Source of the DNA: Isoetes taiwanensis
Taxonomy: Eukaryota > Streptophyta > Lycopodiopsida > Isoetales > Isoetaceae
DNA length: 64,000 bases
Assembly: GCA_021234155.1 (NCBI GenBank)
Contig: JAJEKV010000101.1
Location: forward strand, 644,658 to 708,657
Direction: 5' to 3'
Shown here: positions 1 to 64,000 of the stretch, piece by piece
Numbering within the stretch: position 1 is the first letter of the stretch
How the letters are laid out: every line of letters begins with the position of its first letter
Position numbers and translations under genes: made by a program
The notes under the pieces: model-generated
Told to the model about the DNA's origin: nothing
Database searches by the model: none
What the model saw: the letters and a program-made list of their open reading frames with translations, nothing else

Positions 1-281
1 ACATCATGCCACATTGATAGTGTCCATGAGGACATATGACGGATCCCCATAGACTTGAACACAGAGACTTGATAATGCCCCTTGCTGGGCATAATTGTAA
101 ATGTTTCTGCTTCAATATTGGCATCCATAAGTAACCACTTGTATTTCTAAAACCTATAATGTAGATGCATCCATAAGTAATTACTTGTATTTCTAAAACC
201 TCTAATGTAGACAAATACTCTCTGAACAACACATATTTTCACACCTTAAAATTTCATCATGTGCTTTCCAAACAAAGCACT

Positions 282-2753
282 TTAACATGGAAGGGGCAAA
301 TGAAGATCCATTAGAACCCAGAATTCATTCCACTTTTGCCATACTGCCTCCTTACAAAAGACAATCTTATACGAGTCTGTTGGGCCTGACCTGCTAGATG
401 AGTTTTCAGAAGGATCTGCAATGTCATCACCACCTTTTTTCTTTGATTTTCTTGCAGTCTTCTTCTTCTCCTGTATAATTGTCTGCGACAGAGTCCGCTC
501 CAGCAGCTTGAATACCTCAGACTTTGACCCGAGTCTGGTGGGTAATGGGCAGCCATATTCCACCCACTGTTGACGGGCGTGGCGCAGTTGTTCCATGTAT
601 GGACTGCAATAGTACAGACATTGAATCAATATCATAGAATAGAAACACGCCGGGCGCGATTTGAATAGAATTGATCAACAGAAAAATCACGCCTGGCGTG
701 AAATGAATTAAGTTACTAATGCAATTCACGCCAGGCGTGCTTTCAAATCAATTGAATTCACGCCAGACGTCCTTTCAAATCAATTGAATTCACGCCAGAC
801 GTGCTTTCAAATCAAACCAATTCACACCAGGCGTGCTTTTAAATCAAAACAATTCACGCCAGGCGTGCTTTCAAGTCAATTAGTTTGATTTGAAAGCACG
901 CCTGGCGTGAATTGTTTTGATTTGAAAGCACGCCTGGCGTGAATTAGTTAGGAATGATACCACACCACGCGTGAATTTAATTGAATTGAAAGCACGCCTG
1001 GCGTGAATATTAAAGTGCTAACATCCTAATGTAGTTAGTTACCTTTTGTATAGAAATGTCTTCCCCATTTCATTCAAAGTTGCACTAATCTCAGCCAAAT
1101 CTGCAGGTGAAGTATTGGCATCCAAGAGACGACACCTCCTATACGCTTAGTGATTGTAGAACACGCTTTTGGCACATTTTAAAATGCCCGCCCGATGAGG
1201 GCCTTTGTGCCTCAAATGTAATGCCGCCTGGTCGATGATGATGAATTTAATGTTATCATTTAACATTAACTCCTCGAAGTTCGTCCACACATCAGGCTTG
1301 TTCGAGATCATATCCCAAGGTAACACATCCGCTGGCATAGGCATTTGACCTGGATTACTAATCATGCTCTGAACAATCTCCATGGCATGTGCCGGATCAT
1401 ATCTTCAACAACATAAATGGAGCTTGGTGAACGGATGAGGGACTTCACATGGATCGCAAAAGTTTCCTTAAGACCCAATGGATAATGGTCAGATTCTATT
1501 CGCCTTTTGTTCATGGCCTCTAGTCTGCGCCACCACCGGCCTTTTCATTCTAAAAAATGTAAGCCTCCATGGCTTCGACAACCCGCAGTTGAACATCCTT
1601 CCCTAGATTTAGGACCCTCCTAGAAGCTTTCAAGTCAGCTAATTCCCTAGCTTGCTGCAAATAGTGACTTGGTGTCTGGTTTATTGAGCATGCCTCTACG
1701 CATTGTAACCCCTTGGCAAATAGATATTGGCGAATCGCTACATTGGTGGGCCAGCCATACTTAAAACATGTCTCAACATTCACATCCGCCTTCATGAACG
1801 TATCCTTGTATGCGGTAGCTCTACAAGAGTAAGTCCGAAAGCATCTTTCTTCTCGCTTATGTGTAATCTCCAAGAGCAATTTGCGCTTGGTGTCGCCCTC
1901 TTCCTCACAAGAGATTAGGATCCCTTGTTTGGTCATCTTATCCGCTTCCTTTTTTCCTCGAGAAGAGAGTTAAGTCGAGCTTTCCATTTGTCTTGGCAAG
2001 GTCAACGTACCACTCGGCACCCTCGTCCATTTCCCTCTTCGTAGGGTGTGTGGTTAGTGGTTGCTATAAGAATCGGCCCTTCATCATCTAAGGTGAGATC
2101 ATATGGTACTGCATCTGGGTCGTCTACCCTTGGTTTCTTGCCAGGAATAGAACCCGAATTATTAGGGGTTTTCTTCCTCTTGGGCACCGCAAAAGAAGAT
2201 GAACATTTTTAGAGTACTTTTCGTGAACAAGAGATCACGCTTGGGCGCATTTAAATCTAAATTAGTACAATTCACGCTATGGTTGGTAGCTCCTATTATG
2301 AACTATGCTGTCGTGAATTTGAAACTAAATTAGTTTGCATCCACATTTTAAGCTACATACCCCTTTTATGAATCCATATTTCACACTATTTAACCTCATT
2401 GAACATTGTTATCTCCAACTGCCTAACACCGCTATATTCTATAAAAGCAGCAAAATTATGTTCTACAAAATGGACAATCGAGCATTAATCGATGGTAATA
2501 CTTAAAATTCATGCAAAGCATAATAACTCAAATTCATGCAAAGCATAATAACCAAGGCAAGGAAATAACTCAAATTCATGCAAGCATAATACTCTCTACA
2601 CAAAGGTGTATTCAGCGGACAAATTAAATACCTTTGAATAGGAGGGGTCTGATCAACGCCCTCTAAAACTTGAGAAGTGCCGGGTTTTGAGATTCCTCTT
2701 CCACCGCTTCCTCGGCCCCGTCCGCCTCGACCGCCTCTCGTTTTAGAAGACAT
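282..2753 (-). pseudogene. Four-exon relic gene with RG-rich N-terminus, function unknown
   Basis: I do not recognise the family. Exon 1 (2753-2632) starts at an ATG and encodes an RGG/RG-rich tail (SSKTRGGRGGRGRGSGGRG). A GT donor at 2631 pairs with an AG acceptor at 2178-2177, and the phases join to give PIQ-RKKTPNNSG, a Lys-rich stretch followed by an acidic one. The long middle exon (2176-1043) has conserved-looking text: a Cys-containing block (1936-1550), KGRWWRRLEAMNKRRIE near 1537-1487, and DVWTNFEELMLNDNIKFIII near 1300-1230. It needs about five frame changes to read through, near 2035, 1935, 1545, 1380 and 1150. A last intron (1042-604) joins in phase, giving KTFLYK-SPYMEQLRHARQQ, and the final exon is basic (KKKTARKSKKKGG). 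The matching intron phases argue that this was a real spliced gene. The frameshifts argue for decay or assembly errors. Confidence 0.5.
645..1005. repeat. Mirror-image array of palindrome CACGCC(A/T)GGCGTG inside an intron
   Basis: Forward units TTCACGCCAGGCGTGCTTTC start (core) at 727, 759, 791, 823 and 855, exactly 32 bp apart. Reverse-complement units start at 897, 929, 961 (degenerate) and 993, also 32 bp apart. Four pairs are symmetric about position 882, so the array is an inverted repeat of about 250 bp made of units that are themselves palindromes. Two further copies lie at 688 and 645 (degenerate). The whole array lies in the 1042-604 intron of the surrounding minus-strand gene. Confidence 0.9.
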
Positions 2754-3562
2754 CTCCGGAGTCACCTAGTAAATGTAAGTCGCTGATATGCGCCGAAGCC
2801 GCCAAGAAATAGCCGCCGAAATGCTCGAGAAATAGCCGGGCAAGAAATAGCTTTTTCTACTTGCATAAGAGAAATTTGAATTTCAAGAAAACACAATATG
2901 CAGTTTTGAAATATTCTTGACATATAAAAATAATAATGACGAAGATTCACTTTCAAATAAAAAAAAAGAACCCGTCCGCCGACTTCTTTCATTGAGTTTT
3001 TAAAAAGCAATCTATCGTGTTCTTGCATTGATTACATTTATCCCGCCTAAATGTAATAACCTAAGCTTTCTTCTAACTCGAATTTTTCCTGACCGCCTGA
3101 GTTTCCATAGCGCCTGTGATTTCGAGAACTCGAATCAGCTTCTCAAGAATGGCTACAGAATTCTGGTACTCATCTCATTCCTATAGCTTGAACATCTTCT
3201 TTTTTATTTTGGGATTGCTTTGGGTTCCGTGCCAAGGAACGCCAGATCTTCGCCGCGATGCGGCGCTCCTTCCCGCTATGCTTTTGCGGGATTGTAGTTG
3301 GGCATTTTTTACGAATCCAGCGCCAAAGATTCAATGAAAATCTTGGACCAAGAATTTTTTTTTTATGGGTTGTTGCTCTGTACGAAATTTTCCGACCCAT
3401 TTTGGATTCTACTCGGTCTCATTTTGGCGCTTGGTGATTACGATTTTGGCACCTTCTTGGAACATGACTAGAGCATATCATATTATTGATAGGCTCACTT
3501 GGTCGGATTTTCTCGTAAAAGTGATGAAGAAATGTTTATTTTAGGATTCAAAGCGTTTGGAG
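2754..3562. other. No gene seen; 5' flank of the minus-strand gene
   Basis: This holds the presumed promoter side of the gene ending at 2753. A short degenerate repeat of ggctatttcttg lies just upstream of its ATG. I see no convincing TATA box or coding sequence. Confidence 0.4.
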
Positions 3563-3920
3563 TTGCTCCTGGAGCCGATCTTCCAGGGTAAGATTCGTCA
3601 CATGGTTTTGCTCCTGGAGCTGATCTTCCAGGGTAAGATTCGTCACATGGTTTTATTTTGTGTTGAGTTTTAACTGCTTTGCACCTTTCTAATCGAATGA
3701 TTCGTAAAACCCCGAGTTTGAATTGGAGTTCCTCTTTTAAACTTTGATATTGGAAGGTATGATTCTTTAGAGTTCCTTCCAGGTAAGATTCGTCCACGTT
3801 GTTTTATTTTGTCATGAGTTTTAACTCTTTGCGGCTTTCAACGAACAGATATAGAAGACCCTAAGTTCCATTGGAGTTCCTCTTTCGCTTCTGGAAGGTG
3901 CGATTCTTTATTACGTTGCC
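3563..3920. repeat. Nested tandem repeats (45 bp and about 147 bp)
   Basis: A 45-bp unit beginning ttgctcctggagc occurs twice in tandem at 3563-3607 and 3608-3652 with one mismatch. A longer degenerate unit containing caggtaagattcgtc, ggagttcctctttc and ggaaggt.tgattctt recurs at about 3630-3775 and 3777-3920. The minus strand is open from 3797 to 3495 and reads a repeated PCDESYPGRSAPGA peptide, which I take as a by-product of the repeat. Confidence 0.75.
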
Positions 3921-4090
3921 TTTAAATCTTGAGTTCTATTTAAATTTTCAGTTTGTTTAAGCAAATCCGACTTTGACATGCAGGGCACTATCAATGCAAC
4001 ATATATGGGGCTTATCTGCATTGTTCACGATAGGTCGGTTTTCTATCTTCTCTCCTATATTCTGTACAGGTTGCTTTTTTGTTTTCTCTC

Positions 4091-4837
4091 CTATATTCTG
4101 TAATATTGCAATTTGTGTGCCCATATATTAAATTCATAGGATATGATATAAATATTAACAAAGATTATCATTAAGTTACATTCATGGACTATACTCTCAC
4201 CGGGTCCTCTACACCATGAATCATCTTTAATTCTCAGATAATGTGCCATTGGGGCATTTCTGCATCCAAGACGCCACATACGTTGAAACCAAGCCAATTT
4301 AAAATGCACCTTGATCTTTTGGCCCAATACAATATCTCCATCAACCTGCTATATCCGTTATCAATTCGCTTACGGTTCTCTGCTCACAAATTATAGTGAC
4401 TTCACCGATTTCAAGTATCTCTTCACCGCATGTTTTGTCAAAGAATTCTTCCTTGGCAATCCATAGTTCTTCACATATCTCATCAAAGCGTAAGCTGCCA
4501 ATAGCATCCCGCACATCGCACGGTTAATTAATTCATGAAGGCTCCCTTTATGTTATTTGGAACAATCTTTTGACAAGCTTTTTTCAAAACTAAACTCATA
4601 TATCTTTCATGTATAGCCCCCTTTCTCAAAATCACTGCTCAGGTTTCTTCATTTTGAGGCCATATACTCCGGTATACCTACATGCAAACTATAACTGCTT
4701 TTGTGTGCTAAAGTTTCTACACATGCCCCAAAAATCGCAATCTTCGCTTGACAATTTTGTTCACCTTTGCTCCTCAACAAAACATTCTGAGGCTTCAGAT
4801 CACAGTGGACCGCATTCTTCTTATGCAAGAATCGCAT
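4091..4837 (-). pseudogene. Protein kinase domain fragment (Ser/Thr or TKL type)
   Basis: The minus strand encodes the catalytic-loop half of a eukaryotic protein kinase: [19 protein letters not shown] (HRD loop with C for R), then [12 protein letters not shown] where the DFG aspartate is replaced (IFG), then a GTPEYMAPE-like GIPEYMASK. The invariant Asp of HCDLKPQN is kept, but the altered DFG and APE motifs and the abrupt end predict no activity. Downstream on the same strand an open stretch reads FDEICEELWIAKEEFFDK and then, after a frame change at about 4330, GQKIKVHFKLAWFQRMWRL, probably the C-terminal part of the same former gene. No N-lobe (glycine loop, VAIK) is visible upstream, so this is a truncated relic. 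Confidence 0.6.
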
Positions 4838-4899
4838 TCCCTTGGCTATTTGAAGTATTATTAGGAAGTATTTTTATTTGAAGTATTATTAGTATAGGA

Positions 4900-6926
4900 C
4901 GCCTTGAATATGAGTAAAGGTAGAGGCAAGGAGTTAGATGACACTCTAAATAATGACGAGCAAAACGTAGTTTCCCACCCAGATTCTTATTCACACAAAT
5001 ACGAGCAGATTCTTACTGTTGAAGTTGATTGTTGATTTGCAATTGAAGCTTAATGCAACAAAGTGCATTAGACATGTGTTTGCTATGGTGTTATTTTTCT
5101 TGAGGCCACCTATTATCTTTGCTTCTTATACAAGACTATTAGAAGTATCTTTATGGCCTTTGTTCTGGCAAGATCATACTTCGTCAAACAAGGTACAAAT
5201 GTCTGCTGTTGGAGTTTCAGATATATGACAGAGATTAAAGTGCTCCTTCAGTTCCTTAGTTGCACATGCATAGGATAAATTAAAGATGGCAACTCTGCAT
5301 TAAGAGATTTAATGTAGCATGTTCTCTTTCTATCCCAAAGCTCTTTTCGTAGATAAATAGTTGTTTTTGTATAATCTGTATTTTCCTGGAACTATATCAT
5401 CTGGATGAGGCAAGCTGAGTTCCTGTTGGCATTGGTTCAAAAGGCAAAATAGGATATTTTTTAAGGTTCAATATGTTTGGATACACAGTGGTAATGTGAA
5501 TTTGTTCAAACTGTTAGACATGTAGACATGGTTGAAAAAAGCATATCTTTGCTACTACCCATACATGATTGTATTTCTGTGCATCTACTGTTGCATTCTT
5601 TTAATTTCATCTGTTTAAAAGTTGCCTTAAGTAGTATGTTGCATTCATTAAACTTCATCTGTTTAAAATTTGCTTAAGCAAAGAGTATGCCATTATCTCT
5701 TTGTTCATTTTGCAAAAAGAGGTAATGCTTTACAAGAGGTCTTCTCGGTATTTTAAAACCCATGCTAAATAACCACATCATGTTGCGGCTTTGGCTACCA
5801 TGTCATTTACTAAGACACGCTTGGTCCGCTTTTATTAGAACGCTTTAAGGCAATTTGATAACAAGGATGCCCACCATGGTCGACCAAGAAGAATTAAATT
5901 TGAAGTGTCCATAAGGCAAACTTGACCACTTCATTTGTCACTCTGTCATTTTTTTCCCAAAATATTTTTTTTTTAATCTTTTCTTCTTTTTGGTGCAGAG
6001 GAAAGCATGGCTTATATCAGAATATAGTCAACAGTTCAAGTTATGTAGCCAAGAGGCAAATCTTGATAGATTATGTAGACCTGCTAAGCATTGAAGTCCT
6101 ATTTGTTAAGTATTTTATTTACGTTTTGCAAGTTAAGGAAAATGGAAGATTTATTGTGAAAAAGGTTAATGGGATATTCTACTTTGGAGATTCCTCATTG
6201 ACTGTGGTTTATATTACTCATCTATCCTACTCCAATGTGAGTTATTTTATTCTCTTCTACGTGAATCTCCTTTTAATATTATGTCTTTGAATGCCAGAAT
6301 ATGATGAAGTGGACTATGTGTTGAATTATAATTGGATGAGTACTGAGATGCTGGGGCACACTGTTTCATGTCAACGTTGAGATTGTTGTAGCATGTAATA
6401 AGTAAGGCATTGGCATTTTTATTAATATAGTTTTGCTTACACATAGATATTCATCTGGAGGATGTCTCCAGCTTGCAGTTTCATTTTTGGCAAACTAAGA
6501 AGATGTATATGCCATAGATTGGACCAGAAAAATAGAAAAAATAGAGGTGTGCAAATGTTATGACGAACTTGATGAACTTGATTTACATCTGGTGTGTTCA
6601 TTTTTTATGTTTTATGTATCCAGTACTATGTCTCCCATGAAGATTTCAGACACCCTTTGGGATTTGTGATCAAGTCAATAGATGTTAATTTGGGAAGTTT
6701 GGGCGCCCTTCTATTCGATTTGTGATCAAGTCATTCAGATGTTAATTCGAGAAGTTTGAGTATCAAATTTGAATAGGTCTTCCTGCCAGTTATGCAATGA
6801 CATAAGTATTCTATCAAGAAGAGCTCTCAAAACAATCATGTTATTAGAGTATGCCACAGTTCTTAGGCGTTGGAGCAGCTTGGATAGGTAGCCTATTAGA
6901 CAACTCCATATTCAAAACCTAGCATC
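4900..6926. other. AT-rich stretch with no supportable gene
   Basis: Only short, low-complexity open frames occur here, such as 5922-6290, which is hydrophobic and very Phe/Tyr/Ile-rich as expected from AT-rich DNA. Near 6655-6760 the phrase gatttgtgatcaagtca..agatgttaatt is repeated about 60 bp apart. Nothing recognisable as coding, RNA or a mobile-element end was seen. Confidence 0.5.
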
Positions 6927-7303
6927 CTTACCCTGGTTTCGGGGATCCCGGAGGGGTGATACCGGAGGACGGGATCCCCAAGAGGTGTGATCCCGGAGGA
7001 CGGGATCCCCAGCTATCAAGAAAAAATCTTGGCCCTTATAGGATTTTTGGGGCAAATTTGTTAATGGGATTTTTCTCCCTCGATCCCACCGAATCGCATG
7101 GGATCAGTTAAGAGCTGGCCTGAATCGGGAGGGGAAGGGGATCGTAGATGCGAGGAGGAAGCAGGTGGCCTTGCCACCAAGACCGGGCCTCGCCCAATCC
7201 GCAAAACAAAGAAAAATCGCAAGCAGATTAACCTGTGGGATCCCGGAGGAGGGGATCCCATTTGGGGATCCCGGAGGGCAGGATCAACCCAAACCAGGGT
7301 AAG
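6927..7303. mobile_element. Small non-autonomous TIR element (MITE-like)
   Basis: The ends are inverted copies of CTTACCCTGGTTT(C/G)GG, left at 6927-6942 and right at 7288-7303, giving an element of about 377 bp. Inside are about six copies of the palindrome GGGATCCC in the context GGGATCCCGGAGGA, clustered just inside both ends. There is no transposase frame. I could not find a clear target-site duplication; TTA/TAA lies at the tips but not as a direct repeat, so the superfamily is undecided. Confidence 0.6.
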
Positions 7304-9069
7304 TCTATCCTGAACCGTGCCTGTGTAATGCTAACGTCTAAATATTTTTGCCCACAATGCAGGTGCTGTTGACCTCACTTAGGGGGTTGTGCATGTGTTT
7401 CCTGGATGCAAACATCCCAATATTTCGCCTTTGCACGCACCGCTGACCTTAATGCAAGGAATAAATTGTGATTGCATCCTTAAAACTCCATATTTTGGCT
7501 ATTATAAGCGCATGCATTGTATCCATATTGGATGCTATTTTCTCATTAGAGTTTGAAATAAAATTCATGGAAATCGCTTTTTATATATTTTGTCTGCTTG
7601 AGAAGGAACTTGTGCAAAGCCTTTTTAACTGCAAAGGAAATAGTGTATGGCATAAGCTTTCTATTTGATAATGATATTTAAATTTCGCTGGCTATTTGTT
7701 TATTTGGCGTGTAGACTACTTCAAGCGCTTCTTTAGAACCGTTAGATAATACTAACTTAATTTCCCATGAAAAGTCCCGGTGTAAAAGTTGTGTGGGGAT
7801 ATTGGGTCTATTTCATGTTGCACAAACCTTTGTAGAATACCTACATTTCTTGAAACATGAAAGAGTTTCATTATGCATCCAATATAATAATCCTATAAGG
7901 GGAGATCACCCCAAACATCCATGTACATTGTTTCAACAACCCAACATTGTATAGGAACAACTCGACATCCATCCATGAGTATTGAGGCCCTCTCCAAAAT
8001 CCAACAACTACCAAATATGAATGAACCACCAAATAACTATCAATACATAGCAAACACATCATGAAGTTTCACATGCTTGGTATTCATGAAGATTGACATG
8101 TTTGATCTTGGAGGCAACGGATGCATATCTCAAATCCAAATGCATATCCTTTGACATTGTGTGAAGCTATGATGTATTGTACATGTTGTGTAGCACATGT
8201 TTTATTGCACGTGTGCATCGAATTTGGATAAGTAGAAATACATAGTAGCACAATATTGAGTGCTTGAAATTGATTATAAAAATATACCAATTTCTACAAA
8301 TTGCATTTTAGGAGGGTAAAGGTATTTTGTAAAATAACACATCATCTATTTTCTTTTATTTTCCATGAGTATATCCATTTCGTATCCTCTTCAGTTACCA
8401 TTATGCAACTATTTTGCACTCCCATTTCGATTACAAAAGGCAAGTTTCCATTTATTGCACATTTAGGATTTAGAGCTTACGAGTAAGTTTACAGGTTTAG
8501 GGTTCAAGGATTTATCATATTATGATACATGAATTTGAAAAACTTGAAGGATAGCAAGCCTCATAGATGGAGCATGCAATGATATCAACCATACAATCAC
8601 ACACCTAGATTTAGGGTTAAGGCTTTGGGGTTTAAGATTTGTGTTTAGGTAGAATATTCTTACTATATATCAAGTATATTTTACAACTCTTAAAGGAGAC
8701 AATATCAAAAGGTTGATTTGCCAAGTTCTATTTTGTTTTAGAGAAACACATATTTATAACCATGGATTGTACAAAATTAAACAGACTGATGCATCATTCT
8801 ATTAAGGTAGACAATAATGGAATGGCAGCAATCTTATTTTGCAATATCTGATAGCCTGATTGCAATCATGCTTGACTATGCATCTACTCATTCTATTCCA
8901 CCCTATGCTATGCTTTTATTATTCCTATTTGGCGCGTCTATGGCTAATGTTCGACACACCTAAACCCTAAACCCTAAGTTATTACCACATATGGGGAGGA
9001 TTGCATCTAAAACTTTTTCTTCCACCTACAAACTCCATGATGTCTACTATTCTACATGTCCATGGTAAT
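7304..9069. other. AT-rich stretch with no supportable gene
   Basis: No coding similarity recognised. It contains several scattered ttagggttt and aaaccctaa motifs (8490-8650, and cctaaaccctaaaccctaa near 8961-8981), which resemble the plant telomere or telo-box unit but amount to only two units in a row. Confidence 0.45.
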
Positions 9070-9112
9070 GCCCGGCATCGCCGGGCACACGTTTCTATTA
9101 ATTTCTAACTAG
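9070..9112 (+). mobile_element. Helitron-like 3' terminus (plus orientation)
   Basis: A GC-rich hairpin GCCCGGCatcGCCGGGC (9070-9086) is followed by cacacgttt... and ends in CTAG at 9109-9112, followed by T. Hairpin plus short spacer plus CTRR|T is the canonical 3' end of a Helitron. The spacer is longer than usual, about 22 nt instead of 10-12. Compared with the terminus at 17169 it looks like the same end carrying a 13-nt insertion. Confidence 0.55.
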
Positions 9113-9135
9113 TAATGGTACCCAGCGTTGCTGGG
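9109..9135 (-). mobile_element. Helitron-like 3' terminus (minus orientation)
   Basis: Read on the minus strand, hairpin CCCAGCaacGCTGGG is followed by taccatta and CTAG, then T. It shares the CTAG at 9109-9112 with the plus-strand terminus, so two elements appear to meet tail to tail at the same tetranucleotide. Confidence 0.6.
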
Positions 9136-10230
9136 ATTTGAGAATGAACGGATCCATGTGCCTGTACGTGAACAATGGAGGATTATATTTTGGTGGACAA
9201 TGAGTTACGACAAACAAACATGGATCCAATTATTTATTACATATAAAAGGTGCACAACGCTGGGCACTGTTTTTAGTTACCTAGAATTTTGTCCATTGAG
9301 CGCGTTCATTAAGCGTGTAGGTGTGTCCATTGAGCAGGGATTTTGGTAAAGTTATTATATAAATGTACATTAGTATTTGTTATGTTCCTACTATAACATG
9401 CGTATCTTAATGCTTTCATAAGTGTGTAGGTGTGTCCATTAAGTAGGGCTTTTAGTAGTATTATTATATGAATGCACATTAGTACTTGTTATGTTTTATT
9501 ATAACATACGTATCTTAATGCAAATTGAACATGCATAGGCAATAATGTTTTTCTGAATAAGTCTCGGATAGTCCTATTTTAAAAAAACATGACCAATCAT
9601 TGATACCAAAAAAGTGACATTTAAATAGATACATGTTCATCAATTGACTGCTGCCAAAGAAGATAATTTAGAAGCACATTTTGCAAAGTGTAAAGAATAT
9701 GATATTCGTGTACCACGCCCTCTATTTCCATTAGTTCAGAGCACTTCAATGCTTCTGACCAGAGCACATCAATGCACATCAATGCTTCTGATCTGAGCAC
9801 TTCAATGCAACTTCAATGCTTCTGAGCATGATTCAGGTTAATAATATTCTAAAATTGTTGCAGCCCAAAAGATAACATTGTAAACTGGTTTCTATCAAAT
9901 ATTTCTTTTCTCCCTCCTACTGAGCCACATTTGACATATACATACAAATTAATAAGATTTCGAACATAAAGATCCTCCATGAAGAATAAGAATGTGTTTT
10001 TGTTCTACATTTCAATAGTGGCTACAAATACAAATTTTAAACTGAATAGCTAAGATATTATTAGCATGGATTCTCTTTGCAGCATAGCCATTTTGCTCGA
10101 ACACTATTTGTAGCTGTCTAGTATGTCCGAAATCATGCCTCAAAATTCCATGTCCTTTGAAAGAGGATTGAAATGTCAAGAACCAGTTCAGTTAATTTAT
10201 TGCGTATCATGCAATGCATGTTTGCATTTT
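9136..10230. other. No supportable gene; short satellite-like patch
   Basis: If the 9109 terminus is real, its element extends rightward through here, but no Rep/helicase coding is visible, so it would be non-autonomous. At 9737-9830 the words gagcacttcaatgcttctga and variants recur four or five times. A phrase ggtgtgtccatt(ga/aa)gc.ggg.tttt is repeated at about 9320 and 9430 with its flanks, a roughly 110-bp degenerate duplication. Confidence 0.45.
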
Positions 10231-10524
10231 CTAGTCCAAGTCAAATGCATGTCGGGCAACATGTTTGCCCCATTCCACATTCGAGACAATTTTGCATGAA
10301 CCAAGCAAAGTTCTCCAAGACGTACCATCTGATACAATTGCCAAATTGTTAATCAGAGAATTTGCTTCACGAAACCATCCTATCCTGTCAAGAAGGCCAA
10401 TCATGCAGCATAATGCTTCATAGAAGGTGCATTGCAATTGTAATTTGCAATGAAGGCAAACCAATGACAATCAAAATCCACTAAACCACTATGGCTAAGG
10501 CAAACAAATTACTACTAAAAGGGA

Positions 10525-11327
10525 TTCTAGAATGGGACTCGCATGAAACCAACAAACCGCCCGAATACCAAAGGACTTCCTTACAAACTAGGATCGAGGA
10601 CGAAGGTCACAGGACGAAGGCTAAAGGCCGGAAAAGGACAGCAAGAAAGAAACGCCAAATTGGCCAACCCAAGCAGGGAGAAGCCCCTCCCCTGCTTGGG
10701 AAACAATTCAAAGAGAATAAGGTACTGCTGAGAGAGAAGACTTAGACTTGCTTCTCATTCATCTCAGCAGATTTTCTACAATGGAGGATAGTGGGTAGCC
10801 GCACACATGCGAACTACCCAAAAAATAAAGGGAAAATCCAATTATATCATTTGGACCCCAACAAAATACAATGCTAATAGAGATTGGGCTAGTGTACCCG
10901 CCGAAAGCTTATCACCGGATTAAAAACCCCACCCTTTCGGGTTTTCGAGGAAAACCCTAGTGATAAGCCTTCTTCGGCAAGGGGGCTTGGACAAACGCAA
11001 GGCATAAAAATCGCTCCCAAAACCCACGAATGGAAAAGCCGAAACAGATGCTGCTCGCTAACCTGTACCTGCACATCACCAACAAAACAACAAGACAAAA
11101 CAAACCTCCCAAAGTGGAGGGGCTGATTACGCCGCGCCACGCGCGATAAAAATACAAAACAAAGAGGGGAGGGTGGGTTCAAAGAGAATAAGGTACTGCT
11201 GAGAGAGAAGAGGAAGCGCCGATGAGATGTTGATGCAGAATGGCGCCTAAAATAGCGAACTCCCAACCAGAATGGGCATGCGCCGCCCGCATGCATGCAA
11301 AACGAGCATGCTCGTCCCATTCTAGAA
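10525..11327. mobile_element. Non-autonomous TIR element inside the PPR relic
   Basis: Inverted ends read TTCTAGAATGGGAC..GCATG: left 10525-10545 and right 11307-11327 agree at 19 of 21 positions. The interior (about 800 bp) has no transposase but contains an exact 34-bp direct repeat. The element separates two parts of one PPR reading unit. The first bases, TTCTAGAA, are themselves palindromic. A hairpin CGATCCGA-tgtc-TCGGATCG lies just outside the right end at 11331-11350. No clear target duplication was found. Confidence 0.6.
10707..11211 (+). repeat. Exact 34-bp direct repeats about 470 bp apart
   Basis: The sequence ttcaaagagaataaggtact followed by gctgagagagaaga occurs identically at 10707-10740 and 11178-11211, both inside the TIR element. 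It could be a long target duplication around the enclosed segment, or a trace of recombination. Confidence 0.8.
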
Positions 11328-11599
11328 TGGCGATCCGATGTCTCGGATCGATGGGAATAAAACCTTTCGTTTGCATTTCCATAAGCAATTGGAGTGCATC
11401 TTTCCTCTGGCAGTGTTGTGCATGTGCTGCACTCATGGCTCCAAGACACCACATTTTACTGCAGCATCACATCTTGACAATGAAGAGCCGGCAGGCTTTC
11501 TTAATGCAGCCATTCTCCATATAAACCATCATGGCATTCCATGAGTAAGAGACATGTACCTGAAAGATGTTTCATTGTGACATAAGTAGCAGCCAGGTA

Positions 11600-11840
11600 G
11601 TCCAAGAAATCATATCCCTCTCAGGCATTTGCTTGAAAAATTCAAAGCTTTTTCCATATTTCCCAGTTGAGTACAAATTGAGGTCATTGTACTCCAATGA
11701 CATGCAGGCATTAAGTAAAAAAGTCCAAGAAATCATATCCATCTAGGCATTTGCTTTAAAAATTTAAAGCTTTTTCCATATTTCGCTGTTGAGTACAACT
11801 TGAGATCATTATACTCCAAGTGATAAAAAAAAAATCTGAT
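11600..11840 (-). repeat. 123-bp tandem duplication within PPR coding sequence
   Basis: Copies start with gtccaagaaatcatatcc at 11600 and 11723. Each encodes, on the minus strand, one PPR-like stretch (YST.KYGKSF.F.KQMP), so the duplication added about one repeat motif's worth of sequence. The copies have diverged by substitutions and small indels. Confidence 0.75.
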
Positions 11841-11990
11841 AGCCTCTGCCAGGCATCCTTGCTTGCAATAACCAGGGCAGACTATATCATGCTTAGGCAT
11901 TTGCTTAAATAGTCCAGGAACCTCCTTGGGATGCCCTACTTGTACATAAATATCAATCATCATATTCCTCGTATACAACACATCATGGAT

Positions 11991-13517
11991 TTACCATGCT
12001 TATTACAGCATACATCAATCAGATACAACTTAAAATGCAACTCATGTATAGATTAATTACCTTAGGGCAGTTCTTCCCCTTATGCTCAAAATTTCCAAAT
12101 CCAAAAGCTGCTCACAGACCGCATCAAAGGCAAGAGGCCGCGAAAAGACCTGCTACATGAAGCAAGTCATATGTTCTCGGATATGTGGAAAAGGCCTCGC
12201 ACCTGCACATCATCACATCTTGTCTTGTTAATAAATTGTAGTGACTATATCATGCACATATGAATAAGATTTTATTTCTTCTCACCAGTCATTCAAGGTA
12301 CCAATCAAGCCCCTGTCATATATTATTCCAAGGGAATTCACTCCATAGGATGATACCACATTCATCACCCATACTGGATCAACCATCATTCAATTAAATT
12401 AAGATTATGTCTTAATTTTGGGACAAATTTTATATTGCGTGTTTTTAGTGACATATTCAAATTCTCAAAGTCTTATGTGAAAAGCACAAAAATATAATAT
12501 CATATTTCTTTAAGGAAAGACAACATTTCACAATATAGCATAATAGCACGCAAATGATAGAAGAAAATGATGAAAAAATTTGAGCACGACAGTGTTATTA
12601 CAGCAGTATGCACAAAAATAAAACACACAACCGAGTTTCATAAAGTTGTGGATCACCAAATAAAAAAAGCATTCCATGCTACTTTTTATAGAACTAGAAT
12701 GTTTTTCCTCCATCTTCCACATTCCATCTTTTAGAACTCCAATATTTCTCCTCCACCTTTTAATCTCTGAATCCTAATGTAGATCAATTCTTCACGGTCC
12801 AAAGAAGAATTCAGCCTAGCATATTTCTTCTTGTAAGCATCGTGCCATTACGACCAAAGCTATGATAGTGAAAACACAAAGGATTAGTCCATCAAAATTC
12901 ACATGGAAGAAGATTCACATTTTCGAAATTGGGCTCATAATAAGAAGCGGATAATGTAAGAAGATACACATTTTCAAATTGACACTATCCACATGAATTA
13001 CGCTACCAAAATCGCTTTGAAAATAGAGTAAAAAATATATTCTAAACCAAGAACTTTATGGTACCTAACATCATGAATAAGCTTAGATATAGTCAATATA
13101 GCAATCGTAATGGTGTACTACAAAAGTATTTAGTTTACCTTGAAAATACGCTGAAACGGGTGGTTTTTCTCCAAAATAGGCTTACTTATAAACGCATCCC
13201 ATCACCTAAAAAATAAGCCAGAAAAGACCAATTTAACTAAAAGATAGGCTTAAATAGAAGTTATTTGTTATCTAAAGAAAGTTGGATAAAAGCCAAAAAA
13301 AGAGCACGCTTAGCGTGGTTTTTCAAGCACGTCTACATTCTATAAAACATGCTCATATGTAGAAGAAACGAAAATAAAAAAACAAGGAGAAACTTTGTTG
13401 CTATGAATCAGCTAATTAGATGCCCTAAACTCATCCCCGACACATACATACCTTAGAAAATGAGCAAAGGAACCCTTCTAATCGGCTATTGCAACCTCAG
13501 CACGAAGAACAAGCTCT
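11991..13517. other. AT-rich stretch with no supportable gene
   Basis: No coding similarity recognised on either strand. A CACGC-containing inverted motif (agcacgcttagcgtgg, about 13303-13318) resembles the palindrome family seen at 645-1005 but stands alone. Confidence 0.45.
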
Positions 13518-13599
13518 GAAGAAGAAGAAGAAGAAGAAGAAGAAGAAGAAGAAGAAGAAGAAGAAGAAGAAGAAGAAGAAGAAGAAGAAGAAGAAGAAG
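13518..13599 (+). repeat. (GAA)n microsatellite
   Basis: About 27 uninterrupted GAA units. Open frames across it read poly-Lys or poly-Leu and are artefacts of the repeat. Confidence 0.98.
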
Positions 13600-13997
13600 C
13601 GCAAGAAGAAGCAATCTCGGCAAGAAGAACAGATTTCTGGCACCATGGCAAGTGGAAAAGGAGTTGTTTAGGCCATTAGAAGTGCTGATCGAGTGTCCGC
13701 ACCGCATCCTTGGTCTGTGAAGATGGCGCCCTCATGATGATCATGACAGCAAAAAAGGTCTTTCCCCTTGCTTTTATCCATATCTGCATTTGCCTTCCTA
13801 TCGATCTTCAGATTATGATGTATCTATCTCCAGATGCAAATGTAAAAGAAAGAAATACCTGGTTTAACAGAAATGGGCGTATACCTTTTCTTGATCGTCA
13901 TTGTATCTAGCAGTCATTGTATCTAGCAGAAACAAGCTTGTGGGTCTTCAGAAACGGGCTTGTAGAATCTTGAATGTCGCTGGAGAAGGGCTCCAAG

Positions 13998-14071
13998 GGC
14001 TCCAAGAGGTAGTTTAGGCGGGCAATAAAAAATGGGCTCCAAGAGGTAGTTTAGGCGGGCAATAAAAAATG
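13998..14071 (+). repeat. 37-bp tandem duplication
   Basis: The block starting ggctccaagaggtagtttag occurs twice back to back with offset 37 bp and no mismatch over most of its length. A third partial copy (gggctccaagggctcc) lies just upstream. Confidence 0.85.
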
Positions 14072-14667
14072 GGTGAGCGGGAAAATAAGATTCAAAATAA
14101 TAACTGAGCGGGAAAAATCAGAATAGAATTATTTACGGACGTTTTATACAGAACGTTTTATACAGAACATAACAAGTTGGGACGGCCTGGCTCTGGATGC
14201 CCATGGATGCCCAAGCACGAGGCTCTGGATGCTCAAGCACGAGACTTGACTCTGGATGCACAAACACAAGACTTGCTGAGTCGTTAGCTGAAAATGTTGC
14301 CATTCTTGCAACTACCAGAGGTACAAATCAATATTTCTTCTTGTACTTACATCTCAAATGTTTTTAAATGTTATTCTTAGTTTTATCCTGGAACCCATGA
14401 ATACTAGCTTTGCTAGTGTTGCCTGGTGCCTGATACAGCCGATATAATGCTAGATAGAAATGATTTCACCTCTTTTTCTTAGATACATCACGTGAATATG
14501 CATAAAATGATCCAAAAATATATTTCTGTATGATTCTGCCTTTGTCTACTGAGCTAGATCATTTTGGAGCAGACAAGTTCATACATTGCCCAGCCCTTCC
14601 AATCTTCTGAGTTTGCCAAAACAACTAAAGCAGAGCTAATTACACCACTCTAAAGCACGTTAGGGCC

Positions 14668-14765
14668 TTGTTTACCATTCTTTTCCTCGCCACAAGACCT
14701 TTCGGTTTGCCATTCTTTCCTCGGCACATCGCAGACCTTTCTAGTTTGCCATGCTTTCCCCGCCA
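14668..14765 (+). repeat. Degenerate about 38-bp tandem repeat, three copies
   Basis: Units of the form gtttgccattctttcctcg.cac..agacctttc begin at about 14668, 14705 and 14744, with substitutions between copies. No coding meaning seen. Confidence 0.6.
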
Positions 14766-14825
14766 TTGCACCTTTCTCGTTATGCAACAAAAAGCAATCG
14801 ATTTGCACATATTAGAGGAATACTA

Positions 14826-15205
14826 AATCACACGCTAGGCATGAATTGCACTTGTAAGGGCTTTGAAAAGGAGCCCTGCTTCGAAAAGCTGTTCAAATAA
14901 TGCAATAAAAACTGGGCAAAGCTTTGATTTAGCAATAAGGTAATCATTTGGCAGCAGACTATTATTGCAGATTTTAGAAAGGCACTATGAGCCTCCATGA
15001 TGTCAACCACGGTGAGACTAATGGAAGAATCACCGCAGCCCGATTTGCATTTGTGATGGAATATAAAGCACTTGCTCATGATCGATGGAATCTAATTCAC
15101 GCCAAATGCGATTTGCCCTTTTCAACAACATGATTAGATCTAAATCACGCCAAATAAGATTTGTAGTTCTACTAGAATCTAAATCACACAATGTGATTTG
15201 CACTT
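14826..15205. repeat. Dispersed palindromes of AAATCAC...GTGATTT type
   Basis: Near-palindromic words recur: aatcacacgctaggcatg (14826), attcacgccaaatgcgattt (about 15092), aaatcacgccaaataagattt (about 15143) and AAATCACAcaaTGTGATTT (about 15179), usually preceded by gaatcta. They resemble the CACGCC palindrome family but are more decayed and not in a fixed phase. Confidence 0.55.
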
Positions 15206-15898
15206 GACTAATTGCAACAAATGCCCCGGCAATTTGTTGAAGATGCTAAATCGGCCAAGGCCAACCTCCCCGCCAATGCAAGAATTGCTCATCCGATTCT
15301 ACCTTCTTATATATTGCATCACCGCTTCGGCCCCCACCTAACTCGTGGATGCAGATAGTATGTCTAGGCGCGGTGTATTCCAAACCGACGGTTTTGCCAA
15401 AGAATCTCAACCCTAAGTTCATCGATTCAATGAACCATAGCACACCGCATATTTCCTTACCAAGGTTTTATTTTAGTCCTTTCTAACCATATCTATAATA
15501 TCCACCCATATAATATAGGCAACACCTTAACCACAAGCCCTTATACACCATCCTTTATGTAATCAATTTTGAAGATAAAACCAATTCCCATAATGTCATT
15601 GCATTCTATAACTTGTTTGCACATGGTATTCACTAAGCATAGGTCAAAAAAAGCTATCCATCTAATAATAATGCAAGCCGCCTCTAGGTCCCCCTGGTTC
15701 TTTTCCTTTTATATTCTTCGTGACCAAACATTGTTTCTCGCCAAGAAATTTATCACCGCCACCACATTCCGTGATAACCAAAGACAACACCAAATTATAA
15801 CCAAAGACAAAGACCAAATTTCAGATAACCACACACATTCCAGATAACCAAAGATAGCACCAAATGTATGCCGATAACTCCAAAGATGTGGAAATCCT
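15206..15898. other. No supportable gene
   Basis: Only short open frames without recognisable motifs. A phrase caaccacacacattcca/gataaccaaagac(a)a is repeated near 15770-15860 in a simple-sequence-like way. Confidence 0.4.
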
Positions 15899-15968
15899 GT
15901 TTATTGTGCCACAATCCTTGCATTATAACATTAGTTTATTGTGCCACAATCCTTGCATTATAACATTA
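15899..15968 (+). repeat. Exact 35-bp tandem duplication
   Basis: gtttattgtgccacaatcct plus ttgcattataacatta occurs twice in direct tandem (15899-15933 and 15934-15968) without mismatch, so the duplication is recent compared with the decayed repeats nearby. Confidence 0.9.
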
Positions 15969-16322
15969 GGAGCATGACTTTCTCCCTCTATCTCATATTT
16001 ATTTTCTTGCCACTATGTAGCATATACTAGGTAATGTTAATTGATTTGTACGAAATCTCACATGTTCAAAGGTGATGTTTAATGTTTAGCATCATTGTTA
16101 GCTATGGCATTTTATTCATGTATTATGCAAATATTGTTTATATTATTAATATTCTTTGATGTAATACATACAATTTTTGTCTTTCAGACGAAATCTCATC
16201 TTGATATGAAGCTAAGGGGCAAGCACTTCATTGAACTAATAGTGCAACTTGTACAATGCTAATTGACTTAAAACCACGTTGGTATGGCTTGAATTGCATT
16301 TAAATACACATTTTGACGTATT

Positions 16323-16547
16323 TTGAATTGCTTCTACAATCAAGCTCAGGCCCTAAATCCACCATTTTATGCTCCAAACAAATTTTTGGCGGATGATTTC
16401 CTGGGCCATTTTATGCCTATTATGAATAATCTGGCTATGGGGATGACAATGCATGAGGTGTTAGAATCACATCTAGAACTGGACATAAGAATTGACAGGG
16501 AACCACACCTTGTCTATTATGTGGAAAAACATGGATTGGTGCCATAA
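16323..16547 (+). CDS. Short open frame, possible terminal exon, unknown
   Basis: The 74-residue frame has normal amino-acid composition in an AT-rich setting (NNLAMGMTMHEVLESHLELD and a final EKHGLVP before TAA), unlike its low-complexity neighbours. I do not recognise a domain, and the 5' partner exon is not identifiable. It could be a last exon of a decayed gene, or chance. Confidence 0.2.
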   Translation: MNCFYNQAQALNPPFYAPNKFLADDFLGHFMPIMNNLAMGMTMHEVLESHLELDIRIDREPHLVYYVEKHGLVP

Positions 16548-16599
16548 TATTTTATTTGAATACATCATTGTTTTTATTGATATTCATTTCATATATTCA

Positions 16600-16627
16600 C
16601 TAGAAAAAGTGCCCAGCGTTGCTGGGC
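16600..16627 (-). mobile_element. Helitron-like 3' terminus
   Basis: On the minus strand, hairpin GCCCAGCaacGCTGGGC is followed by acttttt, CTAG and then T. The spacer is within the usual range. The element body would extend to the right of 16627; no Rep/helicase coding is visible there. Confidence 0.65.
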
Positions 16628-17168
16628 TTTTGTCAGGTTTAAACTAAATAATTAATATAAAAAAAAAAGGTTTATGACGTTGGGTATTATGTTCTTCAAG
16701 CAATGGTTTGCTTGGTTTTTAATGCAATAATGTTATTTTCATAAGATGTCATATGTCCTTGTTCAAGTATTCAAAGATATTGCTAAATTTATAATGCATA
16801 GTACCTACATGTCCGTGTTTAGGAAAGGAGTATGTCATTTCAACAAACGCTTATAACACCTTAACTAAGATGCATGCCGTACATAAGTATAAAATATTCC
16901 AAGGGCTTGGTAGGAAGCTGTCAAAGTATTCACTTACAAAACTTTTTTCGTAAGATTACTGCAATGTCCATACACCTAGTGGTTTGGCTATGGTGTATGG
17001 AAAGTGGCTAATAGCCTTTGCTTTGTGTGCATTCATGGACCACCAACATGGAAAAATTTCACTCATTCATTTGAATTGTGATGGCAAAGCCCAGGACCAT
17101 GGTCCCATGTGGGAAACAACATGGACAGTTTGCAATCCATAACCCCAGGTGGCTTTTTAACAGCTTTA

Positions 17169-17350
17169 CTAGTAAACGTGTGCCCGGCGTTGCCGGGCTA
17201 ATGTCCTGGCATGTATTTTTACTCGGCCTTTAACGTCCATATGTGCAACTTCAACAACAGATATTGGCAAAAATGGCCTTTATTTGCTTCTGTAGTTATT
17301 TTTATTATTGAAATTATCTAATTACAATATGATCATTGTATTAACTGAAA
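17169..17350 (-). mobile_element. Helitron-like 3' terminus with shared sub-terminal body
   Basis: On the minus strand, perfect hairpin GCCCGGCaacGCCGGGC (17182-17198) is followed by acacgttta, CTAG (17169-17172) and then T. The adjoining body (about 17205-17350: ttttactcggcctttaacgt, tatgtgcaacttcaacaaca) recurs, diverged, at about 20175-20325. Sharing of both terminus and internal sequence supports one Helitron family with several copies in this window. Confidence 0.65.
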
Positions 17351-17518
17351 TTGGTCCCGTGGTATGTCTTTGGTCACCATGTTGCCAAATGCCTAAAGAA
17401 TGTCAAGAGTTATCACGTCCCTAGTGTTTTGTCATACGCGCTCTTGGGTCATGGTATGATTGCGAATGACAATACCACGTTATGATTGGGAATGACAATA
17501 CCACATTCATGTGCATGG

Positions 17519-17555
17519 GTGGCCGCGCTAAAGTGTGCCCGGTGTTGTCGCACTA
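17519..17555 (-). mobile_element. Decayed hairpin of the same Helitron family
   Basis: The phrase aagtgtgcccggtgttgtcgc (about 17531-17551) matches the family hairpin and its flank but has lost the second arm and the CTAG. Confidence 0.3.
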
Positions 17556-17599
17556 AAGTAGGAGTTTGTGTGTTTTTACTTGCCTTTTAATTTAAGTGA

Positions 17600-20170
17600 G
17601 TGACTCTTCCGGAAAATCATGTGAAATATCGGAGGTTGTTAAAACGACAGTTTGATGTTTGCTAGAGTGGATGCTATTTTGCCTTGCTATATATTGCGAA
17701 AACTATCTACGAACAATATCTCAATGTATTAAATTTTAGCAAATAAAGGACGTGTTCAAATAGAGAGCCCAATGTCTTATAAGCAATATGGGAGGCAACC
17801 AAACCTTTCTTTTAAGTGGGAAATATGATCCTCAAATGCTATGCACAAAACGCCACACAAAGGTTGGTTCATGTGCTTTAGTTGTCGTGCATTAGTTGGA
17901 GCGAGTGACTATAGTTTCACCCAATGTAAACCCTAGCTCATGTGTTTATAAGTGACAATTGTTTCACCTAATGTAAACCCTAGCACAAGTGTTTATAAAT
18001 TGTGAGATTTGTGACATCTTAATCTCTTCTTAAGCCATTTCTCACGGTGTTTTTGAATATCAGACCAAATTCACATTGAATACAACTCTTTTTCAATTGC
18101 CGCATTGCTTCTTGAGGCTCATAGTGTTATATCAATCTAGACAAAATTTACATTTGTGCCAACAATGCAGGGCATAAGTAGATTTTGTGTTATGCCAAAA
18201 GGAATTTGGAATCATGTTTAAGAGGCGTTTGGTGCTGCCATGCCTCATTTTAAGCTCAGTCAGAACAATGTTATGTAATTGTGAAGCATTCGCATTCATT
18301 GCAGTGCCCAATCGATACACATGGAGATGAGAAACGACATTCCACCTTGTTATTCAACCTTGCCATAAAAACAACAGCAAAGAGACAGTGGCAGAATAGT
18401 TATTATCCCATTCATTGTATTCTCAAGGACATGTACAAAAATTATAATCTTGATGAGGGCTCCAAGCTTGCTAAACATACATTCTCACAATCTGATACTA
18501 TGATGCTTTGTAAAATAGAAAATCGTGTGAGCCACAACCTAATTATAGCCAAAACTTGGCTCCTCTGTACCCTCCAATCAAAAAATCCTCACTGGTCAAA
18601 TTTCCAACAGTTGGCTTCTTCATCGTCTTCTTCATTGTCTGATTCCTAAGAGCTTCAATTCTGCTGCATAAAGATGAAGCACCTGTACTTGCTTTTTTAA
18701 ACTACAGATGCAAAAATGAAGCACAACTTAGAATAGGTTCACGATACTTAAAATTGAACATCATAATAAATAAACATGCATAAATATTCGCAGACACAAA
18801 TATGACGCATGCCTCAGCTAGAAGCGAGAAGGTCCAATTATAGAAATCTTTCAAGCACACCAGACAATATGCCCATAGCTCCAAAAGTGCTGGGAACTGG
18901 TTTCAAAAAAAACAAACACATTTTCCAATTAAAGAACACAAAAGAGAACTTAAATCTTTAAATTTAGGAATAACAGTATGTTTTTAGCATGGAAACCTTG
19001 GGCTAAGACTAATTGTTAGATGAGATGTCCAAAGCAAAGAGGACATGTAAGACCCAATTCATCTTAACGTGTTCCCAGGTGGTGCCTCTGACTACATTTC
19101 GATATGCAAATATCAAGATGACCAGTGAGTATATTCTCAGAAAGAAGACAAACAACGCATGCTTACAGCTATTACACTTCTATAAATTTCGGAGGCAGAC
19201 CATCTTGCTGGAGCAGAGACACATGGAATGTTTGAGAAGGCAAACATTTGAGTATCTGCAATGACAAAAAGCAAGAACGAAATATTAAGATCTGCTTTAG
19301 CAAAACATGTAGCTTTAAACAGTAAGACTTTTGCATGTGAAGGAAGCTGGATGTAGTTGCCATAGCCATGTTTCATTTATCTGCCAGTCCAAACTTTGGC
19401 AAAACCTCCTCTAGCACCGCCAAACTGCTACACATTATCTGGCACTCTTTGTACGAGGATACAAAACATAATAGAATAGAACTCAGACTTCTAGTGTGCT
19501 TAAGCTAAGCCTCTGTTGGAGCTAGAGCCACTGCAATCAAACTTAAAAAGGTTTACATACGGTATTTCCTGGAGCAATCCATGCAAAAAAGAAAATTAGA
19601 GAGATTGTTACCTGACCGACGAAATCAAAAGCAAAGCTATTCTTTGCTACAATCTGCAAAAAATGGACATAATCTGAGCCGAAACCCCTTCTCCTGCAAT
19701 CGCAAACCCAAACCAAAAACTGAAGTCATGGAAAGAGAATCCATCTGCCAACATCAAAGAACATATTTGCAAGAGAAAATACCAGAGTTTAAAGACTGTT
19801 TATTCTGGAAGCTTCAAAATCTGGTTGAAGAACCCTCAAAATGCTTCAAAATCTGCTTCAAAATGATGATTGAAGAGAAAACCTCAAAAGCTAAAATCCG
19901 CATGCTTTCTTGCTGCCGCTTGCTTGCTGCCTCTTCTGCCTTTTCTAAAAACTAAGAACCCTAAATGAACCCTAAATGTATCTCTGATCAAGGCATTGAT
20001 TATCATCACCGCCAGCAGCCTGCCGTTTCGGGGAGAAGAGTGGTGGAGGATGAAAAAAGCGAAAACATCCCCGGAAAACAAAAAAAAATTCTAAAACTCA
20101 CGCGATATTGGGGAAGTTATTTTTTTCGCCGGTTTTTAATTTTCTGATCCCAAAATTTCGCTTTTTTGGC
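17600..20170. other. No supportable gene
   Basis: Open frames such as 18281-18649 and 19581-19955 have ordinary composition but no motif I recognise, and no in-phase splice partner. A phrase about gtttcaccyaatgtaaaccctag is duplicated near 17915 and 17965. These may be decayed exons; I cannot assign them. Confidence 0.35.
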
Positions 20171-20174
20171 CGGA

Positions 20175-20325
20175 TTTGCATGTGTTTTTACTCGAGCTTT
20201 AACGTTCATATGTGCAACTTCGACAACAACGCATGTTGATATTACAAGAATAGACATTATTTGTTTTTGTAATTACTTTTATTATTGAAATTTCAATGTA
20301 TTAACTTTGCATTTATGGGTTTTGA
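20175..20325 (-). repeat. Second copy of the Helitron sub-terminal sequence
   Basis: ttttactcgagctttaacgt, catatgtgcaacttcgacaa and acttttattattgaaatt align in order with about 17205-17350. The hairpin side is degenerate (ggccggatttgcatg), so the terminus is not recognisable here. Confidence 0.65.
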
Positions 20326-20475
20326 TAGAGAAAACAATGATTTTTTGTTGGTGTAAACTCCTTCTAAGGGTGACATTTTGAGCATAAGTTCTGGATCTGT
20401 CTTTCCAAATTTTAGTCTTTGAAGGTAGATTTAACTGCCCCCACATTCCAAATAGGTACAGAAATGCAAAACAGA

Positions 20476-20556
20476 AATCAACGAAATCAGCCTTTTTTCG
20501 GAAATCAACGAAAACAGCCTTTTTTCGGAAATCAACGAAATCAGACTGACATGCAT
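20476..20556 (+). repeat. 27-bp tandem repeat, three copies
   Basis: The unit aatcaacgaaatcagccttt + tttcgga repeats in frame and would encode NQRNQPFFG three times in the 20419-20634 open frame. Because the unit is a multiple of three, the frame stays open by construction; no protein family is recognised. Confidence 0.7.
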
Positions 20557-20639
20557 TTCAGAAATCCATTGTTCCATAATGACCGTTTGTTTGGGCCAAA
20601 AAACACGAAAATGCAAAAACTCTGTACAGATTGAAAGAT

Positions 20640-22478
20640 GGCACCTCCTGCCAGTTTTTGCCCCTAGCAACCTCATCTAAAGACCATAGACATAAGTCAA
20701 TATGTGTTAAAAATAATCCGAGTCATAAATAAGACATATCAACTATTTCTGAAAATACAGAATATAAGCTTTTGGGATAGCTAGCATGACTGTGCCATTG
20801 CTAAGAAATGATCGATGCAGCAGTGAAAATCTGAGTAAGAATCACCACGACCATCTAGCAAGGACACCATGACCATCACCACCAAGTTCTGATTTTATCC
20901 ATGATGATCTTCCAATGGTCATCCAAGCATTTCTTATTACTTGTACCTTAAAAGCAAAAATCTTCTTTGAGGCAAAGTTGCACCAACCTTTCAATGTTCT
21001 CCGGCCAAATCTTTAACTTACAAATGACATAGCCCACTCCACCAAAATGTTCAAACGGTTCGAAGTTCACTTTAAGACCTGTAATTATGCTTCTCAATGT
21101 CAATGAAAGATTTCCAGCATTTGCACACAGATTGTATACATCCAAGAACTTCATAGAAAAATGATGTAATCCTATGGGTATAACAACACAGATTCTTTTC
21201 TCAAATCATATTTCAACCATGGCACTACGTATCCAACTTGGCAGAACTATAATAGTTGCCAAATGAGGTGATTATGCCATAGAGATGATAGTAATGCCAT
21301 AGAGGTGATTATGCCATAGATGTGATTATATGGATTAAAATGCTTCAGATTTAAAAGTCTAACCTGGGAAATGGCCTTGAAAACCATCTACAACTATAGC
21401 AAATCCTTGTATTTCACCTGCATAATGCGAAAGGATAAAATTATGAATGGCTTCTCCTGAATGCTTGGGAGAAGGATTAGAGAAAGAACATCGAACAATG
21501 CAACTTTACAACTCTAACCCATCGCATTATGGCTTCAAAACTCAACTTCATTTTGTAACTTTAACCATCCATGATGCCCTGCGTGAAGAACTGGGACAGA
21601 ATTTTCGATCAGAGTTGTATGCTCTGCTGAATGAACTTCTATCCCCAAAGATCTGCTTAGTGTTGACGGGCTGCTTGTTAAATTTAGAGGATGCAAATGT
21701 AGAGATATATAAGAAGAGCTACCTAACTATGGAATACATAGGAATACATGTTTTAGGAATACATAACTATGGCAAACACATATGCAGAGTTCGACAACCC
21801 TAAATCCTAATTCTTCAGTCTCTGCCTGTTCTCATAACACCAGTCAAGAGCTATGGAACAATAGTCAAGAGCCATGCCATTCTAGAGCAAAGAAAAAAAT
21901 GCACCTACAAAAATACACTTTGAAATTACTAAACTGCATGAATACTCAATGACACTGCTTATTTGAAAGTAACACAATTATAGCTCCAAAAGTTTTAGAC
22001 ATTGTTGTTGCATCTAATCTCAAAGCACCATATGTAGAACAACAATATGGTAATCACAAAAAGCTAATCGACAAAAAATGGAGACAAATTCTGAAATTGC
22101 ATGCAACCACATTAGTGATTGCACGCTTACCATGTTACAGAAGATTTGTTGATTCGCTCCCTTGCTTCTGTGATACATGGGCTTTGTTGAGTTGTGATTA
22201 GATTTGCTGGACCTTTGTAGCATTCACAAAGGTACACGGGAAACACAATGTACGTATAATAAAATGATTACCAGATACAATAAGCTGATTGTGCAAATAA
22301 GCTAATTTCAGAGATTACATTGTGAGATTGAAAATTACCACATTCTGCTCCAAAGGAAGGATTGCATCTCTGCTACACTAAGAGCAAAAATGAAATGCTA
22401 ATTTTCCTGCAAGAATAGCAAACGGGAATTAGAAAATTACTTTTAAAATAATAAAAATTATTGCAGATGCTAAGATTT
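20640..22478. other. No supportable gene; short tandem repeat
   Basis: At 21264-21330 the phrase gaggtgattatgccata is repeated about three times with a ~22-25-bp period. Open frames at 20948-21154 (minus) and 21447-21803 (plus) have ordinary composition but no recognisable domain. Confidence 0.4.
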
Positions 22479-22492
22479 GGGCTCTGATACCA
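22479..22492 (-). promoter_or_regulatory. LTR-retrotransposon primer-binding site (initiator tRNA-Met type)
   Basis: On the minus strand the sequence TGGTATCAGAGCCC is the classic plant primer-binding site complementary to the 3' end of initiator tRNA-Met. The LTR would lie to the right (higher coordinates) and end near ...acaacatattga. I see no intact LTR pair or gag-pol nearby, so this marks a decayed element. Confidence 0.55.
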
Positions 22493-23977
22493 TCAATATG
22501 TTGTCATAACAGCATATTCACCTGGTGAAAAGTGACAGGAAAAAAAAAAAAAAAGGGACTTTGCTTGCGGCAAGATAAATACAGATTTTCCTTTCCTTGC
22601 TGCCTTGAATGACAGAAATATTGGTGGCCTGCAACAGATGAAGATGGCATTAGCCAAATATCTCAAGCACGTTTCTTACCATATATACTAATGTATCCTT
22701 ATGGGAGCTGAAAAGATGGCTAGCTTGCTACCTCTCCAGATCACCCCTTATAATAGAGTACATTAACCGCAACACTGCAGAGAGCTTTGAAAGTTTAAGC
22801 AGCTTTGACCCCTGCATCAAAATACAAAAACGAAAGGGAAAGCTATAATGGGAAATGAAAAATGGGTAGGCAACAAATTAGAATCACGAACAAATTGCAT
22901 GCCTTTTTCAATGATGCATATGCAAGAAACTATCAAGTCATACAAATGCAGGGGCTTACATACATATTAAAGACAAAGGAAAATAGAGCTCCATGGTATT
23001 GATATCCAATGAAGACAGAAATGGGCGTTTAGCAAGCCTCCTTCCCAATATAGTTTGTGAAAATCTACATATTTGATAGATTCTGTTGAAAATAATGCCA
23101 CATAATAGGAAATATCAAAACCTAAACAATAGTAATCTAAGAAATTATTAAGATCTAACCTAATTTGACGCTGCTAGATAATAAAAGTTTGAAATCAGCA
23201 ATTTAAAGTTTCATCTAGTATATTATATTCCTAGAAAGTGATCATTACAAACTAAGCAAAGTAAGAAATTACCCGAGGCAACTTGCTGGCCATTTCCAAC
23301 TCATATCCTTTGATGTGCAGGACTTTTAATTTCACCATTTTGCAAAAAAACAGGAATGAAAGCGTCAAAGGCATAATGTAACTTAAAAATGCAACACAAA
23401 TGAATAATCTAATAATGGAATAACGGGAGTTGCATACCTTAGGATTGCCAAACAAACCCCATAGCAAATGCAATGGATGGATTACAGCCTTCAAAGGGGA
23501 AACAATTGTGAAGATATATAGATATCAAAAGTTCTGAGAGAATCTTGATGATCTAAAGTATTTTGTGTAATCACATAACGCGGGTCCTCCACTTCATCAT
23601 CACCATGATATTAATATATGTCTAAATCAAAATGTCTTATAAAGGAGTCCAGCATCTCAATCTCAGGCCTAGAAAGCTTAATAAGCTTAATAAAGCTTAA
23701 CAGCTTCATTTCCATTTGCAACTTCCATCTGTACAGTCTTCTTTTATCAAGCTTCAACATAGTTGAACAAAGCTGGAGATAATAACTTATTACCAGATAA
23801 TACTGGCAGGGCACATGCACAGCCTTAAATAGACGTACTAATCCTTGAGTTGATTCTATTTTTCACCACGCTACAATATAAAGAACTTTTCTGCTCATCA
23901 GAAGAACTTGGCAAAAACCTATTTTACAGCAAAATCTTTATCATCTTGTTTAACAGTTAATTATGAAGAACATGATT
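22493..23977. other. No supportable gene
   Basis: Possibly the decayed LTR side of the element primed at 22479-22492, followed by AT-rich sequence. Minus-strand frames at 23252-23494 and 23611-23820 are low-information and unrecognised. Confidence 0.35.
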
Positions 23978-24497
23978 TTAATCAGCCAGCACCTTCTTAC
24001 GTGAGAAGAACCTGCTAAAGCCTGAGTAAGAATGCTTTTGGGAATGTTCTATCATTTTCTTTAGTTTCGTTCTTGGAGAAGATAGAAGTGATCTCTCAAT
24101 TTTCATCCTGCAACATTTGTTGTGCAAAATGTGATCCATTATAATGGTTTGCATTTTCGCCATGATTAATGTAATTCACCAGATTTGGGTCGGAGCGTAT
24201 GTTTGAACTCCAAGATGCGTTCTTGTGTCCTAATTTGCTCACTTATAGCTCTGGAGTGGCTAAAATCAGAATTTGAGGTCTGGCTATGGATCCAAATAAG
24301 GAAAGCCAAATCATCTAATTGCACATCCTCGTCATGCAAAAATGAATTTCTGGACTTTCCATGTGGTACAGGGGACATGTCCAAGGGATTTGGACACGCA
24401 TTTTCAGATACTCGAGATATCGAATGCAGCTTGCAGCCCATAATTGAGTTTTGACATTCAGACAACTTCTTTGCAGCAACTGCAATTTCCTCTTCCT
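23978..24497 (-). pseudogene. Filament-like plant protein (FPP) C-terminal exon, degenerate
   Basis: After an AG acceptor (aaaatgcag, 24498) the minus strand reads EEEIAVAAKKLSECQNSIM, matching the coiled-coil end of plant FPP/VAN3-binding-type filament proteins. It continues with linker text (SENACPNPLDMSPVPHGKSR) and, after a frame change near 24166, ends LLSSPRTKLKK and SGFSRFFSRKK, the basic Ser-rich tail typical of these proteins, with a stop at 23978. Known FPPs are long coiled coils at cortical or endomembrane sites. The frame change and the lack of upstream coiled-coil exons in the next 1.5 kb make this a likely pseudogene or a gene broken by insertions. Confidence 0.5.
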
Positions 24498-24639
24498 GCA
24501 TTTTAAAAGTAAATAGAGAGACTGTGAGAAAGAAAAGAGATTGAGTCATAGCTAAATACGTTGAAAAATTAGGTTCACCTTTGTTAGTCGAGCCATTCAA
24601 AATAGCTTCATGATGCATGTCAATTCTCATGTGTTTCCT

Positions 24640-25916
24640 CTATATAGATATCACCTTCTGCTCAGTTAAAAAGAAACATATTCATTGCAGCCAATTTTTG
24701 TGAAGCTTTTAGCATATTCTAACATGTAAGAAAAAAGATGAATGTGATCCAGACTTTGATAGAATATTTGAAGAACGGCTGCAGATAAAGTAGGCTTTTC
24801 AGATCAAGCCTCCATTATGTCAACATTATTGTTGCTATGTCAAGTTAATTCCCGGATATATATAATCTTAATGCTTTTTGTTGATGTCTGTAGTATTTTA
24901 TAACAAACTCGCTTAATTTATGAGGGGCCAATTGGTCAGAAACAATTCCATATACACAAGAACATGATGGCAGACATTAACCGATGAAGACGTACAAAAA
25001 CTAAAAAGCACACAGATATGGGCTTCAATTTTTAAGAAGCAAAATGCAAAGTGAGAGAACTAATACCTTGTGGAACTCAGACAATGCGCATTTGAACCAA
25101 AGAACTGTGTGTGCCACTTTAAGCCACAGAACCGCAATTTCAATCAAACACTTCCAATCAACATATCCTAGACCCTGCAAAATGTGAAACAAACTGTGAA
25201 AGGTTTTCCTGTGCAAATTGTGCACTTAAATTTTTTTTTGTCAAAGCCAATCCGTCTATGCCCTGCATTTCCATTTCGCACCAATTTATAATGCCATTGC
25301 CTATAGAAGTAGCACCTAGAACCGGCAGTAATCCTAGAATCAAGGAACCCTAACGAAATTACTTCTTCAAATTGTGGTAGAAGCTCTCGAATTAGAAAGC
25401 GTAAGCAAGAAGCTAGAAATCGATGCCAATTTATAACTCGTGACCGGTAACAAGATTGCGTGATTAAACGGGAGCAAATCATTGAAACGAGCAAAAGGAA
25501 TATTCCTCAAAGATTCCCTTTTTTTTAAAAAAGGGGGTAAAACGAGGTTAAAAAAAAAAAAAAAAGATGCATGAAATTCTATTTTGACCCCCCCAAATGA
25601 CTAATTTTTTTTTTTTGCAACGAAAGAATTGACTTTTTAAAGTGTCACTTTTCTTAGCAAATAGAATGTTCTTCAAGTATGTTTAAAGAGAGAAACTCTA
25701 ATTTCGTGAGGATAAAATATTTAACAAAAAAATTGAAGTAAGTCCAGAATCAAACCAGAGTATTCTCAAAATTTGAAGATAGAATCTTCATATTCACATG
25801 CAAAATTTACGCCTTTTTCTAAGACTCGCTTATGTGCAAAAGTGTGAGGAGGATGAGAGAGGGATCCAGACGCCTTCATATTCATTTATGCCATCGCCAT
25901 CACCTTCACTTCTTTC
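24640..25916. other. No supportable gene
   Basis: AT-rich, with A/T homopolymers near 25510-25620. Minus-strand open frames at 25025-25494 overlap one another in two frames and show no recognisable family. Confidence 0.4.
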
Positions 25917-28900
25917 ATCTGCCATCCGAGGAAGTGCTTGAGTTATCTTCCTCATCACTATCAACATCCGAAGCATTGTCACCACCTTCTTCATCATCTT
26001 CTTCAGTAATTACAAGCTTTTTTAAGCAAATTGATAGTCTTCAAGGCGTGAGACGATTGTCGATTTCAATTTAAAATCATAGCACAAAATAGTCACGCCA
26101 TTAAGGTTCAGCTCGTCCCTACAACCCACCTTCTTGACTTTCTCCCTTTTCCTTGGCTTCTCATTTCTAACTCATATCTACCTTCAAAAGCATTTTCTCG
26201 AAATGTGTTGCAAGCCAATGAATCTTGAGTTTAGTGACTAAGCCTTCCTCCTTGACTGTGTCAAGCACTTTTGCTATCCGTAATCTGGCCGACCTTTGTC
26301 ATCCTCCTCGCCGGAAGAGCAATTAGCATACCTTTGGTAATTTCTCGTGATATTACCTTGAGGCTCATTCCTCGCCTTGGTCCGAGGTACATGACTCGGT
26401 CCTCCTCGCCTTTCTACCGCAGTGCAAATGTAGCACCGCTTTGGACCTGCTTTGGTGTCAGGGGTTGATGGAAGGTGTTAGGCCATTGAAATGGTTCTTG
26501 CAACCGCCTTAGAGCTATATGTTGTACAACAATTTTCTCGCTCGAGAAAGAAATTACTCCACCACATCCCATCTTCTTCTAAGAAGTACTTAAAGCCCGA
26601 GGAAATTCCATTTTCAATGGCTTTTAAGGATGACTCGGGGTACTTTTCTTCCCGCTTGGACTCCTTAGGATTTTTGAGAGGAAGTTGTTCAAAGACGCTT
26701 CTATGAAGGAAGTGTCCGGAATGTATTTAAGGAAGCTGCATCCCTCCGGTGGACTCCAAATTTTAGTTGTGGTATACTTCTTCCCCTCGTAAGAAGCTTT
26801 GGCCATCCTTCAAGTAGAACTTGATATGATGTCGAAAGGTGAGATCATTCAACTTGTTCACAGCCTTTGTTCTCTGCTTGAACGTTGAGAGAAAAACAAA
26901 CTCTCTAAAATCAGCAGCCTCTTTAAGAAGATCGACCAATCGGAGTAGGAGTGTAAGAATCTTCAATAATTCAACTAAAGAAGGAAGACGTAAAAGCCTT
27001 CTTCCTTCTAAGGCCACGTAAAAATCTGGAACATTTGGTCAATCTGATCATGAGTGTGGCCTACAAGTAAGAAAACCAAGCTTCACTTTTCTAAAGATCC
27101 CTAGCTCCACTAACATGGCACAAGACGCAAAGAGTGTTTGATTCTTGTTCTCCCTGTAGTATTGTCAAGTTGCGATAAAGCACCGGGTGGTAATTGCTCT
27201 TGCTCGCATACAGACCTTGTTAAGAATTGTAATTGTGAGGTTCGGGTCACCATGCAAGTTTGGATACGCCAAAAATACTTTGCACTTTAGACTTCCTTTG
27301 AAGACCATAGCTCCTACAAGGTGGACCTTAACAAAACATTCCTCCGCACATCCTTAGGAATGTTCAAGAAATGTGGTAGAGTTGTTTTTTTGTCCATTCC
27401 ATCAATCACAAATGACATGTATTGCAAAGGGACGCTCAAGAGCTTTTTTTTCTATGCTTGGCAAGCTTTCTTCTCTCTCACGCTTGTTGTTCACGATGTC
27501 CGCAAGGTTCTCATTGTACAATATCTCAGAGAAGAAATCAGGTCAAAACATTTTCTCCTCAAACAAGTGAGAGATTGAGAACATGAGCTTACTTCTTTCG
27601 ACCTCTCGCCTTTGCGCTTCTCGTTGACTCTTTAATTCTCGCACACCTCGAAAGCAAACAGACATTCTATGTTTTCTAGGAATTTTCACAAGACCGAATT
27701 CACTTTTCCACACCGTGAAGTGTGAGTAAGAGATGTGCCAAGCCGAGTGCAAGTCTCTTTGTACTCATTAAAAACATCTTTTGGTGATGTTATCGCTAAA
27801 TGATACATGTTGTCAAGTAGGTAGCTTCTCACATGTTTCTCTAAAATATTTCTCCATCCATGACACACAAGAAGAAGGGCATGCATGGTTACAACTCTTC
27901 TTGGTCCACAATGATCATCGATTGCTGGATTTTTGTCCGCCTTTTGTGTATTCTAGACATTCCGTGGACCCTAAACGGTGGACAACCATAAAGCATTTCG
28001 CAAACTTCTTGACGGTTAATGTAGTGCAAGAAGGTGTTGCGGTCTGGTCTTACATGATAAGCTAAGTAGGCATTCGTCTCCGCCAATGTCATGGAACTCA
28101 GAAGTCTCTAACCGCCGTAATTTAGCCATATTAAATTGTTGATGCAACCCAATGAGCAGCATTTAGTTCTCAAAAGTCTCCTCATTTTGTGTTCATCCAT
28201 AAGATTTCTTCTTCTTGCAGAGGAGCACGCCAAACCAAAATCCACCTTGAATTTCTTTGAAGATTGGCTTGAGAACATGTAATCTCTTTGTTCCTCGTTG
28301 GTGTCTTCATCTTCCTGATGAAACTTCTACCTGGGGTGACTTCCTCCGTCCCCGAAAGTGGTGTGCTTGTAGAGGAAAAACAGACCACGTGAAGTTGTTC
28401 CCTAATAGGCTGGGTACAAGTTGTTAAAGGATGGTGATGGCCCATAAGAGGTTGTGGCATCACCGCTTTGTACCATCTTGAAAAGGAGTTCTTGCAAACA
28501 TCTCCTTTAGAGCGACCGAATTCTCAAGAATCCATGTGTCACAACCGCTTGTTGTGTGAAGAGGAGTGCATGCCGGAGCCGCCGTCCTCATTTGTAGTGA
28601 AGTCCCGGGTGAGAGAAATTGTAATCAATCTCACAAATTTCCGTGGTTTTCTCGTGGTTCCTTGTATGTTTGCAACGGCGGGGCTTAAACTACAAAAGGG
28701 GGGTAGCTTGTTCTTGAGCACCCTTTGTTGTGGAGCTTCAGAGGTCCCGGATGGAACAAAGGGTGGTGGCAACCCGTTCGAACCGGTGGTGATTCTTTGG
28801 AAGGAGATGCCGCAGGCCGCCTACGTGACTTGGTGACGGGTTGGAAGGGTGGTGGAAGTCTGCTTTGTGGCCGGACTCCTGTGTCTCTTCGAAGCAACAA

Positions 28901-29031
28901 CGATGAAGCGCAGGTAGGAGCCTGAGAATGCCGGTCTTCACTAGAAATGACGTTGTTCCCAAGCTGTCCTCGAACCGCACGAGCTTGAGACAACAAAAGG
29001 TGGTGGAAGCTTGTTCACGGCTGTTCGCCAT
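25917..29031 (-). pseudogene. DUF7869-like transposase-family gene, relic
   Basis: The minus strand carries, in the family order I recall: a start ATG in a good context (caagATGGCG, 29031); a Pro/Ser-rich N-terminus; a Cys block RTKCCSLGCINNLIWLNY (about 28165); YHVRPDRNTFLHYINRQEVC and GMSRIHKRRTKIQQ (28050-27930); FTVWKSEFGLVKIPRKHRMS (27700); SFVIDGMDKKTTLPHF (27410); AYPNLHGDPNLTITILNKV (27250); RENKNQTLFASCAMLVE (27150); GHTHDQIDQMF (27062-27030); KLNDLTFRHHIKFYLKDGQ (26830); ICTAVERRGGPSHVPRTK (26420); and an acidic C-terminus EEDDEEGGDNASDVDSDEED ending near 25917. The Asn-rich and GHTH..D motifs are the hallmark of DUF7869-type proteins, probably RNase-H-fold transposases. About eight frame changes or stops interrupt it. 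It diverges from the methyltransferase relic to its right. Confidence 0.65.
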
Positions 29032-29089
29032 CTTGACAACCGCAAAATAGTAAAGAGATTTGAGAAACTTTCTCAGAATGCGTAGCTTT

Positions 29090-29669
29090 TCTTATTCCCC
29101 GAATACACGCCAATGTAGTACAAGTAGAAGTTCCAAAGACTAATCAAGTGAAAGTCAAAATAAAAGCTATTCGAATACACAAGAGTAGGATAGTAAAGTC
29201 GAACGTATTCCGATCACATAGAAAAAGAGCAAGACGAAAATGATACCTTTAAAAGGAAATTTCTACGCTTTCAGCCATGTGATTCCAGCCTCTCGAAATT
29301 CAAGTCACCAGCCAAATACTTCGACATTATTATATTCAGAGATCAGATTCCGATTCACATAGAGAAACCATGGACAAAGTCGCTGAGAAAGTACAACGCA
29401 TAATCATTTGCATGTTCTGCTTTTTATTCCGAATACACTTTTTTTCATTCGGCTTAAAGTGTATTCCTAATACACTTTCGCTTTCGAAGGGAGGCTAAGT
29501 GTATTCCGAATACACTTTCGCTTTGAGTACTGGCGTGTATTCCGAATACACTTTCGCCTTTTAAAAAGTGTATTCCGAATACACTTTTTGCAGCTGTCGA
29601 ATACAGGATGAAAGTGTATTCCTAATACACTTTCAGAGAAGGCCAAAAAGTGTATTCCGAATACACTTT
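29090..29669. repeat. Array of palindrome GTGTATTCCGAATACAC between two divergent genes
   Basis: Near-perfect palindromes AAGTGTATTCCGAATACACTT centre near 29431 (partial), 29468, 29509, 29544, 29576, 29622 and 29658, some with a T for the central C (TTCCTAATAC). Half-copies occur at about 29099 and 29170. Spacing is irregular, about 32-46 bp. The array sits in the intergenic region from which the DUF7869-like gene (minus) and the methyltransferase gene (plus) diverge. Confidence 0.9.
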
Positions 29670-30301
29670 CGTGTTTTAGGTTTTAGGGGTTACTTTTCCT
29701 TTATGCTTTTTTAGTTAATTTAGGCGCTCTTGCTGCATTTTTAGCTTGTTTAGACCACTTTTTTGTCAAGATTGCAGTGTTTTTTTGACATTTTTGTCCC
29801 TCTTTTGCCCTCTTTTTCCCTTTTTTGTAAGCCATTTTGTATTCTCGAATAGTTCTTTTGCCACGCTTTTTTCTAACAAGGTCGTGTTTACACACAATTT
29901 GCACGCATACGACTCAAGCAAAGAAGAAACAAATGTAAGAAGCCTCTTAAAATCGCATTTAAACCGCACTCCCACAGAGAAGGGTTGAGGAGTCTGGATG
30001 CGCCCGCTATTTACTTAAAAACTTCCAAACTCAATGGTTTTTACAAGGGTACTTCGAAAGTACAAAGACCTCGACTTTTCTACATGTCCGTTTGAGCCCC
30101 GGAACCAAAAGGTACGATGACAGTGGAATTTGTCCCGCATGGGCACCATCCCGTCCGTGGAGTGAGGTAGTCGGGCAGACCAGTAAGGGAGGGAGATTGT
30201 CTTTTCGCATATCTCAAGGCTTTATTCATGTTGATGAATCCTACCTTAGACTTGTGAAGGTAAATCCACATCCTCTTTATAAGTATGTTTCTCACTACGC
30301 G

Positions 30302-33300
30302 AACAAGAGGTCGCCTTCATCATTAATTACGCTCGGCAATAACGAGCGGAGGACTTCCCCTACAACAGTCGTAACAAGGGGAAGAGGAAGATCAAGGGAA
30401 TTTATCGTGGAGTCCATCACGGTCTCATGAGCCCATCCGTGAGTTCATCAGTTCGAAGAGCAGCCACCTCCACCACCAAAGAAAGAAGCAGGCAAACCAT
30501 AGTCGCTAAAGAGCCTAAGAAAAGAAAAAAACGCTATCATTGAAACGTAAGATGCCCCCCGAGGATGCACACAAGAAGAAGAAGGGGAAAGGTAAAGCAC
30601 CGGGCGCTGCCATCAAAGAAAAAAAAAGTTGATAAAACAAAGAGAAAAATGGAAGAGATAAACCCGCACAAATTTGTGCAAGGTGTCATTTATTTGCCTG
30701 GTCACACAATTATGAAGCTTCCTCCAAAAATGAAGTCGGAGAACCACCACCGCAGTTCGAAAGATATATGCGCACCACCTAAGGAACCTCAAGGACGTAA
30801 TCCCGAGCAATCCCAATGCACATGTAGCTCCAATTGTTGTTCTTTTGTTGATAGAGAGCAAAGGCACAACTCCCCGCAGAGTACGATAGAGAAAATGCGA
30901 CACATATACGCATTATGTTTTGGGTGGGAACCACAAATTTTAAGGCAAGGAGGCAATTATACAAGGAAAAAAAGAATCCTAGGTACTTGTCCGTTTCTCT
31001 CAGGCCGCCTACCGTGGTTTGACCGACGAGGGAAGCCAAAATCGCTGCCAACACTCACAACGCCGACAACGAGTACAAGTTAAAAATGAGCTTTGTCGAC
31101 AAAAATCGATTCATGCACGAGAATATGTTATCTTCAAGGAAAAATATGGAGAGGATCTCAAAAGCCACAAGACTCCCTTGAACTTAAAGAAGCTTGTGCC
31201 ATTGAGTGTTGCCTTAAATACGACGAGGCTAACAAATCCGCATCACTCATTGGTCATGACAATTGGTTTCAAATTTAGCGCTCGTGGATGGCCGGTAAGG
31301 TTACAAGCTTATTCCGTAATAAGATTTAGTGTGCAACTAGCTTCTAAGTTTTTAATTTGTTTGCAGATCCGGGAGCTTCGAATCCAAATATTTAATATGT
31401 TTGAGCGCGGTGAGCTAAAAAGTAAGGGAAAGGTGTCTGAGAAGAAGAAAGGCAAATGACGCCCCAAAGAAAGAAATGACCATCACCGCCCTGAGGGAGA
31501 TGCAGGGGTTCACCGACACGTAATTACTAGAACAAAATTTCCGCAAAAGGTGGTGGACAAGGAGTTCACACTCAAGAAATGTCAAGGAGTTGCACAAGTA
31601 AGCATACAATCATTGCCGCCTTTTCACTTGTAGAATTCTCATCCCGCATAACAAAGAATTTAGTGCCCCGAAATGCTTTCGACCCTCGATGGAACGAAGT
31701 GTATTCCGTAATACACGCTCTCTTCTTTTGTAGTGTAAAAGTGTATTCCGTATCACACTTTTACTCCTTTGAGTCAAATAAAAACGATTCGAATACACAC
31801 TCTAACTTGTTATGCATTGTAGAAGTGTATTCCGTATACACTTTCGCTTCTTTCTTTGCGAAAAGTGTATTCTAGAATACACTTCGCAAACAAGAAAAAA
31901 TATTGATTACGCCATTGTATTCTAGAATAACTTTAGGTGGCGTGGAAGATAGTTTACTTCACGCTTTTCTTTTTCAACCGCTAAAAAGGTTGTGTTTTTC
32001 TTTCTAGCCAAAAAAATGTTATCACCGCCGTATGTCCGATGGAGCAACTCAACGGGAGACGGGGAGAGGTGCAAGGAGCTTTATCCCATAGCTACATCCG
32101 ACGAAAGCGCATGCTTCAAAGACGCACCAAATTTTGAAGGATGGGTACGCCGACTAAAACACGCCATACTTTTACTTGTCTCTGCCTCAATCTCCCCTTT
32201 GTTTGCGTAACAAGAAGAAAAATAAGGACCTGCCGTGTTTTTATGCACCTCGCCGACCGCACGAGAAGAAAGAACACCGGGCGAGAGGAGAACTCTAGAT
32301 GTGGAGCCTTCGATTATGAAAAGTTTAATTTATTTGACCAAAAATAATTTGTTTTCCATCATTCACTGGGACGCACTAATTTGGTTGGGACAAGAAAAGC
32401 CACAAGATTTCACACCGGGGTGATTGCGACCTTCCTTATGGCTTTAAACTAAAGGACGTACCATTACGACGACCACAAATTTTTAAATTTTCGTGAGTTT
32501 AACGCTTTTGCCGACGGATCAAACAAGTCACAACGCCAAGCATCGGGCGCCTTGTCGTGTTTCACTCGAAAGCATGCAATCGCCTTGTGGAGTCCACGCT
32601 TAAAACTCACTTCGATCCCCAAAGGTAAGCCGGTTATGAGAATTTGGTTTGGTGAGTACTTTTATTCGAATACGCTGGGCTTGTTTCTTCTTTTTGTTTT
32701 AGTTTTCTATTCCGTAATATAATTGCCTTTGACTTGTTCTCTTTGTTTGTTTCTTGTTCTCGCTTTTCGCTAGTGACACCACTCTAATTTCTACAGGTAC
32801 AAAACAAATATAAACTACCATGGCGGGCGGGCCGAGATTGCCGAGTAAGGTTGAATACCTCCATGTTGCTTACTGAGTTTCATGGAAAACGCACCATGGA
32901 GCATTTTAACACAAAGAAAGATGCCGTAATTTTTCTAATGTGTTGGAATTTCCAGTGTTGGCTTCAAAAGCTATTGGGACCCTAGTGCACAAGGTAGAAT
33001 TGTTAATCACTACCGTAAGCCTCAAAAGCTAATCAACCATCTCCTAGACATGTTTTCACGCCCGTGAGATTGGGTGCTTGATGCCTTCTCGCTCTCGTAC
33101 AACAATAGCTTGTGCACTTAGGAAGGGCCGAATTGTGTAGCAAAGGACATTGATAAAGAAGTCGCGGCAATTCATCAAGATGAGACCGGCAGCCTTGCCT
33201 ACCCTACCGATGAGCACCAAGAGTTAGGGGCCAAATCCTCATCCGATTTTGCCAAGCCGACCTCTTCTCGAGATACCCATTCACTAGCTCTTTAGAGGAT

Positions 33301-33461
33301 GAAGCTACTTTTGCAGAGCTGAAAGAAGTGGCACTAGCTACCATTCCTCAAGACACCGCAAAAGTAGACAAGGGTAAGGCACAAGAAAAGGATCGATCAG
33401 AGAATCGGGCACGCCAGAATCAAGCAAAAAGCATGATGAAGACTTTGATTTGGACCTTTAG
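30302..33461 (+). pseudogene. Beta-class (N4/N6-type) DNA methyltransferase gene, relic with introns
   Basis: The C-terminal half has the permuted motif order of beta-class DNA methyltransferases (PF01555-like). Catalytic motif IV is CDLPYGFKLKD (32425-32457, a DPPY variant), then RLVVFHSKACNRLVESTL. EYLHVAY (32852) and NVLEFPVL (32937) follow, then YRKPQKLINHLLDMFSRP (33011-33064) leading into the S-adenosylmethionine site DWVLDAFS (33067-33090), with SRTTIACALRKGR in the next frame and NCVAKDIDKEV after another shift. The GxG of motif I is damaged (SRTT), so it is inactive. Upstream are an RG-rich stretch, Lys-rich DAHKKKKGKGKAPGAAIK (30558) and a long linker. Introns with GT-AG ends lie at 31295-31366, 31598-32007 and 32625-32796. 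The 5' end is uncertain. Eukaryotic relatives of this class are rare. Confidence 0.6.
31695..31930. repeat. Second GTGTATTCC(G)TAATACAC palindrome cluster, inside an intron
   Basis: Copies at about 31698 (GTGTATTCCGTAATACAC), 31740 (GTGTATTCCGTATCACAC), 31788 (half), 31824 (GTGTATTCCGTATACAC), 31866 (GTGTATTCTAGAATACAC) and 31917 (half). The cluster lies within the 31598-32007 intron. Single copies of the same motif type also occur in the 72-nt intron (ttattccgtaataa, about 31311) and in the 32625-32796 intron (attcgaatacgc; tattccgtaatata). Confidence 0.85.
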
Positions 33462-34518
33462 TCCTGCCTTTTCCAAAAAACATTAATAATTTCGACCACC
33501 ATGTGATGTTACAAATTGTATCATTGAAACACTCTTCATTATATAATAATTATTTTATTCACTACATTCGGTGTTTTCAAGATAGTACTTTTTGAGAATA
33601 CAAAAGCATGTCTAAATTCTTCCCTTTTCAAGTGTTGGTTTTGGCAAATTCCAAGTTATTTTACACTAGGGGGCCAAAAAGAGGTAAAAATTTACAAGGA
33701 AGTGATGTCATAAGGGTTTTTTTTTCTAAGAAAAAGCCTCGCTAATTTTACGGTTTTTTCGCCGTCTTCGCCCTTTCCTCAATCTCATATTTGGCGGTTC
33801 AAAATTGAAATTGATGACAAACACTCAAAATCTCTTTAGTATAAAGAAAGATAATTTCTAAGGTTGTTTTTTGTAATATGTTATCAAATTATATCTTTTT
33901 GTCCCAATGTTCTAAGTTTATGATGTCATAAGTTTGAACAATTTGCCCTTGTGTTTTGACCGGAAATACATATAAAAGATCAAAGGGTGTGTTTTAAAGG
34001 TACTCAACTTTTTATGTGACGCCAGTTGGTCTTTGGAAACTGAAATTTTTTTCGCCGTCATAGCACTTCACCCGCCATTTCCTCCGGGCTTCAAATTATT
34101 TTGGTCGATCCGAAGCCCGTGAAATTGCCACTTCAATCGGGTATGGTTGTTGATCCGCGGCTTTGCTGATGCGGGTGATGACGCCATGTTCGCAAAGCAA
34201 TTTGAAAGTAAATTTGGCGGTTTTGAAGTTCTTCGTGAGTATAAATACCATGAATTTCTTTGTTTGCTAGATTTCTCCAATTAAATATGGCGGAATGGAG
34301 AGAAGCTTTTCGTGCATCCGTGTGCAAGAATCAAGTTAATTTTGATGTTGCAAAACCGCTATCTAGCCTCCAAGTTTTCCAGTCGTCGACCGAAAAAATT
34401 TTTTTGCGCTTGTTCCCCGGTTGCTGATGCAATTTGTCGACCAATCCGCAAGTGCATTCAAGAACAGAGCCAACAAGTTTCGTGCCGAATGCAAGCGAAT
34501 TTGTGCTAGATATTTACC
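33462..34518. other. No supportable gene between two relic genes
   Basis: AT-rich 3' flank of the methyltransferase relic followed by unrecognised sequence. Minus-strand frames at 34068-34327 overlap in two frames and lack motifs. Confidence 0.4.
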
Positions 34519-37500
34519 ATGGTAATTGAGGATCATGATGCATTTCATTTTCATGTATCTTTGAAATGCATATTAATCTATGAGTTTGCTTTGAACCGAA
34601 AAGAAGCCGGACAAGATCGCTTACATATGGCTACATCAATTCCTATAGATTCGTGTAATTTTGAACTTACATATTTGTTGTTGATTTCTTTTCCTTATTT
34701 GTTGATGTTTGCTTTAATTCTAGAAAATGTTTACTGTCACAATCCCGAACCTTATGGAGACAATGAAGAGTCTGCATTTCATGAAGATTTGCAACCTTCT
34801 TACCATGGAGGTGATTTCCAAGAGTCTGAAGGGTGGCGCCAACATGGAACTCAAGATGTCCAAAGTGAAGAAGGTGTGCAACCTTCTTTAAGTCGATTTC
34901 AAGGAATTGATTCCTTGAATTTACTTTGAACTTTTCTTTTGCTAATCTTTGTTGTCTTTCTTGTTATGAAGGGTGTCACCAAGATAATACACAAGGAACC
35001 CAATGTCATGATCAACCTCATTTTCAAGGTAAGCAAGGTTTGCATGATTTAACAACTCTACAAAGGTTTCTTTGACTTTTTCACTTCGATTCTTTTTTTT
35101 CTAGCAGATTGTCATGCTTTTAGAAGGTATAGAGCTGAGTTAAGGAAAAAAGAGAGAGCTTAAGAGGGAAAGGGAAATTGCAGCAGATGAAGAAGCATTG
35201 CTCCAAGGTGATCTAAGCACATGGAAGAAGAGAATGCTATCAAAAAGGTTGCAAAGAAGGTGAAAAAGGTTCTTGTTAATGCAAGTTGTAGGGATAGGAA
35301 AGAGATAATTAAGTCTCACTGCAAAGTGGCTACCCGAACTTGTTGTTCCTAACTCCAAGGATGAATCAGAATGAAGAAAATTGTGGAGAATTTAAAGAAC
35401 TCTTTTGCATCATAAGAATGAGAAGAAAAAAGATATTAAGAGGGCAAGAATTGCTGCCATGGTTTATGCCGCCAATACCAATATTAACAAATCAGCTTTC
35501 TCCGAACTCTATGCCCGAATGAAAGATTGTCACAAATCACCGTAAGAAGAAGAGTAGATGCTGAACTTGGTGAGGGTCCATGGTCCATGTTCAAAAATAA
35601 GATTAGATGTGACAAACTCTCTTATGACGAGAGAAAACTAGTGGTGGATTTTTGGAGACACAATACAAGAGTTTCCCATGTAAGAAACATGTCATCAAGA
35701 TAAAAGCAACTTCCGAAAGAAGATATTGCATGCACTACACTTTCTTGAAGAGACACAGTAATTTTAAAGCAATTTGTTTTCAAATTGTTAAGGTTTAAGA
35801 TTTTCAACTTAAGGTTGTTGATATGTTGTTGATTTTTCGCAAAGAAGTTTTCTTCCAACGATTTGAAAGGCAATATCCATACTTTCAAATATCATTTACA
35901 AAGATTCCATGCTCTAAAGCCTCCATATGTCGAAGGTAAAAGATAGAGAGACTTGTTGTCAGATTCTACCATTTGAGAGTTGACTTTGTGAGACAGCCAT
36001 AAACAAAGTAAGATTAGATCAGACCTCCATGGTCCAAATTGCACATGCAATTGTGATGTATGTGGTATAGGACCAACCTCGCAATGCATCTAAAGCTACA
36101 TATGCTTCAACCTCTCGAGCTTTGGAGATCTTTGGTATGTCCTAAGGATGAATCAAAAGAGTGGCATCAACATAATTGTCTCACGCTTAAATGCAAGGCT
36201 TGTGGAAAAACAAAGTGCCAACTTGTCCAAAAGAAAGAGATTACAAGTTGAACCATCAAGTAGATTGGAAGACATTTGATAAGGTAATTCAAATTGTTAT
36301 TCTTAAATGAGATATTCTTTTCAGCTCAAACTCTTCTTTTGAACATAACAGTTTATGAGGAGGACAAGGTAACATTTGCCGAGAGAGGAAAAACTTGTTA
36401 AGAAGAAAGGAGCCGCATAGAAGACCGCAGGGAAGAAAAGGAAAAACTTGTTAAGAAGAAAGGAGTCACCGGTCGAAGAAAGGTGGTGGCGGGTAGACCG
36501 CCGGGCCGAGAATTCGTGACGTAAGAAAGGTGGTGCCGGTAAGACCGCTGATGAGAATTCAGGTCGAAAAGAAGATCCGAGGCTAAGAAGAAGGTATTAC
36601 AAGTAACTTGAAATGTTAAATCCAAAAAGGTGGTACCGATATATGTTTTTGCTTCTTTGTAGGAAGCTCCCAAACCCGCCAACAAGCTTGTTTACAAGAC
36701 GACACCAAAGAGCAGAGTTGTTCCAATTTGTCGATACCTTCCTCATTCCATTCATCCCTCATAATTATGAAGCCGATGGCAAGCAAAACAGTTTTAGGGA
36801 GTGTTTGGCGCTTTTTCCAAAGGACACTATAGTTTCAAAGTTGATTGACTTTGCAGAGAACTACACCTTCAAAATCCAACAAGAAATACAAAGCTTGCAT
36901 TGAGGAATGACCAATGCACCATTTTGGTGCACATCACATATAGGCATGCTCCACCTTCTACGTAACGTAATAGAAAGATCATTAAGGAAACACATTTTTA
37001 CATAAGTGATGATAGAGAACATGATGTACTCTTCGCTCAACATTGTTTGCAAAACATGTAGTTTTCCTTGCCGACAAGGGTGTCCATTACAAGAATCATG
37101 TCATGTGGTCCGATGGATGTTCCCATCAATTTAAAGGAGCAAGGATGTTCTACTTCCTAGGCAGTTCTTTCAAAGCAATCGAAAACCAATACACGGAATT
37201 TCTTTGCATCATATCATGGCAAAGGTAATTACTTTTATTTTAGTCTATTGGTTCTTTTTTAATTGGCATTTCTTTAAAATTTCAGAATCAATCCTTGCGT
37301 GAGCATGATGGTGCCGGTGTCAGAATAAAAAGAGCCCTCACACATGAGATGTTGAAGAGGAATTCAGTACCACTAAGGAATGCACATGATGCAGCTGTGT
37401 TTTTGCGTGAGCACATTTTAAGTCGATTGACAATGAAGGAGATCATCCTTGCAGTGTACACGAAAGAGTTCAGTTTTTACATGTTGTTTGCATTGCATGT

Positions 37501-38190
37501 TATTTTACATGATTCCTTTTGCGTATATTTTTGGGAGATAGCTATCAATGAGGTTGATAGAAGTGACAAACCATGATTGTAAGACATTAACAGTTCCGTA
37601 AAGTTGCATTGTATCGACACTGCATTCCAATGACCCTACTCAAAGTTGCTCATATGGATTTCAGCTTGCTTCAGTATTATCAAGGGGTGAAAGTTTGGGA
37701 AGTGCATAAACAAAAGCGTAATAGGATCTTGGGTTTATTCTCAACTAATTCCAGTGCTGAAGACGAAGCCGGAAACATTACAGGGTCCTATCTATGAAGG
37801 GGATCATGAATGGGTTTCATGATGTAGTTGATGTTGGGGATAATTTTGCAAGCACCATCCGAGGCCAACAACAAGGAACAACAGACTTCTACATCATCAA
37901 ATGCACTAAGCCTAAAACACATTGTAGAGAGGGCCTTTAAAGATGCATGGGGTGCTAAATTTGCTAGAAGAGAAGTGGTCCTCTCGTAAGTATTATAAGT
38001 TTTAGGAGGTAGTGAATTTGAATTGCTTGAAGATGCACCAGAGTGCAATGCATACACCACTTGGTCATGTCGTGTTGCTTTGATATGGTGGTGTAAGTGA
38101 AAAACATATACAAACTTCCAAAGGATGTTCATGATCATCTTTTAGATCGAAGTTTTGGAGCACAAGAGTAGTCTTTATGCGTATAGCTTA
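34519..38190 (+). pseudogene. Transposase-like gene (SDGC..QFKG / DGAG family), relic with introns
   Basis: In order on the plus strand: an acidic, His/Gln-rich N-terminus (PEPYGDNEESAFHEDLQPSY); IKRARIAAMVYAANTNINKS (35435); RRRVDAELGEGPWSMF (35550) and KLSYDERKLVVDFWRH (35612); KVRSDLHGPNCTC-type Cys block near 36020-36060; EWHQHNCLTLKCKACGKTKC (36157); a Lys-rich linker; CTILVHITYRH and HFYISDDREHDVLFAQH (36920-37055); VMWSDGCSHQFKGARMF (37099); DGAGVRIKRALTHEML (37306); and C-terminal GDNFASTIRG with DFYIIKCTKPK (37838-37920) and APECNAYTTWSCRVALIWWC (38035). I recall this family as a repeated uncharacterised transposon gene in seed-free plants; the acidic D/E residues in the SDGC and SDD blocks suggest an RNase-H-like fold. 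Many frameshifts and stops make it a relic. Confidence 0.6.
36387..36465 (+). repeat. 53-bp offset direct repeat in a Lys-rich linker
   Basis: ggaaaaacttgttaagaaga + aaggag occurs at 36387-36412 and 36440-36465. A second motif agaaaggtggtg.cggg/tagaccg repeats just after (about 36476 and 36524). In one frame they encode KLVKKKG-like basic text. Confidence 0.75.
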
Positions 38191-39501
38191 GTAGATGAGG
38201 ATGAGCCTCAAGACCGAAGTTCTTCAATGAGAAATGGAACCAAATGAATTTTTTACTATCATACAAGCATTGCTAGTGCTAACCAAATTGTATTCAATTG
38301 TAACATTCATATTCAAGTAATAAAGAAAAGTTTCATTCTTTTTTTTGCTATTGCGTAATCTAGTTTGAATAGTAAGAACTAGTTGCGTGTTTATTTTGAA
38401 ATGTAAGATTTGGTTGCGCATCCCGGTAATCCCTCAATTGAGTTGGTGTAGACCTCCAAAGGTTGCACATGGCAACCAATCTATACCTTGATCTTGCAAG
38501 AATGAAGCTCATACACGCTTTGCACCGATTTCCCAATTCCGTAAAAAGACTGTAATTCAAATGCCAAATGCTAGCAGGCTTAATGTATTTCGTGGTTGAA
38601 TCCAGCTGGTTTATATGCTTGAGAGATGTACTTAAGTAGATATAAAACTTTCTCTCAAGTCGATGCACTTAGCTATTTCAAAAGATCGCCATTGACCAGG
38701 TCAAAAATTGGTCAATGACCCGGCAAAGGAGCTAAGATTTGCAAATGAGTGTTCAAAGTTTCTTTAGTAGTATAATCACTTGAATTGTCTCTCGATGATC
38801 TTTAAGATTGTGTGCAAGCCATAAACCATGGGAAAGGGCAAATAGAATTTGAGTCAGATGCATGTTTGAATTGTATTGCGTATCACTTCGGGTATTGCGT
38901 AATATCAATTGAATTGTTTGAATATCATTTGAATTGTTTTAATTCTTCCGTGGTATTGCGTAATATCGCTTTGAATTGTAAGAATTGGTTACAGGTACAA
39001 AACACTTTGCATAAACAAGAGAACTGAACCAATGAAGAAAAAAAATATACAAAAATTTTAAAGAAGCACAAAGTTCATATATTCAAGTGGTTACAGACAT
39101 GGTCACATTCAAAAAATTGCACTGCCACATATTCAACATGTAGTTTACATATTCAATAACTTAGAGACCTGTCATATATTCACAAAATTGCAGATCATAC
39201 TCAAAATTTACCTGACAGAGCAGTTAACATTGAAAACTTAAGATTGTTTCAAAACCAAACTTCAACTTTAACCTGCAAAGCTAGCAATCGCTTATCCAAA
39301 TTTTTATAAACTTCTCTCGCAAGAGTGAGGTCTTCCTCATCGATTGATATCCGTGAATGGTGACTTTGAAGGAGTAGGCTCTTCATGTGTTGGAGTCAGA
39401 ATCGAGAAGCGTGTGTAACAGAGAAGCATGTGTAACAGAGAAGCAAGTGGAGAACCCGTGTAACAGAGTTGTTGGGATCTCACGCTCAGACTAGTTACGC
39501 C
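38191..39501. other. No supportable gene; repeated short words
   Basis: Contains attgcgtaat words at about 38353, 38875, 38893 and 38955 within a tandem-like run of gaattgt(a/t)ttg phrases, reminiscent of the palindrome families in neighbouring introns. Near 39413-39467 the word gtgtaacagagaagc is repeated three times. Confidence 0.45.
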
Positions 39502-40690
39502 TTAGGACTTGACCGACTTCCCCGATCTTGCTTTCTTTGTTGTCGCTCCTAAGAATCTTTTCTTGCCTTTCCTCTTAGCAACAAAATCTTTGGAAATAGG
39601 TTTGTCATACTCAGTTGCAACAGAGTTGGAATCCTCACCCATGTCTTTACCTTTTCCTTTCACCTTTGTGACCTTTGTCACCTTCACATCTTCATCAGAA
39701 GACTCTTCATACTCCTCGGTTACTTCATCTTCATCTGCTTTAAAGTAACCAAGTTCTTGCTCAAGCTTGTCGCACTTCTACCCCACAACCCCGCCATCGT
39801 GATAATGCATAGTATCCAAGACAGAACCAAAGCAAAGAAACATGAAATTTATGATCACATGATAACTTGATAAGAAAACTCAGATCGAGCTAAAACTCAA
39901 ACCACAACCTTCACATCTTTTCAAAAAATTGATCTCGAGGCGATCATAAACACCCATGTGAACTTTGAGTTCCTTCTTACCTTTTGGCTGAAATCGATAG
40001 CAGATATATGTGTTTGGACTTTGCATTCCAAAACTCCATCCTATGGCCATATGCTTCAATATTCACTTCCAAGGATTTGATTTCTTCCTTCAACTTTTCT
40101 CGCATCAAAGAACATTAGCACTCCCAATAGTTTCGTAAAGTAAATCCATTAAACTTGCTTCTTCTTTCTTCAAGTATGCAACCAAAGCTTGGTTGTTAGG
40201 CAAATCAAGACCAGAAAAGTTTGATAGATTCTCTCTTCTCTGAAATTTGCTTGTACAATAAAAAGTGCAAGTAGCATCAAAGACATTGTAATCGCACCTA
40301 CCTTCTTCAACAAAGTCAGCCTTTTTCCTTTAATTTCTTCTTCAAATTTCTTTTGCATTCCGACAAGCTTCTAATGTGATTGATAATCACATTGAGGTTA
40401 GCTTCAAAACAATTTACTTCATGATCTTTACTCTTATGAACTACGTAAAATATGTGGGAGTCTCCGCCGCTAAAGATGCCCAATTTACCTTGTAATTTTC
40501 GGGTCACCAAAGCCTTAGGGGTGTTCTCGCCATACAAATGCTCTTGCAAAACGAGTCCTCACTTCATTGTTGGTAGGGCCATTCTGGTATACTTTTCAAG
40601 GAGTTCATTGAACTTCGCCGAATGCAGCTTGATTTCCTTGATGTTGATCTTCCCCGGACCTCAAAGGAACTTCAAAAACTGATAAAAATT
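39502..40690 (-). pseudogene. Coiled-coil gene with acidic then basic C-terminus, unknown
   Basis: I do not recognise a family. The minus strand reads FYQFLKFL, GPGKINIKEIKLHSAKFNEL and LEKYTRMALPTMK (40680-40560), then LYGENTPKALVTRKLQGKLG and Glu/Lys-rich helical text to KGKRLTLLKK. A GT donor near 40301 and an AG acceptor near 40240 lead to LSNFSGLDLPNNQALVAYLK and KEEASLMDLLYETIG, then EKLKEEIKSLEVNIEAYGHR, predicted coiled coil. The last exon is acidic (KADEDEVTEEYEESSDED), then a Thr/Lys repeat (VKVTKVTKVKGKGK), and ends FLGATTKKARSGKSVKS at 39502. Stops and frame changes occur between the blocks. The design, coiled coil plus nuclear-looking basic tail, suggests a DNA- or chromatin-associated accessory protein, but that is inference. 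Confidence 0.4.
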
Positions 40691-42806
40691 CAGCATTTGA
40701 TACTTATTTTGCCTTGATTTGGCTTGGCTTTCTTCCGCACGACTCCACTTTCCTCAAACTCAAAGAAATTCATATCAGGTTCTTGCCGGCTTCAAATTGA
40801 AATATAATAAAACAAGAAAAACCACTTACATTTGAGTACTTTATTATATAAATTTGTCAAGCACAAACATTTTCTAAAAAAAGATAGCAAAAATGCGATA
40901 CCTCCGGCGCCCGGGAGAACTCATGGTATAGTTGCAAAAGAGTCACGGAATTGCAAAGGAAGAAAAACAGAGTACAAATACACAAAGCTTGGGAGATAAG
41001 TTTGTTCAAGAGCTGCAATGAAGATAAGGTGGTCATGATGCCAAAAAATTCTATGATGATGGCCGCCGAGTATAACCGCCGGAATTGAAGCCGCCGAACC
41101 CGTCCAACATGAGCTTCAAACACGCCACGAGCCCATCATGAGCCCGCCGGCCCGAGCCCGTCTGCTCGTTAATTTAGGTGCCGGTAAGGTGCTATAACTT
41201 CAAAAAGTTGGGTAGGTTAAGCAAAAAGCACCCTTCCATACTTGGTATTCATGTCCATCACATTTCAATGGTTCTCACAAAGTTCTAAGGAACCATAAAA
41301 AAATGCTACATTATGTTTGACGCCAAGAATACACTATGTTATGTATTTCAATGTCAATCCACCATTCAAAAACATAGTGTGTATATGGCGATCGACCGAA
41401 AAGATCTTTTTGTTCTACATTTACTAATGATTTGTTAAGTTCCATATTTGCATCACAATAGAGATAAGGCTATCATTTTGAGTCTCTCTAAACTCAGAAA
41501 CAAACAACTCCAGCAGTAAAAGTGCATGCAGTTAAAATCTAGACTTTGCAAGCCATGAGAAAAATGCATGCCAAGAACAAAGTACCACACAGCACTAAAG
41601 TTCAAAATTTCAGTACTTCGACAGGCCGGAATATAACGAAAAACTATTTAAGATCATAAAGTGAAGAGGGAATATATCAAGAGATTTCATGAAGCATGCA
41701 TATACACATAAGCCTAAAACTATTCATCTGCTTCGGATGGAGTAACCAAGCGTTCTGGCCATGGAAGGAGTTGCCCAACTCCAATGCCTTTGAGAGCGTC
41801 GATATTAGGGCGTGAAATCTCGTTTGAGAGCGTCGAAATTAGGGCGTGAAATCGGAACATCATCTAAAGCAGAAACTGTGCAGGTTTCTTTCCTTTCAAT
41901 TTAATTCCAGGGTCAAGAAACGAAAGTCAGCAGCAAACTCAACGATTGATTTTAGCTGTTCCAGGACCGGCTCTTCAGTCAGGTGCTCCAAATTCATCTT
42001 TCACCGGTTCTAATCTCTGGAAAAAGCCTCGTCCTTACACAATACAGCTAAAACTAAACCCTAAGATCAAGACATGATAGGAGGGATTCCACAACATCGT
42101 TGCTCCTTTATTTTCCCTCGCCAACATCACCAAGCGTTGTCGACTGCCTCGATTCTGCTAACCATTCTTGACTACTGAAGAAGCTGTCGAACCTAGCAGT
42201 GCCGTTCCACCTGTGGCGTGCATGTGGATACCACTGGAGGAATGCAGCAAGCGCCATAGGCGCCCTCGCGAACCCTAAAAAAAAACTCAAAACTTTGTGA
42301 CGTGGCATCATCATCGCCATTGGTTTGGTCGAATCTGGGCCGTTAAAATTGGGACTGGGTCCAACACTTACACAATAACATTATAATATAAGATAGTAGG
42401 TGTCTGAATAGCAATTGTCTGCAGTGTCGAAGATGAATGTTTCATGTTAACTACAAATCAGAAAAGGAAAGTAGGATTATGCAAGATCGACTCCATCAAT
42501 CCGACGGCAAACTGTCATGGAATTCCGCCGGGGGATAAGTATGTCCGAAAGTTACTGATGATTAATCGCTTTGCGCTATGGATGAAGCTTTACCTCGCAA
42601 ACACCCCGGTGGGGATAAGGTTGGAGAAAGTGTTGGAACATTTGTTGCATGGCCAAGAAACTGCTTAAAAAAGGTATGTAACATGTATTACATTGTAGAA
42701 ATATAGAAGTAGACAAAATTTATTCTATTAATTGGAAAAAGTTTACAATTGTATATAATCTGGATAAACCAGACATACAAAATTCCCGATCAAGCTTCAA
42801 GTACGC
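40691..42806. other. No confident gene
   Basis: A minus-strand frame at 40857-41123 could be an upstream exon of the coiled-coil gene but is unrecognised. At 41790-41850 the phrase gagagcgtcga.attagggcgtgaaat is duplicated. A plus-strand frame at 42444-42668 has ordinary composition but no recognisable motif. Confidence 0.35.
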
Positions 42807-43308
42807 CTACATTGTTTCAAGCCCAAACCCTCGAGTAGGCGGGCTATCGATACTCCCATTTCCATTCCAGGGCATAGTGAATGGATCAGGTAAAACCCCA
42901 GCAAAAACCCCAGGCTCTAGCTCCACCTCCCCCGCCTGCTCCACCTCCACCTCCTGCTCCTCCTCCTGCTCCATCTCCTGCTCCATTGGTTGAGCCATCT
43001 CCATTGCATCGTATGCCGCCTATGGTAGTGGTTCGTGTTGGGGCATCCGGGCATAGAGGCTAGCCACTAAGAAACGAAGCTCCTCATTTTGAATCTCGAG
43101 CTGACGGTTGCGAGATTCACTCTCGATCAATGCATGTACTGCATGATCGAAGTGATCAGATAAGAGGGCCAGCCTCCGTGAGATTGCAAGGGCCTCAGAG
43201 CCCAGATTTATAATTGCCCTGCGCTCTGCTGCCATCATCATTACTTGATCCATGTACTGCAGGGGTTGCAAGACTGGTGCTCCAGCCGGACTGGTGCTCG
43301 GCTGCGGT

Positions 43309-44125
43309 CAGAGTAGCCCTTAAGCCTAAATTTTTATAGGTGTATTTAGAATGTGAGGCGAATCTTAGCTTTTTTCGATTAGTTATGTTGGCGATTTTGT
43401 TCCGGGCTTCAATTTGAGTTGTAGCAACCTTGGCGAATCTTTCATCCATCAAGTGATGGAATATATACTTTTTTCTCAAGTAAAATTTGGATCTACAATA
43501 TATATTTGTTATGCCCATATACAGTTGTAAGCGTAATGCTCACATAATGAATATACATGTTACCAGACATTGGCATATGATTGTAAATCTCAATAGCTCC
43601 ACACTAAGGGCTAAACAACAAGAAGTACACAAACTTAGCCGAGGCATGATTGCATATTATGGTGGGCAAGCACAAACCGATTTTATTTCAGTCATCTTTT
43701 TAAGATTGGATAAACAACAGACCAAAAGCAAAAATACTCCAGGATTGCATACCTGGATGTTGGAACCGGATCATGAAATCCATATAACATGCATGGTTTT
43801 TTCCCTTTCCTTTTTTTTTTTTCTTATGGCAGTTCTAAAAAACTCACCAAGAATAGAATTTGCATTAATTTTACATGATTTTAGGGGGTTAAGGGGCGAT
43901 ATTAGAATAATTACCAAGAATAAAATTCACATGGGGGCGAATCCAAGAATCCATCATTTAGTGATGTAGGCTAACTTATGAGTGGAGGGAGAAAATTTCG
44001 TAGACAAGGTGGCGATATTTTATTGGCACCACTCCTAATTGATCCTACCCAACAATAGTGAAAAAAAATGCAAACGTCCAAAAAAATAGCCTTTTGGCGA
44101 TATTTCGAGCTTAAGGGCTATCCTG
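43309..44125. mobile_element. Non-autonomous hAT-type element with 8-bp target duplication
   Basis: Ends are inverted: CAGAGTAGCCCTTAAGCC at 43309-43326 and, on the other strand, CAGGATAGCCCTTAAGCT at 44125-44108. Both sides are flanked by the identical octamer GCTGCGGT (43301-43308 and 44126-44133). An 8-bp duplication plus CAG(R)-starting short inverted ends is diagnostic for the hAT superfamily. Removing the element and one octamer joins the flanking reading frame (VEPQP to STSPAG), which independently confirms the boundaries. No transposase is encoded; the 160-residue frame inside is unrecognised. The perfect target duplication implies a fairly recent insertion. Confidence 0.88.
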
Positions 44126-44282
44126 GCTGCGGTTCAACCAGACTGGAGCTTGGAGCCGAAACTGGAGCTGGGCTGTGTGGTTGCTGCCCCAAATGTAATT
44201 CCAATGCATCTTCGTCACCAACCGGGTGATTAATGTAACTTGGCATCTATCAATAGGAAGTTAGCGGAGTATCAGTATTCAC

Positions 44283-44640
44283 GCCTGACGTGTTATATTT
44301 TTATTTTATTTATAAACTTAAGAAACTAAGAGACACGCCCGGCGTGTTTAAATTAAAAGTTGAAACTAGGGATAAAATTGTTTGCACGCCAGGAAAAAAC
44401 TATACGCTTCGGGCGTGCATTCGGCGAGAGAAAAAAAAAAACATGCGATAGATAAGTAAATACATAAAGGCCGTGCAATAAGCGTGTAAATAATTGCATG
44501 GCCTTTATCTATTTACTTATCTATCTGTACAGTTTTTTTTTTCTCACATTACAGAATGCACGCCGAGCGTGTATTCATATTCAAGGCTAAGGTTAGCATG
44601 TATTCGGAACACGCTTAACGTGTTTCAAATATTATCTTTG
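44283..44640. repeat. CACGCC-family palindromes in the first intron
   Basis: CACGCCTGACGTG (about 44283), CACGCCCGGCGTG (44336), a truncated CACGCCAGG (44386), a CGGGCGTGC half (44411), GCACGCCGAGCGTG (44559) and ACACGCTTAACGTGT (about 44611). All fall inside the putative 44803-44247 intron. This is the same palindrome family as at 645-1005, 43 kb away and in another gene. Confidence 0.75.
44405..44570. repeat. Long foldback (inverted repeat) of about 75-nt arms
   Basis: Left arm ggcgtgcattc, an A-run, gatagataagtaaata and ataaaggcc(g)tgcaat pairs with the reverse complement on the right (attgcatggcctttat, tatttacttatctatc, a T-run, gaatgcacgcc). The axis is near 44487 with about 10 nt unpaired. 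The outer arms include CACGCC palindrome halves, so the foldback extends the same palindrome family. Confidence 0.85.
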
Positions 44641-45199
44641 AGATTTTTCTAATGCTTTCTACTATACTTATTCATAATAGAAACTTGCATGCAATAGCAT
44701 GATTAATTCAGAAGAGAAAACTCAAGAATTTACTCGAAACAAAGAAGCGGATGAAGTTTATAAAAACTATTCGGTTTTCATAAACATCATCCGCTTCCCT
44801 CACCTCGAGCAAATGCATAAGCTTGTCTTCTTGGATTAAACCTCGCCATTGAGATGCAAACTTAAAACTAAATGAAAACTAACCTTGAGTTCTCGAGGCT
44901 TTTGGATTCAAGAATGGAGGGCTTTGCTTTTGGTTTTAATTCGAGGCTTTTGGATTCGCAGGACCTTAGTCCTCTGCCTTTGGTTTTAATTCTGAGCCTC
45001 CAGATGTCCTCTACTTTACTGAGATACTACGCTGCTCTGAGAACAAAAGGCGAGTCTTTTACTAAGTTAGGAATTGCCAAACCAAACATCTAACATTGCT
45101 TTGAAAATAAATCTGCTCACCAAGATTTTAGGAGGGTGGCTCAAGCCGCAACCCGCAAATCGTATGAAGGAAGGAAGAAAATGTAGGAACTTTATGAAA

Positions 45200-45300
45200 A
45201 GCGTGAAATGGATTTATATAGGCATAATTAGAAATAAGTTAGCGTGAATAATTGATTGCTTGAATTAACACGCCTTTGGCGCGGTCTTCCCTTCCCCGCT
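45200..45300 (-). promoter_or_regulatory. TATA promoter-like block, copy 1
   Basis: Read on the minus strand, CACGC-containing sequence and attcacgctaacttatttct lead to TATATAAATCC (45220-45210). The gene starting at 44849 on the same strand lies about 360 nt downstream. A near-duplicate block is at 46359-46450. Confidence 0.5.
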
Positions 45301-45600
45301 GACATGACATGTATATGGTATATATGGAGAATATTACATTTTATGCAATAAATTCTCCGCGGCTTTTATTCCATTTATTGCATTCAAAAAATAGAATTTA
45401 GAAATTTTATATAGGCTAAATTAAAAATGATTTTAAAGGCAAAATTATCAAGGCTAAAAATGACTTGTAGTGTTGGAGAATTGTTTTAGGTCGTGATAGG
45501 AAAATTTCCTATGGTTACTTTGGATGAATCGTAGATTTCTCATGTGGTTGATTTATAGTGTTCCTAGACTTTGTTGAGACAAATCTTGAGACAAAATTTT

Positions 45601-45720
45601 AGAGAAAACAGTTTGGAGACAAAATACTTGGAGAAAACAGTTTGATAAAAATTTATGTACAGAAAAAACTGTTTGAAGAAAATTTTTATGAAGAAAACTG
45701 TTTGATTTCATTCAAAACAG
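45601..45720 (+). repeat. Degenerate tandem repeat of GAAAACAGTTTG
   Basis: gagaaaacagtttg, gagaaaacagtttgat, agaaaaaactgtttga, gaagaaaactgtttga and ttcaaaacag recur with about 33-bp spacing. AAACAGTTT and AAACTGTTT are reverse complements, so copies also alternate in sense. Confidence 0.65.
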
Positions 45721-45913
45721 CTTATATGTACAGATGCCCAAGGCTTATAAACAATTTGCCAAGGCTTTTCACAATATTACGTAAAAAAAATGCCCGGAGG
45801 GCGTGTCCAAAACTTCAGAAGAAACAAAAAAAAAGGGGTCGCCCGGGATCGCATCACTTTTCTTCCACGCCCCAACAAAGAAGAAAGAAAGGTGTTAGAA
45901 AAGAAAGAAAGAT

Positions 45914-45915
<2 letters not shown>

Positions 45916-45956
<41 letters not shown>
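45916..45956 (+). repeat. 41-nt poly(A) run flanked by GATGCAAA
   Basis: The run is preceded by gatgc and followed by gatgcaaattt, so the octamer GATGCAAA occurs on both sides. This could be a target duplication around a retroposed poly(A) tail, or simple slippage. Confidence 0.8.
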
Positions 45957-45958
<2 letters not shown>

Positions 45959-46014
45959 TGCAAATTTGGTTCATCTCGCAACCATTCTAAAATTGGTCGA
46001 ATTGTCGACCTTCT

Positions 46015-46065
46015 TCCTCCTCCTCCTCCTCCTCCTCCTCCTTCCCTCCTCCTCCTCCTCCTCCG
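46015..46065 (+). repeat. (TCC)n microsatellite, interrupted
   Basis: Two blocks of CCT/TCC triplets separated by ttccc; open frames across it are low-complexity artefacts. Confidence 0.95.
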
Positions 46066-46358
46066 ACTGACCGGGCCGGAGATTTCATTCTCTGCTTCGT
46101 GGTCAAGCCAACCCCGAAGCAGAGCGGTCGAATTCTTGAGAATCCCGATCGTCAAGCTCCTCCCATCCTCCTAATGGGAATCAGAGGAGAATTGGGACTA
46201 AAAAATCAATGGGGGAGGGAGGGGGGAATTGAGGGGGTTCTTCAACCCGACGCCTCTTTGAGGAGACCTTGGGTTCTTCATGAAGATCGAAAGCCCGAGG
46301 GCCGAACGCTTCATGGCGGGAGAAGAAAAAAAAAATTGGACAGAATGGAGGTCTTGAG

Positions 46359-46450
46359 AGCGTGAACCGGATTTATATAGGGTTAATTAGAAATTAGCGT
46401 GAATAATTGATTGCCTCAAATAACACGCCACCGCATTTAAATTCCCCGCC
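46359..46450 (-). promoter_or_regulatory. TATA promoter-like block, copy 2
   Basis: On the minus strand the block ggcgtgttatttgaggcaat, attcacgctaatttctaatt and TATATAAATCC (46379-46369) matches the 45200-45300 block closely, while sequence outside the block does not match. The transcript it would drive runs into a frame covering the TCC and poly(A) repeats, with no recognisable product. Confidence 0.5.
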
Positions 46451-46799
46451 ACTATATCATCTAGTCTAGGGTATATTATTATGGATAATAAAGTCTCAAT
46501 GCCTACCTTATCAGTTATATGTCTTTTCGTAATCATGGTGCTAAATTTTCGATAATTAAAATTTGGATATATTTATATAAATGTCATTTCCTTGTTGTTG
46601 CCACGAAAATTCTTGTTTTAAATGATTTCGTTTATACCCATTGTTATTATTATATTAAACCTATTTCCAAGGAATTTCTTGCTTTTTAACAAATTTGATT
46701 TACCTCTACATATTCCATAAATGTACGTACTTTTCTCGTCTTATGGTGTAATAATTTTTCCTACTCATTGAATGAAAAGGGTGCAATTTGCCTAGGTCA

Positions 46800-49659
46800 A
46801 TGGTGCCTCTCCAACTCAGGATGGTGTGCAACATATTGAAAAGAGCAATTTCAATGAAAAACCAACTCCTAGCAAGAATGTTGAAGAAAAACAATTAGTC
46901 CTCCATAGTAGGGTGCAATGGAGGAACAAGAAGGTGAGAATCATGCACAAGTGCAACAAGGAAATAGTAGGCCAAGGAGTCATTGTGCTAGCGTGATCCC
47001 CGGTCAAGTCATTATGATGATAGGCTAGGGGAAGACAATATTGGTATTGCAATTTCTTTGTTGGAAGACAACCTAAAAAGGTAAAGGTTTGGGTGACAAG
47101 GAATGTTTTGGTTGTGTCAAGCAATTGAGGTTCCTTGCATCATGGCATGGCCTATAAGTAGTGTTCAATTTGTGGAGGATTATATTTTTCCGTGAGCCCG
47201 AGGTTGTTGGGGACAATGATTGTCTTGATATTGATCCATTGGCGCTTGGAACTCTAAACCCTAGGCAAAAGGGGAGAATTATCCTAGCAAAAGAGCCAAG
47301 TTGATTAGTGACACCAAACGTGAGACAATGGCGAAGGTTAGGGGCTCAGAGTGTTGTTGGAGTGGTTGTATGCAATTCTTTACAATAGAACAATTGGTGG
47401 AAGCAAGAGCCACTTTTCAAGAGTATATTGTTGATGAGAAGAGGACCTACATGTACACAATCTTCGAGCATGCACTTCAGGATGAAAGAAACCCAAACAG
47501 AAAAAGATACCCTTTGCTAGGCAAATGGATATGTCCAAAAGCATGGCAGAATATCCATGCAATTCCAAGTTCTTCATGGCATAATTGGCAAAAAAATAGG
47601 CAGAGGGGAACAGGATTGCTTTACATGGAAATAATGGTTTGTTGAGACCAACAACTAGGATCTTGGTCGCCAGGAGATATTTGAAAATATATTGATTTCA
47701 ATGCAGTCTATGCCACACAAAAGCGTAAGGGATGAAAAGGGAAGAGCAAAGTTGTTGAGAAAAGGTTACCATCACATTGTACTCAAAAGAGTATTTTGGA
47801 AGAAGTGAATTCCTACTGAGAATTGGAAATTCTTCCAATATCCCAACCTAGCTTTAGTAGGCTATGGAAGAAGCATTTCAATCATGTCACCATAGCAACT
47901 TCAAACAACTTTGCAAAGTGCAATTTATGTGCTAAGTTGAAGGAGACTCTTGATAAGATCAGGCAACCTAGTCAAAGGGCTAGGATAAGGGAGCATATGA
48001 AGGACCATATGACGACCAACTATCATGTAGATTATGTTATTGGATGTGGAGGACTTTATCCATTGGAACCTAATAACTATTTATGTATTATACATGACAA
48101 GATGGACCAAAGAAAAAGACTTGTCTTCCACAATTCAAGTACATACCAAAGTCATGTGGAAGATCATACCCTTTACAGATCTCAATGACTGGGGCAATCT
48201 TGGATGGGCAGACTCAAACCTACTATGGCCATTTTAGTTTGGAGTTGTGGAGTGATGGTCCAGATTTTCATATTGGGAGTATCATGAGGTGTTTGAGAAA
48301 CTATGAAAATGGGTACAATGGTCACCTCCAGGACCCTACAGCTAGCCAAGCACTACATAGAGCATTGTTAGATGGAAACCCTAACAATATTGAAAAGTTC
48401 AGCAAGGCAAGGTTTAGGAAGCATGGGTCTAATGAACATGTTGGAGCTTCAACTTCACGTGCTAGAGCTCAAGATCTACCCAAAAGGTTCCTCTTGCAAC
48501 TTGATAATTGTGCTGGCCAAAATAAGAACAGGTGGATGTTTTCTTTCCTATCCTACTTAACAGCTGTGGAGATATTTGAAAGAGTTAATTTAGGGTTTCT
48601 TATGCCCATGAGGATGTGGATGCATTATTTGGCATATATAGTTGTATACTGAAGCAGCAGACAGCCACCAACTTTCCTAGGCTAATGGAGATCTTGCATG
48701 AATGCACTACTCCAAACCCTATAGCTTCTCTCAGAGAAGAAGTGCCTGATTGGAAGAGCTTTGTGGATGGTTATACATTGGATCTTGAAGGTCATTCCAG
48801 GCCTCTGCAGTTCACTTTTGGGTGAGAGATGGGATTCCAATCTTCCAATGAAAGATGAGACCTTCGAGGAGGAGGGAGGGAGGGGAGGAAATATGGCGAG
48901 ATGAGAATGACAAGCCTATGATACCTCCGTGTCAACCAAAAGCTCTAGAACCCATCAAGAAGTGAAGCAATTGGGATTGACTAAGGAAGGAATCCAGGAC
49001 TATATAAACCATTGGCAAACCAATCCGTGATGACACCAACCGCCTTGGTGGCTTACTTGGAAGAAGGTGATTAACCCGTTGGGGAGATAGACACATCCTC
49101 GGATGAATTGAAAGAATGATGGTTGCCTAAAAAACTAGGTGGAAGACCTTAGCAGGTGCTGAGGATGTTGATGACACTGTTAGTAGCATTCGTAAGCAAT
49201 ATGCTCCTCCTCCTTCTGACAAACACTATGTTGGTCCTAAGAACAATAGGCCAAAGTTTCTAGGCATGGATGCTTATGAACCTTCCACTGACTTGGAATG
49301 CCACCAATTTGTGGTAGTAAAGCCAGCAGATTTAGATATATATCCAGTGTGGTTGGGGTTCACTATCTCTGATATTTGCAAAGAAGAAGGTAATATTAAC
49401 TTCAACCATGTGCGGGTAGAATGGTGGTGTCCAGTGCATCAGTTGACCAACGTATCGGATAAAGAAAGATACCGCATTGTTGGACAAAGAGATGGAGGAG
49501 AAATCGAAAGTGATTCTCGATCTTTGGCTAGACTATGAAAGTGTTTTGTACTCATGGACTCCAAACACTATTCCAGCTAGAAATGCGAGAATTACAATAC
49601 CTCGGGATGTCAGGAAGAAGGCTATGATATCTTGGGGTTGCTTGAAGAGAGTTGAATAA
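46800..49659 (+). pseudogene. Second DUF7869-like transposase-family gene, relic
   Basis: Plus-strand blocks in family order: IALGTLNPR-like text and KRAKLISDTKRETM (47300); Cys block GSECCWSGCMQFFTIEQLVE (47340); MYTIFEHALQDERNPNRKRY (47450); SFSRLWKKHFNHVTIATSNN and FAKCNLCAKLKETLDKIRQ (47850); NNYLCIIHDKMDQRKRLVF (48070); MTGAILDGQTQTYYGHFSLE (48185); LLQLDNCAGQNKNRWMFSFL (48490); HEDVDALFGIYS (about 48610, after a frame change); and a C-terminal part VRVEWWCPVHQLTNVSDKER (49410) ending SWGCLKRVE at 49659. The DNC.GQNKN and H(T)HEDVDALF motifs define the family; the relic at 25917-29031 has RENKN and GHTHDQIDQMF at the same places. It needs only a few frame changes but has stops in the N-terminus. 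Confidence 0.65.
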
Positions 49660-49869
49660 CTATGTAAATTTTTTTTCATCACGTTTTTATGATATGGTGC
49701 TATATTGTGAAATATTGACTATTTTGTAAATAATATGAGATTACATTTTCATACTTTTGAGGTGGTTTGTGTGAATTTGAATATGCCATAAAAAACATAC
49801 AATATGAAATTTGTCCCAAAATTAAGACATAATCCCAATTTAATTGAATGATGGTTACTATAGTTGCTG
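49660..49869. other. AT-rich junction without a gene
   Basis: Includes ttgtcccaaaattaagacat near 49813. The reverse complement of this phrase appears near 12410 (agattatgtcttaattttgg), suggesting a dispersed repeat. Confidence 0.4.
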
Positions 49870-50929
49870 GTCACTTATACAAAAGAGGTAAAAATATGAT
49901 TCTCCGAAGATGTGTTCTTCCCCATGGAATTCCAAATATTGTTCAACAAGCTCATGAAGACTAGAGAACTGAATATTTCAGTGGCGACACTGTGACACAA
50001 AAAATCCTCCTGACTCGCTATTTTTAGCCCTCACTTTTCAAGCATGTTCATGCTCATGCACACACTTGTGATGTCTGTCAATGCTTGGGTTGACCCACGG
50101 CCCATGACATCTTACTACTCAAACTGGTTGCCATGCCGCTTCCTTTTGGTAAATGGGGAATGGATTTTATTGGACCCATGGATCCTCCAGCTACACAAAG
50201 CCGGTCACGCTATAGTCTTGTCTTTACAGATTATGCTACTAAGTGGGCAGAAGCATGTGCACTCCCAGACAACACTGCAGCCAGCACAGCTAGGATTCTC
50301 TACACGCACATTATCACCCGTTCAGATGTCCTATAGAAAGTACGACTTACTATCCACAAGGCAATGGTCTTGCGGAAAGTACCAACAAAAACTTGATTCC
50401 TCTCCTCAAGAAAATTTGTGATTCTTCCTGAAAAGATTGGCATGAAAAATTACCGATGGTTTTATAGCCTTACAACACTACCTATAAGGTTGCTACGGGA
50501 CACACTCCCTTCAAACTTGTCTATGGTCAAGAGACTTTAATGCCTTTCGAATATATCCTGCCGACACTCAAATTCTAGTTAGCTACAACACAAAATCCTC
50601 TTACTGCTCTCCGAGAACGCGTTTATCAACTTCAACAACTGGATGTAATTCACCGAGATGCTTATCTCCACGTCCTGGCTCGATATCAACCCAGGAAATC
50701 ATGGCATGATCCGATAGTCAAAACAAAAGAGTTCAAGGAATGCGATTTGGTCCTACTTTATGATTCAAGGTACAAACACCATCCTGGCAAACTCAAGCTT
50801 CGTTGGTTAGGATCTTATGAAATTAAACAGGCAGTTCATCGGGGTGTATTTCAACTTGCGGAGTTGGATGACACTCCTCTTCCCTCTTTGGTTAATGGAT
50901 TTGTCTTAAACCATTTTACACTGAATTGA
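49870..50929 (+). mobile_element. Ty3/gypsy retrotransposon integrase fragment
   Basis: Plus-strand text gives the HHCC zinc-binding end (..HAHTCDVCQ, about 50050), the first catalytic Asp in FGKWGMDFIGPMD (50145), SLVFTDYATKWAEA (50215), then after a frame change TTYYPQGNGLAEST (about 50345) with the catalytic Glu. The segment that should carry the second Asp (SD.G..F) between HIITR and ESTTYYPQ is missing, so the core is deleted. Downstream come PFKLVYGQETLMPFEY, a helical region and the C-terminal GKLKLRWLGSYEIKQ with NHFTLN before a TGA near 50929. This is the 3' end of pol in a gypsy-type element. No gag, protease or RT is present, and the enzyme is inactive. Confidence 0.85.
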
Positions 50930-51982
50930 AGCCAACATGATTATATTGAAAAAAGATGTTGATTACATACAAACACTACCACACTACTCACTACATCCTA
51001 ACAATCCTTATTCAGGACTGGCAGCAGAACAGACTTACAGGATGTGATATCCCTACCCGGAATGTCACTGCTAGTGTATCATGACATCTAGATAGTTAGC
51101 ATCTAGATTCGGCACCTCCGCCATGCCCTCCAGCCAGTCGTCCATGGGAATTCCATGGTTCTTCAGCTTCCATATATCCATATTATTCATGTGCAAATGA
51201 TCCACTCTAGGCAGTTGTTGGGCATAGTGTTCATGTAGTCCATGGCGCTCCCCTACTGATCCTTCTCCTTGGCCTCAACCCATTCTTATATAGGCCACAA
51301 GTTTGCCGCTCTGCCAAGCTGGCATCCTAGCTATCATTCCACATATCCCATCCTTACCCTTCACGGATTTTTTTTATTAAATTAGATCCTCTCGGAGTTT
51401 ACCATACCATGCTGTAAATATCGCCCTCTTCTATTATTGCACCATGCATAATATTACACTCTATCGTTATCTAGGTTGCCATTCTTAGTTATGCAACCCC
51501 CTCTCACGATGATGTCCAATCAGCAGTTGCTTCTTAGCCTAACTTCTCTTGTGCCTAACTTAGCCAAATTTTTAGCAGGGTTTCCTAACCCGAGGTGCAC
51601 GATTTTGTGTAATTATTCACGTGTGTGCCATGTGTTTCCAACGTGCTTGCCACGTCACACCTTTTTTTTCCTTACCTTTTTTCCCTCTCCTTCGATTGTG
51701 GCTTCATCTCCCATCTCTTTCGTCTGTTCTATAGGTTGTTTCCTCTCTTCAAGTTGATCTGATGAAGTTCAAGCTCAGATTCAATGGTATTTGCTTTTCT
51801 GGAACTATATGGTCTGGCCTTGAACCGTGGTTATAGGGCATCTGAAAGCAAAGGAAATATCTATGTGCCACTTGCATTGTCCATATGTTCTATCATTAAT
51901 GCTTGGCCTAGTCACACCATCTAGAATAATGATTTATAGAGTATGATCTTAGTATTGCAAATGCCTTCCATTATAAATACCA
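50930..51982. other. No gene; possible decayed LTR of the Ty3/gypsy fragment
   Basis: A tgtgatatccctacccggaa start near 51045 would be a plausible LTR head after the integrase stop, but there is no matching upstream LTR and no clear purine tract. The rest is unassigned. Confidence 0.3.
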
Positions 51983-52424
51983 TGATTTCTATCTCACTAG
52001 AGAAAGTATGCAGGTTATAAATTAATTGTTGTTTGATGAGGTCTATGCAAACATGAGATCAACCAACATCATACATCAACATAATCATGATAAATAATGA
52101 AGATAACATCTAATCTACACGCATGAATCTACCTACTTGCTAGAGTTCCTTGCTTAGAGTTCGAAACCTAGACTGGGGGTTCTAGGAAGGCTCTCCTAGG
52201 TTCCAGATAATCTACCTATGAAGCCACTCTTAATACCTGCTCCGGACGAACTTCCTCCAACTCTTGGGATCTCCATGTCTTGCTCGTGAATCGGCTGGTT
52301 CTTCCTCCTTCCATGAGCGCACTGTCTTGGGGCTGTCGATCTGAGCTACGCTGCAATGAATGGTGTTCGAGACGGAGTTTCGAGCGAAGAACATGTCTCA
52401 AGGTAGGTGGAGCCGAAAAGTGGC

Positions 52425-52450
52425 CTAGGGTTAGGGTTAGGGTTAGGGTA
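52425..52450 (+). repeat. Short (TTAGGG)n run inside the LTR
   Basis: ctagggttagggttagggttagggta: about four units of TTAGGG rather than the usual plant TTTAGGG, with a fifth ttaggg at 52457. Too short for a telomere. Confidence 0.9.
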
Positions 52451-52580
52451 GTTATAGGTTAGGGTTCCATGTCATTGTGGCGAGTGCCCATAGGGTAAGG
52501 CCATGTGGAAGTGGCCTTAAGCCTAAGGTTGGCTAAGTTATGTGAATAACTTAGCCATGCTCCCTTTTCCCCCCACTATG

Positions 52581-52637
52581 GTGTACAAGGCTACTCAAGG
52601 TGTACAAGGCTACTCAAGGTGTACAAGGCTACTCAAG
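52581..52637 (-). repeat. Three exact 19-bp tandem repeats in the LTR
   Basis: gtgtacaaggctactcaag occurs three times without mismatch, followed by tagacttgtacag. Tandem short repeats in LTRs commonly act as enhancers. Confidence 0.9.
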
Positions 52638-52650
52638 TAGACTTGTACAG

Positions 52651-52703
52651 TGACATGATCCAGAAATATACGTATTTATAGCATATATTTCTGGGGAATG
52701 TCA
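52651..52703. repeat. 20-bp inverted repeat at the LTR tip
   Basis: tgacatgatccagaaatata (52651-52670) and tatatttctggggaatgtca (52684-52703) are inverted with 17 of 20 matches and a 13-nt loop. Confidence 0.8.
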
Positions 52704-52967
52704 CATTCTCCCCCCTTCAGATAATGTTGTCCTCAGCATTACGCTATGGTGACGAACCTGCAACAATCCTGCAAGATACACAATCGTGAATATAAAGTCG
52801 TAACTTTATTTGAAACGATCAACTTCCCATTAATTACTTACTACGTACTTATAAGGCTATATTTATACTTATACAAAATTATATAGCCATCACAAGTATT
52901 ACTATCAAAATCGTACACATAATATTATGACAACAACTTTAGGAGTTCATGGTTAAGTCTAAAATTT

Positions 52968-53675
52968 ATGACTCTTATCTCTTCCAAAGAGGATTTACTA
53001 TGTACACTTCGTATGCAACATCTGCGTGAACAACATGGGGTTTTTTTTTATTCATTTTTTGTATCGCATACATATGGAAAAAAATATGGTTTTCTTCAAT
53101 TCAAACCCTTAGAAAACATTACGGCTTTCAGATTTGTACGTATAGAACCTATCCCTGGTCAAAAAAGGGAGGAGGAGGAAGAGGTCATAGTGAGAGGAAA
53201 GAGGAAAGCAGCACCTGCAAAATCGCAAGCTGCAAAGAAACCAAAGTCAACTAAAGCTTTGACCATCGAGGAGTCTGCAGAGGCCATTAAAAAAGCACCT
53301 GGTGCATACATTGTTTTAAGACCCTTTGATAGGTCATGCGCAACTTTGAAAAGGGTCAACGAGACGAAACTTTTGAAGCAGACTATTTCTCTTTCCATTT
53401 AAGAGGCCACCTAAAAATGAAGATGGAGTTAGGGTTCCTCAAGCCATAAAATATTGTATGCTGTGCATGTGGCAATATTTAAGCAGAGAATGCATAGAAA
53501 TCTACATGCTCACGTGTCGCCACTTGTCGTGATGGTTGATAGAACACAAATCCAAGAACTAAAACGTTACAGGAAAGCAGACTTCGAGGACTACACTCAC
53601 TATGTTTTCGTTGGCACACATAGCTACACGGCTAGGAAGGAACTGTCGAAAGAAGAAAGTAGAAATGAGGTTTGA
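52968..53675 (+). CDS. Unknown open frames with basic/acidic linker
   Basis: A 144-residue frame (52968-53402) reads LQFKPLENITAFRFVRIEPI, EEEEEVIVRGKRKAAPAK, KKPKSTKALTIEESAEAI and TLKRVNETKLLKQT. A second frame 53454-53675 follows after a gap (DRTQIQELKRYRKADFEDY). Composition is protein-like and the basic run resembles a nuclear-localisation signal, but I recognise no family. It may be exons of a decayed gene or part of a mobile element. Confidence 0.3.
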
Positions 53676-53759
53676 AAACCCTTTTAATTTAATCCATAAT
53701 AGTCCCAAGATACTCATGGTGACGTACCATGGTATTTGTACGTATACTATATAAATATG

Positions 53760-56236
53760 TGGAACGTCATAGTGACCTAGTCTCATGCTTGATACTAAAA
53801 TCTCCACCAAAAGGAACCCCAAGCAACCTGGTACTAGTACCCGAAGGAACAAGATTCCAAAGATATTGAGACAAACAAGCCAATCCTAGACTATCCAGTG
53901 CCTAAATTGCATTACACTTCTACCAATTCAACAGACAACCTAAGGCAAGGGAGAATATGTGCAAGAGTTGTTTAACTGCGTCATGATTATCTTCAGTAGC
54001 CTCCACCAAAAGAAACGTATCATAAGCAAGTTAGTTGCAAATTATTTGAGAGCCCGCAGCCATCCCCAGACCAGCAACAAGACCATTTTCCAATGCTCTC
54101 CTGAGCCACTGCGAGAGTCCCTCAGTTATAATAGTGAAGAGAAATGGGGCAAGTGGACAGCCCTACCTAATGCCCCTTTGAAGATCTGTGATGGATGCCC
54201 TTGAAAAAGAACTGCACATTTTCCAGACAATGGAGGAGAAAGAGGGGCTGAAACCTAATTTGTCCATGATGTGAGGCAAGAGCAGCCACGAGAAGCTATC
54301 ATAAACTTTCGTAAAATCCAATTTCAGGTACCAGTTTCCCTTGCCCAATCCATACCCTCATATGCCGCAACAACATTGTCCAAAATATGTCTACCAGGCA
54401 TAAACTAGTATGTCTTCACTAATTGAGACCGCCAAAATCTTCTTTAACTTTTCTGTGTAGGCCTTCACTATGATCTTGTATACTACTAGTAGCAGGGTAA
54501 TCGGCCTCCAATGAGAAATTGCAGTAAGCTCTTTAACCTTTGGGATCAAGATAATTAGACATGTGTTAAGTATCTTATCCAATTGATGAGACTGCAACAG
54601 ATCCCGATATGCTTGCCACATTATGTCGGATGTTCAATCTCAGCAAGACTGAAAGAAATCAATGGGTATACCATCCACGCTAGGACACTTGTCCTTGGCC
54701 ATAAGGAATATTGAAGACTCCAGATCTGCTTCTGTGAGAGAGGCCTCGAGTTTCTACCACTGCATAGGAGAGATAATAGGCAAAAGTTTGGAAAGTACAA
54801 TATCCATTGCCTCCTTCTAAAAGGGAAGTGTTTTTTTCTGGAAGAAAGACATGAAATGCACGACAAGGAACTGCTCTACTTGGTCAGATGCGAAGATGTA
54901 GCTACCATTGTCCATCCAGATGGAGGCGAGAGCTGAACTTTGGCATCACAGTCAAATGGCTGAGAAAAACAATTTTTTGCACCTATCACCCTCCGCCAGC
55001 CATGAGAGGCCTACTTTAATTTTGCCTACTTTAATTGTGTCCGCTTTGATACTTTTGGATTCAAGTTCACAAGTCTTACCGACGTCCAACTTCTCGAGCA
55101 TGAGACACTTCCTGAAGTCTAATCTGCTCCAGCTCACTATACTTTTGGTTCAAAAGGTGCTTTTCCTGTTGCACAAAGTTCCTACCCCACTGCTTCGCGT
55201 AGAGCTTAACATTTGCCGCGTTCACAAGTTTCCTTATACGGCTCGGATCAATGGGCATGGACTTCCAGACCCGACGACACCCAGCAATGGAATTCTCGTT
55301 TTTCAAATATTGGATATTCAGTTTGAACACAGCGTTACCAGGAGGACACGCCGGGAGATCCACTGAACCAATTATCTAAGGATGATGGTCAAAAATAGTC
55401 TGGAGAACATAGTTTTTACCATGAAGTCCAGGAAGCATATGCCAAACATGCATATTGGCATAGCACCTGTCCTGCCTAGTTGTAGCACGTGCCTCCCCTT
55501 CCATTGCACCACGTGAAGCCCTGGTCACCTAAAATCTTCAGGAATCCATGCTCAAACAGGAGCTTATTCCATTCATCCTTCTTAAAACCTGAAATAGTCT
55601 CACCACCACAAAGCCTATCAACATTGTCCTCAACCATGTTAAAGTCCCCAAGAAGCAAGTAGGCTGTATTATCTCCCCATTTTTTCCAGCTTATTCCTCA
55701 AAGAGGCCCATATGGGCACCCACTATCTAAGCACATTGGAGGCATAGTCATTTATGATACTCCACACCTATTCATGTTGCTTCCAATTGATGGTCGACCA
55801 CCTACCCCACTTTTCCTTTGCTGCACCTTGGTGTCCAGCGAACATGAAATGAAAGTGACACCTCGGGACTGATCAGATACACTCGCAAACCCAACATGAT
55901 GATGGTCCATAAGGTTTAACAAGCCACTAATGGATCCCCTACAACATTTATGCTCTTATAAATACAAGATCTGCAGAGTCAAACTTCTAACTATGAATGA
56001 TGCTCTCGCCCTTTTTGGAGGGGAGGACTTGAGTCCCCTTAATTCCAGATGATCATATTCATCCCAAAGGTGAAGCCTCTAAAGTACCTTTTTCTTTCTT
56101 CTCTTTGAACCTTTTTGAACCTGTTGGAGTTGGGTGTCATCGCCATTGCCAGCTGATCGGCTCGGCACAATGCATCTCCATATCCCCATCTCAAGACGCC
56201 CACTTTATTGGCTCCCGAATCCAAGTTCATAACCAA
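53760..56236 (-). mobile_element. LINE (L1-type) ORF2 relic: endonuclease and reverse transcriptase
   Basis: Reading down the minus strand: FRGFTFGMNMIIWN (56080), the start of an apurinic-type endonuclease; LLGDFNMVEDNVD (55655) with the GDFN metal-binding motif; a decayed SDH-like FDHHP (about 55395); a long linker; then reverse transcriptase blocks AYRDLLQSHQLDKILNTCLI (54615), HWRPITLLLVVYKIIVKAY (54520), WYLKLDFTKVYDSF (54335) and RGIR.GCPLAPFLF (about 54165). The FADD catalytic box is degraded (LAYD), and STRLLGVPFGGDFSIK (about 53830) follows. The C-terminal part beyond about 53760 is absent and no poly(A) end is seen. Several stops interrupt it, so it is inactive. Confidence 0.85.
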
Positions 56237-56259
56237 GTGGTTCGGCCGCTAACCGGAAA

Positions 56260-57050
56260 TTGGGCTGGGGCTTAACCCACTTGGTTCGAGGGGCCATGAG
56301 GGCCCGCGGGCGGGCCGCCGGGCTTGGCGGATCGGCGGTGTCTCCCTACCGGTTCGCTAGTAACCCACACCCTAAGTTAGTTGCAGTTTGGCAAAAATGG
56401 AGAGGGCTTACAAGCTACAGCACGCTGATCAATTTACCTTCCTGCCGCCTCGGGCTTAACCCCGCACGTTATTTGCCACAGGTGGGTCGTAGGCTACCGC
56501 CTCTCGGGCGTAACTCGGCTGGCAAGATTTGCCAGGCCGCAGGGTACGCAAGGCCGGTGGTTTATTTAAGCCGCTAATGGGTTCGGGCGCAATAACCCCT
56601 CGCAGGTGCCCACGGGCCGCACGGGCCGGGTGGCGGGGGCTGACGCTGGCCGTTTCACACCCCGCGTTTCGTGGAGCTCAGGAGCACGCGCCCATGGAAT
56701 CGCAACTCGAGGATTATAAATAAATGGAAGCTAAAAATTTTTTCTAGAGAATTTTATGCCTCGCTCCTGACGCTTCTCCTTCACAGGCAAAAGCCGAACC
56801 AGGCCCCTCAAGCAAGAAGAAGCTCCGTATAAACTCCAGCTTGATCGATTGAACGTGGCCACTTTGTTGGCTCCTTTGTTGGATCGATTGGAGAACGTGG
56901 CTCCTTAGCCCTGTAAAAACAAGTATTTCGCCTTCCTTTTTCTTTGTTTGGAACGATTTTGAGTTGCATTGAGCGATTTTGAGTCTTGTTTTGAGCTCCA
57001 TTGACAAAATTATAAGTGTGTTTCGCATAAGTGCATCTAGGTTCCCTATT
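56260..57050. repeat. GC-rich block with GGGCTTAACCC-type repeats
   Basis: GGGCTTAACCC occurs at about 56268 and 56452, with gggcgtaactc (56507), gcgcaataacccc (56588) and ggttcg.. companions. The same motif recurs at 63320-63860, so the two blocks bracket the GC-rich broken-ORF region between them. No gene is supported in this block. Confidence 0.55.
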
Positions 57051-57239
57051 GCCATCCCTATTGCTACAGTTGGTGAGAGTTGCCCATCATAATAAAGTTT
57101 GTTTCCTTAAGTGGGCTTATTTATATTTGTTGAAGCTTATTTTTATTTCAGTTAACGTTGAACTTATTTTTATTTGTTGAAGCTTTCTTTTTATTTATTT
57201 TTCTAAAGCTTCTCTTAAATGACTCATAATCACCGGAAT

Positions 57240-59656
57240 TCAGATATCTATTTCGTGAGCAATCTACATTTATCCGCCAAAGACCATGTCTCACCAGAGC
57301 GCCCCCGGTCGGCATGGATGAGCCGCCCCTTGCCATTTGGCCTGGCAGAGCGCGCCATGTCCCCGGACGACGGCAGAATTTGTTGAATGGTACCCCAACC
57401 GGCACCGCCTTTATCCCGCCAGGTATGTTTTGTGTGCTTGTTAACCGTATTTGTTTTGTGACAGGGAATACCATGGCATTTGGTGCCCGTGCGCAGGGTC
57501 ACGCCTGCTGAGAGCGGCCGGCCCACACCGCTGCGTTGTGGGGCGGATTTGCACAAAGACCGGGTGTACACACTTTGTGGATAGAAGTCGCCACTCGGAT
57601 TCGATTCGGGATTGACCGATGGAGCTTGGGGGCACCATCGTGAGCCACCATGCGGATCAATGGTGGCCCGGCGCATGCACATTCCCGCCAAGGGCAGCGA
57701 CCCCGTAATTGCGGGAGAGAGTGGTGTCCGAGCCGGAGAGGGCTGCAAAACGCCGAGAAGATCCCGCAAAAGCCGCGACGATGATGGGAGGCCGCGGGGC
57801 GACATAGAGAGGCGAGGAGACAAGGAGCAACAACGATGCGCCTTTACAAGATGTCCTCACCCCTCGAGGCGCCTCTAGATGCCTTCCCCGAGGGGCCGGA
57901 CGCCATGTTTTATGAGGCTAGCACACAAAGATGTGCGGGAGCGCCGAGAGGATGCAGCCCTATCATGAAGGTCGAGATTAGGAGTAAGAGCTAGTGGCAC
58001 GTGGGCGCTAAAGGTGAAGACTGACTGCGACATGTTATGCTCAATGACCTGCCATTGCAATGCAGGATCTGGGTGGCCATTTTCCCAATGTAGTAGGGAG
58101 GGAGTTAAGGCTGAGTCCACAGATACGGAGTCTCACAGGTTACGAGGCTGAGTCATCTTGCCACCGAAAGCATCCACACTCCAACCCGATCCTCCATTGC
58201 CCCTAGAGGTGAGTGGGTTTGCGTATGGCTGGGAAGAGTTCCAACGAGGTAGGACCACGCCGATCCGTACCCCCTACCAGAGACACGCCCCAGCACGCCG
58301 CCGGACTGCATGGCCACCCCCTCCTTCCAGGGGCGCTGGGCGCTGGTGATTGTGGTGGACCCGGCCGAGGGGTCGCCAGTGTCCTCGATGATATCATGAG
58401 GACGGGCGATGGCGTGCACGGGCATGGCACACACATTGACTTCCCCATTTCCGCGATCGCAATGTCGAGGGAGCAGAGGCATGGATAAGAGACCGAAACG
58501 CCGTTTTTTCATATGTACCATACCAGAGAGTTCGGACAGCACACCATCCGAGCTACTACCGTGTGTGTACCCATTCGAGGATGGTCTCGTACCTACGACG
58601 GCGATTCGACGCGATTCCCGAGCACTTACGGATCCCGGCTAGGTTACATCTTCGTCCCTTTCGAAGAGGTTAGGTGTTCACGCGACTTTTACGGCCCGGA
58701 GATCACCTAACACCTTGCCATGGTTGGGCGGTGGCGCCGGATGGTGCGCGACTTTGATATTGCAAGAGGGCCCAGGCCAAGATGCGGCGCATAGGTAATA
58801 TCCGACCTCCTCGAGGCGCGCGATGGACAATGGGAGGAGGGGCACATTCGAAAGGTTGATGAGGTACGTGTCGGGTTTATGTTTATTTGTATGGATCGAT
58901 AAAATCGATATTTGGCGTGTGCTTATATGTATAGCGGTTCTGGCATGCTTGGAGAGGCCGAGCGGCCGCGGAGTTGATGATAGACCCCGTTACTATCAAT
59001 TAACTATGTTCGGGCCGGTGTCGAAACGCCCCTCCCAGGAGTGCGCGCTCCCACCTTCTTCCCCGGCCGAGCATCCCGACCGTGCACTACGCCCGTGCTT
59101 TCGCCCATCGTCACACAGGTAAGTACTGATTCTTTGCTCTACTTTCAATTCCCGAGGCAATCCCTCCGACTTAAGGGGAAGCGAAAAGTCATACATCTTT
59201 TTGGCGCGCAAAGTGGTCATTGGATGCTTGTTGCTCTCATACACGATCCGCCGACGCGGCGCACTTCTAGGCCTCGGAGATGACGCATCACGTGGGCTGG
59301 TGGTACTTTCACAACATGCCTTCACGGGCAGGGAGTACGCGCATCAACCTACCGGCGCGGGAGTGTTTCCTAGTCCCCCCGCTTTTCCCAATCGTTGCCC
59401 GCCACCAGTGATCCGACACCGTGACTTTTGTACCGGTAATCATTGGGTCTTCGAATGGGGGCACCGGTTACATCCGGATGGTGCTGCCTCAAATGTCGCG
59501 GGCCTCGTGATTGTGCCGCTGCAGGTCGACAACAATACGTGGCATGCACATTGGTTTCATCATCGCCACGGCGTGGATCGCGTGGGCAAACCCGCCTGGA
59601 TGGCAAGTTATACCGATAAGCGTTTGGTTGGTACAACGGCGGCGTATGTTGTTTAG
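57240..59656 (+). pseudogene. GC-rich cluster of broken plus-strand frames, unknown
   Basis: I do not recognise this gene. Plus-strand stretches with protein-like composition include TTAEFVEWYPNRHRLYPA (about 57370), LDAFPEGPDAMFYEASTQRC (about 57867), GRWALVIVVDPAEGSPVSS (about 58335), RSRLGYIFVPFEEVRCSRDF (58640), a plausible intron 58865-58935 (GTACGT..TATAG), MFGPVSKRPSQECALPPSS (59010) ending at a GTAAGT donor (59120), and GNHWVFEWGHRLHPDG to LVIVPLQVDNNTWHAHWF (59440-59550). VVDPAEG has a faint resemblance to a methyltransferase DPP motif, but nothing else supports that. GC-rich DNA keeps frames open on both strands, so some of these may be chance. Confidence 0.3.
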
Positions 59657-59802
59657 GAGTGAGTGGCCCGTAGTAGTCGGGCTGCTTTTATTGTAGGTGT
59701 ACCGGTACCAACAAAGAGTCGGTGGTCACTTAGTGCCGTTTGGGATCTATCTAGCTAAAAGCTTTTCTCCTCCGAATCATGTAATCATGTATGTAACATT
59801 AT

Positions 59803-62440
59803 ATGCGACATTATTTATGTGACAATGCTATGAGTGATGGCATATCAGTTTGCCGTGGCCTCTCATTCGCAGGGTCGTGGTGGTTGTTCCTCACAAGGGT
59901 CGCCTTGCACGCTTTATCCTGTGACTCCACCGCTGGCATGTTCTTGCCGCCTATCAGAATCAGCCATGAAAGACGCAACCGGGGCCGCCGCGCCTCTATA
60001 GAATCGTGATTCATCATGTAACCTTGATATACTTCAATGCGACATCTCCCCGTCAAGAGCATGAGCATCTTGCATAGTGGCTTGCATACCGACGCTCTAC
60101 TTCATGAGCAACGATCCCATTGCTTTTTGTAGCAGCGCATGAGGACATCGACATCGCTCATTGGTGCGGGCGGCCGCGAGGCATGGGCTAATGAATTGTT
60201 TGCTGGGAAATAGCTCATTGTACAATGCGGGTGGTCACAGGCGAAATAGTCTCCCCGCTATGAGATGCTTGCACACAAAGATGAGGGTATATTGGCAAAT
60301 GCGCAATATCGCATCCTCATATGCTGAGCGCCAGGATTCAAGTACCCTGATGATGTGGCCTTTTGTCCATAGAGAAGCTGAAATTAAAGCCAAATTTGGC
60401 ATTGTAGGCTTTTGGCATTTGGCTCAGCTATCAACTCGCATGTACCGCGAAGGCTACTGCCTTCTTAGCATCTCCCCGCCAAAGCGCCGGAATGATATAT
60501 TTTTACACGCGACGCTTCGCTGCGGAACCAACATGCAAGAACATTGCCCGCAACCTTGCAAACCGCAGGCTATTGTTACGTAATGTGTCGACATAATCAA
60601 TGCACGGTCAGCATACCCGCCATCTTCCCAACAATGTTCGCCTTCTCCGACACAACCCTCGTGATAGCCCGCTCTCACAAAATTGGCCCATGTCAATGGT
60701 GGTGATTGACCTCGGCCCCGATTGTTTCATTCAATAAGACAAGGCGAAGGCCATCTTCGTGGCATGTCGTTGGTGCCTCACGGGCCTCCACGCTTCGCAT
60801 AGCATGTAAAACACCTGGTACTCCCACACCCCCTAAAGTGAACGGCAGGTACAACCGGGCCTCAAGACAGGAAACTTCCACGATTTGTACGTAAGGTTGA
60901 ATCCATGGTGGCTCAACCACCGCCAGCCCATCTCACAAAGAAATTCTCCAACATCCTCGGCCATCTTGGATGACTAGGATCCATGGTCGGGTCCAACGCT
61001 CGGCAAGATGGATTCCAAGGCTGGTGAAAAATCACCCTTCCTGAGGCTTCCAATCGCCAATCCCGCCTCGGTCACCACCATATTGATTTAGCCCTGATGA
61101 TTATTCGCAGTTTAACTAAGCATTCTTGCTAAATCGCCAAATAACGCCATCGCTCCATAGTAAAGATTTATCGCTGGAGCTTACCGAAAGTATTCTTCCT
61201 CTCGCTTGTGAGGGCTAATTCGCTACACATCCTCCTCATGCCTACTCGTGAAGCGGTATGTGACTCTCAACCGGGCTCACCGCCGCATCGCATTTGTGGT
61301 CCGCTCTTGCGATGTCCCACGCAAAGACGCGTCATTCCAATACTTCTAAGCTCTAGTGCCATGTACCATGAGTTCGTGATGCACGCATGGACTAATCTTC
61401 CGCGATTGGTGAAAGCGATCATGGCTGTGTTCGGTATAACGTATATCCGCACCATTTCCATTATCTTTCACTGGCCCCTGTAAATCCAAACAAGCAACCT
61501 CAAGGGTGGGACCGTCTGATTTGCCTATCCTGTCCCTCTCCCAAGGTGGTTGCCTCCATCTAAGTGGGCGTGCATAGTCATCCACAATCTCGGCCTGTCA
61601 GGCCAGCCTCGACATGCTGATGTCCATGGACCAAACGGACACGATGAGGCGTTTGAAGCTCAATCACCCTTTGCTCGAGGAGGTCCACGCGGGTCTCCTC
61701 CGGCTGTGAAGTTGAAGTCGGCCGCCCTTCATGGTGCTTACTCACTTTGCACGCGGCACACTTCCATGCATGCAGCTATGTATTCCCCGGGATGCCATGG
61801 CGCAGCACTACCTCCCATTCCTTCCTCAAATCTTTTCAAACGGGCGTAGGGGACCGATGGGTGCTTCCATTCAAGGCCTATGGCAAATCCAATCGCCCAA
61901 ACTCCACGAAGGGACTAACTTATGAGGCCTAGCTGCGCCACGCAGATAACCAAATTGAGTCATCATTAACCGCGAAACTCTCATAATATGCTCTTAACGG
62001 CAGACATCAACCTCGACATGGTGCTCGGGAGCAGTGGCCTCCCGCCTCATGTAGACCGGGGCAAGAGGGGATCGCAAGAAGACTTATTTCTACGTGGGGA
62101 ACATAGTGTTCCTTTCAGAGGCAATGTACCTCATCAACCCATACACGCACTCGCTGAGGGTATAACCACCCGGGGCAACACGAGCCATTGAACTGGGTCC
62201 GGGTAGACACCGCCACTCTATGTACAAGCGCCTTGGGAATTTTGGTCGTATAACTTCGGAGTTAACCTCGACCAGCGGGTTCCACCCGTCATCTACATTA
62301 TCCCTGTCCTCCTCCAACATTGTGTCAGTCATCCTCGCTGTCGAAGGTCATACTCACTATCATTTTCATCTCGACATCTCAATCGACCGAAATGCCGCTG
62401 ACTACCTCGCCCATTCTCCTCCTCGCTTATAGCAATCATA
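59803..62440 (-). pseudogene. GC-rich cluster of broken minus-strand frames, transposon-like, unknown
   Basis: Minus-strand blocks read ISEEENGRGSQRHFGRLRCR (about 62405), VDDGWNPLVEVNSEVIRPKF (62290) and PRRLYIEWRCLPGPSSMARV, VDDYARPLRWRQPPWERDR (61585), SDGPTLEVACLDLQGPVKD (61520), PPWIQPYVQIVEVSCLEARL (60910), then NSLAHASRPPAPMSDVDVLM and RCYKKQWDRC (about 60200-60120). The last block resembles, from memory, text in repeated KDZ-like transposon proteins of seed-free plants, but I am not sure. Each block is in a different frame, so this is a heavily broken relic. It runs toward the plus-strand cluster, so the two are convergent. Confidence 0.3.
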
Positions 62441-63318
62441 CCGCTTCTAGCACCTAATTTATCTCAATAGATATCCGAGGTACAAATTTAACATGAACAC
62501 AAGCCCCAGTACAAAGCTATATATACATTGGGGGTCTTCTACAAAACACAAATATGAATTATAGCAACACATGGTACTACTTGTTTCCCATTCATAAAAA
62601 ATATTATACATTGTTTTGTCCATTCCGAGGACTTGACAATTGGATGCAACGACTTGCATCATTATCTCGCGACATCCAACATTGTTTCATCTTATTTGGC
62701 TCTGGAGCCATTCTACCAAATGCTCGCAGTGGAACGCCCTGACGCTAGTTAACAGCTCCCTTTCACCTATCGCTAGTAACATTTCGGGTGGGAAAGTAGC
62801 CGGAGGAGTAGGGAAGCAGGAGGAGGAGGAGGAAGCGGGATTGGCTGAGATGTCCCCGAGGAAGAGGAGGAGGAGCATTACTTTCAGAAGGGACACAACG
62901 CGGGAAAACGGGTCTTCAATCAAGCGACCATTGTAACAAGAGGGCAAGAAGAATGGCAGCTTTCCACAGTAAAATGACAATATCAAGCAATTTCCCCGCC
63001 ATTTTAGAATAAAACATTTTAACAAAATATGACCGTAACAAGAAAAAATTGCCTACCAAGCCGGATATAGAAACTCACTTGAGCGGATAGACGCTGTTTA
63101 GGAGATTGGTTTCCAAGATCAGCGCCGCTGAACTTGAATCCGCCGCATGCCACCGCTTCACATACAAACTCAAGCGCCCGGGTTATGAATATATACCAGA
63201 GGCTACACTCAAAATTCATAGATTCCTTTTCGTGGAATTGCAAAGACCGAAAGTTGATTCAAAGAAAGCACCCTAAAGTTGATTTCTCCACCAAACGGCC
63301 GTGTACTAGGCCTGGATT
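62441..63318. other. No confident gene
   Basis: Less GC-rich than its flanks. A plus-strand frame 62640-62936 has an acidic-basic end (KQEEEEEAGLAEMSPRKRRR, then RDTTRENGSS), while the opposite frame reads poly-Leu/Ser. It could be a 5' exon of something, but nothing is recognised. Confidence 0.3.
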
Positions 63319-63890
63319 CGCTCGGGCTAACCCGTAGGGTGCCTGTGCACGCATCGCCACCACTTGGTACCATAATAGGGTCATAATGGGTCAAGCACTC
63401 GGATTCGCCTGGCTAACTCCTAGGGTGGCTGTGCACGCCCCGCCACAGTACCGCCATAATGGCCTCTGCCGCACGGGCTCGCCCCCGATCTCAGCCTCGG
63501 CTAACCCAGAGGGGTGGCTGTGCACGCCCGCCGCAGGTACCGCCATAATGGTTCTCACAGACGTCGCTTACCCGATTCGCCTCGGCACCCGTAGGGGTGG
63601 CTCTGCACTAATCGACGCATCCTCGACGTCAGGCTATCATGCCCCGCCACCCAGATTCGGGCCTCGGGCTAACCCTAGGGTGGCCAGCAAAGATCGACGC
63701 TTCTCCACTGACGCCTCGGCAGAGGTAATCGTGTTAGGGTTCGCTTTGGGCTTAACCCTACAGCGAATGCCAAGTAAGCCGGGCCGCCATAGCCACGCCC
63801 GCTACTCTCGCTTTGATTCGGTTCGCTTAAGGACTCTCGTGGTTCGCTTGGGCTTAACCCAAATTTTGATGGGCCAACTTCCTCTTCGGG
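63319..63890 (+). repeat. Degenerate tandem array, unit about 87 bp
   Basis: The phrase cgggctaaccc.tagggtggctgtgcacgcccgcc.ccaggtaccgccataatgg recurs. The ctgtgcacg core is near 63342, 63429, 63518 and 63602 (degenerate), and a partial copy gggctaaccctagggtggc is near 63667. Later partial copies carry tttgggcttaaccctac (63737) and cttgggcttaacccaaa (63848). Copies differ by substitutions and small gaps. Confidence 0.8.
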
Positions 63891-64000
63891 TGCCATTCAA
63901 GCACCGACCAAGAAGCATCCGAGGCGTATCCTCGGATCACCTTCATCAAGCCGCTTCACAAAGAGGTGAGGTCGCCCATCGCTTCCGCCCATCTAGCTTA

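Follow-up and report, generated by a model that had tools for sequence, protein, structure and literature searches.

A gene that joins a ParB-like part to an N4/N6 methyltransferase is carried by Sola1-1_Ec32, a DNA transposon of the brown alga Ectocarpus, and the available passages of that report propose that the encoded protein is possibly able to bind and modify the DNA of its own element (PMC12477816). ParB–methyltransferase transposon genes having thus been reported in algae, a gene of this kind is already known. The Sola superfamily, as outlined in the accessible part of a second source, combines 4-bp target-site duplications with inverted repeats and a size of 2–9 kb, and is present in non-flowering plants (PMC10741241). 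In the VANDAL transposons of Arabidopsis, VANC21 binds repeats of a motif that lie in introns and between genes of the element encoding it, and its VANC relatives bind different motifs (PMC5735166, available sections). A bacterial-type enzyme of bdelloid rotifers, N4CMT, has a catalytic SPPY motif and a chromodomain (PMC8885841, available sections). In the open-licence literature we found no report of Sola transposons in Isoetes, and no report of a ParB–methyltransferase transposon gene in a land plant was among the matches listed.

A truncated transposon copy and its family

The window, that is, the whole stretch of 64,000 nucleotides of Isoetes taiwanensis DNA analysed here, contains a copy of a DNA transposon, decayed and truncated on the right, in which the relics of a transposase gene and of a ParB-like/methyltransferase gene are divergently arranged. 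The copy (8,249 bp, 25449..33697) is collinear with four sister copies (L015, L016, L017 and L019) at 87.5–92.8%, against which both ends were aligned; the first-pass annotation, which had delimited a methyltransferase relic at 30302-33461, was therefore too narrow, the unit being the transposon from 25,449 to ~33,697. The left end is kept, with the terminal inverted repeat AACAAGATTGCGTGATTAAACGGGAG on the + strand at 25449..25474 (sequence read and aligned with the same four sisters). The right ~115 bp, including the right inverted repeat, are gone, and were sought across the rest of the window and not found. On the − strand, 25998..28579 holds the frame-broken relic of a DUF7869 (PF25273) transposase gene, located by tblastn with four peptides of a better-preserved relative, copy C, which it matches at 30–59% in pieces with stops; the copy C counterpart matches PF25273 at 1.1e-46. 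On the + strand, the relic of a ParB-like + N4/N6 DNA methyltransferase gene (30074..33458) consists of seven frame-broken exon pieces, located with exon peptides from relatives as tblastn queries, so that their bounds are approximate: e1 (~30,074-30,307), e2 (~30,430-30,699), the ParB-like exon e3 (30,764-31,275), e4 (~31,373-31,598), e5 (~32,064-32,144), the methyltransferase exon e6 with motif IV, CDLPYG (32,212-32,652), and the methyltransferase exon e7 with YRKPQKLINHLLDMFS, the motif-I region and the tail (32,798-33,458). The peptides quoted in the first-pass annotation are indeed present as such frame-broken pieces, and the order of motif IV before motif I, which it had noted, is that of e6 and e7. 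Elsewhere in the window, 53199..53678 (+ strand) is a separate fragment of a lineage-3 ParB–methyltransferase gene with one stop, comprising part of e2 (28% over 74 aa, E 4e-4) and the first part of the ParB-like exon (81% to its lineage-3 counterpart over 75 aa, E 2e-35). A distant DUF7869 remnant, without methyltransferase, lies at 47.8–48.6 kb.

The decay of the window copy might largely be an artefact of assembly, as young, near-identical copies could not be polished by short reads. For pairs drawn from three copies (that of the window, L015 and L016), the substitution/indel ratio is 2.5–3.6 and the transition/transversion ratio 1.0–1.3, as against 8–30 and 1.6–2.7, respectively, in four better-preserved pairs, and many one-base indels recur patchily across six copies. 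However, three frameshifting indels in methyltransferase exons are common to all six sampled copies of the subfamily, 666 substitutions relative to the related copy L048 are common to all five copies compared (L018 left out), and the window copy has no right end. We consider the artefact unlikely as the main cause, while allowing it a real chance.

The family to which this copy belongs is large. In the 1.658 Gb of genome searched, both halves of the element have at least 150 scored matches each, and the stretch 31,990-33,347 of the window recurs in at least 39 other places at 85–94% (40 of 1,164 candidates scored); the statement in the first-pass annotation that such genes are rare in plants fails for this genome. 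Better-preserved copies carry a DUF7869 transposase gene and a divergent, intron-containing ParB-like/N4/N6 methyltransferase fusion gene, and complete copies measure 6.4–8.4 kb. Imperfect terminal inverted repeats of ~25 bp are seen in lineage 1, the lineage in which ends were read, and 4-bp target-site duplications flank seven of the eight lineage-1 copies for which both ends were located, the exception being L017. Methyltransferase and DUF7869 matches lie within 20 kb of each other 24 times as against 0.54 expected, counting the best 150 hits of each (best 150 of 1,444 and best 150 of 9,907 candidates), and in 22 of these 24 pairs the transposase lies on the opposite strand, upstream of the methyltransferase. 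For lineage 3, gene pairs were assigned by eye. Exons e3–e7 of the methyltransferase gene are identically ordered in three lineages, with 38–72% identity by exon. Of 15 copies checked for eleven exon pieces, none was open throughout, the best being copy C with ten and L047 with nine. By its 4-bp duplications and inverted repeats the element is Sola-like, its transposase being known by the DUF7869 match alone; no mention of DUF7869 was among the matches listed in the literature on Sola and transposases.

It appears highly improbable that the gene is instead that of a host enzyme, comparable to the Marchantia 4mC methyltransferase or to bdelloid N4CMT, which chance has copied into repeats. The gene is of the same broad class (PF01555), and the sources available describe 4mC enzymes from a liverwort and from rotifers, yet its association with a transposase, its many copies, the terminal repeats and the 4-bp duplications all point elsewhere, as does a catalytic motif, D[LI]PYG, that differs from the SPPY of N4CMT. 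The suggestion in the first-pass annotation that the gene is a component of a mobile element rather than a host enzyme is thus upheld by the shared unit, the inverted repeats and the transposase linkage. The ParB-like half, the opposite-strand transposase, the terminal repeats, the copy number and the palindrome arrays had gone unnoticed there.

The two halves of the fusion gene

Ten raw fragments of the window gave no match against Pfam, and the identity of the methyltransferase relic is accordingly drawn from its relatives. Spliced exons e3–e7 of a related copy in which they are open match PF01555 at 3.4e-18, and another related open copy does so at 8.9e-16; the profile search recommended with the original reading of a bacterial-type N4/N6 methyltransferase relic thus bears that reading out through the relatives, and not through the window fragments. 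The methyltransferase also matches phrog_67 (1.8e-25) and, in the PDB, CcrM (6e-10), and its phage relatives are 25–28% identical among the matches listed (15 of 854 records). Scanning with the methyltransferase alignment returned 53 pattern-matching stretches and no relatives in the genome contig collection, and 61 stretches in viral contigs, including four weak relatives at the motif-I end only (best 42%). The spliceosomal introns proposed at first reading are supported by GT-AG borders in seven of the eight introns excised from two related copies. The consensus of motif IV in the N6_N4_Mtase class is [DNS]PP[YFW]. The DPPY and FxGxG motifs had been named as marks of intact homologues, and of these the second is present, motif I reading DAFSGSGTT (FSGSG) in all five rows of the alignment, whereas motif IV departs from DPPY and from the class consensus, being D[LI]PYG throughout the same five rows and also in lineage 3.

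Open exons of the methyltransferase gene are under purifying selection, with a median dN/dS of ~0.1 and a value of ~0.04 in the catalytic core. By the Nei-Gojobori count, excluding pairs with dS outside 0.05–1.5, the median is 0.106 for e7 (range 0.051–0.797; 54 of 153 pairs usable) and 0.097 for e6 (19 of 78 pairs usable), and within e7 the core gives 0.043 versus 0.271 for the tail. The copies used were free of stops and spanned at least 90% of the exon concerned (18 for e7, 13 for e6 and eight for e4), and some carry breaks in other exons. The low dN/dS, the order of e3–e7 and their 38–72% identities in three lineages, and the fixed divergent gene arrangement together argue against a captured gene that is passive cargo without function for the element, a reading with which the many broken copies would agree and which we regard as very unlikely.

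The evidence for the ParB-like half is more modest. Its open exons match phrog_1033 at 2.4e-5 in lineage 2 and 3.3e-3 in lineage 3, and there is a match to phrog_723 at 0.011; a 107-residue piece from lineage 1 matched no ParB-like family. In Pfam, DUF6551 appeared below the cut-off together with chance-level rows, an unrelated family ranking above it for lineage 3, and PF02195 was without match. The one phmmer match in the PDB, at 0.16, was to an unrelated protein and was set aside.

Palindrome arrays and a possible self-marking system

Each of three element lineages has arrays of its own perfect palindrome, GTAT-N6-ATAC, of 14–18 bp, in which the GTAT arms are fixed and the central hexamer is TCCGGA, GAATTC or AAATTT. 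Exact counts in the genome are 2,585 for the 18-mer, 13 for the 16-mer and 12,556 for the 14-mer, with 0, 0 and 17 for the reversed controls. In the copies read the palindromes are nearly exclusive to their lineage, the lineage-2 copies L044 and L053 having one lineage-3-type palindrome each. The arrays occupy introns and the region that separates the two divergent genes: in eight annotated copies, none of 71 sites falls in placed exons, which make up 60% of the span by tblastn bounds, some 5' exons being unplaced in several copies (among them e1 and e2 in L054, and e1 in L051 and L053). L054 has 20 exact palindromes versus three with one mismatch. When the flanks beyond the palindrome core were examined for complementarity, lineage 1 showed an excess at arm positions +6 and +7, and lineages 2 and 3 had none that was clear. 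In the window copy, the region between the divergent genes (29425..29669) is a decayed array of six GTGTATTC-n-AATACAC sites, none of the six with the full centre, and a mismatch-tolerant search placed decayed palindromes at 31,699, 31,741 and 31,865 in the e4/e5 intron (31699..31882); matches with at most three mismatches within the window number three, versus 0.03 expected. As far as the literature searched reaches, such lineage-specific palindrome arrays are new.

Bacterial ParB binds the palindromic parS site. Our working hypothesis, which on balance we favour from the sequence features described, is that the ParB-like methyltransferase of the transposon reads the palindromes of its own lineage and marks the element's own DNA. 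The putative ParB-like part would occupy the palindrome in dimeric form, in the manner of bacterial ParB at parS, and would load the methyltransferase onto the element, where it may write 6mA or 4mC. The likely effect would be that the promoters of the element are marked as its own and kept active against host silencing, or are autoregulated. Since palindrome and enzyme have diverged together, each lineage would read mainly itself. More tentatively, lineage-matched methyltransferase and palindrome might form a bacterial-style self-recognition code, in which a non-5mC mark placed on own copies only would allow silencing to be evaded.

Because palindrome, transposase and methyltransferase have all diverged in parallel, anatomy alone singles out no palindrome-reading protein, and the palindromes could instead be operators or enhancers at which the transposase or a host factor acts. 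The ParB-methyltransferase would then do another job, for instance tagging the element once excised, or impeding methylation by the host, with no reading of palindromes. The parallel divergence of the transposase lineages fits such sites, and so does copy L052, which has lineage-3 promoter palindromes beside its transposase and lacks a methyltransferase gene over the 10 kb that were read. Against them, in all five lineage-1 copies measured (L017 and L018 left out) no palindrome comes closer than 1.9 kb to an end, unlike sites that draw transposon ends together; many lie inside introns of the methyltransferase gene itself; and the DUF7869 remnant at 47.8–48.6 kb, a single relic without methyltransferase, has no such palindromes nearby. 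We think it rather unlikely that the palindromes serve only in this way. If self-marking by the ParB-like methyltransferase is correct, GTAT-N6-ATAC would be a concrete target site for transposon-encoded ParB-methyltransferases, and in a vascular plant the escape of transposons from silencing would be tied to DNA modification of the bacterial type. The disputed presence of 6mA and 4mC in plants would then be open to testing at thousands of defined sites, for which the palindromes of the other lineages would be built-in negative controls.

Comparison with described systems

Among beta-class methyltransferases, the Isoetes enzyme resembles CcrM, MboIIA and phrog_67 in the order of motif IV before motif I and in belonging to the PF01555 family; unlike CcrM/MboIIA-type enzymes, it has D[LI]PYG in place of DPPY. 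Bdelloid N4CMT and Marchantia MpDN4MT1 are likewise bacterial-type amino-methyltransferases in eukaryotes, yet in the available parts of their reports neither is described as a transposon gene (PMC8885841, PMC8566409), and ParB is unmentioned in those on N4CMT (PMC8885841). The element itself is likened to the Sola superfamily by description, in its 4-bp duplications, inverted repeats, size and occurrence in a non-flowering plant, as given in the accessible text. With Sola1-1_Ec32 it shares a protein of two domains (the ParB-like one putative here), a DNA transposon as carrier and a strand opposite to that of the transposase (PMC12477816, available passages). It differs from that element, which is 21.5 kb long according to the same passages, in being ~8 kb, in a vascular plant, in large copy number and with several introns, and its lineage-specific palindrome arrays have no mention for Sola1-1_Ec32 there (PMC12477816). 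As in VANDAL and VANC, to the extent of the accessible account, an element-encoded protein is accompanied by a short motif that is repeated in introns and intergenic regions and varies between related families, a likeness in layout and in putative mechanism. The Isoetes motif is a perfect palindrome whose candidate reader is a ParB-like methyltransferase, whereas in that account the VANC motif is non-palindromic and VANC is nowhere called a methyltransferase.

The transposon unit and its decayed copy in the window

The first-pass annotation had proposed that the methyltransferase relic may belong to a mobile element, and it is indeed one half of a transposon unit common to the copies of this element. 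Five copies cut at 20 kb contain one common unit, which in B and C spans approximately 8 kb, and complete copies measure 6.4–8.4 kb (n=5). Copy C has the left end AACAAGATTGCGTATTAAACGGGAG and the right end CTCCCGTTTAATTTGCAACCTTGTT, with the transposase on the left side, on the minus strand (DUF7869; PF25273, 1.1e-46). Identical 4 bp flanks (AACT, CATT, GGTA, AGTC, TTAA, TCTA and TATC) occur in seven of the eight copies, all of lineage 1, in which both ends were found; those of the eighth, L017, differ from each other. Among the best 150 methyltransferase and best 150 DUF7869 places, 24 pairs lie less than 20 kb apart, against 0.54 expected under even placement, with the transposase upstream and on the opposite strand in 22 of the 24, and at 4.9–6.2 kb in 17 of these 22.

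The window copy is collinear from 25,449 to approximately 33,690 with its sisters L015, L016, L017 and L019 (87.5–92.8%), but is without the last ~115 bp, including the right repeat, which were not found across the rest of the window. Identity to copy C is 82% in the transposase half and 68–72% in the methyltransferase half. Both genes are frame-broken, as are all five of the nearest relatives fetched; L048, of the same subfamily, is better kept, with methyltransferase gene exons e3, e4, e5 and e7 and two transposase pieces open, e6 not. Three frameshifting exon indels are common to all six sampled copies. One-base indels are unusually frequent in L015, L016 and the window copy, and transitions about equal transversions, compared with better-preserved copies. 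Among these three the substitution/indel ratio is 2.5–3.6 and the transition/transversion ratio 1.0–1.3, as against 8–30 and 1.6–2.7, respectively, in four better-preserved pairs. This pattern may reflect unpolished long-read assembly of near-identical repeats, so that some of the damage private to the window copy may stem from assembly error.

Another DUF7869 transposase, distantly related to the first, has left a remnant at 47,766–48,649 on the plus strand (PF25273, 1.6e-17 at 48,098–48,649), with no ParB-methyltransferase piece beside it. At 53,199–53,678, also on the plus strand, is a lineage-3 ParB-methyltransferase fragment (81% over 75 aa, one stop), so that remains of two element lineages are present in one window. 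No perfect palindrome of at least 14 bp occurs in the window at 31.9–64 kb. Across 56,001–64,000 the G+C content rises from ~0.40 to 0.51–0.55; the three longest frames of this region gave no Pfam match at E 0.01.

The gene with ParB-like and methyltransferase parts

The peptides on which the annotation was based are present in the window in broken frames, and seven exon pieces (e1–e7), placed via relatives, lie between 30,074 and 33,458. A Pfam profile search of ten window fragments gave no match; the relic is identified because related open copies in the same genome (1,658,258,908 bases, 1,110 contigs) match PF01555, the best 150 of 1,444 candidates having been scored, many of them within open exons. 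In two copies open in e3–e7, the spliced exons encode 669 and 668 residues, and seven of the eight introns cut are GT-AG, in agreement with the spliceosomal introns previously claimed; in one copy no AG stands where alignment with the second copy would place the end of the e4–e5 intron. In its C-terminal half the product of related open copies matches PF01555 (3.4e-18), phrog_67 (1.8e-25) and CcrM (6e-10), and these relatives retain the reported order of motif IV then motif I, as D[LI]PYG then DAFSGSGTT. The N-terminal exon resembles ParB, matching phrog_1033 in lineages 2 (2.4e-5) and 3 (3.3e-3) and phrog_723 in lineage 1 (0.011), and has the pattern VLGG[NT]HS.KAR...TDEEAK..A..HN. A shorter lineage-1 piece (107 residues) matched no ParB-like family, and in Pfam DUF6551 appears only below the cut-off (0.005–0.06), in lineage 3 beneath an unrelated family that is likewise below it; on this balance we assign a ParB-like domain with moderate confidence.

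Median Nei–Gojobori dN/dS values are low: 0.106 in e7 (range 0.051–0.797; 18 copies, 54 of 153 pairs usable), 0.097 in e6 (13 copies, 19 of 78 pairs) and 0.201 in e4 (8 copies, 12 of 28 pairs). Within e7 the catalytic part gives 0.043 and the tail 0.271. The low medians show that selection maintains the methyltransferase gene as a retained part of the element. None of 15 copies checked is open in all eleven exon probes, copy C being open in ten and L047 in nine; L054, of which the right part alone was cut, is open in e3–e7. Copies of the ParB-like exon show 80–100% identity (best 150 of 3,176 candidates scored).

Three lineages and their palindromes

Lineage 1 includes the window copy, lineage 2 comprises L044, L045 and L053, and lineage 3 comprises L054 and the transposase in L052. 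In lineage 2, identity is 51% in the ParB-like exon, 55–56% in e7 and 65–77%, in pieces, in the transposase core of L044 and L053; no transposase piece was found within the 10 kb read for L045. Lineages 2 and 3 share 66% identity in the ParB-like exon and 72% in e7. Lineage 3 is young, because its transposase copies reach 97–99% identity. Matching by eye pairs its ParB-like exons with lineage-3 transposases that lie 3–4 kb away on the other strand (for example C1036:5,947,787, C1051:11,725,213, C919:8,695,594, C1084:2,819,058, C1039:7,202,021 and C1068:482,109). L052 (C1103:965,501–975,500) has no methyltransferase gene within the 10 kb read and is possibly an internal deletion derivative; this transposase copy keeps its promoter palindromes.

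Perfect palindromes occur in arrays, GTGTATTCCGGAATACAC in lineage 1, GTATGAATTCATAC in lineage 2 and GTATAAATTTATAC in lineage 3, with common outer arms (GTAT...ATAC) and a central hexamer that differs by lineage. Exact whole-genome counts are 2,585 for the lineage-1 18-mer, 13 for the 16-mer form of the lineage-2 palindrome and 12,556 for the lineage-3 14-mer, as against 0, 0 and 17 for the same words read backwards. Copy by copy, each word is almost confined to its own lineage. The lineage-1 core is present in 12 of 17 lineage-1 copies and the other two cores in none; the window copy and L016–L019 have none of the three. L045 has four lineage-2 words, L044 and L053 each have five lineage-2 words and one lineage-3 word, and L052 and L054 have five and twenty lineage-3 words, respectively. 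The single lineage-3-type palindrome of L044 (C1037) and L053 (C1034) is intergenic, and lineage-2 near-misses vary chiefly at one arm position, that which separates lineage-2 and lineage-3 words.

The lineage-specific palindrome sits between the genes and in introns. None of 71 sites in eight annotated copies falls inside exons, which make up 60% of the span (bounds from tblastn; 5' exons of some copies not located). Of the sites in L054, twelve are well 5' of the located exons and one, at 1,460, falls just beyond the e3 open frame, while the e3–e4 intron has three and the e6–e7 intron four; besides the exact sites, three differ from the word at one position and none at two, and the flanks are varied. 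In all five complete lineage-1 copies measured, palindromes are at least 1.9 kb from the element ends. Genome-wide matches place lineage-3 words around a ParB-like exon at 9,956 on contig C4, at offsets close to those of L054, and lineage-1 words ~1 kb and 3.6–3.9 kb from a methyltransferase match in C50, in rough agreement with the annotated copies. In the window copy the palindromes have decayed to eight recognizable sites, none with a CGG centre. Across ten lineage-1 copies, the central CpG has become TpG or CpA at 11 of 72 sites, as would be expected of germ-line methylation at this cytosine, whichever enzyme writes the mark.

Proposed role and known systems

Comparison of the copies shows a transposon gene under selection that fuses a predicted ParB-like domain to a DNA methyltransferase. 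We hypothesize that the ParB-like part would read the palindrome and recruit the methyltransferase, which would then mark DNA of its own element. The main alternative is that the palindrome is read by the transposase or by a host factor.

Transposon genes of the ParB-methyltransferase kind are already known, since in the 21.5 kb Ectocarpus Sola1 transposon a gene combining a ParB-like part with an N4/N6 methyltransferase runs on the other strand from the transposase, as in the Isoetes element, and similar proteins are cited from green and red algal transposons (PMC12477816). Among the papers listed by searches of the open-licence literature we found no land-plant report of this gene and no report of palindrome arrays. 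Sola elements are described as having 4 bp duplications and a size of mostly 2–9 kb, and as present in moss (PMC10741241); the Isoetes element fits the duplications and the size and is a candidate Sola-like element. The layout of the Isoetes element, with its own short motif repeated in non-coding parts, is also similar to that of VANDAL elements, in which VANC21 is reported to bind a short motif that recurs within its own element, in introns, between genes and in terminal non-coding stretches, VANC6 to use different motifs, and VANC to induce loss of DNA methylation (PMC5735166).
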